From Polytrichum commune (lineage: Eukaryota > Streptophyta > Polytrichopsida > Polytrichales > Polytrichaceae): a DNA stretch of 64,000 bases. A program made the translations under genes and the position numbers. The stretch lies in contig OX485807.1 of the NCBI GenBank assembly GCA_950295325.1, forward strand, positions 11,187,001 through 11,251,000, given 5' to 3'. The notes beneath the pieces are model-generated. The model saw only the letters and a list, made by a program, of their open reading frames with translations. It made no database searches and was not told the DNA's origin. Shown here piece after piece: positions 1-64,000 of this stretch; the stretch's first letter is position 1, and each line of letters opens with the position of its first letter.

Positions 1-1469
1 GGATGAGCTAAAAGTAAGTGGGGTTGACAATATTTGTAAACTTGTTCACTAAAAAAGTTACCATAGTGACATAAAATACCATATGACACTCAATACAATA
101 TTTAGTGTGACTTACTATTTGAACTTCCACAATGACTATAGCTACTTATTGGAGATCTCAATTTTTACTAACAAAGGTCAAATTGGTTGTTATAGAACAC
201 TCACATCTTCACTTGGTAGAAGCTTACATCAACATTAAAAAGTTATATCACTGTGTTAGTCCAAATAGTAAGTGACACAAAATACCATAAATGGTGCACC
301 TGAACTAACCATGAAAACTTCTCCCCCATGCGGTCATGAGGCACGAATGCTCGAAGCCATAGTGACAAAACCATCACCTCACCTAGACTCTCAAACTTTG
401 ACCCTTTCATTCATTGATTTGGAGGTGTTGTTAAACTAGCATTGGCTTTATTGCTTTATCTTATGACACTTCATTCCATGCATTATTTGTCAAATTGTTC
501 CAAAATGCACCCGGCCACCATTGGGGGAGTTTTGCAATCACGACGAGCAACCATACTCAAGATGGTGGTGCCACATGTGCCTTAACTTGGCTATTATTCC
601 AACGGCAAAGATTAATAGGGTGTCAACTAAAGATTCTCTTTCTTCACATATTCCAATCCCATTGTAAAATATAATATCTTTCTGGTGTCAATTCTTAAGC
701 ACAAACCTCTTCATATACCACTTAAATTGGTATAAGGGGAGACAACGATCACATAAGGTCCACAATACTGCCTCGTGATTAATTTGTATGTTTCGAAGCA
801 TGGATTTATTATTTTAATAACATGTTGGTGGTATGCATCAGAATAGATTCTTGGACCTTCAGTCTCCATCTTGGGTCTTGTGGACCTTGGAATTGCTGAT
901 GCCAAATCATGACAACTCTGGAAACTGCAAGAATGATGCCCGATTCCAAATATCGAATTGGACCATTTTCCAGTCAACGACCCAACAATTTAGAGCCCCT
1001 ATTAACCGAAGTTCCTTCTGGAGGTTCATTATTTCATGAGGGAATATTTAGTGGAATCTTTTTGTGTTATGTTTTCAAGAAGTAGAGTTTTGAGTAAATG
1101 TGAACAGTAGACTTGTCCAACATTATTATTGCATCTGAGAGTAATTCTTGAACAGTGGAGACATGCACATTGCCAAACAAAATTATTTGGGGGAAGAAAC
1201 GTGAAGAATGTGATGAAAATCCCAATGACATATATTTTGAGAAACAATGTGCTCAATAATCCTTCCAAATGTGTTTTTTTGTCACAAAAACAAATAATGC
1301 ATTGCAATGTGAATGAATTGAAGCGTGCTACGCCAAGAGATGAAGTCCACATTTAGGGTTAGTATATGTCATTTTTCTCAAAAGGGCCGTTGATAGAATG
1401 CGCATATAATTTCATTATGTCCAGAACTCACGCAGTTAATTTATATATTCTAAATTGACTCAAAACATC
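1..1469. other. A+T-rich region without a recognisable gene
   Basis: No open frame here looks like a known protein. The first 300 bases include a phrase (TGACATAAAATACCATA) that recurs near 35.83 kb, and copies of a TTTAGTGT motif that recurs in the MITEs of this window. The segment is probably old transposon sequence outside the inverted duplication. Confidence 0.5.
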
Positions 1470-1952
1470 AAATTGATGCAAATTTTGGAAGGTTTTATTG
1501 AGCTGTTGTATCGATTTCAATGTGCTGCGCTTGATGATTTTGCTTATCCCATTGCGTACAATCCTAACCTTCAGATTTTTCAGTGGCAGCCGGAAGCAAT
1601 AGCAATCCATTGAAATGTAAAAATGCTTGGAACCTCTGCCGGAGTCTCCGGCTGTAGCTTCGGTAGTACATTAAAAGTAGAGATCATTGATTCAAACCCG
1701 AACACTAGTAAAAAAACAAAAAATCGGTTGGTGTGATGTAGCATAATTTGTCTTGAGCGGGTGAGTTGTGCACGATCTCCAAATTTCATGCAGGTTTCGA
1801 ATTCAAAGAGTATCCTCACACAATCTGAAGAAAAATGGCGTAATGGCAACACTCATCAAGAATACCTAATTGATTTCCACCGCTCTCTTGATTCTTCTGG
1901 GAGAAGACTCCAGTGTGCATGCTTCCTGAACATGCACATTCAATCGATACAG

Positions 1953-1962
1953 CTAAATAAAG
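1953..1962 (+). promoter_or_regulatory. Weakened TATA-like element of left A gene
   Basis: The sequence CTAAATAAAG stands where the right-arm copy has the better TATA box CTATATAAAG, in otherwise similar flanks (CAGCT before it, a GCGGTAGGCTCTTCT phrase after it). It lies about 230 bases upstream of the A start codon. The T-to-A change probably weakens the promoter. The assignment rests on the pairwise comparison and on position. Confidence 0.45.
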
Positions 1963-2191
1963 ACAGCGGTAGGCTCTTCTTGCCAGAGTCGAAGTTTTCT
2001 AATCCTGGTGATCACGATTCCCATAGGTTCCGATCTCCATCTGTCTACGCGTGTCTTTCTCGCAAGGCTAATTTCGCTTTCTTTTAATATGCTGATTGAA
2101 TATGCCGTCACAGTCTCTGTTATAATTTCTGTTTGTGAGCTGATGAAAACTGATTGTTCGTTGCATGTGAAGGTTCAGCTCATCGATCATC

Positions 2192-2680
2192 ATGGTTCAA
2201 TTGCTGCAATCGGTGCTCCGCCTCATGTTACTCCATCTCTTGGGGATTGTCTCTCTCTTGATCACCCGGACGGACGGTCGCGTCATGGAGACGATGCAGA
2301 CCACAGATTTGGGGCTGGTAGGAGCAGGACTAGTTGAACTTAAGTCCAGCTCGGAAAGACGCCGGCCACTCACACTCTGCTGTCTCATTGCTGATTACCA
2401 ATGCGTTCCTACAACCGAATTTCCCTTGCCTGCTCCTTGCGCCGTTTACGGTTCAAGCGGCGACGGAATTCGTGATGTTGACACAGATGCAGGGCGAGGA
2501 AGATTTGTTGGATAGTTGCCGGCCTTGAATATCTGTTGCCCTCCTGGTCTATACATCTGCGTTAAGAGAAATTCAAATGGAACATCTCGCTTGTCTGCCA
2601 GTAGTGCCGCTGCAAATGACCATAATGTGGAGGGCACAGAGGGACCCGGAGGAATCAAGTGGCCCGGTGGCCGTAAGTAA
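2192..2680 (+). pseudogene. Secreted Cys-rich peptide A, left copy, interrupted by an in-frame TAG
   Basis: From ATG 2192 the frame runs 163 codons to TAA at 2678-2680 but is broken by TAG at 2513-2515 (codon 108). As read, the product is 107 residues: a hydrophobic N-terminal signal peptide (core MLLHLLGIVSLL), a basic RRRPL stretch and a Cys motif, LCC then YQC. Beyond the TAG, still in frame, come LPALNICCPPG, YIC and a C-terminus ending KWPGGRK. The right-arm copy keeps that second half, including the stop after KWPGGR, so the frame was probably once continuous. The two CC-x5-7-C modules resemble each other. I do not know this family. A secreted signalling or defence-type peptide is an inference from the signal peptide and Cys pattern only. 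Stop-codon readthrough or splicing around the TAG is possible, but I saw no convincing splice pair conserved in both copies. Confidence 0.6.
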
Positions 2681-3595
2681 ACGTGGAGAATAGCATAAGA
2701 TGTGTTGAGAAAAGTCTTGTAAACATCTGGTTTTAATTCAAGAAAGTTCACGCGCGCACGAGCAAGGTATATCCGTCAAAGCGGTTGGATGCACACGCTC
2801 GCCCGCTCGCAGCGTTCCTTTCTTTCTCTTAGACTCTGTGAGACGAATGCAAGCAGATTTCTTGGAAGTCGACTTGCATGTTGCAAGCTGTACGTGTACA
2901 TGCACATGTTTTTAAACATTTATCTCAATACAATGGAAACTCCTTTCAAGTATGTGAGGGCCGGTCTTGATGAAAAGTATGGATGTAATTGTGAAAGCCT
3001 CACTTCAGTTTCCTTGTCTGCGCTTGTTTTCGATCGATTGTACTAGCCTTATGTGGGGAGACTTGGCCGGCCTTGTACAGTGGCATACAAGCACAAAAAA
3101 TTCATCTGTATGATCAAGGAACGTGTATGCTGTAGGTGCACACATGCCATTCTTCGATCCTATGCTGTACTCCTACATGTTGCAGACACTCTCTGACCCT
3201 GATACATGAAACTAAAAGGTGCTTTTCAAATAGTGAATCAAGCAGCAAGCTCTGCTAATCTCGACGACTAAGGCAACCAGCAGAGTTTCAGTGCAGAAAC
3301 CAATCACGTCCCATCTGGTTATGGGTTGTTTGCAAAAACAGATTTTTGCGAAACATGCATCACGACCCCACTGTCGAGATCTGCCAGGGTCCTTTTGACC
3401 ACATGCGTAGAGGCTACTCACTTGCCGAGACTGCTTGCGAATATCGAAAGGACCAAACGAATCTATACGCGCATGGTAATTACTGTTGCCTCGGTGATCG
3501 AATGGTGATGTTTACATTCGCAGAAATAGCGTTGGCACTTAGTAGGTTATGGTGAAGCTATATCGGTGTTCCTGAATTTCTGGAAGCTACTCATC

Positions 3596-3919
3596 ATGTT
3601 ACTGCAGCTTGTGGGAAGTGTGTCTCTTTTCCTGAGCATGCAGGGGGAATTAGGTCCAGCGGTTTGGGACCCTGCTGGTGGCAACTGGATGATCACTACC
3701 AGGAGGATCATCCGCATGCACTCTCCGGCTGCGGAAGAAACAATCCAGACAACAGATGAGGGGGCCAATGTTCCGCAGTATCAGAGGAGTTCATTCGTCA
3801 TGGTGTGGCCTCCCGTTAGCTTGAGCGCAGTACAAAACCTAGCTCTAAAAGCGTGGCAGAGACGCTTAGGAATTAGCCTTGCTGTTGCAACTGCAGATTT
3901 TCATGATGAAATGACGTGA
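3596..3919 (+). pseudogene. Small signal-peptide protein B, left copy, N-terminally damaged
   Basis: The right-arm copy (B', 16,412 to 16,182) starts with a full signal peptide. The left copy lacks about 60 bases covering that start, so the first in-frame ATG (3,596) falls inside the hydrophobic core (MLLQLVGSVSLFL). Downstream residues agree well: GELGPAVW, MITT, RII and EETIQTT. After ANVP the two copies diverge. The right copy stops almost at once, while the left runs on to 3,919 with residues not conserved in the right arm. The hydrophobic core and the ETIQTT motif are shared with peptide A (ETMQTT), suggesting A and B arose by an older tandem duplication. Function unknown. Probably non-functional. 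Confidence 0.5.
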
Positions 3920-4369
3920 ATACATTTCAGAGACCTATTTTTCATGCATGTAAGATTGGCGCTTCAGCAAACTTCTTTATTTGGGTCCCAAATTGAAACC
4001 CGTTTCATTAGCAAGTCTAGTACAACCGAGTATCCTTATTCCAAGCCAAAAAGATCTAGCATCAACAGAAGGAAAAGGACAGATCCACGCCATGACAAAA
4101 ATATCCATAATATTCGTGGCAACATGGCTCAAACACAAAAAATTCCCTCATTCTATTAGTGCAAAGGAGAAGATCGTCCTCTTGAAGAAGGTTGCTGGTC
4201 TCTCGAATCTGTGCACAGCACAACCAGCAGCCGCCCTCCACTACTCGAACTCGTGTAACCATCGCATTCAGTAGATGCTTGAGAAAAAATGGGAAGACTG
4301 TAACTATCAATGTGAATACACAACTTCTTGTATATTGTTCTGTTGAGATACCTGATGCACTTGTCTACC
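3920..4369. other. Convergent 3' region between left B and left AP2
   Basis: This is the shared 3' side of two convergently read genes and has no coding frame of its own. It matches the right arm around 15,573-16,181. Part of it (about 4,087-4,215, with the phrase GTCCTCTTGAAGAA) recurs near 58,413-58,545, beside the F-box gene. Confidence 0.5.
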
Positions 4370-5355
4370 CTAACCCCTACTTTTCTGGCGTTTTGCCTCA
4401 AGCTGACGCCCAAACGCCTCAATCTCCTCCTTGGTGTACGAGATTTCTGGGAAATTCGTGAGCGCGACAGCACGGGTTTTGTAGAAAATCGCAGCTTTGT
4501 CGAAACACTTCCCCGCCTCCACTTTGTCTTCGAACAACCCAAGGTGAATATTCACCTTGCGGTTCGTGTCCAAATCCCTGTAACAGAACTTCGCCATGTA
4601 CTTTGCCGAGTTTGTCCTGGGGCCGCTGACACCCCGCTTGTCGACCTTCCCTCGCACAAAACCCACTGAGTAGGAAGCCCTAAGGCGCCGGATGTACTCT
4701 TCGATCGGCTCAGTGCTGCACTCCTTCATCTCCTCTATGTCGGGTGCGTAGGTGCTGAGCGGGAAGTTGAGCAGGCACGGCCCCGTCCCGTCCAACCCTT
4801 GGTATCGGCCCAGCTTGATGCAGACCTTGTCGCGGATCTGGGCCGCTTCTTCTTGAGAATCATACATGCCCAGGTACCACTGCCCACCGGTGCGTTTCCT
4901 CCGTTTCGGAATCACGGCATTATTTCGCGGATCCCGCTTTTTCTTTGAGTCCCAGACAAATGCCTCCCAAAACTTGTTTTGCGTGTTGAATGAAACGCCT
5001 TGGAAACCCCATGACTGAATTTGGCTCGGAAACCCCATGACTGTCTCATCTGGTGATTCTGCAAGGAACTCTTCTCCAAATTAACCTCTTGTGGGGCAGG
5101 TTTCTCTAACTTGTCTGCACCACCACTCTCCTCAGCAGAAGCCAGGTCAAGATGTATACCATGAACTTGGTTAATCTTCGTTTGTGAATGTAGGGTCTGA
5201 TGATCTGTGTGCGACAGGACAAGGCTCTGGCTTTCAAGGATCAATGTTAATGGGCCACCATTTGAAGGTCGAATTGGATCGGCCATCTTGGCTTGCATCC
5301 GAACTGCATGAGGTGATTGGGCAGGCCTCTTCCAATTTCTCCTGATTGAGACCAT
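4370..5355 (-). pseudogene. Double-AP2-domain transcription factor, left copy, frameshifted by intron-spanning deletion
   Basis: Two overlapping frames on the minus strand equal the two exons of the intact right-arm AP2 gene. The N-terminal frame (from ATG 5,355, or from the conserved ATG of MADP at 5,286) keeps the NGGP, AEESGG and EKSSLQN motifs. The C-terminal frame (222 residues from ATG 5,038 to the TAG at 4,370) holds both AP2 domains at residues about 12-93 and 135-197, with QWYLGMYDSQEEAAQIRD and HLGLFEDKVEAGKCFDKAA. In the right copy a 0.9-kb intron separates the exons. Here the intron, the end of exon 1 and the start of exon 2 are missing, and the join is out of frame. A direct repeat CAGTCATGGGGTTTCC flanks the join. 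The AP2 half is open throughout, so a shortened protein started at 5,038 could still be made. AP2 proteins act as nuclear DNA-binding regulators. Confidence 0.72.
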
Positions 5356-6339
5356 GACTGAATGGGATTCTCTGAGTGACCTTTACAGGAGCTGGTCGAT
5401 GAAGAATGGAGGTAGACTTGCAGATCTGGCATGAGCCACAACACAAGCAATATGAGAACTTCTGTGGACAACCGCGAAGGAGAATGCGCACAAAACACGG
5501 ATAAACATGAGATGATGGCACGGTTAATTCCTACAGGTGGTGATCACATGGATCCTTCAAGCTCCTGTTAATGTTTCCCCACCAAAAGGTCTCCCTTCAC
5601 TAGGAGAAAGGAGCTTGGAGAGACTCCGGTCCAAATAAATTAGAAAGAAAAGCAAAACATTTAGAAATCACACGTGATTCCAGCAGATTCTTAGGAACTC
5701 CACAACAACATAAGTTGCCTTACAGTTCCAGAACATCAAGCTCCAGGTACCAGAACCCCAGGCCACCAATACAAAAAGTAAGAGCTCAAAGGCTAACACT
5801 GCCCTCCAATACCAAAAGTAACCCTAACAAACAAACCACAAGAGAAGGTGATAGAAGCTCTTGCAACTCCTGAACGTCAACCTGGAAAACGGTGCTCTTA
5901 CCACCACCTCTGCACAAAGTGAAGTCATAAAATGAAGCTCTGCGAAGCACGAGCCTCTCCACTATTACAAAAACCTACAAGTGTACTAACAACAGACCAA
6001 ACAAAAGAAACATTAGGTGATTTGCAGACCTCCACAACATCAAGCTCCTACCCCATCTACTATCCGGACCACTTACAAGTGAAGTCGACACAACCGTGTC
6101 TCGATCCCACAATAGTATGGAAACTTAAGCTGGATTACCAACAAAGATTGCACAAGAGAAGGGGACGCATGCAATTAGCCCTCCAATTGCAGCATAAAAT
6201 CAAGCTTCTACAGCCCCAGATCACCAAGAGAGAGACCTCTCTGGAGCTTCGACGACAACCGAGTGGCCACTCTGCAATTTATAGGAAGCCTGAGCCGGCG
6301 CTGCTGTAATGGAGCCCGTACCTCGGCAGGTGGGAGGAA
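5356..6339 (-). promoter_or_regulatory. 5' leader region of left AP2 locus
   Basis: The sequence matches 12,640-13,500 upstream of the right AP2 gene, including CACTTTGTGCAG and a CTTCTCTTGT phrase, so it is probably 5' UTR with or without introns. No ATG-started frame is convincing. A TATA-like element (see 6,276-6,284) sits near its upstream end. Confidence 0.45.
6276..6284 (-). promoter_or_regulatory. TATA box of left AP2 locus
   Basis: Read on the minus strand the sequence is CTATAAATT, a good plant TATA box, about 900-1,000 bases from the AP2 start codons and just inside the promoter repeat array. In the aligned right arm the same place reads TTCCTTTCCAC, so the box has been lost or moved there. 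Confidence 0.45.
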
Positions 6340-6660
6340 GGGTGGATGAAGCTCATCAGCGTGGATGACTTTCACATTATTCCGTTCGATTATTCTGGAT
6401 GTATTTCTGCCACACCTCAGGGAGTTGAGAGGAAGTGTGAATGGTGTTCATCGATGTGGATGAATTCACATCGCTCCTTCGGATGTAATTTTGTCACATC
6501 CTTGGCAAGTGAGAAAGGAGAGTGGATGACTTTCATCATTCTGGATGAGTTTCACATCTTGGGGCACCTCAGGAGTCCGGAGGTGTGGATGAAGTTCGTT
6601 GAGATTGATTACTTGCACATCCATCAGATGGATGTATTTCCCCCACTTTGTTGGTTTGTC
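6340..6660. repeat. Promoter-proximal tandem repeats, left AP2
   Basis: Several imperfect units contain GTGGATGAAgcTCATC-, GTGGATGACTTTCACAT- and GGATGTATTTC-type phrases. Unit starts are near 6,342, 6,452, 6,520 and 6,585. The palindromic core TGGATGAAnTTCATCCA includes GAAnnTTC-type halves. The same kind of array occurs upstream of the right AP2 gene (12,190-12,600) in mirror orientation, so it predates the duplication. The role is unknown. Reiterated regulator binding sites are one possibility. Confidence 0.6.
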
Positions 6661-7194
6661 ATCATTCAAGCCGCCTGAGAGAGCCAACCCCTTAGTACTA
6701 CTTGTGTTTCCTTCTTGCATGAGTCCGAAGTTCCCTTGTTTGTTTTTTTGATTCACTTTTGCTAGCTTGTAATTTACAACTATGTATTAAATTTAATGTT
6801 GGAGATTGAAGATATAGAAGTTAAATGGGTGAGTCATAACATCATTTCTGCTAGGCACGTAAACACATTCCAAAGTTTATATGACTGTTTGTGAAGTTAC
6901 ATTGGGTGGGAGTTGAGCTTGTTGTTTTTGGAGTCAATATGAATGTCTTACAATTTTTGAATTTTTTTTGATAATTTTTTTTTTTATTGATTTTGGAAAG
7001 TGCACTTTATGTGTATATTTGTTAAAAACTTGTGAGAATTTTTTTTACTAAGCTCATGTACCTTACCAACTTCATTTCTATCAATATGACATGCTTTCTC
7101 TTCTTGTTCTTTCTAAACTTTTGTAGGAATATATAAATATGTTTATGAAACGTACAGTCATTTTGAGTTATTTGATAAAATATGGGATTTAAAA

Positions 7195-7345
7195 CTTGAC
7201 ATGGTAGTGTTGTGCATAAAGAAACACCACTAAAATATTGTATTCAATGTCATCAATTCTATTTGTCTTGCTCAGCACTAATCGTAAACCGCTCATGTAG
7301 TGTCACCAACACTAGATGTTAATCCAACATTATTCATCATTCCTC
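7195..7345. repeat. Dispersed repeat with TAGTGTCACCAACACTA motif
   Basis: The segment with ATTCTATTTGTCTTGCTCA followed by TAGTGTCACCAACACTAG recurs at about 35,455-35,620 in the same orientation and, in reverse, at about 62,835-62,935. It is probably a MITE. Its ends and target duplications are not resolved. Confidence 0.55.
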
Positions 7346-9063
7346 GTACAAACGTTTGGTCACTATAAGGGTATAATTTAGTGAACTCAAACTTGCTCAT
7401 TCCAAGTAAATTTGAAGCACCTTTTCCTTTCCAAGATCCCTAGGGTCATGTTGTGTTACTGTAGAGGGCCATGTGGTTCAACACTTGGATTGCTTAGTTG
7501 TAGTTTCCACATGGGAATTTGTATTTATTTATTTATTTATTTATCACAACATACTTTTTAGAGTTAATGGATGTCACAGGTATACATAGAAGGCCACTTT
7601 GAAATACAATTCAAATATGAAATCACATTTTTATTCTTTAAAATACGTGCTATATAGAAAATTTTGAGTCCCAAGTGGAAATAGTAGGTGCCCATAATTG
7701 ATCATAGATGGTGCTTGAAGCAACGACTCGATGATATGAAAGCAATCCTATGAGTTCAGTGGCTCACAGTTCCAGTACCTCTTGGCATTATCCCAGTCCC
7801 CAACATCACTAAGACTTCATTTGTGTTGTTTATTAAGCAAACCAAGGCATTAATAAATGCCTAGGTAGACTTCACAACAATAATTTGAACCATCTATATT
7901 TGAGTGGTATGTGGTTAGGTATGAATCTAGGAATTGGCAATAAAAAGATACGTATTTGAAACAGATTGGACTCCATGCTCAAAATAGGTTGACCATTTTA
8001 GGTTCAACAATCAACATGATTGGGGGGACCCATATGATCAATTTAATAAGCATGAGAATTTATACTTTGAGAATGAATAATATAATCTTATGAGGCCTAA
8101 AGATTGTGAGGCAAATGGCTACATGCGCATCATGATTTGGATATGCTAATCGGCTTGCATTGATTGCATGTTTCATATCCTAAGAGAAGTGGGTGCAAAG
8201 AGGAAAGTAGTATCCATCTAAGGCACGTCTACCTTAAGGATCTGACTTGGAAGTAGTATTATAATAAGAGTCTATGAAGTTTTGGCATTTGCCAAGTTGG
8301 GACACATGACGAGTGGTGTTTCCTAACATGGCCATTTCACATAGCATTTGATGAATGATCTCCTTCTAAATTGATGTGTTTAGTAGGTCTAAATTCTTTG
8401 AACCCAATTCATCTTGCACCCATTGACTTCTAAGTTTGGACGCGAAGGGCCAACTGATTTCTTTCTTGGTATGTAAATTTAATGTAGTTTTTGAAAAATT
8501 GATGTGAATAAATTCATCTAACGAATGTTATGAGATTACCCAAAATATCAACATGTTATCAAGGGCACCAAAGAACCGAGCTTGTAATTCATAAATGAGG
8601 ATAATGAGCATCATGCATTGAGATGAACACAAGTGGGACAAAGTTGAATGGCCAAGGCTAGACACCCTTGACCCATCTCTTCGAGCTGGCCCCTCACCAA
8701 CATTATTGATGTGAAGGGGGTCTAGTAAAAACAAGCCCCCATAAACTTGTGGTTGATTCATCTCAAGTGGATCTCTTTATACTAATTTGGGACTTTTGAT
8801 GTTAATTTTGAGATCAAATTGTCTTATAGAAAATATCACATGTTATAATATAAGTGCTTACATTTTCACCTTAAGTAATGTTGGTGGGACCCTAACTCAA
8901 ACTGGTGGGTGTCTAGCTTAGTTGCCATTTGCTAATAAGCGATCTGGAATAATAATAAAAGTGTTCCACAGTAAATTTCAATATACATGCAAACTAGGAA
9001 AAGAGATTGTGTTTTAGAAAAAATAAAATGCAACACGATTTCACGTCATAACATTTTAAAGTC

Positions 9064-9518
9064 ATGCAAGAGGCCCTCTCTTTGCCATAACTACACTAAA
9101 TAGGTAGATTAGTGTTAGATGAAGATTAGTGTTAGAGCCAATAGTTACCCAAAACACTAAATGTCACTTGACATTACAATTAGTGTTACAATTTCCTTTG
9201 TCTTTATTTTGCATTGTCAAAGTTGAGTTCCATTAAGTTTAAATTTTGTAATATCAAATTCCTAGCATATTACATTTTCTATGAGGCTCACATATTCTAC
9301 CTCCAATTCTTCATTTGAAGATCTACAAAAAATGTCATCTAACACTAAATGCGCTTTTGTAAATATTCAAAGTTACTAATTGGTACAAATAGTGTTAGAG
9401 TTGACATTTAGTGTTCTAACACTATGAATACAATTGACATTTAGCGTTTTCGTCGACTATTAGTGTTTCCAACACTAATCTACCTATTTAGTGTAGCAAA
9501 GAGGTTTTTCATGCAAAT
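9064..9518. mobile_element. MITE with CTACACTAAATAGG termini
   Basis: Terminal inverted repeats: CTACACTAAATAGGTAGATT begins at 9,091 and its complement ends at 9,496. A looser extension (TGCAAGAGG...CTCTTTGC and its mirror) reaches to about 9,064 and 9,518. The interior repeats TTAGTGTT and ACACTAA many times in both orientations. There is no coding capacity. TA flanks the CACTAAAT core on both sides, so a TA target duplication is possible. Relatives lie at 37,127-37,447 and 60,941-61,307. Confidence 0.72.
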
Positions 9519-9667
9519 GGGAATAGACATGTGGCATGTATTGCATATCACCATGTTCATACTCTTAATGTCGCACCCGTAGATAACAATGCAGCATGAG
9601 GCCTACCACAAATCATACTTATTCTCGGACACAAATTATCACTGCCATTGGGAGCTTAGTGAAGGTC

Positions 9668-9937
9668 CTCGGGGGGTTCACTGGCGAAAAATCGTAGAAC
9701 AACGTGTGCTAAAAAATACGGTCTAATATATTCATTGTAGATAAATTTTGTAAAAAACTTACATATAATATAGGGGGTTTTTAAATATTGAAAAAGGATT
9801 ACATGTAAAATACCATCACACCTTTATTTTGAGAAATACCATACCTTATAATCTTTTCTGCAAGGTAAATAGCCCCCCAATAAATAGGTCCCAAACGCAC
9901 GTGTATGCAAAATATAGGAGGGAGTGAACCCCCCGAG
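9668..9937. mobile_element. Non-autonomous DNA transposon, 8-bp target duplication
   Basis: The element begins CTCGGGGGGTTCACT and ends AGTGAACCCCCCGAG, a 15-bp perfect terminal inverted repeat. It is flanked by the 8-bp direct repeat TGAAGGTC at 9,660-9,667 and 9,938-9,945. An 8-bp duplication fits the hAT superfamily, though family membership cannot be shown without a transposase. Length is 270 bp. A second, longer copy is at 45,658-46,288 in the opposite orientation. Confidence 0.82.
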
Positions 9938-10092
9938 TGAAGGTCTGTGGAAAAATGTTGGATCGACATGACCATCCATGGAATCTGAATCACCAACATT
10001 GTGCCATAATCGATGCACTTGTTTTGATTGTTTGAGGAGTCACACAAGAATAAACTTCAAAAAGATCAATGTGAACTCGTGACAATGCCTCT

Positions 10093-10350
10093 ATGGCCTT
10101 ATCAACTAAAATGAGCCAATTGGGCCGTTACGAGATAATCCTTTTGTCACAATTGATGAGATCTTCCATATTACAATTGATTATTTGCATGGTTTTATAA
10201 ACATGTGTGGGTGTATTGGAATGGTTAAGTTGTATTTTAAGAACCCTCAATGGGTATTATCTCGTACCAACTAGCAATCATTACGTTCCCATCACGTTCC
10301 CTACATTAAATTGAGCAGACCAATTGACTCATTTTAGTTGATAAGGCCAT
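10093..10350. mobile_element. MITE with 28-30 bp inverted repeats
   Basis: Left terminus ATGGCCTTATCAACTAAAAT continues GAGCCAATTGG. The right terminus is its complement with one or two mismatches and ends GGCCAT at 10,350. CTCT abuts both ends (10,089-10,092 and 10,351-10,354), possibly a short target duplication. Length is 258 bp and there is no coding frame. Confidence 0.72.
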
Positions 10351-12189
10351 CTCTTCCCATCTCAACATAACGGCTCCTAGATTCTTCTTCTTTTTAAGCT
10401 CATGGTGTGTATATTTCATTATAGTAAAAAATAACTCGTGCGCATGTCACCTTCAAGTTAATGCCCTTATATACCCAAAACATTCAAGAACATAAAACAT
10501 GAACATTTAGATGATGGAACCACACACAGCCTCAAATGTATGTCCTAGTTCAAAACATAATATCTTTCATGGCTAGAATCTAGATTTTTGCAATTTTTAC
10601 CGGAATATGGACTTATTGTATTCTACAAATGAGAATAATGTGAGAGAATTACCCAAAATATACATCCAAAACGTATTTTCAATAGCTTCATCCCATATAT
10701 ATATATATATACAAAACTCTTTTTTTGTGGGATTTTAGTTTGTTACTAGATTGATTCATCAGAAAATGAAGAAAGATACTATACCAAATCATACTAGTCG
10801 TCTATATGATTTAACACAAAGAAACTCAAATTTGCGGAAAAATTTGCGGAAAAATTTGCCACAAGTTCAACAACTTGTTGTAAAATTGGTTGGGACCCTA
10901 TAGCTAGGAAATTCCTATGCGGAATATGCATTTCATCACTCAAAGTGTTCAATCAGATTGCCCTCTATGGTATTACAAAATGACGCCACTAATCTTAGAA
11001 AGGATAGGAGCCAAAGATCAACGGTTGAGTACTTCAAAATTTTGAGTGCAACATCTTCATTCACGATTGTGAATGATCACATATTATATCAAATGATTCA
11101 TCTACTTGTAACTATAAGAAATTTTATATTAATTTTACATATATTTTTATTCACATATATTTATATAGAGTTCATCACAGGTTTGGAAAAAGAAGAAGCC
11201 TCTCATATAAGTTAACTTGGTAAGGTAGAGGAATGTCAACAATTTTCTAACGGACGTTCAATAATTAACAAATTGACTTAAGTGCATTTGAGATAGGAAA
11301 TCATAATTCCGAGAAATATATGAGTAACATTTCAAAATATCTCGAGATGCTCATATCGACTCCAAAAGCAGCGAGCTCAAATTTCATAAGATTATTCAAC
11401 ATTTAGTGTTTGTTTAGTGGGCCCTCAGAATATTATAGTCGGATGCTTCGAAAGTTGTGCAAGGAGACTCAAATTTTAACTGAGCTCCCAACATTTGACT
11501 GTTATATTCCGAGGGCCCATGTCGTTGAGTCATCTTATGTTTGATGATAATGTCACATAAACTTTGTAATATGCCCGATACAATATGTTGGAGAACATGT
11601 ATTTGAGGTCATAGATAACTCCATCTCCAAACTCCATTTTAGAAAGTAACTGACTTTGTGGGTTGCGGGCTAGCAACAAAATTGAATGTTAACCACAATA
11701 TAAGGTATGTGGGTGTTATTCGGATTGTTTTCCATGTTCTCCAACTTCTACCAATTACATTTACGCAATGAAACTTGTGTTGCACTAGAAACTATACAAC
11801 GAAGCATCACGGAAGCATTAACAAAAATTGGATTGAAAGTCGATCCTTTGTTAATTTAGGTAAGGTTTTCGGAGTGCATGACCGTTAGTTTTTTGTCTGA
11901 AACATAAATCCCCCTAATTTTCACTATCTAGTGTGGAGTAGTGAATATAATTTGAAAACACAAGCCAAACTCTTTTTGCACATACATCTTTAAGGTGTTT
12001 GGTCTTTGATCCTAACCAAACCACAAACCAGTCAAATATAAGGGACTCCATTTAAGAAAAACATCCGAATAACACCCGCATACCTTAAAGAAACCTTTAC
12101 TCATCATGCAAGAAGGGAACGCATGATACCCGGGTCGGCTCTCTCTTACGGTCACAACATTGCACTAATGAGAAACCAACAGAATGAGG

Positions 12190-12600
12190 AAAATACACCC
12201 AAGTCATCCACCGTGATGAAATTCATCCACTCTTCGTCTCCACTCCCGAGGCCAGGGAAAACTCCAAGCCGCTTGACTGCAGCTAATGTGAAAGTCATCC
12301 ACCTTGATGGACAAGATCCCACTCTTCGCAGCTCCCGAGGTCCATGGAAACTACATCCAAGCCGCTGGACGGAGACCCATGTGAAAGTCCATCTTCCTTG
12401 ACGAACTTCATCCATTCCTCTTCCCACCTGCCAAGGTCTGGCGAACATACATCCAAAAGACCCGAATGGGGCCGCTATGATAGTCATCGGCCTTGATGAA
12501 CATCATCCAGCGTCTCCTCACGATGTTGGGGAAACACAATACATCCCAGTGACTGATGTGAAACTTGACCACGTCGATGAACTTCATCCACACTTCCTTC
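12190..12600. repeat. Promoter-proximal tandem repeats, right AP2
   Basis: Units of CGTGATGAAATTCATCCAC, CCTTGATGAACATCATCCA and CGATGAACTTCATCCAC type occur with intervening TGTGAAAGTCATCC phrases, mirroring 6,340-6,660. At least four units are recognisable. Conservation of the array on both sides suggests an ancestral promoter feature. No TATA box is evident at the position corresponding to that of the left arm. Confidence 0.6.
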
Positions 12601-13631
12601 TCCGCTGCGGAGACATGGGCTCCAAATCAGACTCCATGACAGCAGATCCGGCCACTTCCTTTCCACTCTATGATCGAAGCTCCAGGGAGTTCTGTCTCTG
12701 GAGATTGGTGGTGACTGCAGCAGCAAAGCAATTGGAAGCCTGATGGCATGCATCGACTTCTCTTGTCTTGCTGAAATTGTTGGTGATTCACCTTGCTCCT
12801 TCATACTTCGTTCGTCGAGAGGATTATGATCTGAGTACGGAGTTTCAGCATTCCCTCACCTTGCAAGTGGTCTGGATGGTTAATGCGGTAGCAGGTTGAT
12901 GTTGTGGAGTTGTGAGAATCACCTAATTCTCCTTTTGGCTGGGAATCTTGTTAGTACACTTGTCGCTATATTGTATGGGTGGAGAGGGTTATGCTCTCCT
13001 CTAGAGTTGCTCCATGTTAATACAACTACACTTTGTGCAGGGATTGTGGTAAGAGTGCCGGTCCCAGATTGATGCAAGCACTTCCATCACCTTCTCTTGT
13101 GCTTTGTCTGTTATGGTTACTTCTTTCTGTTGGTGGACAGGGTTTGCTTCTGGTGAGAGCACCCTGCAGCTTGATGTTCCGGAATTGTAATTAGGAATTT
13201 TTTGGGTTGTTATGAGTTCCGAATAATCTGTTGGAATCATGTGAGATTGTTGGAGCTCATGCTTTTCTGTCAGTTCCGAAGTGTCCTGCACAAGCTTCAT
13301 TTTATTCTGGTGAGGGTGTAGTTTATGTGGGAAAGGTCATCAACATGACCTTGAAGGATGTATATGTCACCAAGGTGTATGTAGCAATTATCAGTGCCAT
13401 AATTCCATGTCTGTAGACGTTTTTGTGCCAATAATATTTCATCATGTCGCTTGTGCAGAACTTGTGCCGTGCCTCATGCCAGCGATCCGCTAATCTGGAA
13501 GTCTGCCTCAATTACTCATCGAATTGTCTCTTTTAGAGATCACACGGAGGATTCAATCAGTCATAGCTCCAATCAGGCGCAATCGGAAGAGGCCTGCCCA
13601 GCTACCTCGTCCAGTTCGGTTGCAGGCCGAG

Positions 13632-15572
13632 ATGGCCGATCCAGTTCCACCTCTGAACGGTGGCCCATTCACATTGATGCTTGAAAACCAGAACCGCGCC
13701 GTCTTGTCTCACACAGATGTTCCGATCCACAAGGAGATAAACCAACTTTATGGTACACATCACAAGCTGGATTCTGCTGAGGAGAGTGGCGGTGCAGTCA
13801 TGTTAGGGAAACCTGTGCTACAACATGCTTCGGAAGAGAAGAGTTCCTTGCAGAATCAACAGATGGAAGACAACCATAGGGATTCCGAGCCAGATCGGAA
13901 CGATATGGATCCAGCTGGAAAGGTACGTGTGCTGATGTGGATTAAAACAATACGATCAACCCACAGCATTTTAATAATGAGAAATTGCATGTCACTCGAT
14001 CTGATGCAATTACAAGTTCTGTGAAGGAAAAGAACGTAATGAGTAAGGTTATAAGATCTATATATGCACAGCATCCAACTTACTTCCTTGCATATACTGT
14101 GGGAATATTCTTTGTTGAGTTCCAAAATAGGGTCCACGAAGATTTGTACCAAGCAGTCATACAATTCCTTTTTACACAGATGTCAAGTCTAAAGTGCACT
14201 GTAGGAATGCCTATAGTGCACATGGACAACCTCCTATGGCAACCCACATGGACAAAATCGATCTTTCACCTCATAATGTTGTACCTAAGTTCTTAATTAC
14301 TTCGAGACCAAATCCAGATGTCTCAAGTATCCTGCAATTTTGTAAAAGATATCAAGTCTATCCTCACCATTCCAGGAGTCTGTAATGGTGTCCAGGATGT
14401 GACCTACTGTGCAATTCACTCCTGCAAAATTGGTGACCAATTATGTTAAATTATGTGGATCGTTCACATGTGTGGATCCTTCCTTTTGTGTAGTCTGTGG
14501 AATCATACTGCTGTACTTCTTTATAATGTTGATCCTATTTTTAGTCCAGATGTCTCTAGCATCCTGAAAGTTTTTACGTTGAAGGACATCAAGGCTAACC
14601 TCTAATGGTGTCCAGTATGTGGCCTTCCTGTTCAATTCATTACTGCAACAAATGAAGCCCAATATTCTGCATGAATTTGAATGTGTAGGTCACTTCTTTT
14701 GTGAAATCTGTACTGGAATCAGATCATGCTGCAGCAGACTTCACAGCTTTGTGGAAATGCATGCTGTTAATATGTGGTTGAATGTATGGACTGATTTATC
14801 AACACTTGATCATATGTGCCAGGAGATGATGGGGCAATTCGGTAACCAGCACGAAGAAACTGCTGCTGGTGGGAAGCAGGTCAAATTACCTGCACACCAG
14901 AAAGACCCAGAAGGCCGCCGGGGATCCCCCAAATTCCTCGGCGTTTCATTCAACGCTCAAAGCAAGTTATGGGCGGCATACGTCTGGGACCCAACCAAAA
15001 AGCACGGGAATTTGCGAAAAAATCCCGCCATTGCGGAACGGAAGAAATGCACCGGTGGGCAATGGCACCTGGGCATGTACGATTCTCAAGAGAAAGCGGC
15101 CCAGATCCGCGACAAGGCCGTCATCAAGCTCGGCCGACGCAAAGGGCCGGAGGGGACGCGGACATGTCTGCTCAACTTTCCGCTCGAAACCTACGCCTCC
15201 GACATAGTGGAGATGGAATGCGGCAGTGAGTCGACCGAAGTGTACTTCCGGCGCCTCCGGCGCCTCAGGACTTCCTACGCAGGGGGTCCTGTGCGAGGGA
15301 AGGTCGACATGCGGGGCGTCAGCCTCAGGGAAGATTTGGGAAAGTACGTGGCAGAGATCACTTGGAAAGATTCGGACACGAACCGCAAGCTGCATATTTA
15401 CCTCGGCTTGTTCGAAGACAAAGTGGAGGCCGGGAAGTGTTACGACAAAGCTGCGATTTTCTATAAGCGCGAAGCCGCGCGCACGAATTTCCCACACGAC
15501 TCATACACCAAAGAGGAGATCGAGGCGTATGGGCGTCAGCTCGAGGCAAAACTGCAAAAAACTAGGGGTTGA
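13632..15572 (+). CDS. Divergent double-AP2-domain transcription factor (intact, one intron)
   Basis: Exon 1 is 13,632-13,922 and exon 2 is 14,823-15,572. The donor (AAG/GTACGT) and acceptor (TGCCAG/GAG) keep phase 0 and give 346 residues. The start is the ATG of MADP, the first ATG conserved with the left copy; no in-frame ATG precedes it. AP2 domain 1 covers residues about 135-217 (LGVSFN, WHLGMYDSQEKAAQIRDKA, LLNFP) with an insertion like that of the first domain of AP2/ANT-class proteins. Domain 2 covers about 260-320 (YLGLFEDKVEAGKCYDKAAIF, TNFP). The linker with an EEM-like and RRLRR stretch also recalls the AP2/ANT linker. Many positions differ from the consensus, so this is a diverged branch. 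Expected role: sequence-specific DNA binding in the nucleus. The N-terminal 100 residues are low in known motifs. It converges on gene B, and its promoter faces the left copy. Targets are unknown. Confidence 0.82.
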
Positions 15573-16181
15573 CGAAGGTATTGATGATCTCAAAGGTATT
15601 GAAGAAGTGGATTCACATTGACAGTTACAGGTCATCCAATTTATCCCAAGCATCTATATGACGCGATGGTTGCACTCGATTAGTGCCAAGTGGAAGGCGG
15701 CTGCTAGTTGTGCTGTGCACAAATGTAAAATATCAGAAACCCTCTTCAAGAGGGCGATGTTCTCCTGTGCACTAGTGGAATGACAACATATCCCGCACTT
15801 TAGCGATATCATGACCGGGAATACTTCAGATACTATTGTCATGGCGTGGACTTCAATTTCTTTTTTTCCTCATTGCCTATATCTTTCTGGCCTCGAAGAC
15901 GGGTACTAGTACTAGACTCGCTGATGTATTGAGTTTCAATTGGGGACCAACACACAGAAGTCTGGTGAAGCGCCAATCTCAATTGCATGAAAGATAGCTC
16001 TCTGATTTGTATTCACGTCATTTCATCTTTAAAATATGCTTTTGCAACAGCAAGGCTAATTCCAAAGCGTCGATTTCACGCTTTTAGAGCCAGATTTTGC
16101 GCTTCGCACAACCTAACATGAGTACCGGGCCGAAATGCATCTCCGAGCCACCGGGAGGCTAGCATGATGGGATGATCTCCT

Positions 16182-16412
16182 CTAACAATGTGGTACATTG
16201 GCCTCATGTGTTGTCTGGATTGTTTCTTCCTTAGCCGGAGGAGGGTGCATAAGGATAATCCTTCCGGTAGTGATCATCATGTCGCCATCAGCAGGGGCCC
16301 AAACCGCTGGACCTAATTCCACCTGCAGGCTGAGTAAAAGAGATACACTTCCCACGAGATGGAGTAACATGATGAGTACCGCCCAGAGAAATAAGGGTGA
16401 AGCCATCTGCAT
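16182..16412 (-). CDS. Small signal-peptide protein B (right copy)
   Basis: ATG 16,412 gives 76 residues. Residues 1-30 form a clear signal peptide or membrane segment (MQMASPLFLWAVLIMLLHLV then GSVSLLL). The rest includes ELGPAVW, ITTGRII and EETIQTT and ends NVPHC. The left-arm copy shares the middle part but not the start or the end. The hydrophobic core and the ETIQTT-like motif recur in peptide A next door, so A and B are probably tandem paralogues. I do not recognise the family. Entry to the secretory pathway is inferred from the N-terminus only. Lack of C-terminal conservation between the copies leaves open that this one, too, is decaying or has an unseen downstream exon. Confidence 0.5.
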   Translation of the reverse strand: MQMASPLFLWAVLIMLLHLVGSVSLLLSLQVELGPAVWAPADGDMMITTGRIILMHPPPAKEETIQTTHEANVPHC

Positions 16413-17452
16413 AAAATTATAAGGAACGTCGACAGTCGGAGCCAAGTGATTCAGGAACACCGATATAACTTCACCAGAGAAAATAAAAGTACCAAGCGTT
16501 GCAGCCTCTATTCAACAGATGCATAGAGCCCGCGTAGAAGAGCCTATTAAGAGTTTCAACACTAATTCTGCGAATGCAAACATCACCACTCGACCATGTA
16601 GGCATCAGTAGTAGTTGCCATGTGCCTATAGATTTTTCTTTCCTTTCGATTATGGCAAGCAGTGACGGCAAGTGACTAGCCTCGATGCATGTGGTCGAAA
16701 TGACCCTGCACCTCGACGGTGAGATCGTGATGAATGTTTGGAAACAAATGTTTTTCCTAGCAATCTATAACCAGATTTAAGTGAAATACTCTGGAAACTA
16801 TGGTGATGATCAGCTGGGACGTGATTGCTTTCACTTTGATTCTCCGGTGGTTGCCGTAGTCCTCGAGATTAGCAGAGATTGATCCACCGTTTGAAAAGCA
16901 AGTTGACTTACCGAACAAGAGAGTGTATGCAACATCGGGCGACACTGCATAGAATCGGACAATTGTATGTGTGCACCCGAGTAATTAGTGATACAGGATA
17001 GACATTTCTTGCCCTCACTTAAGATAAAAAAATATGTAGCCGTTATAGGCCATTGAACAAAGCCGGCCATGTCTCGCAACACGACTAGTAAAATCGATTG
17101 GAACACAAGCGCAGGCAAAGAAACTGTAGTGAGGCTTTCAGAATTACATCCACATGGCTTTTCCATCAAGCCCGGCCTTCACACACTTGAAAGTATATAT
17201 TTCCAATTTATTAAGATAAACCTTGAGAACATCTACAGCTTGCAACATGCAAGCCGACTTCCAAGAATATGCATGCATTCGTCTCACAGAGATTCAAGAG
17301 AAAGAAAGAAATATGCTGCAGTGCACCTGCGAGCGTATGAGCGCGTATTCGGCTGTTTCGGCGGACACTTGGTCTTGCGCGCGTGCACTGTGTTTACAAG
17401 ATGTTTACAAGACCTATCTCAGCACGTCTATTTCTCTTGTCCGCATTTACAT

Positions 17453-17934
17453 TTACCCACGGCCACCGGGCCACTTGGTTCCTCCGGGACCGTCTGTGCC
17501 CTCAACAGTATGGTCGTTCGCAACGGCACTACTACCGGCAGACAAGCGATATCCTCCATCTGGATTTACCTTTTCGCAGATGTATGGACCAGGAGGGCAA
17601 CAGATATTCAAGGCTGGCAACTTTTCAACAAACCGCCCACCCCTGCGTCTGTGTCGACATCACGAATGTTGTGGCTGCTTAGATCGAAAAGGGCGCCAGG
17701 AGCAGGCAAGGGTGATTCGGTTGTAGCAACGCATTGATAATCACCAATGGGGCAGCAGAGTGTAAGTGGCCGGCGCCTTTCCGAGCCAGACTCCAGCCTT
17801 ACTAGTCCGGCTCCTCCTAGCCCTGATTCTGTGTTCGGCATTGTGCGACCCTCCGTCCGTGTGAGCAACAGAGAGACAATTCCCAAGAGGTGGAGTAACA
17901 TAATGCACAGCACCGCTTGCAGGATTTGAGCCAT
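17453..17934 (-). pseudogene. Secreted Cys-rich peptide A, right copy, 1-bp frameshift
   Basis: From ATG 17,934 the open frame gives 108 residues ending SCQP at 17,608. It has a signal peptide (core MLLHLLGIVSLLL), SERRRPLTLCC, YQC and LPAPG. Compared with the left copy, one base is missing in the stretch after DTDAG. In the shifted frame the homologous second half continues: KLPALNICCPPG, YICEK, RLSAG and a stop directly after KWPGGRG (17,453-17,455). ATG-to-stop length is 482 here against 489 on the left, so the two halves are out of frame by one base. The 108-residue form may still be secreted. Function unknown. A TATA box at 18,191-18,200 and a leader of about 230 bases precede it. Confidence 0.6.
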
Positions 17935-18190
17935 GATGATCGCTGAGCTGAACCTTCACATGCAACAAAGAATCAGATAGACTCATCAGCTCACAAAATA
18001 TAAATTACAACACGCAGCATATTCACCACAGGAAATTAAACAAAGCAGATTAAACCGTGCAAGAAAAAGATGCGCAGATAGATGGAGATTGGAGCCTAAG
18101 GGAAACCTGATCACAAGAATTTGAAACCTTCGACTCTGGTGCAATTGGATCGACTCCTACAGACAGATGCAGAGAAGAGCCTACCGCCGT

Positions 18191-18200
18191 CTTTATATAG
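18191..18200 (-). promoter_or_regulatory. TATA box of right A gene
   Basis: The minus strand reads CTATATAAAG, a good TATA box, about 260 bases upstream of the A start codon. The left copy has CTAAATAAAG here. Transcription would start near 18,165. Start-site position is inferred from the usual 25-35 base spacing. Confidence 0.55.
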
Positions 18201-18670
18201 CTGTGTCGATCTAATGTGCATGTCCAGAAAGCATGCCCACCGGAGTCTTTTCTCAGAAGATTCAAGAAATCGGTGGAAATTAGGAATTCTTGATGAATGT
18301 GCCATTCTGCAATCATTACGCCGGTTTTCTTAAGATTGTGAGAGGTTACTCATTGATGAGTACGAAACCTGCATGAATAGAGATCGTGCACAACTCACGT
18401 TGCATTTCAAACCGGAAAACACGCTCACAATAAAATATGCTAATTACATCAATCGATTTTTGCTTGTTAATTAGTGTCCAGGTTTCAATTGACGGGCCGG
18501 AGATTTCGGCACAGATTCCAAGCATTTACTTCAGAAAGAATTGCTGTTGCAGCTTCCGGCTGCCGCTAACATTGATCTGGAACCTTTGTTACGAATGGTA
18601 TAGGCATTCCATCAAGCTCATCACATGCAAACCGACACGACGGGACAGAAAAGCTTCCACTTTTTGCATC

Positions 18671-20088
18671 CAAAAACTTTACTGAAGGTTTTACGTAAAG
18701 AACTAAACCTTCCGGAAGAAAATGTATTAAGGTTCCTCTGGATTGTGGATTGGTTGAGCTGCTGGAAAATGGTGTGTGATCATTGGGATCGAAGCAACAT
18801 TCTGCAGACTCATAAATTGACATCAGTACTTTCAAATTCCACCAGGACAGTAGACTGAAGGTTAAGAAATCTGTACTGATCATGCACACCAGCAACCAGC
18901 AACAGATCTGCTGCAATGTTTGGAGCAGTGCAAGGGAGATGTTCTTTTTAAACTTCACTAGAATTATTGCCCCAGGTAAGGATATAAACAATCATAAAGG
19001 CAATTTGTGGGCCCTTATATGGTCGTTCCTCTTAATCAGATACCTATATTTGAGTGGTACATGACACAGTTTCTAATTAAGATTTCGAGTCCAGTTCTGG
19101 AAATTGACATCACAAGCAGATGAGAAAATTCCTGATCAACAGTCAAAGTTGTCTGTGGAGACGGAAGTGCCTACAATAAGACCATATACCTTATTCATGC
19201 TATTTGAAATGTAACATGTTCTTGTTTTGAAGGTCGATCTCTGAGGTCAAATCAGGGCATGGCCTTATAATTGATTTCAATGATTAATTGCCTAAAAAAC
19301 TTCAAAGACAAAGCTGGATGGCTGCAACAGAATGCATTTTGAGGTAGTGAAGTTATCTGCCATTGAGCATGCTTTTAGACTCCATAGCCCTTACCTTAAG
19401 TTTATTGTGAACCTACATTGAGTTGCTGGCAAGGAGGCTCGTTTATTCACGGAATTTATCCATTGCAAGCTATCTTCAAGCTCTGATCCTCTTCAGAAAT
19501 AAAACAGCAAGGCCTGAATAGAAACCTTGGGTTAAAACCTTGCAATTTTCCATTGACATTTCAAGAAAAAGACACGTGTTCAAATTAAGTACACATGCCA
19601 GGTTCAGTCTTAAGCAAAAAACTCCTTACATAGAATCATGTGCTCAGATTCTTCTTAAACAATGCACAAAATAACTATGATGCACTTTCATTTTTTGTTT
19701 GACAATTGCCAACAAATTGTGCAGGTCTAATAGCAGAATGGAGATTGGCATTTAATATTCATCCGCACTTAAAAAGCTACTATACTGAAAACCATTGTAT
19801 CCAACCTTGACCTTACGAATTCTTCCAGAAGTTGAAATTCGCAACCTACCATCTGCACCCTATCATGCTCTGTGGCTAGTTGCCATTGAATGATATGATT
19901 CCCAACACGATTACCTGTGCTAAACTTTTAAGGTTTGGGCCATTGTTTTCTCAATAGAGAATAACAAAACAACCCCCTACAGATAGGACGGGAGGACCCA
20001 AATACTCTCTGGCAGTCCTTTGTTTCTGGTATACAACCTGACCCCAAGCAAATCATCAATGATTCATCAATGAGGGGTACTAGTGATC
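18671..20088. other. Gene-free interval and probable 3' UTR of the DEG7 gene
   Basis: No recognisable coding frame. The right part, next to the DEG7 stop codon, must include its 3' UTR. TTTATT (AATAAA on the minus strand) occurs near 19,400 and 19,441 as possible polyadenylation signals. Confidence 0.45.
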
Positions 20089-23000
20089 CTACTTTCTATG
20101 AGCTTTTATAATTCTCCGACGCCACATCGCAGTTGTTGGGTCAAGGCGAAGCTCCCAGGTGGGCCAGTAGTGCAGATCCTGCTTCACCGTCAACACTCTC
20201 GGCTTCCCATTCAAGTGGATCGTTTTGACACGCACAAAAGCCCCATGCTCTAAACCCTGTGTCACGTCCACAAAGTCTTGCAGGTTGGCTGTCGGCTTGC
20301 CGTTGACCTCCACAATCCATTGCAACGCGTACAGGCCGTATCTGTGCACAGGACTCCCATGGCACCAGCGCGCCACATAAACTCCATGCCCTTGTTGTGG
20401 CAAGAATCCCAAGGCTCGCACAGCTGCATGCGGGTCTTGCAAAACACATCCGGCCCAATTAACCATGCGGGTGGTGCCAAACCCGTCTCGGTCATCAATC
20501 CCAACCTGGATGTCAATCTCCTGCCCCTGCCTGAACAGGGTTAGGTCAAGTGACCCCGGTACCTGCCTGCCTAGGTTAGAATTTGAATCTAGAGGAGTTG
20601 ACTTTGTGGCTTCACAAGCAATTTCCACATCCCGAAAACATGTCACTGGTTTCCCACTGATGGCCAGCAACATGTCGCCCTGCTCCAGGATGCGTTCAGC
20701 CCGTGACCCTGCCAAGCAACCCTTCACCCTCAAGACCTGCCGCCGGATGGAGTCTTTCTCCGCGAGTGCCTGGACCCATTTGTCACTGAGACCAAAACTG
20801 CGTGCCTTAGACAACAACGTTGGGTAAAGTTCAGCTTCAAGGATTCGCATTAACGGCATCGATCTCTTGGTGCCATTGATAACCAATTGAGGGCCTCCTG
20901 ATATGCCCCTAACAATAACATCTAAAACTTCTGAAATAGCGTATACAGGTATGCCTCGCACAAACTGGTGGTCTTCTGGTGAGCTGTCCCCGTACTTCAC
21001 TTGGGTTGAGAAACTCCCCCACAATGCTTGCACCCTCCCAACCTCGTCCGCAAGGACACCTGAAAACGTGTGCCCGAAATCTGTGTCAAGCTCTATGACT
21101 TCCATGTTCATGGCTCTATATCTAGGGCAATCAGCGGCAGCAACATTTAAAGCAGCTCCCGGGTTGGTCACTGTCGACTTCCGTGACGTTGCTTGTAAGC
21201 TTCGTGAGAGTCCAACCAAGTACACAGAGTCACCCCTTCTCAGGGGAGGTTCGGTGGACAGAACCGCTGCCTGCACAGCAGCCATTCCCACCTCACCCAG
21301 GGTGGCGGGGTTGTACGCCACAAGTGCATAATTGTGCACAGGGTGTAAAAAAATAACTTCAGCAGGGATCTCCATAGGAAAAGCAGCAAACGACAACATC
21401 ACATCAGAGACAGAGATCGCCACCGTGTTTTTGTCCACTGCCACCAGACCCAGGTCCTTTGAATGGTGCACTATGACACCTGTACCAAAAAAGTGTTGGG
21501 CATGTACACCATCCAGCATAGCTGAAGGTGGGATATGCACTTCCATCATCACCAGAGTGGGCTCTATCACATGCTCTGCCACCGATGAGCTAGTTCCGGG
21601 CGCAATACCACTTTCCTGCCGGGAAGCACTGGTTAGCGTACCATTAATGGTTGGGGCAGGGAGGTCTAAAGGGAGCAGCACCTTGTCCACCTTTTGGCGC
21701 TTTGTTAAGGCCTCCACCGGTATATCATCAGCTGCTGCAGGGTCCTTTTCCTCAGCCTCTTGTTTATGCTCCCCATTGGATGCAGTGACCAAGCCATCCA
21801 GCACATCCAGCCCTGACTTTGCCAGTGATGCCAAGTTGAGATCTATTGATGGTGACACTAAAGGAGGTTCTATGCTTGGGGCGGCTGGCTTAATATCCCA
21901 CAACCCTGTTGCATCATTGCGAGTGTAAATCTGCGGGGGCGCGTACCACTCATGCCGATCAATCGTGACCAATACAGACTTGCTCCTGTGCCTGTCAGCA
22001 TGGCTTACAAATTCCAGAGGCACACGGGCACCCTTCGAAAGCTTAAAGAAAACAGATATGAAGCACTCTAAATTGGGGATTTCCTCACCCGCCATCTTCT
22101 TTATTATCGCGTGTTTGGGTACTCCGGCCCGAGACAGCATGTATCCAGGCTCAGCTACATACACAAGACCACAGACAAAGTGTAGATTGCGTGCTTGCTG
22201 GTAGGATAGGGAGTGGATCACCCCCCCACTGACTTCCAGAAACGTACTGGGGGTGATGGAATGCAAATCCTGAACATCAATGGTGACATTTATAGTTGTG
22301 CCTCCACGCTCCAGCTCCAAGTTTACAGGATTCCCAACGTTGTCATCTAATAGGGTTTCATAAATTAAAAATTGGGTAAGTACCTCCCCATTCGCCCGTA
22401 TGAGCACATCTCCTGGTTCTAACTGCTTGTAAGCTGGGCCACCTGGCACTACTGACTCCACAACAAGCATCCCCGTCTCAGAAGCTGGGCAAGCATTACG
22501 GACCATCTGCTCAGTTTCGCGTTTCAACCCGAGTCGACGGGTCTCATCAAATCCTTTATGAGAGAAAGTCATCTGGAATGTCCCTCGAGGAATAACCACA
22601 GGCTCCCAACCGTCTTTACATAGGTCCTTCTGCTCTTGTAAAAGATTAAGTGCTCGCACGACCCGTTCTAAAGGCAGGAAAAAAGCAGACGCACTCGCAG
22701 ATTTACTACCTGCATTGAGCGCTACCGCCCGACCATGAATATCAATAACTGGAGATCCACTCGACCCTCCCTTTGTTCCCGACGCCGCCTGCATGTAGAA
22801 TGTGTTGAAATCATTGTACCCATCCTTCTTGTAGTGAGGGGCATCACGGTCAAGCCGCGCAAGTGTCCCCGCAAGTATGGAAACTTTTTCCCCACTATCA
22901 TTACCTACAACACGAATTTCTAGACCCACTGCGGCTCCCTCTGGTGCAAGAGGAATTTCATCATATTCAAGAAACTGCACAGCATCAGGGTCAAACCAAA

Positions 23001-23361
23001 GGAATCCAAAGTCATGCACAGGGTCACGATATAGAGGGTACACAGAGATCTCTTCCCTATTTACAAACATGGCTTCCGCCACTATGGGACCTGGCTTCAC
23101 AACATGCCTGTTTGTGAGCAAAATCCCTCGTTTCTTGTCAATTACAAAGCCAGTTGCATAGCTTGCCCCAGCTACTTCTGTGTCAAACGCTCGAGTAGCT
23201 GTAGTTCGGAGCACTACTACAGCAGGAACAACTTTACTAAGTGCTTTGCGCCAGTCCTCTGCACTACCTGCACTGTCAAGAAGGGTTGCATCAAGCTCCA
23301 TTGGCAAACCCATCTTAATAGTCTCCGCGCTCTCCGACTTCATTGTAGGTAGGGAAGTCAT
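20089..23361 (-). CDS. DEG7: DEG7-type serine protease (intact, uninterrupted coding sequence)
   Basis: The frame encodes 1,090 residues from ATG 23,361 (MTSLPT). The open frame extends upstream only through non-ATG codons, and Arabidopsis DEG7 is similar in length. The first trypsin-like domain (about 40-235) carries His86 (LLTNRHVV), Asp117 (VHDFGF) and Ser201 (GTKGGSSGSPV). PDZ-like domains follow near 295-365 and 395-465. A low-complexity acidic linker covers about 490-590. A second, degenerate protease-like domain (about 600-820) begins FFGTGVIV without an intact triad, then two more PDZ-like regions lie near 880-1,070. The C-terminus HYWPTWELR matches the family. This is the known DEG7 layout. 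Arabidopsis DEG7 lies on the stromal side of thylakoids and helps photosystem II repair; that role is assumed here by homology. The absence of introns in 3.3 kb is unusual for this gene. The frame is open with no lesions, so it is probably active. Confidence 0.93.
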   Translation of the reverse strand: MTSLPTMKSESAETIKMGLPMELDATLLDSAGSAEDWRKALSKVVPAVVVLRTTATRAFDTEVAGASYATGFVIDKKRGILLTNRHVVKPGPIVAEAMFVNREEISVYPLYRDPVHDFGFLWFDPDAVQFLEYDEIPLAPEGAAVGLEIRVVGNDSGEKVSILAGTLARLDRDAPHYKKDGYNDFNTFYMQAASGTKGGSSGSPVIDIHGRAVALNAGSKSASASAFFLPLERVVRALNLLQEQKDLCKDGWEPVVIPRGTFQMTFSHKGFDETRRLGLKRETEQMVRNACPASETGMLVVESVVPGGPAYKQLEPGDVLIRANGEVLTQFLIYETLLDDNVGNPVNLELERGGTTINVTIDVQDLHSITPSTFLEVSGGVIHSLSYQQARNLHFVCGLVYVAEPGYMLSRAGVPKHAIIKKMAGEEIPNLECFISVFFKLSKGARVPLEFVSHADRHRSKSVLVTIDRHEWYAPPQIYTRNDATGLWDIKPAAPSIEPPLVSPSIDLNLASLAKSGLDVLDGLVTASNGEHKQEAEEKDPAAADDIPVEALTKRQKVDKVLLPLDLPAPTINGTLTSASRQESGIAPGTSSSVAEHVIEPTLVMMEVHIPPSAMLDGVHAQHFFGTGVIVHHSKDLGLVAVDKNTVAISVSDVMLSFAAFPMEIPAEVIFLHPVHNYALVAYNPATLGEVGMAAVQAAVLSTEPPLRRGDSVYLVGLSRSLQATSRKSTVTNPGAALNVAAADCPRYRAMNMEVIELDTDFGHTFSGVLADEVGRVQALWGSFSTQVKYGDSSPEDHQFVRGIPVYAISEVLDVIVRGISGGPQLVINGTKRSMPLMRILEAELYPTLLSKARSFGLSDKWVQALAEKDSIRRQVLRVKGCLAGSRAERILEQGDMLLAISGKPVTCFRDVEIACEATKSTPLDSNSNLGRQVPGSLDLTLFRQGQEIDIQVGIDDRDGFGTTRMVNWAGCVLQDPHAAVRALGFLPQQGHGVYVARWCHGSPVHRYGLYALQWIVEVNGKPTANLQDFVDVTQGLEHGAFVRVKTIHLNGKPRVLTVKQDLHYWPTWELRLDPTTAMWRRRIIKAHRK

Positions 23362-26300
23362 CTTGTCCTTGTTCCTCACCAAGATGTTGCTTGTAACTAT
23401 TTTGGGTTGCACAGCCCAAAGAGCAGTTCCTGTTGCACCAATATGTTCATGCCCTGCAAGAAATGAACATTTAGTGCCAATTATGCCAACAATCAATATA
23501 GAAATGTAGAATGCAATCTAAATATCACAACTGTCGATCACCAAAATTCTTAGACCCATCACTTCAATCATTACTCACTAATTTTCTAAATAAAAAGCAC
23601 ATAATTAGAAATGTTAAGGGGCTCCTGATTGAACCTTAGTTATATACTTCCTTGAAATATGCTTGGTGGAGGTTAGAGAATTTGCCCCAAATCCATATGC
23701 ATCAGATCCAATCCACTTTTTTCTTTGGCGACCCAAAAGTGTAAATGACAGAGTAACCCAATGCATTAGTTCATCTACAAGGAAACATATACGTGAAGGA
23801 GAATCCTGCATCAAAGCAGCAGCACTCCGATGTTTAGTGGTACAAGCCATATCTACTTTTCCGGAATGGATCATGACTTTTTGGGTCCTCACTTTGATAC
23901 CACAAATTTACAAATGGGTCCATACTATTGCATAACATTTATAAACTGTTTGATACTTATTCAGATGTATACCATCCTGATGCAACTTATTCAAAGGCAT
24001 CTTGCTTCCCAGATATTTTAAAGTGCTTGCGCTGAAACCCTAACTAAAGGGGGTGAACCAGTCAGGTAGCCCTGAAAGTGAATTTGAAGAGTCAGAATTA
24101 AACAGCACAATAATCACTAATGGAGATGGGACACACATGACTTTATACACCATATTCAACATCAGCGGCAAGTATCTAAACTGAGGAATAGAGAGATTAA
24201 GAGAGGTAAAACAATTGATTGAAACCCTGCACATATAATCGCTTACATATATGTAACTTCAAAGGACATTGTACACAAGTCAGCAAGCTGAAAGGGTATG
24301 GCAGAATGCAAAAAGACACTCACCAGCTGAAAGCAGGAAAATAGAGCTAAGGATGCAAAATGCAAATTGGATTTTGGGTGCAAGACAATTATTAAATTAG
24401 GGTAGATTGTCTTCATTAAATAGACCACTCATGGAATTCTCATCTGATTGTTTGCTTGCATGGATGACTCCCCATGAAAACAAAAACGATCGTGCTCGTG
24501 CAGAAAATCTATGCAATATCATTGTCAACATTGGCTTGAGAGGTTTATTCCATCAGATGCCAGTAAGAATGTGTTTAATTCAAGGATCGTGGTCCCAGTA
24601 AGTGAGGACAGGTATTCAACATTGGCTTCCAACACAACCTCAACAAACAAGCAAAACAAGGTTGACATGAAGAGCTTAGTTTTACAGTCATGGAGACTGA
24701 CCTTGCTGCCACTTTTCAAGCCTCCCATTTCTTCATCTCCCTAAATCCTCCATTTTCAGAAAAGCCTGCACAGATAGTAAAATTTCATCATTTCCAACCA
24801 TTTGAACCATAATAAGCTTCCCAGTATGCAAACCCGAGGGTTAACCTCTACAGATTGTCACACAATTGTTTGCCCTCAATATCTGTCTCTTGAAGCAAGT
24901 ACAGAAACCCAGCACTGATCATCGACCTTCGCATTTTACAACAAAATAAAACACAACCATAAGCTCAGAAAGAGAAGTAGAATTCACAATATAATGCCTG
25001 CACAGCCACTTTTTCAACTCTCTCATTAGGTACCCTACTTGAATAAGTAAAGTCATAATGTGTGATCCATTCCCAGTTCTGAGAGTCATTAAAAAAGCAT
25101 CGTATTCATGTCAAGAGAGCCACATCATACAAATACCGCCCACCAGATGCAAGGAAAATCCGTCCACGAAAACCCATAATATAGAGGCAGCTTAAGAATG
25201 CGATCCAGGCAGACCTCCAATGTGAGACACAGCATCAAATCTCTGAACGAACCTTACAAGTCTCCAATTGAAATTAGATGACTGAATGCTGAAAGTGCTC
25301 TTCGTCCATTTCTCAAACTACACAGATTGATCCTTTGTGATTGACATCTTCGTATGACTTATAATACCATTAGCTACACGTACTTCATTGCTATCAAAGT
25401 AATGATCATATCTAATTGGCTCTTCTTCGACTCCTAAAAATCAAACCCTATATCGTACTCTGCCTTCAACTGACCTCTGAACCATGCTCTGATTAGTGGC
25501 CACCTCCTGTTCAGAAGCAGAGCAATTAAAGGACACAGAAAGCACTTGCAACAGTAGGGGAATCCACGACCTCCACTTCAACACCACCCTGTGAACAGGA
25601 TAAGGAATCCCGCCCTTACGATCATGATCGAGTAGGGGACATTCTTTCACAACCTAAACAATAAAGAATGTAACCCCATTTTTCCTCACAGCAGCAGCAG
25701 CAAGGAAGGCTCAGACGGCAGGATTAGTTGTCCAATTTTGTGGATCTACGCCATGAGGGGATTCCTCACTACTACGAACTACCAAAAAACTTTCTAAATC
25801 AAACTACACATTGCCGATCAGGAGGACAGAAAGTCACACAAACAACCCAATTGAAGAACGACATCCCAACTGCACAGTATTCTTAGTCCGCACACTCGAA
25901 TTCCTCCTGCCCAGCGGGGGCTTGGGGTTGGCTCCTAAGCCAACATCGTAATCAACTAAGAAAGCGGTGAAGAAAAATGCGTCCTAGCCATCAGCCCACT
26001 ATCAAAATTGAGTCCCAGGGCAAGACATCTGCCCTAACCCAGGAAAGAGTTGCCTGCCTACAGACGACATTGAACCACCTAACCCAAAGGACACAATTTC
26101 CAAAGGGCACTACAGCCCAAAATCCCCCCCAAATGAGGTGAGCCACAGCGAAATGTTAAAACTGTTTTGCCATATCCCATACCGGCAACCATCTCCCATA
26201 TCCCTCCAACCACCATAAACAGAGGAAACAAGAAGAAGGAAGATCTTCATCTTCAACACCCAATTCACCACTACAACATCCACCACCATCACCAAAGTGG

Positions 26301-26660
26301 CAGCATCCACCAACTCAAAACCTCACCAATCGAAGTGACTTCACCCACGCATACCCAAAACAAATGCAGAAGCAAAGGCAAAGCTCTCCGAAATGGCGAT
26401 CCCAGTGACAAAAGGAGTGCCATAAGATCCACACACACACACACAAAGGCAAACACCAAGCACCAAACACTTCATACATACATACATACATGCATACACA
26501 CACACACATACACGGGGCACCATCCAAGGCAAAAAAGCAAGGCAGCTCCATTACCTCACTCCCAACACACTCACTGGAGTATGTAGTTGCAGCTTCTTCA
26601 GAAGAAGAAGAAGGGAAGAAGACTCGTCTCATCTCACACCTTCCAGTCCAGTGCTCACTG
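23362..26660 (-). other. Probable 5' UTR and 5'-UTR intron(s) of DEG7
   Basis: A strong acceptor (TTTCTTGCAG/GGCATGAACA on the minus strand, junction near 23,458) precedes the start codon by about 100 bases. A likely first exon lies at about 26,580-26,660, where the minus strand is pyrimidine-rich (CTTCTTCCCTTCTTCTTC) and is followed by donor-like CCA/GTGAGTG and GAG/GTAATG. The interval between holds no gene-like frame. Intermediate leader exons may exist. This model is inference from splice signals only. Confidence 0.4.
26430..26516. repeat. CA and CATA microsatellites
   Basis: ACACACACACACA near 26,433, CATACATACATACATACATG near 26,477 and another CA run near 26,497. They lie close to the presumed DEG7 first exon. 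Confidence 0.8.
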
Positions 26661-26899
26661 CGGATGGCTGGCTGGCTGGCTCGCTCCGAAATGATGCGTG
26701 TTGCTCCAAACCCGGGGCTCTGCTTACGCTATTTGCAACCAGCAGTTGCAGTAATAATGGGACTTATTACAATCCTGGCTCAAAGGGATGGAATGCGATT
26801 CACTCTGACTGATAATAAAAATAAGCTGATGCGCAGGTTGCGAGTGCTTCAAAAAGCTGCAAGCCGCGGGCGATTGAGTCCTACTTACTGCATGACTGA

Positions 26900-27190
26900 C
26901 TGGCTGGCTTTTCACATGGAAGATGCAGCAAGTGGTTCCTTCTTTCGGGAACTTCCCGAGTGCGAATTGCGGAAGAATGCTCTCCCTCCTCTGCCGCTCA
27001 CCACTTTCGAGCCTCTCTTTCCCTTCCTCTTTCTCTTTCCGGCCTCTCTTCTTTCGAGACTCTTTTCTTTCCGGGATCTCTCTTTTTCCCCTTCACACAC
27101 TACCGCCTCGCCTCGCCTCATCTCCTACCTACCAGGTCACGGGCCTCCTTCCTACCTACTTACCTACCTACCTATCTACCCACCCGGCCG
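26900..27190. repeat. Pyrimidine-rich tract and CCTA repeats
   Basis: The plus strand is very rich in C and T (TCTCTTTCCCTTCCTCTTTC and similar) from about 26,980 to 27,080, then has a CCTA-repeat stretch near 27,150-27,180. It lies upstream of the presumed DEG7 transcription start. Purine/pyrimidine strand asymmetry of this kind is common near plant promoters. Confidence 0.6.
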
Positions 27191-27304
27191 CATGCGGAGC
27201 TACCTACCGGATGAAGATATTTCCCCCAATCTAACCGGCCATGGTAACTTTGACTCGTGTAGTAAAAATCCGCCCAATTATGTGCGCCCAGGCTCTTGAA
27301 TGCG

Positions 27305-27475
27305 TTTCGGCCAATGAGAGGCCCGCGTCAATGACCTCATTTACTCTCCAGATAACTAACCGTGGGGTAGATTTCGATTGGCTGGTGACGTCAGAGTGAC
27401 GTGTCAGGGCTACGTGTCGTGCCCTATTGGCTGCGACCCCATCAATTCCACCTCAGGTGAAAACGCAGCCAATTA
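27305..27475. promoter_or_regulatory. Cluster of CCAAT and ACGT-core motifs
   Basis: TGACGTCA (27,386-27,393, a palindromic bZIP site), ACGTGTC twice (27,399-27,405 and 27,412-27,418, ABRE/G-box-like) and four CCAAT or ATTGG boxes (near 27,311, 27,377, 27,425 and 27,466) fall within 170 bases. The cluster is about 0.7 kb upstream of the presumed DEG7 start. A second, undetected transcript to the right is also possible. Confidence 0.5.
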
Positions 27476-27649
27476 CCTCGGTTTTATCATGATAGCCAGC
27501 TGGGGTAAAAGTTGTTTTATGACACCAACCAAAGGGGGAGGGTGGAAACATTGAATGCTACGTCGAGCTCGATTAGTGATAAATTTAGTGATAAATTTAG
27601 TCGGTATAAAATCCGATTTGGAATCTTAGACCTCAAATTATCCAGTCTA

Positions 27650-27895
27650 GTGCTCGATCGGGGAGAACCGGCAGTTAGTCACAGATGAACCGGTTGAGTT
27701 TGAGAAATAACCGGTTGAAGTTCAAGACTACATGAAAATTACCGATCGTTTTAGAGGAATTTATAGAATGTACCCCAATTTAATAAAGGAAAACCGGAGG
27801 ATGTCAACATGTAACCGGTTGGACTTGCAAACACTAGGATCTCAGCCGATTATGTTCAAAAATCTCCCTGATCACTGGTCTAGTGAGATTACACT
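27650..27895 (-). mobile_element. MITE-like repeat with AACCGGTT motifs, copy 1
   Basis: Phrases shared with 53,137-53,355 and 62,376-62,575 (in reverse orientation) include GATCGTTTTAGAGGAATTTA, AACCGG repeats around AACTCAACC, and GATGTCAACATGT. No coding capacity. The ends (CGGGGAGAACCGG on one side, TCTCCCTGATCA on the other) are roughly complementary. Confidence 0.65.
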
Positions 27896-28289
27896 AAGGT
27901 TAATTAGCAAATGACTTATAGGGGTAGTTTGCAAATGACTTGTAGGGGGGTAGGTTTTAACCGCCGCCCCGTGGTACGGGATTTGGGCAAACCAACGCAT
28001 ACACTCATTACTTGTTGGATGCCTAAACCCTTGCCTCCAAGGAACCAGTGTACGGGTTGGTTCGCCCCAGCCGTGGTACGGTAGGCGCTTGGAAGCAAAA
28101 ACCCTACCATGGGAGGGTGAAAATGCAAAGAGGCATTCTACACCGAGTGGTTTTCATTCTTAGCGGATTGGCTCCCCCTATCATTTGGAGTCCACATTCT
28201 TATTATTCGTAGCATTTCTTTTTCTTACCCAAATAACATAGTTAGCATAGCCCTACATTGGGTGCCCATACCCATGCCCATGGGTTTTG

Positions 28290-28435
28290 GGTGGGCGTGG
28301 GTGGGCATGGCTGCGATATTGTTGTTCATGGGTGGGCATGGCTGCGATGTTATTGTTCATGGGTGGGCATGGCTGCGATGTTATTGTTCATGGGTGGGCA
28401 TGGGTTCAATATTATTGTTCATGGGTGAGCATGGG
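28290..28435 (+). repeat. 31-bp minisatellite (CATGGGTGGGCATGG)
   Basis: Four to five units of about 31 bp, each containing CATGGGTGGGCATGGCTGCG followed by ATNTTNTTGTT. A second looser cluster of GGGTGGGCATGGGT lies at about 28,736-28,850. The period is not a multiple of three, so it does not encode a repeat protein. Confidence 0.8.
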
Positions 28436-28859
28436 CTAAAGCAAAGCATATTGGATACCACTGTTAAATTCAATATTCTCTTGTGGTGGAAGCTGAAAGG
28501 AACCCCCACATTCCCCATCATGTCATGCGTGGTGCGTTCAGTTTGTGCATCCCTGCATCCAACTCCAAATCGGAGTCAAACTTCTCGGATGCAGGGAATA
28601 CGCTAACCAAGAATCGCTCCGGGCTCAAGCTAGCGATAGTGAACGACCTTTTATTTGTCCAATCCAACCAAGACTTGGTGTAGGCGGGTAATACACATTA
28701 CACAATTTTTGAATACATAGGCGCAATTTAGATAGTATGGGTGGGCATGGGTCATGCTATGTGTGGCATGGGTGGGCATGGGTGCGCACATGTCATGCTA
28801 TGGGGTGGGCATAGGTCGTTGTTGATGGGCATGGTCTGGGTATGGGTGCAATTTAAAGG

Positions 28860-30680
28860 AAAAATGTTGGGCTCTGATAGTTAGTTATATTGACCTTTTG
28901 ATACAGTTGTGATCGACACTACCATACTCACTAGCTAGCCACCTGCATTAATTGCCTTGTAATCATTATGGCAACCAAAGAGGGTGTCATGCGACATGTG
29001 ATGTTGCATGACAAGTCACAAAGATCACTTCAATTAACATGGCACACTAAATCAAATCCAATCAAATAGTTAGTGCAATTTGCACATCAAGAAATGGGAA
29101 ATAATCTCTCTCTCTCTCTCATATAAGTTGCTTCTTTTAGCTATTTTACCCCATAATTTATCTTGGGGAAACCATTTTGGGATGAACTAGCCACAAACCC
29201 CTTTGGGTACAAGTTTTCGATAAGTCCCTTTTGTCTCAATGAAATTAGTGAGGTCCCCGTCACAAACTTATGGAGGTTGAACTATTACTTCGGAATAATA
29301 AATATTGAAATAACATCATGAATTTCAATTTCCGTTGTGATAAATGAATCACTTTGTTACTTTCCTTTATCGTGTGTCACATTATATTGTTAAGAAATAA
29401 GATTTGAAATAATATGCATAGATGTAATGATACAATTACATTATACACCACCATGTTTAAGAATACCACCCTTTCAAGCTTTGTGATGCGATTCCAAGAA
29501 CAAACATCTAACCCTACTAAATATCCCAACTTGTGATGTTATTTTTATGTTATTGGTGTTGACTGCCAACCTCTCTTGGAACATTTCCTTGATACTTGTT
29601 ATTCATGTTGAAAACCAAGTAGGAGATCAAACCCATGTCATGGATAACAAGAATGGACATCGAGGATGAGTGATGTTATGTTGTTAGTCGTGACGTTAAT
29701 ATATGTTTTTGGTTGTTCGCCTCGTGTTTGTTATTAGCAATGATTTTATTTCAATCCCATCTTGATTAAGATCAACACATGCAAGGGATTGTAGGTAGGG
29801 ACGATTCGCATACTAAGGTAGAAATACCATAAACCATGAAAATAAGGTGATTCACATTGAAGATATGGTCTTAAAATCATGAGATAATTTTCCAAGATAG
29901 AATAGAAGGATTCGTGAAGAATGCAAGTTGTTTCGTGTTTTGATTCCTTGTACAAAAAATCCTACAATTTTTCAAAGTGGAAAAGTTTTTCAAATCCCCT
30001 ACTCGTTCACGAGATTCTCCTTACATCCAACACAGTTCTGCTCATTTCCACACATAACATCACCTCAACTGGGTAACTCATGAGAGACATTAACATGTGA
30101 TTAATGATAGTCAAACATGACTAAATTTGGCTAAACTGACTGTACACGCATTTGAAGTTGCTAGCCTCGCAACTATTGGTTTCAGAAATGACACTTCACT
30201 ATTATGATAGAAGTCTACTGCACGGGTTGAGGGTAGTTCACCGGTTTAGGTATTTCTACCTTAAAGGCGACAAGGTAAACGATGGCACCCAATGACCCAT
30301 CACCCACATTAACTATTAAGTTAATCCACATAAGGGAAACCCATGTGGGTCACGATCGAGAGCCACCACATGGATAGATTGACGACCATAACTAAGTCTC
30401 TATCTAAAAAGAACCGTCCTTAATTGATGTCGGCCGTGATATAGTAAATGATGCCAAATGTATTTCAGGTGTACTAATAATGGCATATATGTGTGCTATA
30501 TTATGTCACTCCAGCCGTTCTATGTCTCCATAACGAAGGACTTAGTCAACTGTTTAGACCCAGCTTAATAACTTACAATATAGGGAACAACTTTTAAGGT
30601 AGATCCCATTTTGTCTTGTCGTTCAATGCTCAGACTCCGAAAAATTAGTCCCGGTTGCCTTTAAACTAGCGGGCCCATGG
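28860..30680. other. Gene-free A+T-rich interval
   Basis: No recognisable gene. A CT dinucleotide run lies near 29,105-29,120. Confidence 0.5.
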
Positions 30681-30683
30681 TAA

Positions 30684-31272
30684 CCTAAGGGCCACTTCAC
30701 ACACAAGACTGAAGGCCCGTGACCATTGCGATCTAAGAGCTCTTATTGGTCAAAAGGGTGGAGACCGTCCAAGTTCACTTCACACACGAAGGTGAAGGCT
30801 TAAAGGCCCAAAGAAGACTTCATGGATGAAAGGTCTACATGGAGTCCTACATGGCGGACTGTGGGTAAGGTTTCAGGTCTCATGGAATTTGTGTCAGGTC
30901 CACCTCCAAGAGGTGGGCCTAACGCAAATTCCAAGAGACCGTGATTTTTTTTTAATATTTTTTCCAACAGAAAAAATTTCAAGACAGTTTGTAGGGCAAA
31001 TTCTAGGACACACAAACACCACCAAGTAATTTTCTCAAATTGATAGAGTTTGAGACATATTATGTTATACCAAATCCTCCCCTCTTTTTCCGCCAATAAA
31101 ATATGCAATGATCCCGGAACGTGGTCCATTTTCACTGCACACTATGCTTGAGGGCATGTGACTACATAAAACGGCTTTCCCAACACCCATGGTACGGCCT
31201 TTGGATGAGAGTCAAGGGTCCTCACCATTACAAGGTCACGGCTCTTGGCTCATGTGTGAAGTGGCCCTAAGG
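30684..31272. mobile_element. Inverted-repeat element with GGGCCACTTCACACA termini
   Basis: CCTAAGGGCCACTTCACACA at about 30,684 is mirrored by its complement ending near 31,270, with further matching in GTGACC and AAGGCC phrases about 30 bases inside. No coding frame. Target duplication not resolved. Its right end touches the next element at the sequence CCCTAAGGGT. Confidence 0.6.
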
Positions 31273-31829
31273 GTGAGTTTCCATGTAGGCCATTTGTCCA
31301 CTAGATTCTAGATAATAGTGGGTTGGAGGTGCTCGCACGTAATTAAGCAGTAGCCGCCATTCAACCACACTATGGTGGTTTGCTAGAATGTGGAGGGACT
31401 GTGGACACAAACTACTAGACTTCCATGTGTCCATTATATTTATTTATTCTGACCTACAAGTGTCGGTCACCGAAGGATTAAGACTAGTTGAAGACTCAAG
31501 AGAACCAATGATGGTTTATAACTCCATCCTTGGTAACCGGGAGGAGGAGGTTAGTAGGTGGGCCTGGATTTGAGAAGATGGGAGTGGCTAGTTGGCACAT
31601 ACAAACCCTACCCTACCCACCCTCCTCTACATTTGGGCATGTTTGTCCTTATTCACACTAGAATTTGGTGGGTGAGCGGCGGCCTACATGGAAACTCGTC
31701 CTAAAGGCACATATCCATTAGAATATGGTGGGCAAGCCACCTACATGGAAACTTAGATTCCATCTAGTGGAATCTACATTTCCACTAGAATCTAGTGGGG
31801 CAAACGGCCTACATGGAAATGAACCCTAA
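31268..31829. mobile_element. Inverted-repeat element with TTTCCATGTAGGCC termini
   Basis: Left TAAGGGTGAGTTTCCATGTA continues GGCC, then CACTAGATTCTAG. The right end is the complement with few mismatches and ends GGTTAG-type at 31,829. The terminal inverted repeat is about 45 bp and the element 562 bp. Internal copies of the terminal motif (near 31,660-31,700 and 31,730-31,745) suggest nested or tandem rearrangement. Confidence 0.65.
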
Positions 31830-32209
31830 CTTAACTTTATCGGGCACACCATATGTGGCTATCAACCTTGAAATCAAATTCCCCAAGTTTGTAGGCACAT
31901 ATCAAGGTCAAAATTATTTTACCTTGGCCTATTGGACTACTTTCGAAACCGACATTTATGCACTTGTGTGTGTCCACATGAGTTGGATACGTAAGTCTAT
32001 CTCGATCTTCAAAGTTATTGTGAGACAAGGTCACTTTTGACATGATTAGCTCAAAAATGAAATCACGTAGTTCAACTACATGTTTTTATATATGTATGAT
32101 ATGTTCTCAAGCAATGAGTGATTTCATACAATTAAGTCACAATGTTCAGTTACCTCTCTTAATATCTACACAAGTGTATTCAAAAGTCCATCTAGGGGTT
32201 ATTGTGTGG

Positions 32210-32930
32210 GCCACGATAATTTCTCTAGAACACACATTGAAATTTTAACCTACGCCAAATCTCTAGTTCAAAATTGGTGAATGGCATAAAAAATTGCTTC
32301 TCCATAAATTTATGTTGACATGATTATTTTATTTTATGCTATTTGTGTCCTTGAACTAATATTCAAGGCGTTGGTTGGAAGTCTTCATAGACACTTAGGG
32401 GAAGGACCAAGGTCTTGAACCCACACTATTTCTACCATGACTACACAATTCAAGTGGCACAACATTAGTTGTTTCCACGTCAATTTCCACCCACGCTAAT
32501 AGGATAAGTTAGGGTGCTTCATGTTGTTATCCCTACTTTGTTGACATTTTGTGTTGGAGTGTCCCCTCTACAACTCCATCAAAGATAGGTTCCCTTCCCT
32601 ATTTCAGAAGGTAGTACCAGGTACACAAATAAGTCCTAGTAATGTGGGCCACGATGATTTTTAGAGCCCACCTTAATTATGATATTGAGAATTAATGCGG
32701 GTATGTTAATTTTCAACCCATGGTAAATTTATAGTCAAAATTAACACGGGCCACATTAAATAATATTGTGCTACTCTTGTCATGGAAGTGATATACAATG
32801 TGTTGATTGGAAGTCTTTATGAAGGCTCAAGGGAAGACACGGGGTCTTGGATCCACAATGTGTCCATCATGACTAGATATATAGTGTAGCTCACACAAAT
32901 AGGATTATTTACTGTAGTTTCAAAGTTATT
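32210..32930. repeat. Two adjacent copies of a dispersed repeat
   Basis: Copies at about 32,210-32,520 and 32,640-32,930 share the order GGGCCACGAT, a TTTCAACCCA/TTTTAACCTA phrase, TTGG(A)AAGTCTT, a GGGTCTTGGA/AGGTCTTGAA phrase followed by TCCAC or CCCAC, and AATAGGAT. The complete relative with clear termini is at 60,941-61,307. Confidence 0.65.
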
Positions 32931-32939
32931 TTTTTCCCG

Positions 32940-35450
32940 ATTAGACCATCAAGTTGATATCAATCTCTATCTTACTAGGACTATTACACTTTATTACTAT
33001 AGGCAATTAGCCTTTTTAACACCATCTTGATGTTCTTCTAGTCATGCAAGCCTTTTGACTTTATTTCATCACAATAGATAAACAACATTAGGTAGTATGA
33101 TTGTGAGACAAATGGAATATGTCACACACGCAAATGATGGAGGGTACGGGTCTCAACCACTCAAATAGTCATTGACTTCATGTTTTATAGTTTACTCATA
33201 GGATGTAGTGTTGGTTACTTAAGGGACCCATGCAAGAGATCGACTTCACAACAACTTGAACATGTGAGGACACGAGGACTTTGTGTATGGATCATTTTCT
33301 CCACATGAAATGCAAGAATATATAAGATACTCACACCCAATGTATTGTACCTCCCGTAACACCTACACCACTTGACACATTAATTTACATTATTTAACTT
33401 TATTTTATTTTTTCTTAGACAAATAACATTTTATTGCATTGCCAATAATGTACACGACCATCGTGATTCGAAGTAGAGAGAGGGACAACTCTTTGGGGTA
33501 CACGTGATAATGATTTAATACAATGATATGCTATCAAATCATTTTTTAAACTAAATAATATAGTATCTTGTATGTTTTACGTGTTTTTGGGATGAAATCC
33601 TCAAAAGAAACCCCCATGTTCCATAGAAACTAGATGAAATTGTCAAAATTGGGGTGAAAATGTTTAAATGTGGATGAAACATGATTATTATTCATGTATG
33701 GCTTCATCACTCTAATGGTGAACGACAAAAGAAAAGAAAAGAAAAACACATAAGCACATGGTGGAACCACACAACCTCAAGAAGGGTACGATGTCTAACC
33801 ATGATCCACTAAACCGACAATGGGGACTTGACATTTCCGGAAATGCTTGAGTTGGACTGACACCACAAGAGTTTGTTGGCTCCCCATAACATGTTGAAGT
33901 TGTCCATTACTTCTTCATACTTTGTGGTCTCCACACTCTTGAGGACTTTTTATTGAATTTGCATTGCAATGTGAACATGTTGATAAGCTTCGCATGGATT
34001 AAGACAAAGGAGGCTCCTTAAATGATCACTTAGAGCATTTTGGTATATTGAAAGCAACGGGAACAAATAAATGTAACATCAACACCATAGCATCGATCAA
34101 CATAAGAGCTCACTTCTAAGCCTAAATTTACCCGCAATTTTCTTACCTCTAGTAAATGCATTGTTGGCAACGATTTTTTCCTTGTTGAATAGGAATAAGG
34201 TGGATGTAACCATAGGAAAGCATGAGATCAAGCTGACACGATTCACATTTGCAAGTGAATCAACGTTATATTCTCATCATCTTCAAAGTAGGGCTCATGA
34301 CCCACCCAACTCCCCAAATCTGTTGGGCGATGTTATGCAACGATAAGTGAATGAAAGGTAATTGTTTCTCGACGTTGAGATGAATATGATAAGAATGATT
34401 TTGGAAGAAAGGTGCTCCTACACAAAGCCCTAGCAAGGACAACTCACATGGGGAACTCTTCTAGCACGGTTTGGCTTTTCGCCCTTTGTCGGATGACCTT
34501 GTCATTGACGACCAATATATCGGTTGCTATTGGCCATCCATAGGTGGTTGGAAGGAACAAAGTACACCAAAAGAGTTATGGAAATGGTAACCGAATGTAC
34601 TCCTATTGGCTCTATGTCTTGCTCTTGAAAGAAGGTGGGCTATGTATAAGGACAACCGACCTTAAATGTGATGCTATGATATTGTATGTGAAGCATTTTC
34701 ATTTCCGTTACTTAGTACCTACATTGGTAAGATCACCCCACCTCCTAAAGGAGGCGGTTGCCATAAAGGTGAAGAGGCTCTCATTTACATGGAGACATCG
34801 TGGAGTCATCTTACTTCGAGTTATTAATATCATTATTATTAAGTGCTACATGTGAAAGATGAGGGGAGGATGTAAGGATCATGTATGCATCCATCTACAC
34901 TAAACATGGTTATGGGTTGGTGGATAAGGTCATTCAGTATATGTAGTCACCCACACTACGGTATCTATGATCAACAATCATAACTACAATAAACATTTTG
35001 TGTATTGTGGTCCATAGTGATTGTCCATTGATTGTCTTGCGGTCATATATCATGACAATCGAAGAAGGTGTCACATGATACTTGACGCTACATGACGTGT
35101 CATAAAGACCACATTAATATGGCACATGAATTTCAATGCCACGTTAAATAATATTTTTACTGAAATGTTGGGTTGATTCAACATGTTAGATAAATAAATA
35201 TAAAAGTCGGGTCCTAGTGTAGCAAGCATAATTGAAGAGCCTCTTTGCCCACAAACACTGCCCCCTTTTGGGGTTGGACTCAACCTATTAGAATTAAGTA
35301 TATTATTTTACCTCTATAAATTAACATTAATTACATGATCGGTTTTGTTTTAATCTCAAAATATCAAACCGTTGATGGACATAAAAACCATCGTAGGCTG
35401 TGCCATTTGGATTATCATATTGATTAAGTGAGTATGGGTATGTGCAAATA
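32940..35450. other. Gene-free interval
   Basis: Only short frames without recognisable similarity, starting at non-ATG codons. Probably decayed transposon sequence. Confidence 0.45.
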
Positions 35451-35454
35451 GTGT

Positions 35455-35620
35455 GACCCATTGTAGTAACTACACTAAATGTTGTACTTAGTGTCACCAA
35501 TTCTATTTGTCTTGCTCAATACTATTTGCAAAATGCATGTGTAGTGTCACTAACACTAGTATTTGTATACCTAGCATTATTTGTCATTCCTTGTGAATTT
35601 TTTGAGGTATCATAGATTCA
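35455..35620. repeat. Dispersed repeat, second copy of the 7,195-7,345 family
   Basis: Contains CACCAATTCTATTTGTCTTG and TAGTGTCACTAACACTAG, as at 7,195-7,345. Probably MITE-derived. Confidence 0.6.
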
Positions 35621-35850
35621 CAATGTTGCAATTACTAAAGCTTATTAAGCTACTTTACCATCCAAATTTCAATCATCCGTGATCATATTCGAATACATAA
35701 AGGTTAGGATACAAAATACACCACATTTTGTTTCAATAATTGGCATGGATTTCATCCAAATTTCAATCATCCAAAACAATACAAGTTGTAAACTTATATC
35801 ATAAGACTTGTCATTATCAAAGTTACTAGAATGACATAAAATACCATAAT

Positions 35851-36103
35851 CACTATATTTGTTAATTTGAGACTTTCTCTTGTCTCAAATTAATATATGG
35901 ACCACAACAACATGGTCTAATGTTTGGGTCGTCCTACCTAAACCATCTTGATACGAGTTCTTAATTGGGTTTTTGATATGAACACCCGCTTCAAAGTATT
36001 TGCATCTTACAACATTCTCCAATATTTGTGTGATTTGATCCATATTCTTATATTTGTAACTGTCTCAAAATGCCAGAAAAATCCCAAATTAACGAATATA
36101 GTG
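35851..36103. mobile_element. MITE with CACTATATTTGTTAATTTG termini
   Basis: The element begins CACTATATTTGTTAATTTG and ends with the near-perfect complement CAAATTAACGAATATAGTG. Length is 253 bp with no coding frame. The CACTA-like tip suggests a relative of CACTA transposons, but no clean 3-bp duplication is visible. Confidence 0.68.
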
Positions 36104-36797
36104 ATCATACGACATTAGATACAATACTCAATGTAGTGAGGGCAACCATAACAATGTTAAGCAATGTGCATTCATTCGTGTGAGCCATGTAGTTATATTC
36201 TTTGGGAATATAGCCATGGGATGCCCCAAATCTAGTGCAGATTCAGACTTAATCTAAGTCTTACTACTTGATGCTCGTCAATATGATTACGAACTTATTC
36301 TTCCGTCTCTCCCAATACCATAGGTGATTAATTAGCATGACAGTCAACACTTAATTTATTCAAATTATGAGCAGAAGGCCATATTTCATTTTTTGAAGAC
36401 TTGTTAGAACCTCTAAAAAAGTCCATGTGTCACTTAGGGTTGATTCACACGGGGTCCCAAGTCCTAAGTCACTTGAGTTAATCCGCAATCTCAGCCATTG
36501 AGAGCATGGAAGTTGGGACTTCCCACTTCACACAGGTCTAAAGTCCTAAGTCCTATAAATATGTTTTGCATAAAATAATCAAGACTCGACTTTAATGATT
36601 ATAAACTATAGTTCAATGCTTTAAACCTATGTTGGGACTTGGCTAACATGAGCAGGACATGGGACTTGAGACCCTTAAAATAGTAGCAATTTGGCACCTA
36701 AAAGTTGGACATGCTTTTTCACCTATACTATAGTTTATACAAAACTATTGTCTATGAAGAACTTGGTGTGTAATAGTGAAACAAATAGTCGTGTTTC

Positions 36798-37130
36798 CTC
36801 AAGTAGGAAACTACGCCCAAAAAACGGCAGCCAAAATCGGTTGCAGCTGCAATTCTTTTGACCAACCTGATTTGTAGTCGCTCAATGACTATAATTTTTC
36901 TTTCTTGTTTTGGGATTGAAATTTTCAAAAATTTTGGGGCATGTAACATACCATTGGAAAGTTATTTTCAAGACCTTTCCAACTGTATATTACATGCCCC
37001 TAAAATTTTAAAATTTTAGTTTCCAAACCAAAAAGAAACAAATTAATATGCATTCATTTAGCAACTGCATGTTAGGCTGGTCAAAAGAACCACATCAACT
37101 GCGGTTCTTTTTAGCATAGTTTTCTACTAG
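36798..37130. mobile_element. CACTA-like MITE, degraded copy
   Basis: Similar throughout to the element at 48,691-49,020: GGAAACTACGCC at the left end, a hairpin interior (ACATGCCCC with GGGGCATGTAA), and GCATAGTTTTCTACTAG at the right end. The left tip is mutated and the final TG is missing. Another MITE starts directly at this damaged right end. Confidence 0.72.
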
Positions 37131-37447
37131 ACTAAATAGGATGTTTTGTGTTTGATACACAAAATACCAATGCATACACTAAATATCAATAACCCTATGA
37201 AAGTAAGTAACATTAAATGTAAACTCAAACACTAAATATCAACTATGGTAATATGTGGAAGTTACATGTTTGAATTTAGTGTTGGTAAGGATATGAAAAA
37301 AATAACAATGACAAAAGGAGAATTCTAGCATATCTTCTAGCATGTCTTCTAGCACTAATTGTCAAGGAATTGAAAATTAGTGTTGAGTAATGTAGGGTGG
37401 TAACAACATAAAATATATTCAAACACTAAATATCCTATTTAGTGTAG
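37127..37447. mobile_element. MITE with CTACACTAAATAGG termini, second copy
   Basis: Left CTAGACTAAATAGGAT and right ATCCTATTTAGTGTAG, 321 bp. The interior is rich in ACACTAAATATC and TTAGTGTT. It overlaps the last few bases of the preceding CACTA-like element, so it probably inserted there. Confidence 0.7.
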
Positions 37448-39040
37448 TCTTCTATCAACAATACTAGGTATTGTGAGCCAAATTACCATAATTTACAAAA
37501 TGGAAGCTCTCCTATTCAATTTTCACCATCTCTTGCAAGGATCTTTAATTAGGTTACATCCATGATCGTATATTCGAGAAGAAGTCTATGGGCGATGAAA
37601 GCAACTTCTGGCTTCTGGTGAGGCCACGTTGCATGTGCTTTCTCGACCATCGGATTTGACCGATGTACCCTCCTCCCATGATCTCCTCCGCCCACTGCGT
37701 TGTTATGGTGACATACCTTAGAGGGCTCTCTATTCCGACACAAAAATAATTATTTTCTCCTCAATTCCCTCCCCCCCCCCACCCACCTGCGTGTCATGCT
37801 CACATTCGTGAAGAGCCACTTGTATCTCACATGGAAACTACATTCCAACACATGTAAAGATGAAACATAGAACCCTCTACAATACTTCAAGAAAGCAAAA
37901 AGTTGAACTAAGATGTGGACGCACCAACCTTGGTATTGTTCATGTGAAAGGCCATATTGCAAATCTAAAATTAGGAATGAAATATTATATCCTTCTTTCA
38001 TGGATGAAATTGCCGCCATAAACATCCCCCGAAACCACAAAAGTTCGATGAACAAATTCATGTTTGGATGAAACATTTAATCTAATCCCTATGTGGCTTC
38101 GACACTCTAATGATTGTTGTCATTTTGGCTTTCTTGATTTTTTAGAAGAAAACAAAAACATTGGGACGCACCATTATCCTTCTTCTTAGGGGTGGGACCC
38201 ACAAATTTGCCCATTCAATGTTGGGGCCCTTTGAACACTAATAAGGATGTACGTGTGGGTAGCCGGTCCATGCTCAAAACTTGGGTCGAGTTAAGATAGC
38301 CCAGCCCTTTGAGCCCCCACTCACTTAATTGGTGACACAAGCTTTAAAAAAGGCTTCGGACGGTCGGTGGATCATCCCACCAAGAGATGCTCCAAGTACG
38401 TTTTGAGGCGGTTGCAACAAATGGCATTGTGGTTACCAATGTTATGTTGATTGTTCAACCTCGATTTGCAATGGTTATAGTTTGAGTGATTATGAAGGGG
38501 CAAATTGTTCCTAGTCCCAAGGGGAGCACTACATAGGTGTTTGAGAATCATGTGTGTTCAAGCCGTTATTACACGGGGGCTATGTATGTAAATTCTTCAC
38601 ATTTTTGTAGGCCTATGTTTACCTAGATTTCTAAATTTTATTCATTTCATGTGCTCTACATTTCATTACATTTTTTTTTGTTGGACCAATTATTTTTAGG
38701 CTCTTTTCATTATAGATGCAACATATGACTTGTGAGGCGACCAAGGGATGCGACTTGTGCGTCATTGTGTACGAGAATTGGAATTTAGTTAAAGGTAGGA
38801 ATAGAAGAAATGCCTAGTAGTATAGTTCACAACATAAACTTAAGAAAGAAAGAGGCATGTAGTGCAATGTCCACTACGAAACATTTCCACTGCAATGTCT
38901 ACTACGAAACACTCTATACAAAAAAATTCATTAATATCGACCAATATCACTAAACAACATCCATTTTAGAAGAAAAAAAAAACAAGAAAGCTGCAACACA
39001 CTTTTATTGCAAGGAAAGAATCCCAACACACATCCATGTG
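37448..39040. other. Gene-free interval
   Basis: No recognisable gene. A C10 run lies near 37,770. A short GC-richer stretch at 37,590-37,720 has an open frame on the minus strand but no known motif. Confidence 0.45.
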
Positions 39041-39565
39041 TTGTTGAAAACACTGAACTTTGCACCCAAATCCCGGGATCGGACGATTTCCAATTGCCCA
39101 CCCAAACAATAACACCAAAAAGGAACTAAACCCTAACTCAAACTAATCTTGAAAACATTAAACTCTACACCTAAACCCCAAGGCGATTTGCAACGGCCCA
39201 CCCAAACAATAACACATGATACAAACTAGAAACCCTAGGTGTTGTTGCAAACACAAAATTATACACCCAAACCCCAAGACGATTTGTAACAGCCCACCGA
39301 AACAAGAACACCCAAACCAAGACCCCAACTTGTTTGTTGAAAACACTAAACTTCACACTTAAACCCCGGGACGATTTGCAGCGGCCCACCCAAACAATAA
39401 CACATGAATTAAACTAAACCCTAACCCCAGGTGTTGTTGAAAACACTGAATTCTACGCCCAAACCCCAAGACGATTTGCAACGTCCCACCCAAACAATAA
39501 CATTGGAAAAGAACTAGAGACCTCAACTGTTGTTGAAAACAATCAACTCTACACCCAAACCCCAT
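39041..39565. repeat. Tandem array of about 95-bp units
   Basis: Between five and six imperfect units, each with TTGTTGAAAACACTNAACT, CACCCAAACCCC, GACGATTTGCAACGGCCCAC and CCAAACAATAACAC in that order. Unit length is close to 93-96 bp, so frames stay open over the array on the minus strand without implying a protein. Confidence 0.82.
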
Positions 39566-40149
39566 TTTGATCTCAATATGACCAACCTAATTTACTTTTG
39601 ATAATTTTGAAATCCTTTTTTTTTGGGTCAAGCCTATTGTAGATATAAAATTAAACTAAATTTTAATATATTCACCTACCCTTCATTATTTATAATGATT
39701 CAAACACCCATTTTGGTGAGGCTAATTTACTTTGAAGCCCTTTCTAAATTTCAAGACTAAGGCAATTATATTACCCCTTCATTTGATCGCACGCTAATGA
39801 AAAAAATTGGTTGAGTGCTCCCCCCGGGCTCCTAGTGTTTATGGCATCGATACTAGATTTGTGCTTCAACTTGTGGTATTGGTAGATGGTTTTGGTAAGA
39901 GTTGTGGTGAGGAAGCTTAGACTTAAGTGGTGAGCAGTGAGTGGTAACATGGGATTGATGATATCAAATATAATAAATTCATATGAGTTTAGGTGTTATA
40001 ATCTTAATTTGGCAACAAAATGATTGTATCTATTTAATAGTACTGTATTAAAAGTTTCAAAGGTCACAAGTGAAGGTGGCCTATTACCATCGATCATTGG
40101 AAAAAAATTCAATCAATTATAATAATCCAAAATGTTTTAATGTCATGTA

Positions 40150-43100
40150 TTGACATTTTGAAATAGTAATGTCAATACAACGTTACCAACACTACTTATG
40201 TCCAACAACACCAACAAATTCAAGTATTCACATGACCTTGTTGTAAGTATGCGTTGAAGCCCGAATGAACTTGTCATTCTTGTATCCCAATATGCATATA
40301 AATCTAAACACATGACAAAGGTGTTTGCAATACACTCATTCACTTGTTTTATAAGAGCATGAGAGGACACATTGGTGAAGTCCGAGCAATTGTATTGTTA
40401 GATTATTATAACCCGGTTGGGGTTGTCCTCCTTGGAGACAATGTTAATGATAACAATAAATCATGGATATGGAATGGTAGTGACTCCAACAACATAATAT
40501 CCATCCATGAATCAGGTGCTCTCCATTTGTTTTTGTGATCCGTTGTTGGTGATGTTGATTTGCGCCACACTGTCTTCAAGAATATGATAGTTGGGTGGAC
40601 ATTTGGGTTTGGCAATGCACAAAAATACAACCAAGAGATTGGAAGTGTCGCAATTGCTGAAAGCCAATGACGCGGCAAAAATGCCTCCTTCCATGCAATC
40701 GGAACTTGGCATCTTCAAGCACTAAGACCTCTTCCCTCAAGAAATTGGTTCCAATCTTCATTGGCCACGTGTTGGGCACTATAGGCCAATCCAAAATATA
40801 TTTATTTTTGAAAAAGTGCATGAAGGCATGGACAATATCATCCACTCTCACTTTGTATAGGCAAATCATCTTATTGCCAGATTGTTGGAGCCACTTGTTG
40901 TGCACCATCTTTGCAAGGTTGCATGCTCGCATTTTTGTACGTTTATCTATTGCCATATCATGTTAACGCCATACAAGTTGTATGAAAACACCATCACAAA
41001 TAACTCACATGTTGGAAAACTATCCAAAAAAATGAAGAAAACAATTTTGTAATGCACTTACAGTAAGCATATGGCCACATATTGCATGTAATAAAAGTGC
41101 TAGAACTCCAACCACTTCGAGGGATATGAATTGCCTTCGTTTATGGTAGCTTAGGATGACAACCACCATGAACAAATTACATGATATTTTGTCTTAGTGT
41201 TGTTCATTATCTTCACATCATTGTAGTCTTTGCATATTTGCTTGTGCTAAAACTTCATGGAGTATTTGATATACTTTTGAGTTACCTTGTCGAGATTGGC
41301 AAACCTTCATTAAATAGACAAATATACTTGTGATTTTCCATTAAAATAGTCGGATCTCCACATATTATAAATCTTGGGGACCACATTCCAATTAGCTTGA
41401 GCAATGCCTGTCATGAAACCTTTGAAAATCATATTGGTCACTCCATTGTCCCCCATGGCACATTCAAGTTTTTCCATATAAAAGTATGTGCCGCACCATC
41501 TTCAAACTGCATGCCACAACACACAATTCTTAACACTTTACAATGCTTCCTATTATATGCACAACATGTCATTGTCGTCTAGTCCTTCAAACACTTCACA
41601 TGGTCAAACATTATCCACGAATTTTCCATGACCCCTCCAACCTGCATACGTTTTACAAGCTCTACACTATTGCATGGTAGGTCAACATGCATTTGGAACA
41701 CAAACACCTTGTCTTTTTTATTGCCCTCAAAACTTGCTACCATGGATGGACTTGAAACTCAAATGATCTTTGAGCACCCTAATACTATCCATTGTACACA
41801 TTCCACTACACACAAATCGTTTTGAACCCAACTTGAAGTTGCGATAGTTGGAGGATGTTAGAACTTGGAATTTATCTGTAACCACCTTCAATGACAAACC
41901 AACAAGTTGATGGCCTTCATTGTTTGTTGGGGGATTGAAGAAGGTAATCCTCCAAAATACCTTCTAAAAGCTAGCAAATTAAAAGGAATTGCCAAAAGGA
42001 TGGGTGCATCATAACATCATAAATGACTCCTTTAAATAAATTTGTTGGTGCTAAGAAAATCTACCAAGAATTATTTGCTCGTTGCCATTTCTATAACAAA
42101 GTTTTTGGCAATGGGTGTTTTCACTACTCTTTGGCAACAAATTGGTAAGCCATGTCCAATGACTCACAACATGTACCATAGACACATAATGGTCATGCAA
42201 ACCTAGATAAATACAAACCCTTGACAACCCTGGAGATGTGAAGTAAATATATACTATGCGAGTATGCCACATAGTAATGCACACAAGTATTAAGTGACAC
42301 ACCATACACTCCGTTTTGGATTCTTCAAGTGCCACATTTCTCACAAAAATATAGGAGTTGATCCCATCCACTTGTTGTTGTTCTATACCCCCCTCACTGC
42401 AATATATGTGATTCAAAAATCATTTGGGCATTGGAGATGACTGACACAAGACAAACGCATGAAAGAGAATCCAAAATCATTTTGGATATTAGTGGTTTTG
42501 GTTGTGCACCAAGCATGTTTATCGCACATCTTGTCCATGCCATCTATGGAACAACCATACACAAACTCCCATTAAAATTGGGGGCAACATAAACAAAATG
42601 TCATTATTATAAGACGATGACATGTACTTGATATCACAAACCTCTATGTTGTCAAAACCAGTAGTCACCATACTTGACTTAGACATTTCTTATACTTTGT
42701 TAGTTTCAACGCCTCGACAATTTTCAAACCTACAAAATATTAAAAAATGTAGAGGTGGACATTGATTTTTAGTTCCCTGGTGAGCTAATCTTATATATAG
42801 AGGAATGTAAGGAATTTTCTCGATATCCATTAAGAATTTGGAAAGAGTGGGAGTTGTGCTTTAAAAATGAAAAGGTGATTTGTCTAAAATATCAATAGCC
42901 GGACAAACTTCGTCATCATAATCACACAACATAAGAACACCATCGTCACTAAGCTCCGATTTAGTGGTGACACTTGAAACTTGGACCATTGACATGCCAT
43001 AATCATTTGTTAAAATGACAATGGAAGCTCGAATTTGTGAATCACAGAGACCTATATTCCTAGATGAACCACGATCCAAAAAATAAATAAAACCATCCTC

Positions 43101-43400
43101 ACTCCTATTTTTTGCATCAAAAGTGTTTCATACACATCTCTATCCACAAAGTACATTTCCTGCTCACCATACATGGTTCATATATGGAGGTTGAACCTCA
43201 ATCTAAGCAAATCCTTGGAAACACAAGCATAGCCATCATCCTCTAAAGCCAAAGTGAAGGGCATAAAGGATATATGAGCTCTAATGGTAGCCATGAGAAA
43301 TATGTGGAATTGATGCACATCACAAAATGGATCAAGGAATATTTGTATTGTGCATTGCAAACACCAATTGATATAATTTAGAATATGTGACTCACACATT
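40150..43400 (-). pseudogene. Decayed transposon protein, SWIM-type (moss-like repeat family)
   Basis: Fragments in several minus-strand frames follow one another in order. Recognisable pieces are, N- to C-terminal: a DDGYACVSKDLLRLR region (about 43,220); GINSYIFVRN with ESKTECMVC (about 42,300); ENSWIMFDHVKCLKD (about 41,600); CKVLRIVCCGMQ (about 41,520); VHNKWLQQSGNKMICLY (about 40,890); WPMKIGTN with REEVLVLEDAKF (about 40,740); and a region resembling the end of a SWIM zinc finger followed by FIRASTHTYNKV (about 40,260). From memory this order matches a repetitive SWIM-domain protein annotated many times in moss genomes. Numerous stops and frameshifts show it is dead. The transposon class and its ends were not resolved. 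Confidence 0.5.
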
Positions 43401-45650
43401 CCTTCGTATCCTTTTGCAACTCCACTTGGTGAATAACATAAATTTACATAGATTTATCTTTGACACAATTAGTTAAAATGGTCAAGCATGTGTTTGGTGC
43501 ATTGAAGGGTTAAAGGCCTATATGTTCCAAAACGGGGCTTTTAAGTTCAAATATACGGATCTTGCTAGAAAATAATAAATTCTTAAACTTGGTTTATAAA
43601 ATGTCACTAGTGGTTATCATATATATAAAGTGAATCTAGACATATTTTCAAGATCATCACTTTTTGGTAGCTTCAATTCTATTATAGGATCCTACAATAC
43701 ACTTGGATGTACTGAAATTTTATGGAAGATGTGTACTCCTTAGTGATTACTTGAATTTTATGATGTTAAATATGACAAAAAAATCAAATATATATATTTT
43801 ATGTCAAATATATAAATATATAAATATATACTAAATAATGAAAATAAAATCAAAACAACTATTATAATATTATAATATTCAATCTTGTATATTCTTTCGG
43901 AGGATCTTATCATACAATCCTATCATAATATCCTAGGATAGAATTCGACATGTTATGAATTAAGGACTTGGACTTAGTCCAGTTTCCTTGAATATGTGTT
44001 ATATATGGTATACATGATGAAGGCATCATATCTCAAAGAGATAGTTTGACAGCTTGATCACTTCAAGGCCATCTCATGCATGCTTGCCACTTTCCACCGA
44101 TCTACATTATTTACAAATTTGGTCAATCCTATCAAGCTTCTCATCAAAACTTGTACAAACAAATTTTGTCATTATAATGACAAAAAGAATAAGAGTACAT
44201 ATTAATTCATATGGGAGGACCATAAATATATATGGTATAATTTCCCAATTTGTTTAATGTGAATCATATCCTCTAAACATGTGCCTCATAACTTCTTCAC
44301 TTGTGATATTTCTACAAAATAACCCCTTGTATCTTTGTACAATATATCTTAGAAAATGCTTAACGTTGTCTTTAGAGGTTAGAGAGAAAGAACTTAGCTT
44401 CATGACATTGGTATTAGCCTTGAGACACATAGCCAAGAGATGAAGACTATGATTTATTGTTGTAAAATTGGCGATTCCATGCACATACTTCTTTTGAATG
44501 TATGATAAGACGACTCCATCTATGTTAACAAAGTGGTTAGTTGAACTAACTTAAAGGCTCTTTGTAGAAAACTAGTATGATTGATGCCATCATGACCCCT
44601 TGCACATGTGGTCCCCCCACCTTTCCAGAATGACAGCCAAATGTGAGAAACTTTGGGATGATAACCACTACCGCCGCCACCAATTATCCATTCCATGTTA
44701 GATGATTTCGACAAAATGAAACTTGGAGCTTTGTGAACAAAAAAACAAAAAACGTGGGTGTGACTTCATATTTTATGGTATAAGATGCATGCATGTACTA
44801 TCCTTTGGACGTTTTGATTGAGGATCGAGAATTTGAGGTGTAGAGTGAGACCCAATTGAAATCAAATGAAAAGGCACTTCTACCAAGGGCATTGAGCCCA
44901 ATGCCCTAGCTACAACTCCACATTCCCATCACACTCGAGGTCGATACTAGGTACTAGTGTTGGTCGGTTTTGAGTTTTCGAGGGACCTTATCGAGTCTTA
45001 GTGATCACAAGTGTGCTCTAGTTTTTTTAGTTTTTTTTTGACCGCATCCGCATATGACAACTATCGAAACAATTGGGCTATGACATAAAGTGATCATGGG
45101 GACTTGCACTTCGTCCCATATGGATATATAGTTTGAACTCGTATGGTTGTCTTGGGACGGTTTCTTCAAGGTTCATAATTTTCCCATAGGTGGGGACTTG
45201 TTCCAACTTCGGTTTCAATGTTAGATATGTTTAAAATATCGGACTCGGAGATTGAAATAAGCTTTCGATTTGGCTATGTAGACTATTTCAAGTATTTTCA
45301 GCTTGTGGGTTCATATTCTTACTCTAAGAAATCAATCTAATGAGGCAACCTTGGGAGACCACAAGCTATATACTTTTGTAAATCACGTGTGGTCAAGGGT
45401 TAATTAAAGATGGGTTTTTTTTAAATTACTGAATAATTGGCACCTTATTAGTATATAAAATGGTATTTTGAGGTATTTTTCAAGATGCTATAGGTAAATA
45501 TAGTTTACACCATGAACTTACTCTATAGACTATTTTTTTGGGGAGCATTGTGCTACATATCAAAATTTTGGAATTTTGACATAAAACGATAGCAATCTAA
45601 AACACAACAACAACATTACAATGACAATACATGCAAATTACATTGAATGA
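43401..45650. other. Gene-free A+T-rich interval
   Basis: Long A+T-rich runs (TATATAAATATATA near 43,810) and no recognisable frames. Confidence 0.5.
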
Positions 45651-45657
45651 TACATGG

Positions 45658-46288
45658 TCGGGGGGTTCACTCCCTCTTATATTTTGCATACACGTGCGCT
45701 CAAGACTTATTTATCGGGTGGCCTATTTACATTGCAGAAAAGATTATAAGGTATGGTGTTTTTCAAAATAAAAGTAAATGCTTGTATTTTAATACACCCT
45801 ATTAGTAATTATAAGTTTTGGGGGAATAATTTTAAAATACCATATTTTACTTATACTGCAATTTTTTTTCCTTATACCCCAAGTAACCAATTTTTTTAAC
45901 TATACCCCATTTTTTTTCCTTTTTTCAGAGCCCAATTGTCCATTTTTTTCTTACACCACATTTTTATTTGGTTTTGTAAGCAACAATTTTTCTCATGAAG
46001 GACATTTCTCTTCTTACAACAAAAAATTACCTGTTTTCATCTACTAGCACAGACCCTACCCTAGATCCGCTACCCCTAGTAATTGTTTCCATGTTATTTT
46101 ACATATTCTCATTAGATAAAAGAGGCCATTATATGTGATGGTATTCTACATGTAAACATGTTTCATTATTTAAAAACCCCCTATATTAAGTGTGTGTTTT
46201 TTGGAAATTTTATCTACAATGAATATATTAGATTTTATTTTTAATCGCATGTTGTTTCTATGATTTCTGCCAGTGACCCCTCCGAGGG
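45658..46288. mobile_element. Non-autonomous DNA transposon, long copy of the 9,668 family
   Basis: Left TCGGGGGGTTCACTCCCTC and right CCAGTGACCCCTCCGAGGG match the 270-bp copy in reverse orientation. TACATGG flanks both sides (45,651-45,657 and 46,289-46,295). Relative to the short copy it carries about 360 extra bases in the middle (about 45,775-46,130), rich in poly-T tracts with TATACCCC. Confidence 0.78.
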
Positions 46289-46299
46289 TACATGGTTGC

Positions 46300-48680
46300 A
46301 ACACTACCTTGAAATAATCTAACACAATCTTGAAACTCTCAGTGACCACTCCAAGCCTTCACACAAAACCAAATCATCACAAAGTTAATGCTTCCAATTA
46401 CTATCTGCTTGGCGACCCTCCATGATGTTGGGGAACTTCTCACCTCTTTTAGTTTTCTCTCCCTCTCTATTTCTTTCTAACAAGCTCGACTCTTCCCCGA
46501 GTCTTCGACAAGTAGCCCCCTTGCGGCCCCTTAAACCCTAGTGAGTGTGCCATGCCCTAAGTCCTCATGTAAGTTGTCCTTATCATAAAATATCATAATA
46601 ACAAATTGTAAGTTATTAGAAATCATGAGAATGGAAATAAAAAACTAGGGAATCTGAACTTCATTGGTCATCTAATGTCAAAGATGTCACGAGGATACTT
46701 TCCCTTAAAGCCAAATAATTCTTCATTACATCTAAGGTTCATCCATAGCCACCATCTAAATTTAATGACTTTTAGTCAATTGAGGCAACTTCTCATCCAA
46801 TCCAAAGACATTCGTTGAAACTCATGAATATAAATACTTCATTCCCCCAAATATTACAAACCCCACTTTATTAATAAAAGTCACATACTACTTAAAATTT
46901 TCACCGACCCTGCTTAAGGTCTAATAGTTTATGGGTTATTTCATCCAAGCTAGAGTAATTCCAAAATTTGTATAGATTTTTTTGTTTTTTTTAAATTCCC
47001 TGTATTTTTTCTCATGTGGTTTACTAAAATTTCAAAAGTGACCTCCCTACGCAACGCAATAATTTTTGTTGGCCTTAAATATCATAATAGAAAATGAAAA
47101 AATGAAAAATGAAAAATGAAAAAAAACAAACAAATTGTCGCACTATAATGCAATGTAATCGCATTATACCCCGTTCACCCAAAACATGAGGAATGGTTGG
47201 GGTTGTCATCATAAAAATTGAGCTCAAATTAAAATATATGGTTCCAAAATTGTAGGAGGGGTTAAACAACAAATGAATTGTGATATTGAAACAAAAGATT
47301 CAACAAATAAACACATGTTCAACCCCTCATTTTCATCAACTGGCACTAGAAAAAAACTTGTCCATTACAACCATCCAACGCAACTTGTTCATTACAACTC
47401 ATGGTGAGACAATGCATAGATGTATGAATTTGGTTGTCAAATGAAGGTTTTTGATTAGGAATTTTGGACAAATGGCAACCAAAAACCTCTGCTGGCCAAC
47501 CATAACGATTTGTTTATATGTTATCTCACTGTGAGTTGTGATGGACATGTTACAATTGATGATTATACTGGACAAGTATTCTTCTATGTAGTGTGTGGAT
47601 GTAATTATGAGTATAGTGAGCATCCAATATAACACCTTCAAGAACAAAAATACAAAAGAATGAAAATTCAACACTCACAACATCTTTCATGTGGGCTCAA
47701 TTACCAAAACCTTATAATAGGGCTAGTGGTTATATAAAATCGCCAATCCATGTCAATGATCGAGTACAAGTCCATAGCACAATAGATTGGAACCAAAGAG
47801 TCGTATACATGTTCTTTGATTGCCTCCCCTACTTATTGGTTACACATACATGACATGTTCCAAGCTTGGGTTATAATGATGAATCTTTAATTTGCTTTAA
47901 GATCTCTTGCTATAAACAATTTAAAGATGTAATTTGACCTTGCTTAGTCCACAACATCCTCATCGTGCATTGTTTCATTTGTCTTTAAATGTTTTGAATG
48001 TAATCTAACCTTGATTATATGACACCCTGACTATACGAAGCACTTCTAGTCGCTCAAACTTCATAATGTTAATTTACCTTCATACTACGACTATGGCACT
48101 CGCAATACGACCTTTTTTAGGCATGATTTATCATATAATAGAGGTGATTAACATGCATAAGTGATGGGACTCACATTGATTTCAAGGTTCACATGTGATT
48201 AGTACTTTGCAACATGCATGGGAACCTTTAGGAATGTTTAAAGCATTGAGAAACCTTGGAGGAAACATCGGGGAACACTGTAAGTGTTGGGGAGTCTTGG
48301 GTATCGACATTGGAGAACATTGTGAGCACACAAAGTGACATTCTAGATTGAATCATACCATTTAAAACAAATATACCTTGATAGTACGACATTTGAGCCA
48401 AAATATCATATTACCAAAAATGCACCATTCGGATTTTACGATACTAAGTTCTTGCCCGACCAAACATGACTTAATAAAGAGGGAGAACAATGCACACGTT
48501 TTTGAGGATGCTCATCTTTGGCCATTGGCAATCGACAACATCACAAATTCTTACCATAAACATACACATGGGAAAAAAATTTGTCATCATGAGGATGAGA
48601 TACTTTTGAGTATATAATATGCGGTACACTTACGAGTGTGGTTCCATGGTCAAAAGGCCTCAGTTGAAGTTGCAAATCTA
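46300..48680. other. Gene-free interval
   Basis: No recognisable gene, only short unconserved frames. Short runs such as AAAATGAAAAATGAAAAATG near 47,093. Confidence 0.5.
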
Positions 48681-48690
48681 CCCCATATAA

Positions 48691-49020
48691 CACTAGTAGA
48701 AAACTATGCCAAAAAGAACCGCCGCCAAAGTCGGTTACAGTTCTTTTTGACCAGCCTGATATGCGGTCACTAAACAACTGCAGATTGTTTTTTGGCCTTC
48801 AGTGACTAAAATCTTAAGAATTTGGGGCCGTGTAATATACCGTTGGAAAGGTCTTGAGATTACAGTTCCAACGGTATATTACACGCCCCAAGAATTTAAA
48901 ATTTCAGTCAAAAAATGAAGAAGAAAAATCTATAGTCGTTTAGCAACTGCATATCAGCTGGTCAAAAGAACCGCAGCCGATTTCGGCTGCGGTTTTTTTG
49001 GGCATAGTTTTCTACTAGTG
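48691..49020. mobile_element. CACTA-like MITE with TAA target duplication
   Basis: The element begins CACTAGTAGAAAACTATGCC and ends with the complement GGCATAGTTTTCTACTAGTG, a textbook plant CACTA terminus. TAA flanks both ends (48,688-48,690 and 49,021-49,023), the 3-bp duplication expected for CACTA elements. Length is 330 bp. The interior is a second long palindrome (ACGGTATATTACACG and its complement), so the transcript would fold into a hairpin. No coding frame. Confidence 0.88.
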
Positions 49021-49456
49021 TAAGCTATGAGCTCTATTGCTTTTTGTGGACTAAGATAGATGAGTCTTGAGTGGCTTATATTTATTTGGCATGTGGTTTG
49101 GTAAGGATCAAAGAGCAAACATCATAAAGGCACATGTTTAAAAGAGATTAAACTGCACCTTGAAATATTAATAACTACTCTACATTCAGTAGTGAACACA
49201 ATTGGGAGGACCTATGTGTTTATTTAAGAAATCACCAAACATACACTTCCGATAACCATAATTAAATCCAGGGGGTCCGATTTTCAATCTGATTTTTGCA
49301 TATGTTTCATCACATATTTGCTAATGCAACATGAGTATGGTTGTGTAGATCTAATTGGTAGAAGTTGGAGAACATGAAAATTGAACCAAATAACACTCAC
49401 ATACCATATGTCATGATCATGTGATACCGAGGTAACCCTCAAGGCGCACCCCAAAA

Positions 49457-49462
49457 AAGAAG

Positions 49463-49492
<30 letters not shown>
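49457..49492 (+). repeat. (AAG)n microsatellite
   Basis: About twelve uninterrupted AAG triplets. Confidence 0.95.
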
Positions 49493-49493
<1 letters not shown>

Positions 49494-49909
49494 GCATCCC
49501 AACACATGGCTCCTCAGTAATTCCATCCTCGTTAATGAGATCGATTGGCCTCCAAAGTCTGCGAGGAAACAGTCTCACAACTGAACACAAGAGGGATGCT
49601 GTCATAGAACTTGCTTAGATTTTATATAGTGATGTTCATGCCTCTCATATGGGATGCATATATGAACCTTATGTTGGGACATCGGTGTTCCAAATAAATC
49701 GGATCATGCTTAATGATTGGTTTTGTGGTTGTAAGTGATTAATAATAAAAATCAACTTTGAACATCAAAGCGTGTACATGATGTCGAGATAATCTCAACG
49801 CCGCTTTGATCGCCTTCAGTTGATCATTTTTTATGTTGACACGGGCTTTATGCGAGAATCGGTGCATTATGGGACATTGGTGTCCTGCCATAAGGTTCAT
49901 ATAGTGATA

Positions 49910-50443
49910 CCTTCACACACACGAACAATCCAATTCATTGAATTCACGTACTGTCATGACAGATTCCCAGAACAAGCCATAACACAAAAACATGCCAAAT
50001 ATGACCCATTAATCAACGCTATACAAAGTAAAGGATGGAAAACAAACCCTCTCACAACAGGAGTTAGAGGCGCCATACACGAACAATCCATCAAAAAATT
50101 AGAAGACCTCAAAATCCCAAAACCCACTATCAAAATCCTCATGAAAAACATACATCAAAACGCCATTAAATATCTCACATACCTCGTATTAAATAAAAGA
50201 AAACTTAATAACAAACAAAACACCGTCGCACCCCCCTAAAAATTTACCCCCCCCCACTCCTTACATTATACTTCTTACAATGTACTTACCTTTTCTTTCT
50301 TTTTACTAAAAGAGCCCACCTCCCAACGGAGGCATAACTCCCCATGCTACAACACGGCTCGCCGTGTTTAGCATTCAGACAACGGGCTCGCATTCACGCC
50401 GGTACAATGTACGGGCGTTACTTTTTCTTTTTCTTTTCTTTTC
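49910..50443 (+). mobile_element. 5'-truncated non-LTR-like retroelement with reverse-transcriptase C-terminus
   Basis: A 534-bp insertion flanked by the 14-bp direct repeat TTCATATAGTGATA (49,896-49,909 and 50,444-50,457). Its frame, open to the stop at 50,239, encodes about 109 residues including FIEFTYCHDRFPEQA, TTGVRGAIHEQSIKKLEDL and NIHQNAIKYLTYLVLNKRKL. I recall these as the C-terminal end of reverse-transcriptase-type proteins in plants and algae; the clade is uncertain. Base use (A- and C-rich coding strand) differs from the surroundings. After the stop come a C-rich tract, two hairpins (50,319-50,332 and 50,352-50,367) and a T-rich TTTTC-repeat tail. Long direct flanks plus loss of the 5' end indicate target-primed insertion. 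Confidence 0.78.
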
Positions 50444-50459
50444 TTCATATAGTGATATA

Positions 50460-52610
50460 CATTTTCTTGTACATATAGGAACTACGTGAGTTTAAGGAGT
50501 ATTTTCTATGAAAAAATAATGCTTAGATTTATATTATGGAGTATTTAACGCATTGGATGGGTATTCTTAGAGTATACTTGATATAACCTCGCAATAGATT
50601 CTCAATACCCTGATTTATCCTAATGATTTAAATTTTTTATTGAGAGAGAGAGAGAGAGACTCATCCATTTAACACAACGAACTTGACCCCCTACATGTTT
50701 GTTGCCGATTCATCTCAAATGACCTCAAGTAGACTAATTTGGGGTCTTTGAACTCTAATGCCGGTGTCAAAACAACCAAATAAAGTACAACCAAATTTGG
50801 GCTACATACTATTCCAAGGCTTGTATGTTGGATGAATGAGAGGTTCACTTAGAAGATGATAATTCTCTCTCTCCCTTTGCCAACGATGATCGGGGAGAAC
50901 TGGCTCATTTTCCCAAATTACTAGCCCAAATTCCCAACGTTTGGAAATAAACCGAACCATATTTTGAAAATTGTACTATTTTGAGTAAAAACACAAGGAA
51001 CAAGCGAAGCATTTTAATGAATAACCGGTTGATCATAAAGAAGTAAGGATAGCGACCGAGCTGGCTTAAATTTATCCCTGTTCACTGTTTGCCAGACGAG
51101 ATGTCTCAAAGCTGTGTCGCTAGTGAAGTTATGTTCATGGTGGAGGTTTACTAAAATGTTCCGATTGTATTCGCTCGGGTTTTGACCTGGCAACAGGAAA
51201 TTTGCACTTGGACTAGTGGAATAAGTACTGGAGTCTGGCAAGCAAGGCTTCTTTTTGCACCCGTCACAAGCCAAAAGAAACGCATATAAAGTCTGAAATT
51301 AATTTTGCATGTCAAAAGAAAAGAGATAATGAGAAAGGTCCAACCAAAAAAAAAATCAGCTTGTTAAAAGAAAGGTCTCCTCAACCACCACATGTCAACC
51401 ATATTCCATAACTATGGGCAAACAATGTTGTATCCTGTAATATATAAGTAACGTTATGATTTCAAAGTGACTTGGGAGGTACGAGTCAACTTCCACACTT
51501 GTAAGTGACACCTAACTAAACCTAGTTTGAGTTTGTGTTGAGTTTTCAATGTGATTTTGATCATTCAAGAGGGTTTCATTAAAGAGTATGAGAGTAGACA
51601 CAAGCTAATTGAAATTCGCAATGATTCCCATAAACTAAGATCCACTCATGTTTCTAGAAGCAATAGCAAGTCTCAATGACAGTGCTACCTACGTTATATA
51701 AACATTGAGAGCTAAATAATGTTATAGATCAACAACTTGTGAGGATAGTTATAATTTGGTGTAAGTATGAGTGTTTGGAAGCAACCGGTAGGGGGACGCC
51801 AAACGAGGTTGGCTAAAAAGGTCAATGACCTTTGCACCTACACCCTACAATCGAATTAGATGCAAACTACCACTAATTACCACCAAGAAAAACCAGGGTG
51901 ATGAGAGATAATACATATGTCGAAAAGTAATTTACATGATCCATAAAGGAACAACTTTGAATCACATCCAAGTCACAATTATAGTTTGGTATGAAATGGG
52001 TGTTTAGAAGCAACTAATAGGGTCGAAGCCTAGCGGGGTTGATTAAAAGGTCAGTAATCATTGCATCCAACAAATAAGTTTGATGTGGACTACCATTAGG
52101 CCACTAAGCTATTTTCAATCAACTAAAATGTCATCTTCTTTACAATTCTGCTTCAAACTTGACTTGGGATGTCCTTTCGTAGAAGAATGAAGCGTGAGTA
52201 GTGAGAGGTGCATAGAGGTGGTGAACCATGTGGTGTGTTTTTTCATAATTTCTTAAAGAAATTCACGATTATTTAATTGTGGTAGCATAATGTGATGATG
52301 TGTGCAACATAGCCGCGTTGTTGTGTAATGTGATGAGAATGTGATTTGGTATCATTTACTTTTGAAAGAATATGATTTGATCTTCAATTTTGTGTGAAAG
52401 ATTAAGATTTTCTCAACCCGGCTTTTGGAAGGTAATTTTCGATGTCGTCCATCACATTGAAAGGCAAAAAAAATAGTAACCTGTCAAAAAAGGAGCACTG
52501 GGCATAAGTCTTCTGAAGCCCACTGATAGCCGTATCAAGGTGTACAGTAATTGGCTCCCATAATATTGCATGTCAGGGTTCACATGTTGGGGGTTTGATG
52601 CGGCAAGGCT
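50460..52610. other. Gene-free interval
   Basis: No recognisable gene. A GA run lies near 50,641-50,660. About 50,890-51,030 has AACCGGTT-type phrases (GGGGAGAACTGGC, ATAACCGGTTGA) suggesting a decayed member of the 27,650 repeat family. Confidence 0.45.
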
Positions 52611-52614
52611 CCCG

Positions 52615-52930
52615 ATGCATCAACCCCTGACATACTCAGAGCAGCACAGACCTCAGAGGATACCTATTCATGAGAGAATCAAGTGATGAGTCAATACTGG
52701 TAATCTGACATGAGCAGAAACTGAAGCTGTTTGAGAAACTAACTAACCTACGTGTTTCAAGCTTCACAAAAACGTCCATGATCGCGAGTTCTCCATTGAC
52801 CTCTGACATTCTCAGAGCAGGGGACGCAGCCTTCGGTCATGCCTAGTATATATGGGTAAATCAAGTCATGAGTCAAAAGTACTGATAAATTTGACATGAG
52901 CAGAAACTCAGGTTGCCCAGGAACTTGACT
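52615..52930. repeat. Two partial copies of the F-box gene's 3' flank
   Basis: GACATGAGCAGAAACT in a context of AGTCAATACTGGTAATCT (about 52,692) and AAAAGTACTGATAAATTT (about 52,878) matches AATACTGATGATCTGACATG just downstream of the F-box/kelch stop codon (about 53,736). They show that the gene's 3' end was tandemly duplicated more than once. Confidence 0.6.
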
Positions 52931-53545
52931 CCACTAGGAAGCATCATTGTTCGCCACCCCGACGGCTCGTGAACGGTCCTTCCTGTTCTTCATGGGCACC
53001 ACAACGGATGATCAGTGCCAGCCCCATTGTGCCTTCCCTGGAGGGCTTCGCATTGCCAGTGACCAGGAAGCGTTGCCGTTTGTTTGCCACCCGAGGGCTT
53101 GTCAACAGCCATGGTCTTCACGGATGCCCGCCTGACAGTGTCCTGGGAGGTTTTTGGGCATCGCCAGTTGAGGTCCTAGTGTTTCCAAGTTCAGCTGGTG
53201 ACACGTTGGCATCTTTCGGTTTTTTTCATGAAATTGGGGTATATTCTATAAATTCCTCTAAAACGATCAGTTATATTCCTGAAATCTTGAACCTTCAGCC
53301 GGTTATTCTCAAACTCAACCAGGTCCATCTGTAAGTAGCAGCCGGTTCTCCCCGTTTCATTGGCCCCACAAAGATGATTAGTGCCACTCCATATTGCCAG
53401 CGGCCATGGCAATCAAACCTGGGGTCCCACTCCGAGGAACCCGCCGTCACTGCCCTTCCCACGGATGAGCACCCACTTGTCCCGCGTGGGGCGATACTTA
53501 TTCTCGGTGCCGGTGGAACCCTAATGTGTAGAGTCAGGCATCTAA
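52931..53545 (-). pseudogene. Two partial F-box/kelch last-exon copies, split by a MITE
   Basis: Fragment 1 (about 52,931-53,095) matches the gene's last coding bases and 3' end: CACCCCGACGGCTCGTGAACGG and GGCTTCGCATTGCCAGTGACC resemble the gene at 53,811-53,935. Fragment 2 (about 53,350-53,545) matches about 53,838-54,055 (TTGCCAGCGGCCATGGCA, GTCCCACTC, TGGAACCCTAATGTGTA). In fragment 2 the minus-strand frame still reads SEWDPRF and ALIIFVGPMK, like the gene's LEWDPRL and ALIIVVAPMK. Both fragments have indels and no F-box. A repeat of the 27,650 family lies between them. These are non-functional. Confidence 0.75.
53137..53355 (+). mobile_element. MITE-like repeat with AACCGGTT motifs, copy 2
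   Basis: Shares GTGTCCTGGGAGGTTTTTGG, TTTTCATGAAATTGGGGTAT, AAATTCCTCTAAAACGATC and CTCAAACTCAACCAG with the copies at 27,650-27,895 (reverse) and 62,376-62,575 (same orientation). It separates the two F-box pseudogene fragments. Confidence 0.68.
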
Positions 53546-53732
53546 GATGAGGCCCTACTATACAATGCACCAATGTTTCAATCATGCTCCATAATATATG
53601 CACACATGTTTCAAAGCAATTGTCCTTCGAACGTCATATGTCACGAGGGATGGCAAGATCTCCATCGACCGACTTGACAACCTCAACGCTCGGCACGGAC
53701 ATCACGTCGTCGAAGAGTCAGTGGAGTACTAC

Positions 53733-56700
53733 TCAAATACTGATGATCTGACATGAACAGAAGCTCAAGTCGCCAAGGAACTCGACTCCACCAGGGAGCC
53801 TCATCGTGTGCCACCTCGACGGCTCATGAACGGCCCCATTCTTCATGGGCGCGACGACGATGATCAACGCCGGCCCCATGGTGCCCACCATGTAGAGCTT
53901 CGCATTGCCAGCGGCCATGGCAGTGACCAGCCTCGGGTCCCACTCAAGGAACCCGTCACCGCCCTTCCCGGGCACAGGCACCCATACGTCGCGTGCCGGG
54001 CAATACTCTTGGTACCCATGGAACCCTAATGTGTATAGACGCCCGTCCAAGATGGCACTCGGTTTACCCCACCCACTCTTGAGCCCCGGGTGGATGTCCG
54101 TCCACATGTTGAGCACGGGGTCATACATGCCCGCATTCGTGCGCCCCCTCAACCGCTGAGGCCCAGACACCAGGAGCTTCCCTTCCACCACTGCCACGTG
54201 CCTCAAAGGGCTGCACAGGTGCTGCGTCACTTGCCCCCGAGCACTCGCCCCCGACCGCCATAGCCCAAGGCCCGAGTCGAATATCTCAAGGCCCGGGATC
54301 GAGTAGCTGGTGCTCGCATCGCAGGTGGTCACGTGGCAGACCTCAGACCCCCCGATCACGTACACGTTGCGGCCGATCACGCCCACCAGGCACCCGAAAC
54401 GTGGGGTTAGCATGGGCCGCCCCTTCCGCCACCGGTTTTGCCGCGGGTTGTATATCCAACAGTCTCTGCAACCCAACACCCTTCACTCAGTTCACCTCAA
54501 AAAAGAACGTCTCAAGAGGTAGGTTATGCGACGGGTTGTGTACGAGCAACATCAATCAGCACGTGATTTTCCTTCCGCGGGTAGGGGGACTGTCTGTAGG
54601 ATCTTGCTGGGGTTGTGTACCCAGAAACTTCGACAAGATTGAGATCGTTTCACGCAGCTTGAGTTCTCCAAGCTTCACCCTCAAGGGAGAATGTCAAGAG
54701 AGTATATGCAGAGGGTTGTGTTTTAGCAACCCATGATCATGTTCCTCTGCGGCGAGGTATATTGACCCCATTAGAACTTTGCAGTAGGGGTTGTATCCAG
54801 CAGTCTCTACAAGATTCAGATCACATGAACTTTACTCAGCTCCTTTTTCCGAAGTTTTGTATTAGCAGCAACAGAGGATTTTCCTGAATGGGACAGCCCA
54901 AGTAGGGTTTCTGGGGATATGTGAATTGAAACCATGCATGTGCAGCCATTGCTGACGATACCCTCAAAAGGTCCAGGAAGTAGCTAACTTATTGTACTAT
55001 GCACCATGAAGATATATATATATATATATTAACCTTCTTTGTGTGTAATGGACATCGCAAACCTCTAAAATTGATAAATTAATTTTTTGGAGTTTCTTTG
55101 GTCTTGGACCAATGCAAAGCCACCCTAACTATGGTTCAAGGACGCCATGACTAATTGCGTACGTTGGATTCGTCCTATTTGACATGGTCAAGAGTGTGTA
55201 AGTAAGGGGGTACCGTAGAGCAGGTCGACCGTAAGGAGCACCGCCAAGAACGTAAAGCTCGTCGTTGAACACTACAGATGAAGCACCCAATACCACATGC
55301 CCTCCTGTGACATGTTGGTCATAGGGGATTGGTGGCAATGCATGCCACTTATATCTGCAAACAACATTGGAAATATTAACTTAATCGAAATAGCGTCTAA
55401 AAATAATGCAATATGATGCATATAGGAGGCACATAGCTAGGCAGTACTGGCATGTGAAAACATCTCCACATTCAAGTCACCATGGTCCATAATATGAGAT
55501 TAGTGCAACCCCCTTGTCCGCGTCTTGATGCATCGTGATCTTTATCCCTTGAAAGACTGAATTGGAGGTATTGTTTGTTTGAAGCATAATAATACTCTTA
55601 ACATGCATGGCAAAGTGCGTTACTTGCCATTAACTATATCCAAACACTTTTATATCCCTAAAAGTTGTATACATGTCAACCACTTTTTAGAAGAGAACAA
55701 GTATCTGTGTGTGTCAACTATGTGTCAACATCAATTTTGCCTTGAGTATATGATCAATCTTGCACATGGAACATGATGCAAGGAATATAACAAGCAATTT
55801 TCGTAGAGAGAGCAAATTAGCTTCAAAGCTAAGGAAGCTCAAAACTTGTTTCATATCCCTAAACATATCTCTCTAAAGCTTGCTACTACATATAATAAGG
55901 GGGATACATCACTTCAAACTCTCACTTCAAAGGAGTGGGTGGTGGCATCTATGCTAATTTGGGAAGAGTATTCTTTTGGGGTTTCATTTGTGTAATAAGC
56001 TGCCAATTTGTTAGTTTCTGGGTTCTAAAGAACAAATTCCGCCTTGCCATCAAATGTTAGGACCTCTATTGGAACTTGATTGATTAGCACCTCTCCTTAT
56101 GCCAAAAGGTATAAGCGGGGGGGAAGGGATCCATGTCATGATGAATGTATTTTTAGAATTTCAGTAAGAACATTCTGTTTCAATCTGAGTTCATTATACA
56201 ATGTGTCATATGACCAAGGCTTTAAAAAAGTGATGTAGATTTTTTTCTCTTTGTCATGGCTTCAAACTGCCAACTATGACCGCGAGAAACTCAAAATCAT
56301 TTTTCTCAAAGCTCTTGGTGATGTGTGTGAATCGACGAGAGAGAGACAAAGCGAGAGAGAGAGAGAGAAAGAGAGGCCACCCGCCAGTTGGCGTGAACAA
56401 GGGACATTTCTACCTTGATCATAGCCAGAAGCTCATATTTCAACCCATCACAAGTTCATTGAGCATGACTATGAGACAGATGTCACTGCTTCATGTTGGA
56501 CGTGGCCCTTAACAATCATCAGATCAAGAGGGGACCAAAGAAGGAACCCCTCGTGATCTTAAGAGTCAAGTTATATAATCTAGTATGGTATAGTGTGTTT
56601 TATGTGGGTACCCTGAGGTTGGGTGTTATGGTTGGACATGGATAGATAGATACATACCGCTCTGCATCAAGGGCATGCCAAGAGCTGAATCCACCCACAA

Positions 56701-57766
56701 GCTCCCACCGCCCACCCCTGCACCCGCCTTGCACCTCGTCCAACCTGGGAGCCGCGCCCACGTGAAGGTAAATCCAATCCTCACTCACACCCATTTGCTT
56801 CCGGGTGTCCACAAACTCCTGGCCCTCCACCACCTCTTGCCATGCTTTGGACACCAACCTCAGCTGGCCATGGAGAACTCGAGGGAGGCGTGCCAAACAC
56901 TGCAGGGCAAGGTCCCGGGGCAGCCCGGGGATTATGCACGATGGGTCGAGGGGTTCACTAAGTGGTGTTGTCGTCGCCTCTGAAGTTGCTAATTCTAGTT
57001 GGGATTCCTTACTTGGATGTAGGAGTTCTTGAGAGTAGGGGGGGCTATCATGAGTCCGCCATGATCTTCTACGGTTGAGTGCTGAAAAACCAGTAAGACC
57101 AAATCATCAAACCAACCATCATCAAAAAGCGGGCCTAATTTGGTTACTTATCTTAATCAAACATCTGAATTTGTGTGATGTGTGGTCAAGTGGAATCTAA
57201 GAACGGATACCAGGATGACATGTGATTAAAAACGAGATGCGATTACGTGCTCAATATTTGATAACTATTTTAGGTTCAAATAGCAACATAATTTATTGGG
57301 GGAACCTATATGATCGTTTATGAAGAAGGAGGATCTTCACTTTGACAATTATGAATAAGATACTCATATGAGCTTCAATTTTTCCTGAAGGAAGTCATTG
57401 TATACTTGATTTGGATTTGCTAATCATCTCGTGCTGATCACGTGTGTACTATAAATAACTTTGGCGATAGTGGGTGCAGAGCTAAAAGTGTCCATTTTAG
57501 GTCCACTTACGTTGTTCGTGATTACTGTGGAATGAAAGAGAAGGAAGGAAAAATATTGAAGGATGACTTGAATGCTCACCAGCTGCATGAGGCCATAGCT
57601 TGCGGACCACATTGAGTCGGAGTTTTTGCAGACACCTCCAGACTGGTTGGGCTCGTCGACGGATTCGACATCCTCGCCTAGTCCGAACTCCAATCGGCCG
57701 AAGTCTTCTGAACACCGGGTCTACATGGTCAGGCGCTACTTGCATGCACGATGAAGATGCGCCCAT
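53733..57766 (-). CDS. F-box/kelch-repeat protein, four coding exons
   Basis: Exons on the minus strand: 57,766-57,580, 57,081-56,658, 55,354-55,214 and 54,465-53,733. All introns are GT-AG (donors GTGAGC, GTATGT, GTACCC; acceptors TTTTTCAG, TTTGCAG, GTTGCAG), and phases agree, giving 1,485 bases and 494 residues. The start is ATG of MGASSS, the first in-frame ATG. The N-terminus is Arg-rich. An F-box lies at residues about 113-155 (IPGLPRDLALQCLARLP, LRLVSKAWQEVV), followed by RKQMGVSEDWIYLH. Kelch motifs then follow: ASSVVFNDELYVLGG, RFGCLVGVIGRNVYVIGG, RHVAVVEGKLLVSG, PSAILDGRLYTLG and AGNAKLYMVG. The layout resembles Arabidopsis At1g55270. F-box proteins of this type act as substrate receptors of SCF ubiquitin ligases, with kelch blades binding the target; the target is unknown. 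The third intron holds a decoy copy of the last exon's start, and partial 3' copies lie downstream. Confidence 0.87.
54480..54900. repeat. Degenerate tandem copies inside intron 3 of the F-box gene
   Basis: Phrases of the exon 4 boundary recur: GGGTTGTGTACGAGCAAC (about 54,534), GGGTTGTGTACCCAGAAAC (about 54,611), GGGTTGTGTTTTAGCAACCC (about 54,714) and GGGTTGTATCCAGCAGTCTC (about 54,789). Each is followed by a TTCACTCAG- or TTTACTCAG-like phrase. The last copy keeps an acceptor-like CTTGTAG before AGACTGCTGGATACAACCC on the minus strand, so it could act as a decoy splice site. Confidence 0.55.
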
Positions 57767-57827
57767 TCCCCCTGCTTGTTGCAAATACTAAACACACCCA
57801 AGAAGGCAGCCTTGACAATCTGTGAGG

Positions 57828-57838
57828 TTTTATATTAT
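57828..57838 (-). promoter_or_regulatory. TATA-like element of the F-box gene
   Basis: The minus strand reads TAATATAAAAC about 65 bases before the start codon, a fitting place for a TATA box with a short leader. Confidence 0.45.
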
Positions 57839-57839
57839 C

Positions 57840-59090
57840 AGCCCTTCAAGTTTGATTGGATTGGAGTGCCTGCACATTTGTGCAAAAATCATCACAACTG
57901 ATTAGAAAGAAATTTTAGCATTCAATTCAGCATCACACGAGTGCTTGATTGCAAGCCATAGCCAGCATTGATTAGGTGGCTGAAGTGCAATCTGGTGAAT
58001 ACGAACGAGGTAAATTGGATGCGAAAGACTTAACGCAGGTTGTAGTAGGCGTCGAATCTACTAAGATGCAATGAGTCATGTATTGGGTGCCCTACTACAA
58101 CTGACGGCATGGCGAGATGTGTTCATTATGCCATGCCGAGGTACTCAATTATGGTTACAAGTGATAATGTGTGTCTCTACGCATTCAATCAAATATATTA
58201 GACATGTTACCAAATTTGTTTATCCTGACCACTATGCTCTCAACATCGAGTATAGACATTACCTATGCGGCGCCAACAATCAAAGGTGTGTGTTGCCAAG
58301 GTTAATATTGTTGGATCCCCTATCAGAACTTGATTCATTCGCATTGATACCCCTCTAGTTCCATGCCCAAACATTTTAGTAGGGAATATATAGCAAAGGG
58401 ATCCACATCATGACAAAAGTGAAGTATTCCTTGGCCACATGGATCAAGTGCAAACTTGTGATGATTACACTCTTAGTGCAAAGGATAGAATTGTCCTCTT
58501 GAAGAAAGTTAACAGTCTCTTATATATGTAAATTCACAACAACCCATCTTCTATTTCTTCAAGCATCTAAATTGTTGCGGTGACTTAACCTATTTCGGAG
58601 ACATTTTCCCCACTTGCTCTAAGCACCACACGTCGTCCGTTCAAGTCACCTGCAAATGGCACTTCCTTCCTACCTTCCTATCTGTGGTTCACACGGTTAA
58701 TTAAACGAACTGAAAAATCAATAGAAGATCAGTGTTTTCTCCACTTCTAGCAACCTTAGTTGGAAAAACACCATCTCACATTTAGGACCCCTACCATTAT
58801 AGGAATTGGAATCGCCACAACGACACCAAGCTCACAATGCTAACCGAAACTCCAGATTTCAGTTTGAATGTTCCTCAATTGGTTACGTGATGGGTTCAGA
58901 AATTCGAGGACACCAATGTATAAATTCATACAAAACTCTATATCAGCGTTAGGGTTCAGGGTCATGCGGGGCTTAATTGCAAACGGTTTGCAAACGCAAA
59001 ATGAGAGGAGACCTTGTCCAATCTATTCAGTACGCCTAACGCATGCAATTTGGACTCTAAATTTCTGTTTCTCCTTGAAGTAGTGATCAT
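57840..59090. other. Upstream region of the F-box gene, no other gene
   Basis: No recognisable coding frame. About 58,413-58,545 resembles the AP2/B 3' flank of the inverted duplication (4,087-4,215). The segment at about 58,300-58,420 (GAACTTGATT..., GGGATCCACATCATGA) resembles 56,065-56,145 inside the F-box gene's second intron. Confidence 0.45.
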
Positions 59091-59099
59091 GACAAGGTC

Positions 59100-60560
59100 C
59101 CTGTCCAGAATTGAAGCCTCCGCGCACCCATTGAATCATCCACAGCAACTAGGAGATATGGCACCTGGTTGAAAGAAACCAAGGCCTTTCAATCAAAGCA
59201 CAAGATTGAGAAGCTTCCCATTGAGGATATATGATTGGAGCTGACCACTCCCGTGGATTAGTTCCATCTCCAGGTTCTACCAATCCCCCGCTTCCCGCCT
59301 GAATTCTCCAATACCTCCTTCAACCCAGTTCTCTCGACTTCGAAAAGGAAGTTACAATATAGGGCCCCAGACTTACCTGGGCCTTGAATGATTGACAAGG
59401 GGTTCAGCAGACATTGCCGATCAACTCCCTCCTTACTTGTGGGATATTCTCAGAGTCCTCTACCGGAATGACGCCTTCATGCATCCATTGAATGAGCCAA
59501 AACAAATCGAGGTTTGGCTAGCCTGAGCAACAAGTTGACAGAAACTAAGTACCTTCAACCAATGCACAGGATTGAGCAGCTTCCCATTGAGGATATTTAC
59601 TTTGGAGGTGGCTCCGGTGCAGGATTGATACCAATTCCAGATTATGCCAAATTATCTCCCGCCTGAATTCTTCACCGCCATCTTCAACCCAATTATCTGT
59701 GCTCCTAAAATTATAACCTACACAAACAGCATTCACAAGGAGCTGAGCTCAACAAGCAGATGTTTGCCTAGTATCAACTCCCTCATCACTGAATCTGGCA
59801 ACACAAGGTCCTGACACACGTGACGCCTTCATCCCACCGATTGAATGACCCAGAGCAATTAAGGTATGGGCACCAAGTTGACAGAATAATCAATACCTTC
59901 AATCAATGCACAAGATTGAGTAGCTTCCCATTGAGGATTTTGGAGGTGTCTCTGGTGGTTTATAAATACCAATTCCAGATATTTACACCAATCCTCTCTG
60001 CTACCGTATCCCTACTTCCCGCCCTGGAATTGTTCACCAGGGCCACCTTCAACCCAATTCGCTCAGCTGCGTGGGCTCCGGAAGTTCTAACCTACCCAAA
60101 CATTTATTCACAAGGAGGGAAGCAAGCGAGCAGATGTTGCCAATCAACTCCCTCATGCGTCGCTTCTGCAATCACAAGGCCTATTAGAAATTTGACGCTT
60201 TCATGCGCCCATTGAATGAGCCAAAGCGATTGATCAGGTATGGCTACCCTGCAGAGCACCAATTTGTTGACAGGTTAATCGATACCTTCAACCGATGCGC
60301 ACAAGATTAAAAAACAGCTTCCTATTGAGGATTTTATCCGATCGCTCCGGTGGATTAATTCCAGACTCTGCCAGTTCCCTGCCTCCCACCTCAATTCTTC
60401 CCCACCACCACCTTCAACCCAATATCTCTAACCTGCGCGGGCTAGCTCGGAACGAAGTTATAACCTAACCCAAACGTCATTCACAAGGAGCGCAGATTAA
60501 TTAAGCATCAGATACTGCCAACCAACTCCCCCGGCCTCATCGATCCCTCTACTTCACCAC
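59100..60560. repeat. Four-copy tandem array of about 350-390-bp units
   Basis: Anchor phrase AGCTTCCCATTGAGGAT recurs near 59,213, 59,577, 59,922 and 60,314 (last one CCTATTGAGG). Each unit also has CCATTGAATGA, a TTGACAG phrase, ACCTTCAANCAATGCACA, a CTCCGGTGGATT-type stretch, TCTTCACC and CTTCAACCCAAT in the same order. Copies are clearly diverged, with indels. No open frame is shared, so this looks like duplicated non-coding sequence. It lies 1.3 kb upstream of the F-box gene. Confidence 0.78.
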
Positions 60561-60940
60561 TCTGGGATATACACATAAATTAACACGGTGATGATCAATA
60601 ATGATGCCCAGTGATCAAAACTCCATAGCCAGACTCCAAAAACCTGACACTAATCCACTCCCTCAAACCGAAAGGAGGAGGAAGCTGGCAGCTTTCTTCT
60701 CCATTACTACTACTCCTACATATTGGAGGTTAAATCAAATTCTTCTGCTGCTGACTCTTTCGCATCTCATCTCCTCTCATCTGCTCCCAGAACGTACACA
60801 ATCTCTGTCCTAAAATTGCTTTGAGCAGACACACGCAACCGTCCTTTCAGCCTCCAACATCATGAACTAGAATAGGTGCAAGTCATGAGCTTCTTGGCTT
60901 TGCAGCTCCTGCCTCATGATCGTCTTCCACAATCCACAGG

Positions 60941-61307
60941 TACACTAAATAATCCTATTCCTCTAAACCACAAGCAATTTTCTAGAGCCCACACTGATTT
61001 TCAAGATGAGACTTAACTTGGGCCATTCTAATTTTTAACCCACGCTAAATTTCTCATAGAAAATTAGCGTGGGTTGCAGTAAAAAAAATCTTTCTAGAAA
61101 GTTAATGTGGGTGGTTATTTTCTTTTGTGCCACATTTGTCTTATAACTAATATTCAATGTGTTCGTCATGAGTCTTCATGAAGACTTGAGGGAAGACCCG
61201 GGGTCTTGGACCCACGGGAATTTCCCATTGACTAGAAAAATATTGTGGCCCACGCTGATTATTTCCATGCTAACTTCTCACCCACACTAATAGGATTGTT
61301 TAGTGTA
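60941..61307. mobile_element. MITE with TACACTAAATAATCCTATT termini
   Basis: Left TACACTAAATAATCCTATT and right AATAGGATTGTTTAGTGTA, 367 bp. The interior matches the two repeats at 32,210-32,930 (GAAGACCCGGGGTCTTGGAC, TTTTTAACCCACGC). TA may be the target duplication. It includes an internal palindrome (AACCCACGCTAAATTTCTCA then AATTAGCGTGGGTT). Confidence 0.75.
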
Positions 61308-61309
61308 AG

Positions 61310-62370
61310 CCTAGGCCCTACCATTCCTCCTCGTCAATTTTTTTAAGGAAAATTTGTGTTTCCCTACACCTGACCTATCGAGGGGGTGTGGTAAAAACTA
61401 GGGGGTACTTTAGATGGGGTCCACGGTCCACGAACATATGGACTAATTTGAAGCAATTTGAGGCATCTTGAACCATGATTGAACCCTTGAACTGGACCCT
61501 CCCTTGGACCCTACCTTCTCAAATGGTTCTCCAAGGATAAGCTCTCCTTTCAAATTCACTTCTTGGTTTCGGATCCTTAGTGGTTCCTTCCAAAATGATG
61601 CCATGTAGGAGACACCTCACTTTGCCCCTTCTTGGTCTTGGACCGTCATCTAAAGGTCTTCGGTCCAATTTACACCTCTTAGCCAATAGGATTACTCCAA
61701 TTTGTTGGACCAGTATCGTCTTTTTCTTACTTTCCGATACCATTTGGGTGTGTATACCATATTAGAATCTTCAAAACCTATGTAAAATCACCCAAGTATC
61801 AATATGGTTTAGAATGGTATTGACCCAAATAATAACTTGAGTAAATAAAGATTCTTTCATCTTGAGGTACCCACCAAATAATCAAACTATACTACTTTAT
61901 TGGTAATATGATTTTGATACCAATTAGATAGGTTCTTTGATACCTTTAGTGACATTAATTATTGATACCATGCATTCGCCTATATACCAATATAAATTTG
62001 ATTAAAATTTTCTCTTAAATTATTACTTTTGTCCTTATTCATCCTAATTTAATCTCATACTTTGGTGTTAATTTGATTTAGAATAGAAATTCCTAAGCTT
62101 TGCATAAATATCAAGATTTCAACCTCACGGTTCATAGGAGAGAGGGAAATACATATCACAAACGAGAATACCTCACATTCATCCAACATAAAAGCCCTAA
62201 GATCGTGTGCAATGCAGTTCGGAGGTTAGTGTATTTAGTTGATTTGGCACCAAAATTGACTTCAAAAACCCTGAATAGAAATGAAACAACCACAAATCTA
62301 TAGGGGGATCAGGTTTTAAAGTTGGATGGGTGAGAGATACACTCGCATGCAAGAAATCCCTTTCCCCCAG
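61310..62370. other. Gene-free A+T-rich interval
   Basis: No recognisable gene. Only short frames without known motifs. Confidence 0.5.
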
Positions 62371-62375
62371 TTCCT

Positions 62376-62575
62376 AGTAGTGTCTGGGGAGATTTTTGGA
62401 CATAATCGGTCAAGATCCTAATGTTTCCAAGACCAATTGTATACATGTTGACATCTTTCAGGTGTTCTTCATTGAAATTAGGAATATTCCATAAACTCCT
62501 CTATATGGATCGGTAATCTTCCACAAGTCTTGAATTTGAACCGGTTATCTCCCAAACTCAACCAGTTCATCACTA
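62376..62575 (+). mobile_element. MITE-like repeat with AACCGGTT motifs, copy 3
   Basis: AGTGTCTGGGGAGATTTTTG, TTGACATCTTTCAGG, CATAAACTCCTCTA and CCCAAACTCAACCAGTTCAT match the copies at 27,650 and 53,137. Confidence 0.66.
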
Positions 62576-62834
62576 AATATGATATTTAGTGTCATACGGC
62601 ATTTAATCTATGGTAACTTTTTGGATGACACTTCTTACGAACAAGTGAACAAATACTGTCATGGATGATGGATGAGTTCATCCATTGGCCAAAACCCTAC
62701 TTTCTCTTGTCAACAACTTGCTATGAAACGCACTGTCATGAGGGATTGAAGTTTGGATGAATAATCACCTGGTAAGTGACAGTAATTGCGACACAGTAAA
62801 TCTATAATCCCCCAAATAATTTACACAGAATGAC

Positions 62835-62935
62835 AATATAATAATGTTGGGTTAACATTTAGTGTTGGTGACACTATACCGCGGTTTACAATTAGAATTG
62901 GTGACACTATGTATCATATTTAGTGCAGCCCGGCC
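62835..62935 (-). repeat. Dispersed repeat, reversed copy of the 7,195 family
   Basis: Contains ACATTTAGTGTTGGTGACAC and AGAATTGGTGACACTATG, the reverse complement of phrases at 7,195-7,345 and 35,455-35,620. Confidence 0.55.
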
Positions 62936-64000
62936 GGTGTTGTGAAGTTGTAACTTATCCTTTTGGTTTAAAGTAAGAACGTGGATTCTTTCCTAACTTG
63001 CTTTAACTTTCTTACCCGAGAGGCATGGACCCCAGCCTGGCTTTGCTTTGCTCACACCTTTGATGAGTGGTCTCCCAATCGCTGACATTCCCAGACATGG
63101 GGAAGGCCCAAGCTCTCCCTTTATTGACCCGGGCCGGCTTTGACTCCCCTTTTGCCCATTATTTGCAACACCATTCGTGCTTTCATGGAAAGGTAACTTA
63201 AAGATAACTTACGGTAAGATAACGCATGTAGATGGGTCTTAAACGGTTACTTTTGTTCCCAACCGTCTCCTAGGACATGAGACACACGATTAGTACGAGA
63301 TGGTTAGCAAACCCAAACCGGGGCCGTAGCCACTTTCCTCATGTTTTTGGGAGCTCATATGGATATCTTTTTCGTTATCAAAGTGAAGATGATTCTCATG
63401 CTCAGTAGATGGTCATATAGGAACCTCCTTCCCTCCCTTTTGCCAATTAACTTGACTCATTGAGCTTTGAATGGTTATCATAATTTGGGGCACATAGTCA
63501 GATACTTGTAAGACACATGCCACACCTAATCACAAACCACTCGAACGAAGAACATAGTATTCGTGAAAATATCACATCCGCATGTGACTGGTGTTTTTTT
63601 TTTAAAGGTCAACTCGGTTTCTAGTCTTGTCGAGTGCGCTTCAACTTTGGAAAAATTTGCATTTGGAAATCAATTTTGTATGGGCGCGTATGGTACAAGT
63701 TCAAAGAGTAAAGGGAGGGGGGGGGGAACAAGTCTTTTTATATGATGAATACTACGTTTTGATTGCTATCTAGAGTGTTTGAAGTAACAATGAAAAACAT
63801 AACACTCGTGATATAAAAGACTTCTTCCTTCGTTATCACTTGCGCATGCTACTAGCACAAATGTAAATACATCCAAGTGTAGTCGGCAAAAGTTGCCTCC
63901 AAAGACCAATTCAAGCTGGCTTTCCTTGTATTTGAGGAAACGGCATTTGTGACATTTTTGGCATGCCATGTGACGTTTTCACGAATACCATGTGAAAGGT
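62936..64000. other. Gene-free end of window
   Basis: No recognisable gene. A T-run near 63,593 and a G12 run near 63,717. Confidence 0.5.

Follow-up and report, generated by a model that had tools for sequence, protein, structure and literature searches.

The window, the whole 64 kb stretch of DNA analysed here, contains a head-to-head duplication in mirror image, and with a probability of roughly 0.7 we explain it by an ancient, single and local inverted segmental duplication in the chromosome of a plant, probably a moss, after which both arms drifted, the right AP2 gene apparently stayed intact, the left AP2 gene was disrupted and the right copy of peptide ORF B decayed. The duplication is made up of the following parts:

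1475–6730, + strand: left arm, 5.26 kb, collinear with the right arm (shuffle control 40–41%)
6731–12089: spacer, 5.4 kb, A+T-rich, with mobile-element copies
12090–18670, − strand: right arm, 6.58 kb, defined by the same alignment as the left arm

Aligned globally, 1475–6730 and 18670–12090 on the opposite strand are 76.5% identical over 5026 columns, compared to 40.4–40.7% for three shuffles of the right arm. Self-BLAST of the window returned three collinear minus-strand matches (1475–3534/18670–16557, 71.2%; 3579–5005/16387–14934, 75.9%; 5019–6079/13895–12860, 69.0%), and the global alignment carries the homology further inward than BLAST, to ~6730 and ~12090. An inverted-repeat scan placed 23 of the 25 pairs listed (of 30) on the arm diagonal, the other two being a pairing of the upstream arrays out of register (I23) and a cross-match between ORFs A and B (I24). 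Opposite-strand collinearity thus runs along the whole unit rather than at just one of its three loci, and the mirror-image duplication proposed by an earlier sequence-only reading is real. The arm lengths (5.3 and 6.6 kb), outer ends (~1470 and ~18670) and 5.4 kb centre given in that reading all agree with ours, as does the mirrored order A, B, AP2 in both arms. A and B lie on the + strand in the left arm and on the − strand in the right, and AP2 on the − strand in the left arm and on the + strand in the right, with the AP2 5' ends pointing inward.

Substitutions and differing small indels are found in each arm over its whole length, and the right arm holds a 1.04 kb stretch, mostly AP2 intron, which the left arm lacks. 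We give next to no credence to an assembly artefact that doubled one locus, since the arms diverge by 23.5% with different indels in each, similarity falls to 47% at 1300–1499 (outside or at the edge of the left arm), and only three matches (88–363 bp), all outside the arms, link the window to the 6 kb preceding it. A falsely doubled haplotype was rejected because about one base in four differs between the arms. Two stretches of arm DNA searched against the genome gave three and two matches, all inside the window; within the reach of this search, which misses weak matches, the tested stretches match only the two arms and lie outside dispersed repeat families, and a dispersed element carrying the block was rejected since arm DNA was found at two places only. 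The spacer has a GC content of 0.34–0.38, compared to 0.46–0.48 in the 2 kb steps lying in the arms, and contains a repeat of ~410 bp at ~9086–9496 that is 98–99% identical to at least 39 places elsewhere in the genome. In the whole window, no known RNA was matched in Rfam at gathering scores and no tRNA was found at the search threshold.

Under our preferred explanation, a block of ~5.3 kb containing a divergent gene with two AP2 domains, its upstream array, A and the partial relative B would have been copied once in mirrored orientation, probably by template switching or break repair. Substitutions and small indels would then have accumulated throughout both arms and mobile DNA would have entered the spacer, the left AP2 copy having neither intron nor joined frame today, and B decaying in the right arm. 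The AP2 gene would presumably encode a transcription factor of the ordinary kind, and A an ordinary secreted peptide. The two AP2 copies were delimited as follows:

13632–13922, + strand: right AP2 exon 1, 97 aa, predicted by a splice model from sequence, its open frame running up to a phase 0 donor (AG|GTACGT)
14880–15572, + strand: right AP2 exon 2, 230 aa, containing the double AP2 region
4370–5038, − strand: left homologue of AP2 exon 2, an ORF of 222 aa, 68% identical to the right copy
5050–5286, − strand: left homologue of AP2 exon 1, from frame translations, with no intron here

Read from the sequence, the right AP2 gene still has two intact exons, with a predicted phase 0 splice and a product of 327 aa. 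Its exon 2 scored 34.0 bits against Pfam AP2 (cut-off 33.3), while the longer right ORF scored 32.5, below the cut-off, and neither window copy was among the 107 matches listed from a whole-genome Pfam AP2 search. At the permissive Pfam threshold of E ≤ 10 two AP2 stretches were seen in the right copy, and an alignment with four relatives in the genome covers both AP2 units and the linker. The best solved-structure match of the right copy was WRI1 (PDB 7wq5, E = 1.2e-13), spanning residues 67–222 of 242, i.e., the end of the first AP2 unit and the second unit. AlphaFold2 models of the two copies, made from two-row alignments, were of low confidence (mean pLDDT 49 and 47), and Foldseek, run with the low-confidence right model only, returned no match at E ≤ 0.001 and no AP2 fold. 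Two AP2-like units with a linker and WRI1 as best solved match are features shared with the AP2-like subfamily (ANT lineage, WRI1), whose ANT lineage is marked, according to PMC6361745, by two AP2 domains and an insertion in the first. Unlike typical members, however, the window genes are very divergent, the right copy barely reaching the Pfam cut-off and the left being unmatched.

In the left copy, the exon 1 frame continues to a stop at ~4912 without joining the exon 2 frame, a 26-bp tandem duplication lies across the exon joint (4987–5043), and no Pfam match was obtained at E ≤ 10. Of the two AP2 copies, the right one thus looks intact whereas the left one looks damaged; the latter is probably in decay, or else yields just a shortened protein. 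Since the four relatives enter their AP2 region in a single open frame, the right copy may have gained its intron. Comparing left and right, dN/dS was 0.71 in exon 2 and 0.83 in exon 1, values reached or undercut in 21 and 62% of permutations, respectively. As dN/dS between the copies is not clearly below 1, constraint on AP2 is weak or asymmetric.

The peptide ORFs lie as follows:

2192–2515, + strand: left ORF A, 107 aa, with a hydrophobic N-terminus
17608–17934, − strand: right ORF A, 108 aa, 71% identical to left A
3596–3919, + strand: left ORF B, an open frame of 107 aa
16182–16370, − strand: remnant of right ORF B, 62 codons open, then TAG in the aligned frame

A one-nucleotide gap near the end gives the right A a different C-terminus. 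Over 96 aligned codons the dN/dS of A was 0.48, with 3.8% of 500 permutations as low, the 15-residue hydropathy maxima of the two copies were 2.44 and 2.68, and a Cys-Cys...Cys group is common to both, the remaining cysteines not being so. No Pfam match was found for A at E ≤ 1, and we treat it as a candidate secreted peptide. B shares an N-terminal segment of ~55 bp with A and is a partial relative of it; its full length is open in the left arm only, and a genome search with B showed one TAG inside the right-arm match. Neither A nor B had a genome match beyond the two arms at E ≤ 1. A frame downstream of A (2525–2680) was considered as a second A exon and left out (dN/dS 1.16, no Pfam match); it includes part of a 28-nt perfect run between the arms.

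The repeat arrays upstream of both AP2 copies, also noted in the sequence-only reading, proved genuine:

6340–6640, + strand: left array, degenerate, upstream of left AP2, with four matches to a palindromic GATGAA.TTCATC-like site
12180–12600, − strand: right array, degenerate, upstream of right AP2, with five site matches at four places

All nine matches to GTGGATGAAGTTCATC (up to 3 mismatches) in the 64 kb window fall inside the two arrays, compared to 1.04 expected by chance, and none of 100 shuffles reached nine; the right array counts five matches at four places as one palindrome is matched on both strands. In both copies the arrays start ~1.04–1.06 kb upstream of the AP2 start codon. A strict two-site pattern had a single match in the 408 Mb genome, in the right array, and a genome search with the right array returned only itself, missing even the left array, and thus says little on copy number. 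We speculated that the array of GATGAA-N-TTCATC-like sites could regulate this locus specifically, as the target of a dimeric factor or of the double-AP2 protein itself. Duplicated with the gene, it would have kept peptide A and both AP2 copies under common control, with one AP2 copy now shortened and possibly a dominant-negative partner; as a whole we regard this scenario as very unlikely.

If every ORF in both arms were dead, the open frames would merely reflect limited age. Such purely neutral decay would fit the dN/dS of 0.48–1.16 over five stretches, the nearly equal changes at the three codon positions of AP2 exon 2 (35/36/38) and the damage seen in the left AP2 gene, in right B and at the C-terminus of A. 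However, AP2 exon 2 has no stop in 206 aligned codons where 3.1 were expected from permutations, and no frame-breaking indel in 622 columns where 9.6 were expected, and we therefore find neutral decay of all ORFs unlikely. In A, likewise, no frame-breaking indel occurred (4.5 expected). Under five other scoring schemes, indel depletion held for A (P ≤ 0.004), AP2 exon 2 (P ≤ 6e-6) and the shared part of B (P ≤ 0.028; 0.058 in the first scoring), and was not significant for AP2 exon 1 (P 0.17–0.69; 0.028 in the first scoring). The longest frames open in both arms are those of AP2 exon 2 (215 codons), A (109) and AP2 exon 1 (104), and that of B (82 codons) is shorter than an antisense frame of 92. 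Selection has probably kept the frames of AP2 exon 2 and A for much of the time since the duplication.

That AP2, A and B work together and were for this reason all kept in both arms would agree with A, shared B and AP2 exon 2 having fewer frame-breaking indels than non-ORF DNA, with an array kept upstream of both AP2 copies, and with an identity of 79.7–87.2% in the ORFs compared to 73.9% in non-ORF arm DNA overall. This overall difference favours selective retention, but the claim finds no such support next to A, whose identity of 81.4% is almost matched by the adjoining non-ORF stretches (79.6 and 79.1%). With B stopped in the right arm, and the left AP2 exon frames unjoined and unmatched in Pfam, a retained three-gene module is not supported. 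Moreover, the genome has four other double-domain AP2 relatives, and no A or B was found in the 5–25 kb around each (nothing below E 0.6), which, with A and B found only in these arms at E ≤ 1, lends no support to the idea that AP2 and the peptides travel together. Co-copying is in itself no sign of joint function because one duplication event copies neighbours whatever their function, and we judge a co-selected module to be quite improbable. The earlier interpretation therefore survives as an old local duplication carrying an AP2-type gene, A and the array, and is unsupported with respect to the travelling together, the module and selective retention; the locus illustrates how readily 'module retention' may be concluded from one duplication event.

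A read-through transcript pairing the arms and feeding silencing or a young MIRNA gene has plant precedents in the head-to-head inverted repeat VIM4-VIM2 (PMC13213937) and in MIRNA genes arising from inverted duplication (PMC3237417). VIM4-VIM2, like the window, consists of inverted head-to-head paralogues, and the siRNA-making inverted repeats of VIM4-VIM2 and of the PAI genes (Arabidopsis Cvi) are said to form near-perfect stem-loops. In contrast, the arms here are far from the near-perfect inverted repeat of a hairpin siRNA or MIRNA locus, sharing 76.5% identity and being separated by a 5.4 kb spacer, with only nine perfect inter-arm runs of at least 21 nt (longest 28) and no Rfam match. 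The arms are poor hairpin material, and a small-RNA locus is a highly improbable reading.

The single inverted duplication that we favour resembles opposite-strand tandemly arrayed gene pairs, i.e., neighbouring paralogues on opposite strands arising by local duplication. PMC2547482 cites a parallel orientation for ~80% of the tandem arrays of Arabidopsis and for ~88% of those of rice, and hence an inverted pair belongs to a minority but is ordinary; the same paper discusses asymmetric deletion as a stabiliser of long inverted repeats. Unlike in those gene pairs, a multi-ORF block with its upstream array was copied here and one gene copy was reshaped, making the locus a clean example of a multi-ORF block duplicated in mirror image, with one AP2 intact and the other apparently dismantled. 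In a tree of six rows both window AP2 copies grouped together (100/100), on branches of similar length (0.24 and 0.22), and two of the four relatives form a separate, younger inverted duplication on C1, raising the question of whether this AP2 family is prone to inverted copying.

Self-comparison of the window (C5:11187001-11251000, in a genome of 408 Mb in 64 contigs, where C1, C5, C6 and C7 measure 42-78 Mb each and C1-C7 presumably represent seven chromosomes) gave three collinear minus-strand matches jointly spanning 1475-6079 and 18670-12860. The source is probably a moss: among the 60 of 83 matches listed, PsaA from the plastid contig scored best against PDB entries 8htu and 6l35, both from Physcomitrium patens. 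Among the inverted pairs listed by a repeat search, 23 of 25 fell on this diagonal, the others being an out-of-register match between the two arrays (I23) and a cross-match between A and B (I24). Global alignment of the arms extended the homology inwards to about 6730 and 12090, with 76.5% identity over 5026 aligned columns as compared to 40.4-40.7% in shuffled controls (n = 3); the K2P distance in a first alignment of 4917 columns was 0.287. The coordinates, arm lengths and orientation proposed in the sequence-only reading were correct, and the inverted duplication is real, old and ordinary. According to figures cited in PMC2547482, tandem arrays are parallel in about 80% of cases in Arabidopsis and in 88% in rice, leaving about 20% and 12%, respectively, that are not. 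The features concerned are:

1475-6730, left arm
2192-2515, plus strand, small ORF A, left copy
3596-3919, plus strand, small ORF B, left copy
12090-18670, right arm
13632-13922 and 14880-15572, plus strand, predicted exons of the right double-AP2-domain gene (the left copy is on the minus strand)
16182-16370, minus strand, remnant of B, right copy
17608-17934, minus strand, ORF A, right copy

Identity between the arms by stretch
Directly downstream of ORF A: 87.2%
B, shared part: 85.8%
AP2 exon 2: 82.5%
ORF A: 81.4%
AP2 exon 1: 79.7%
Non-ORF, from outside to centre: 79.6, 79.1, 73.5, 70.3 and 66.0% (overall 73.9%)

When the six frames were ranked by length open in both arms, AP2 exon 2 (215 codons), A (109) and AP2 exon 1 (104) were the longest, while B (82 codons) ranked below an antisense frame of 92 codons. 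In the MAFFT alignment, with expectations taken from non-ORF arm DNA at 1475-4372, no frame-breaking indels were found in AP2 exon 2 (9.6 expected, P 6e-5), A (4.5, P 0.011), the shared part of B (2.8, P 0.058) or AP2 exon 1 minus its last bases (3.6, P 0.028). The depletion held in five other scoring schemes for AP2 exon 2, A and shared B, despite a few frame-breaking gaps in three of the five, and was absent in all five for AP2 exon 1 (P 0.17-0.69). Weighing against this, the dN/dS of A was 0.48 (3.8% of 500 permutations equally low) and that of the stretch downstream of it 1.16; values were 0.57 for B (16%), 0.83 for AP2 exon 1 (62%) and 0.71 for AP2 exon 2 (21%), where changes were spread 35/36/38 over the codon positions. 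Together, indel depletion and dN/dS indicate retained frames encoding fast-changing proteins.

The gene model of the right AP2 copy joins its two exons in phase 0 into 327 residues, and exon 2 matches Pfam AP2 at 34.0 bits (cut-off 33.3). The left copy gave no Pfam AP2 match at E<=10, lacks an intron at the corresponding place, where a 26-bp tandem duplication (4987-5043) spans the site, and its exon 1 and exon 2 frames are not joined. Since four AP2 relatives elsewhere in the genome enter the AP2 region in one frame, either loss in the left copy or gain in the right one would explain the intron difference. Branch lengths in a tree with these relatives were similar (0.24 and 0.22 for the two window copies), and the right copy had 6 and the left 8 changes at sites where three relatives (L001, L002 and L004, leaving out L003) agree.

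The right B is cut by a TAG, and A has different C-terminal ends in the two arms. A segment of about 55 bp around the hydrophobic N-terminus is common to A and B (scores 39-57 in four comparisons; maximum of 100 shuffles 27-33), which makes an old, partial duplication of A the probable origin of B.

It had been proposed that AP2 and the small peptides travel together as a module. Six-frame genome searches, in which the best candidates alone were scored so that weak or intron-split relatives could escape, returned two matches to A at E<=1 and three to B, all in the two arms. The AP2 protein gave 11: two in the window, four stronger relatives on C1 and C6 (35-39% identity over about 205 residues) and five weaker. 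Both copies of A and the left B found nothing below E 0.6 in the fetched loci (5-5.5 kb around each AP2 relative, larger for the C1 pair). The module proposal draws on a single duplication event and is unsupported except in that AP2 and A did each keep a frame.

The two C1 relatives at 40.366 and 40.399 Mb form a separate, younger inverted duplication (L003, L009, L002 and L010), with tail-to-tail AP2 genes and no A or B within the fetched stretches:

C1:40365495-40370127 and C1:40400371-40395359, arms, 94-97% identical, about 25 kb apart

Thus, at least two mirror-image copying events have affected the AP2 family, one of them without A and B. A further family fragment at C7:34419128-34419707, with three internal stops in one of its two matched pieces, is likely a pseudogene.

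Pairing of the arms into a hairpin or small-RNA source would have precedents in siRNA from head-to-head pairs such as VIM4-VIM2, as described in PMC13213937, and in the origin of MIRNA genes by inverted duplication, a route described in PMC3237417, but just 9 perfect runs of >=21 nt are left between the arms and a 5.4 kb spacer separates them, making such a source improbable here.

The arrays upstream of AP2 start 1.04-1.06 kb from the start codons in both arms, have internal repeats and resemble each other. All nine window matches to GTGGATGAAGTTCATC (<=3 mismatches) lie within 6342-6600 or 12215-12591; the five in the right array include one palindrome that is counted twice, once per strand. 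A strict two-site pattern had a single genome match, which lies in the right array; the left array does not match the pattern, and the reversed control gave no match. As a similarity query against the genome, the right array returned only itself; since the left array was missed, related arrays may exist elsewhere. We regard the arrays as regulatory candidates, nothing more.

A repeat of about 410 bp at 9086-9496 is a young, high-copy element, 98-99% identical to at least 39 places on C1-C7 (40 of 13161 candidates scored). On the minus strand, a single ORF at 20089-23517 (1142 aa) has trypsin-like as well as PDZ domains and resembles a DEG7-type protease, and the ORFs at 53733-57103, with Kelch-repeat and F-box, perhaps represent a single F-box/Kelch gene. 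Elements at 36802-37130 and 48693-49018 match each other in both orientations in the self-comparison, and each is therefore probably palindromic. At 39034-39564, a unit of about 100 bp is repeated in tandem (5.4 copies).
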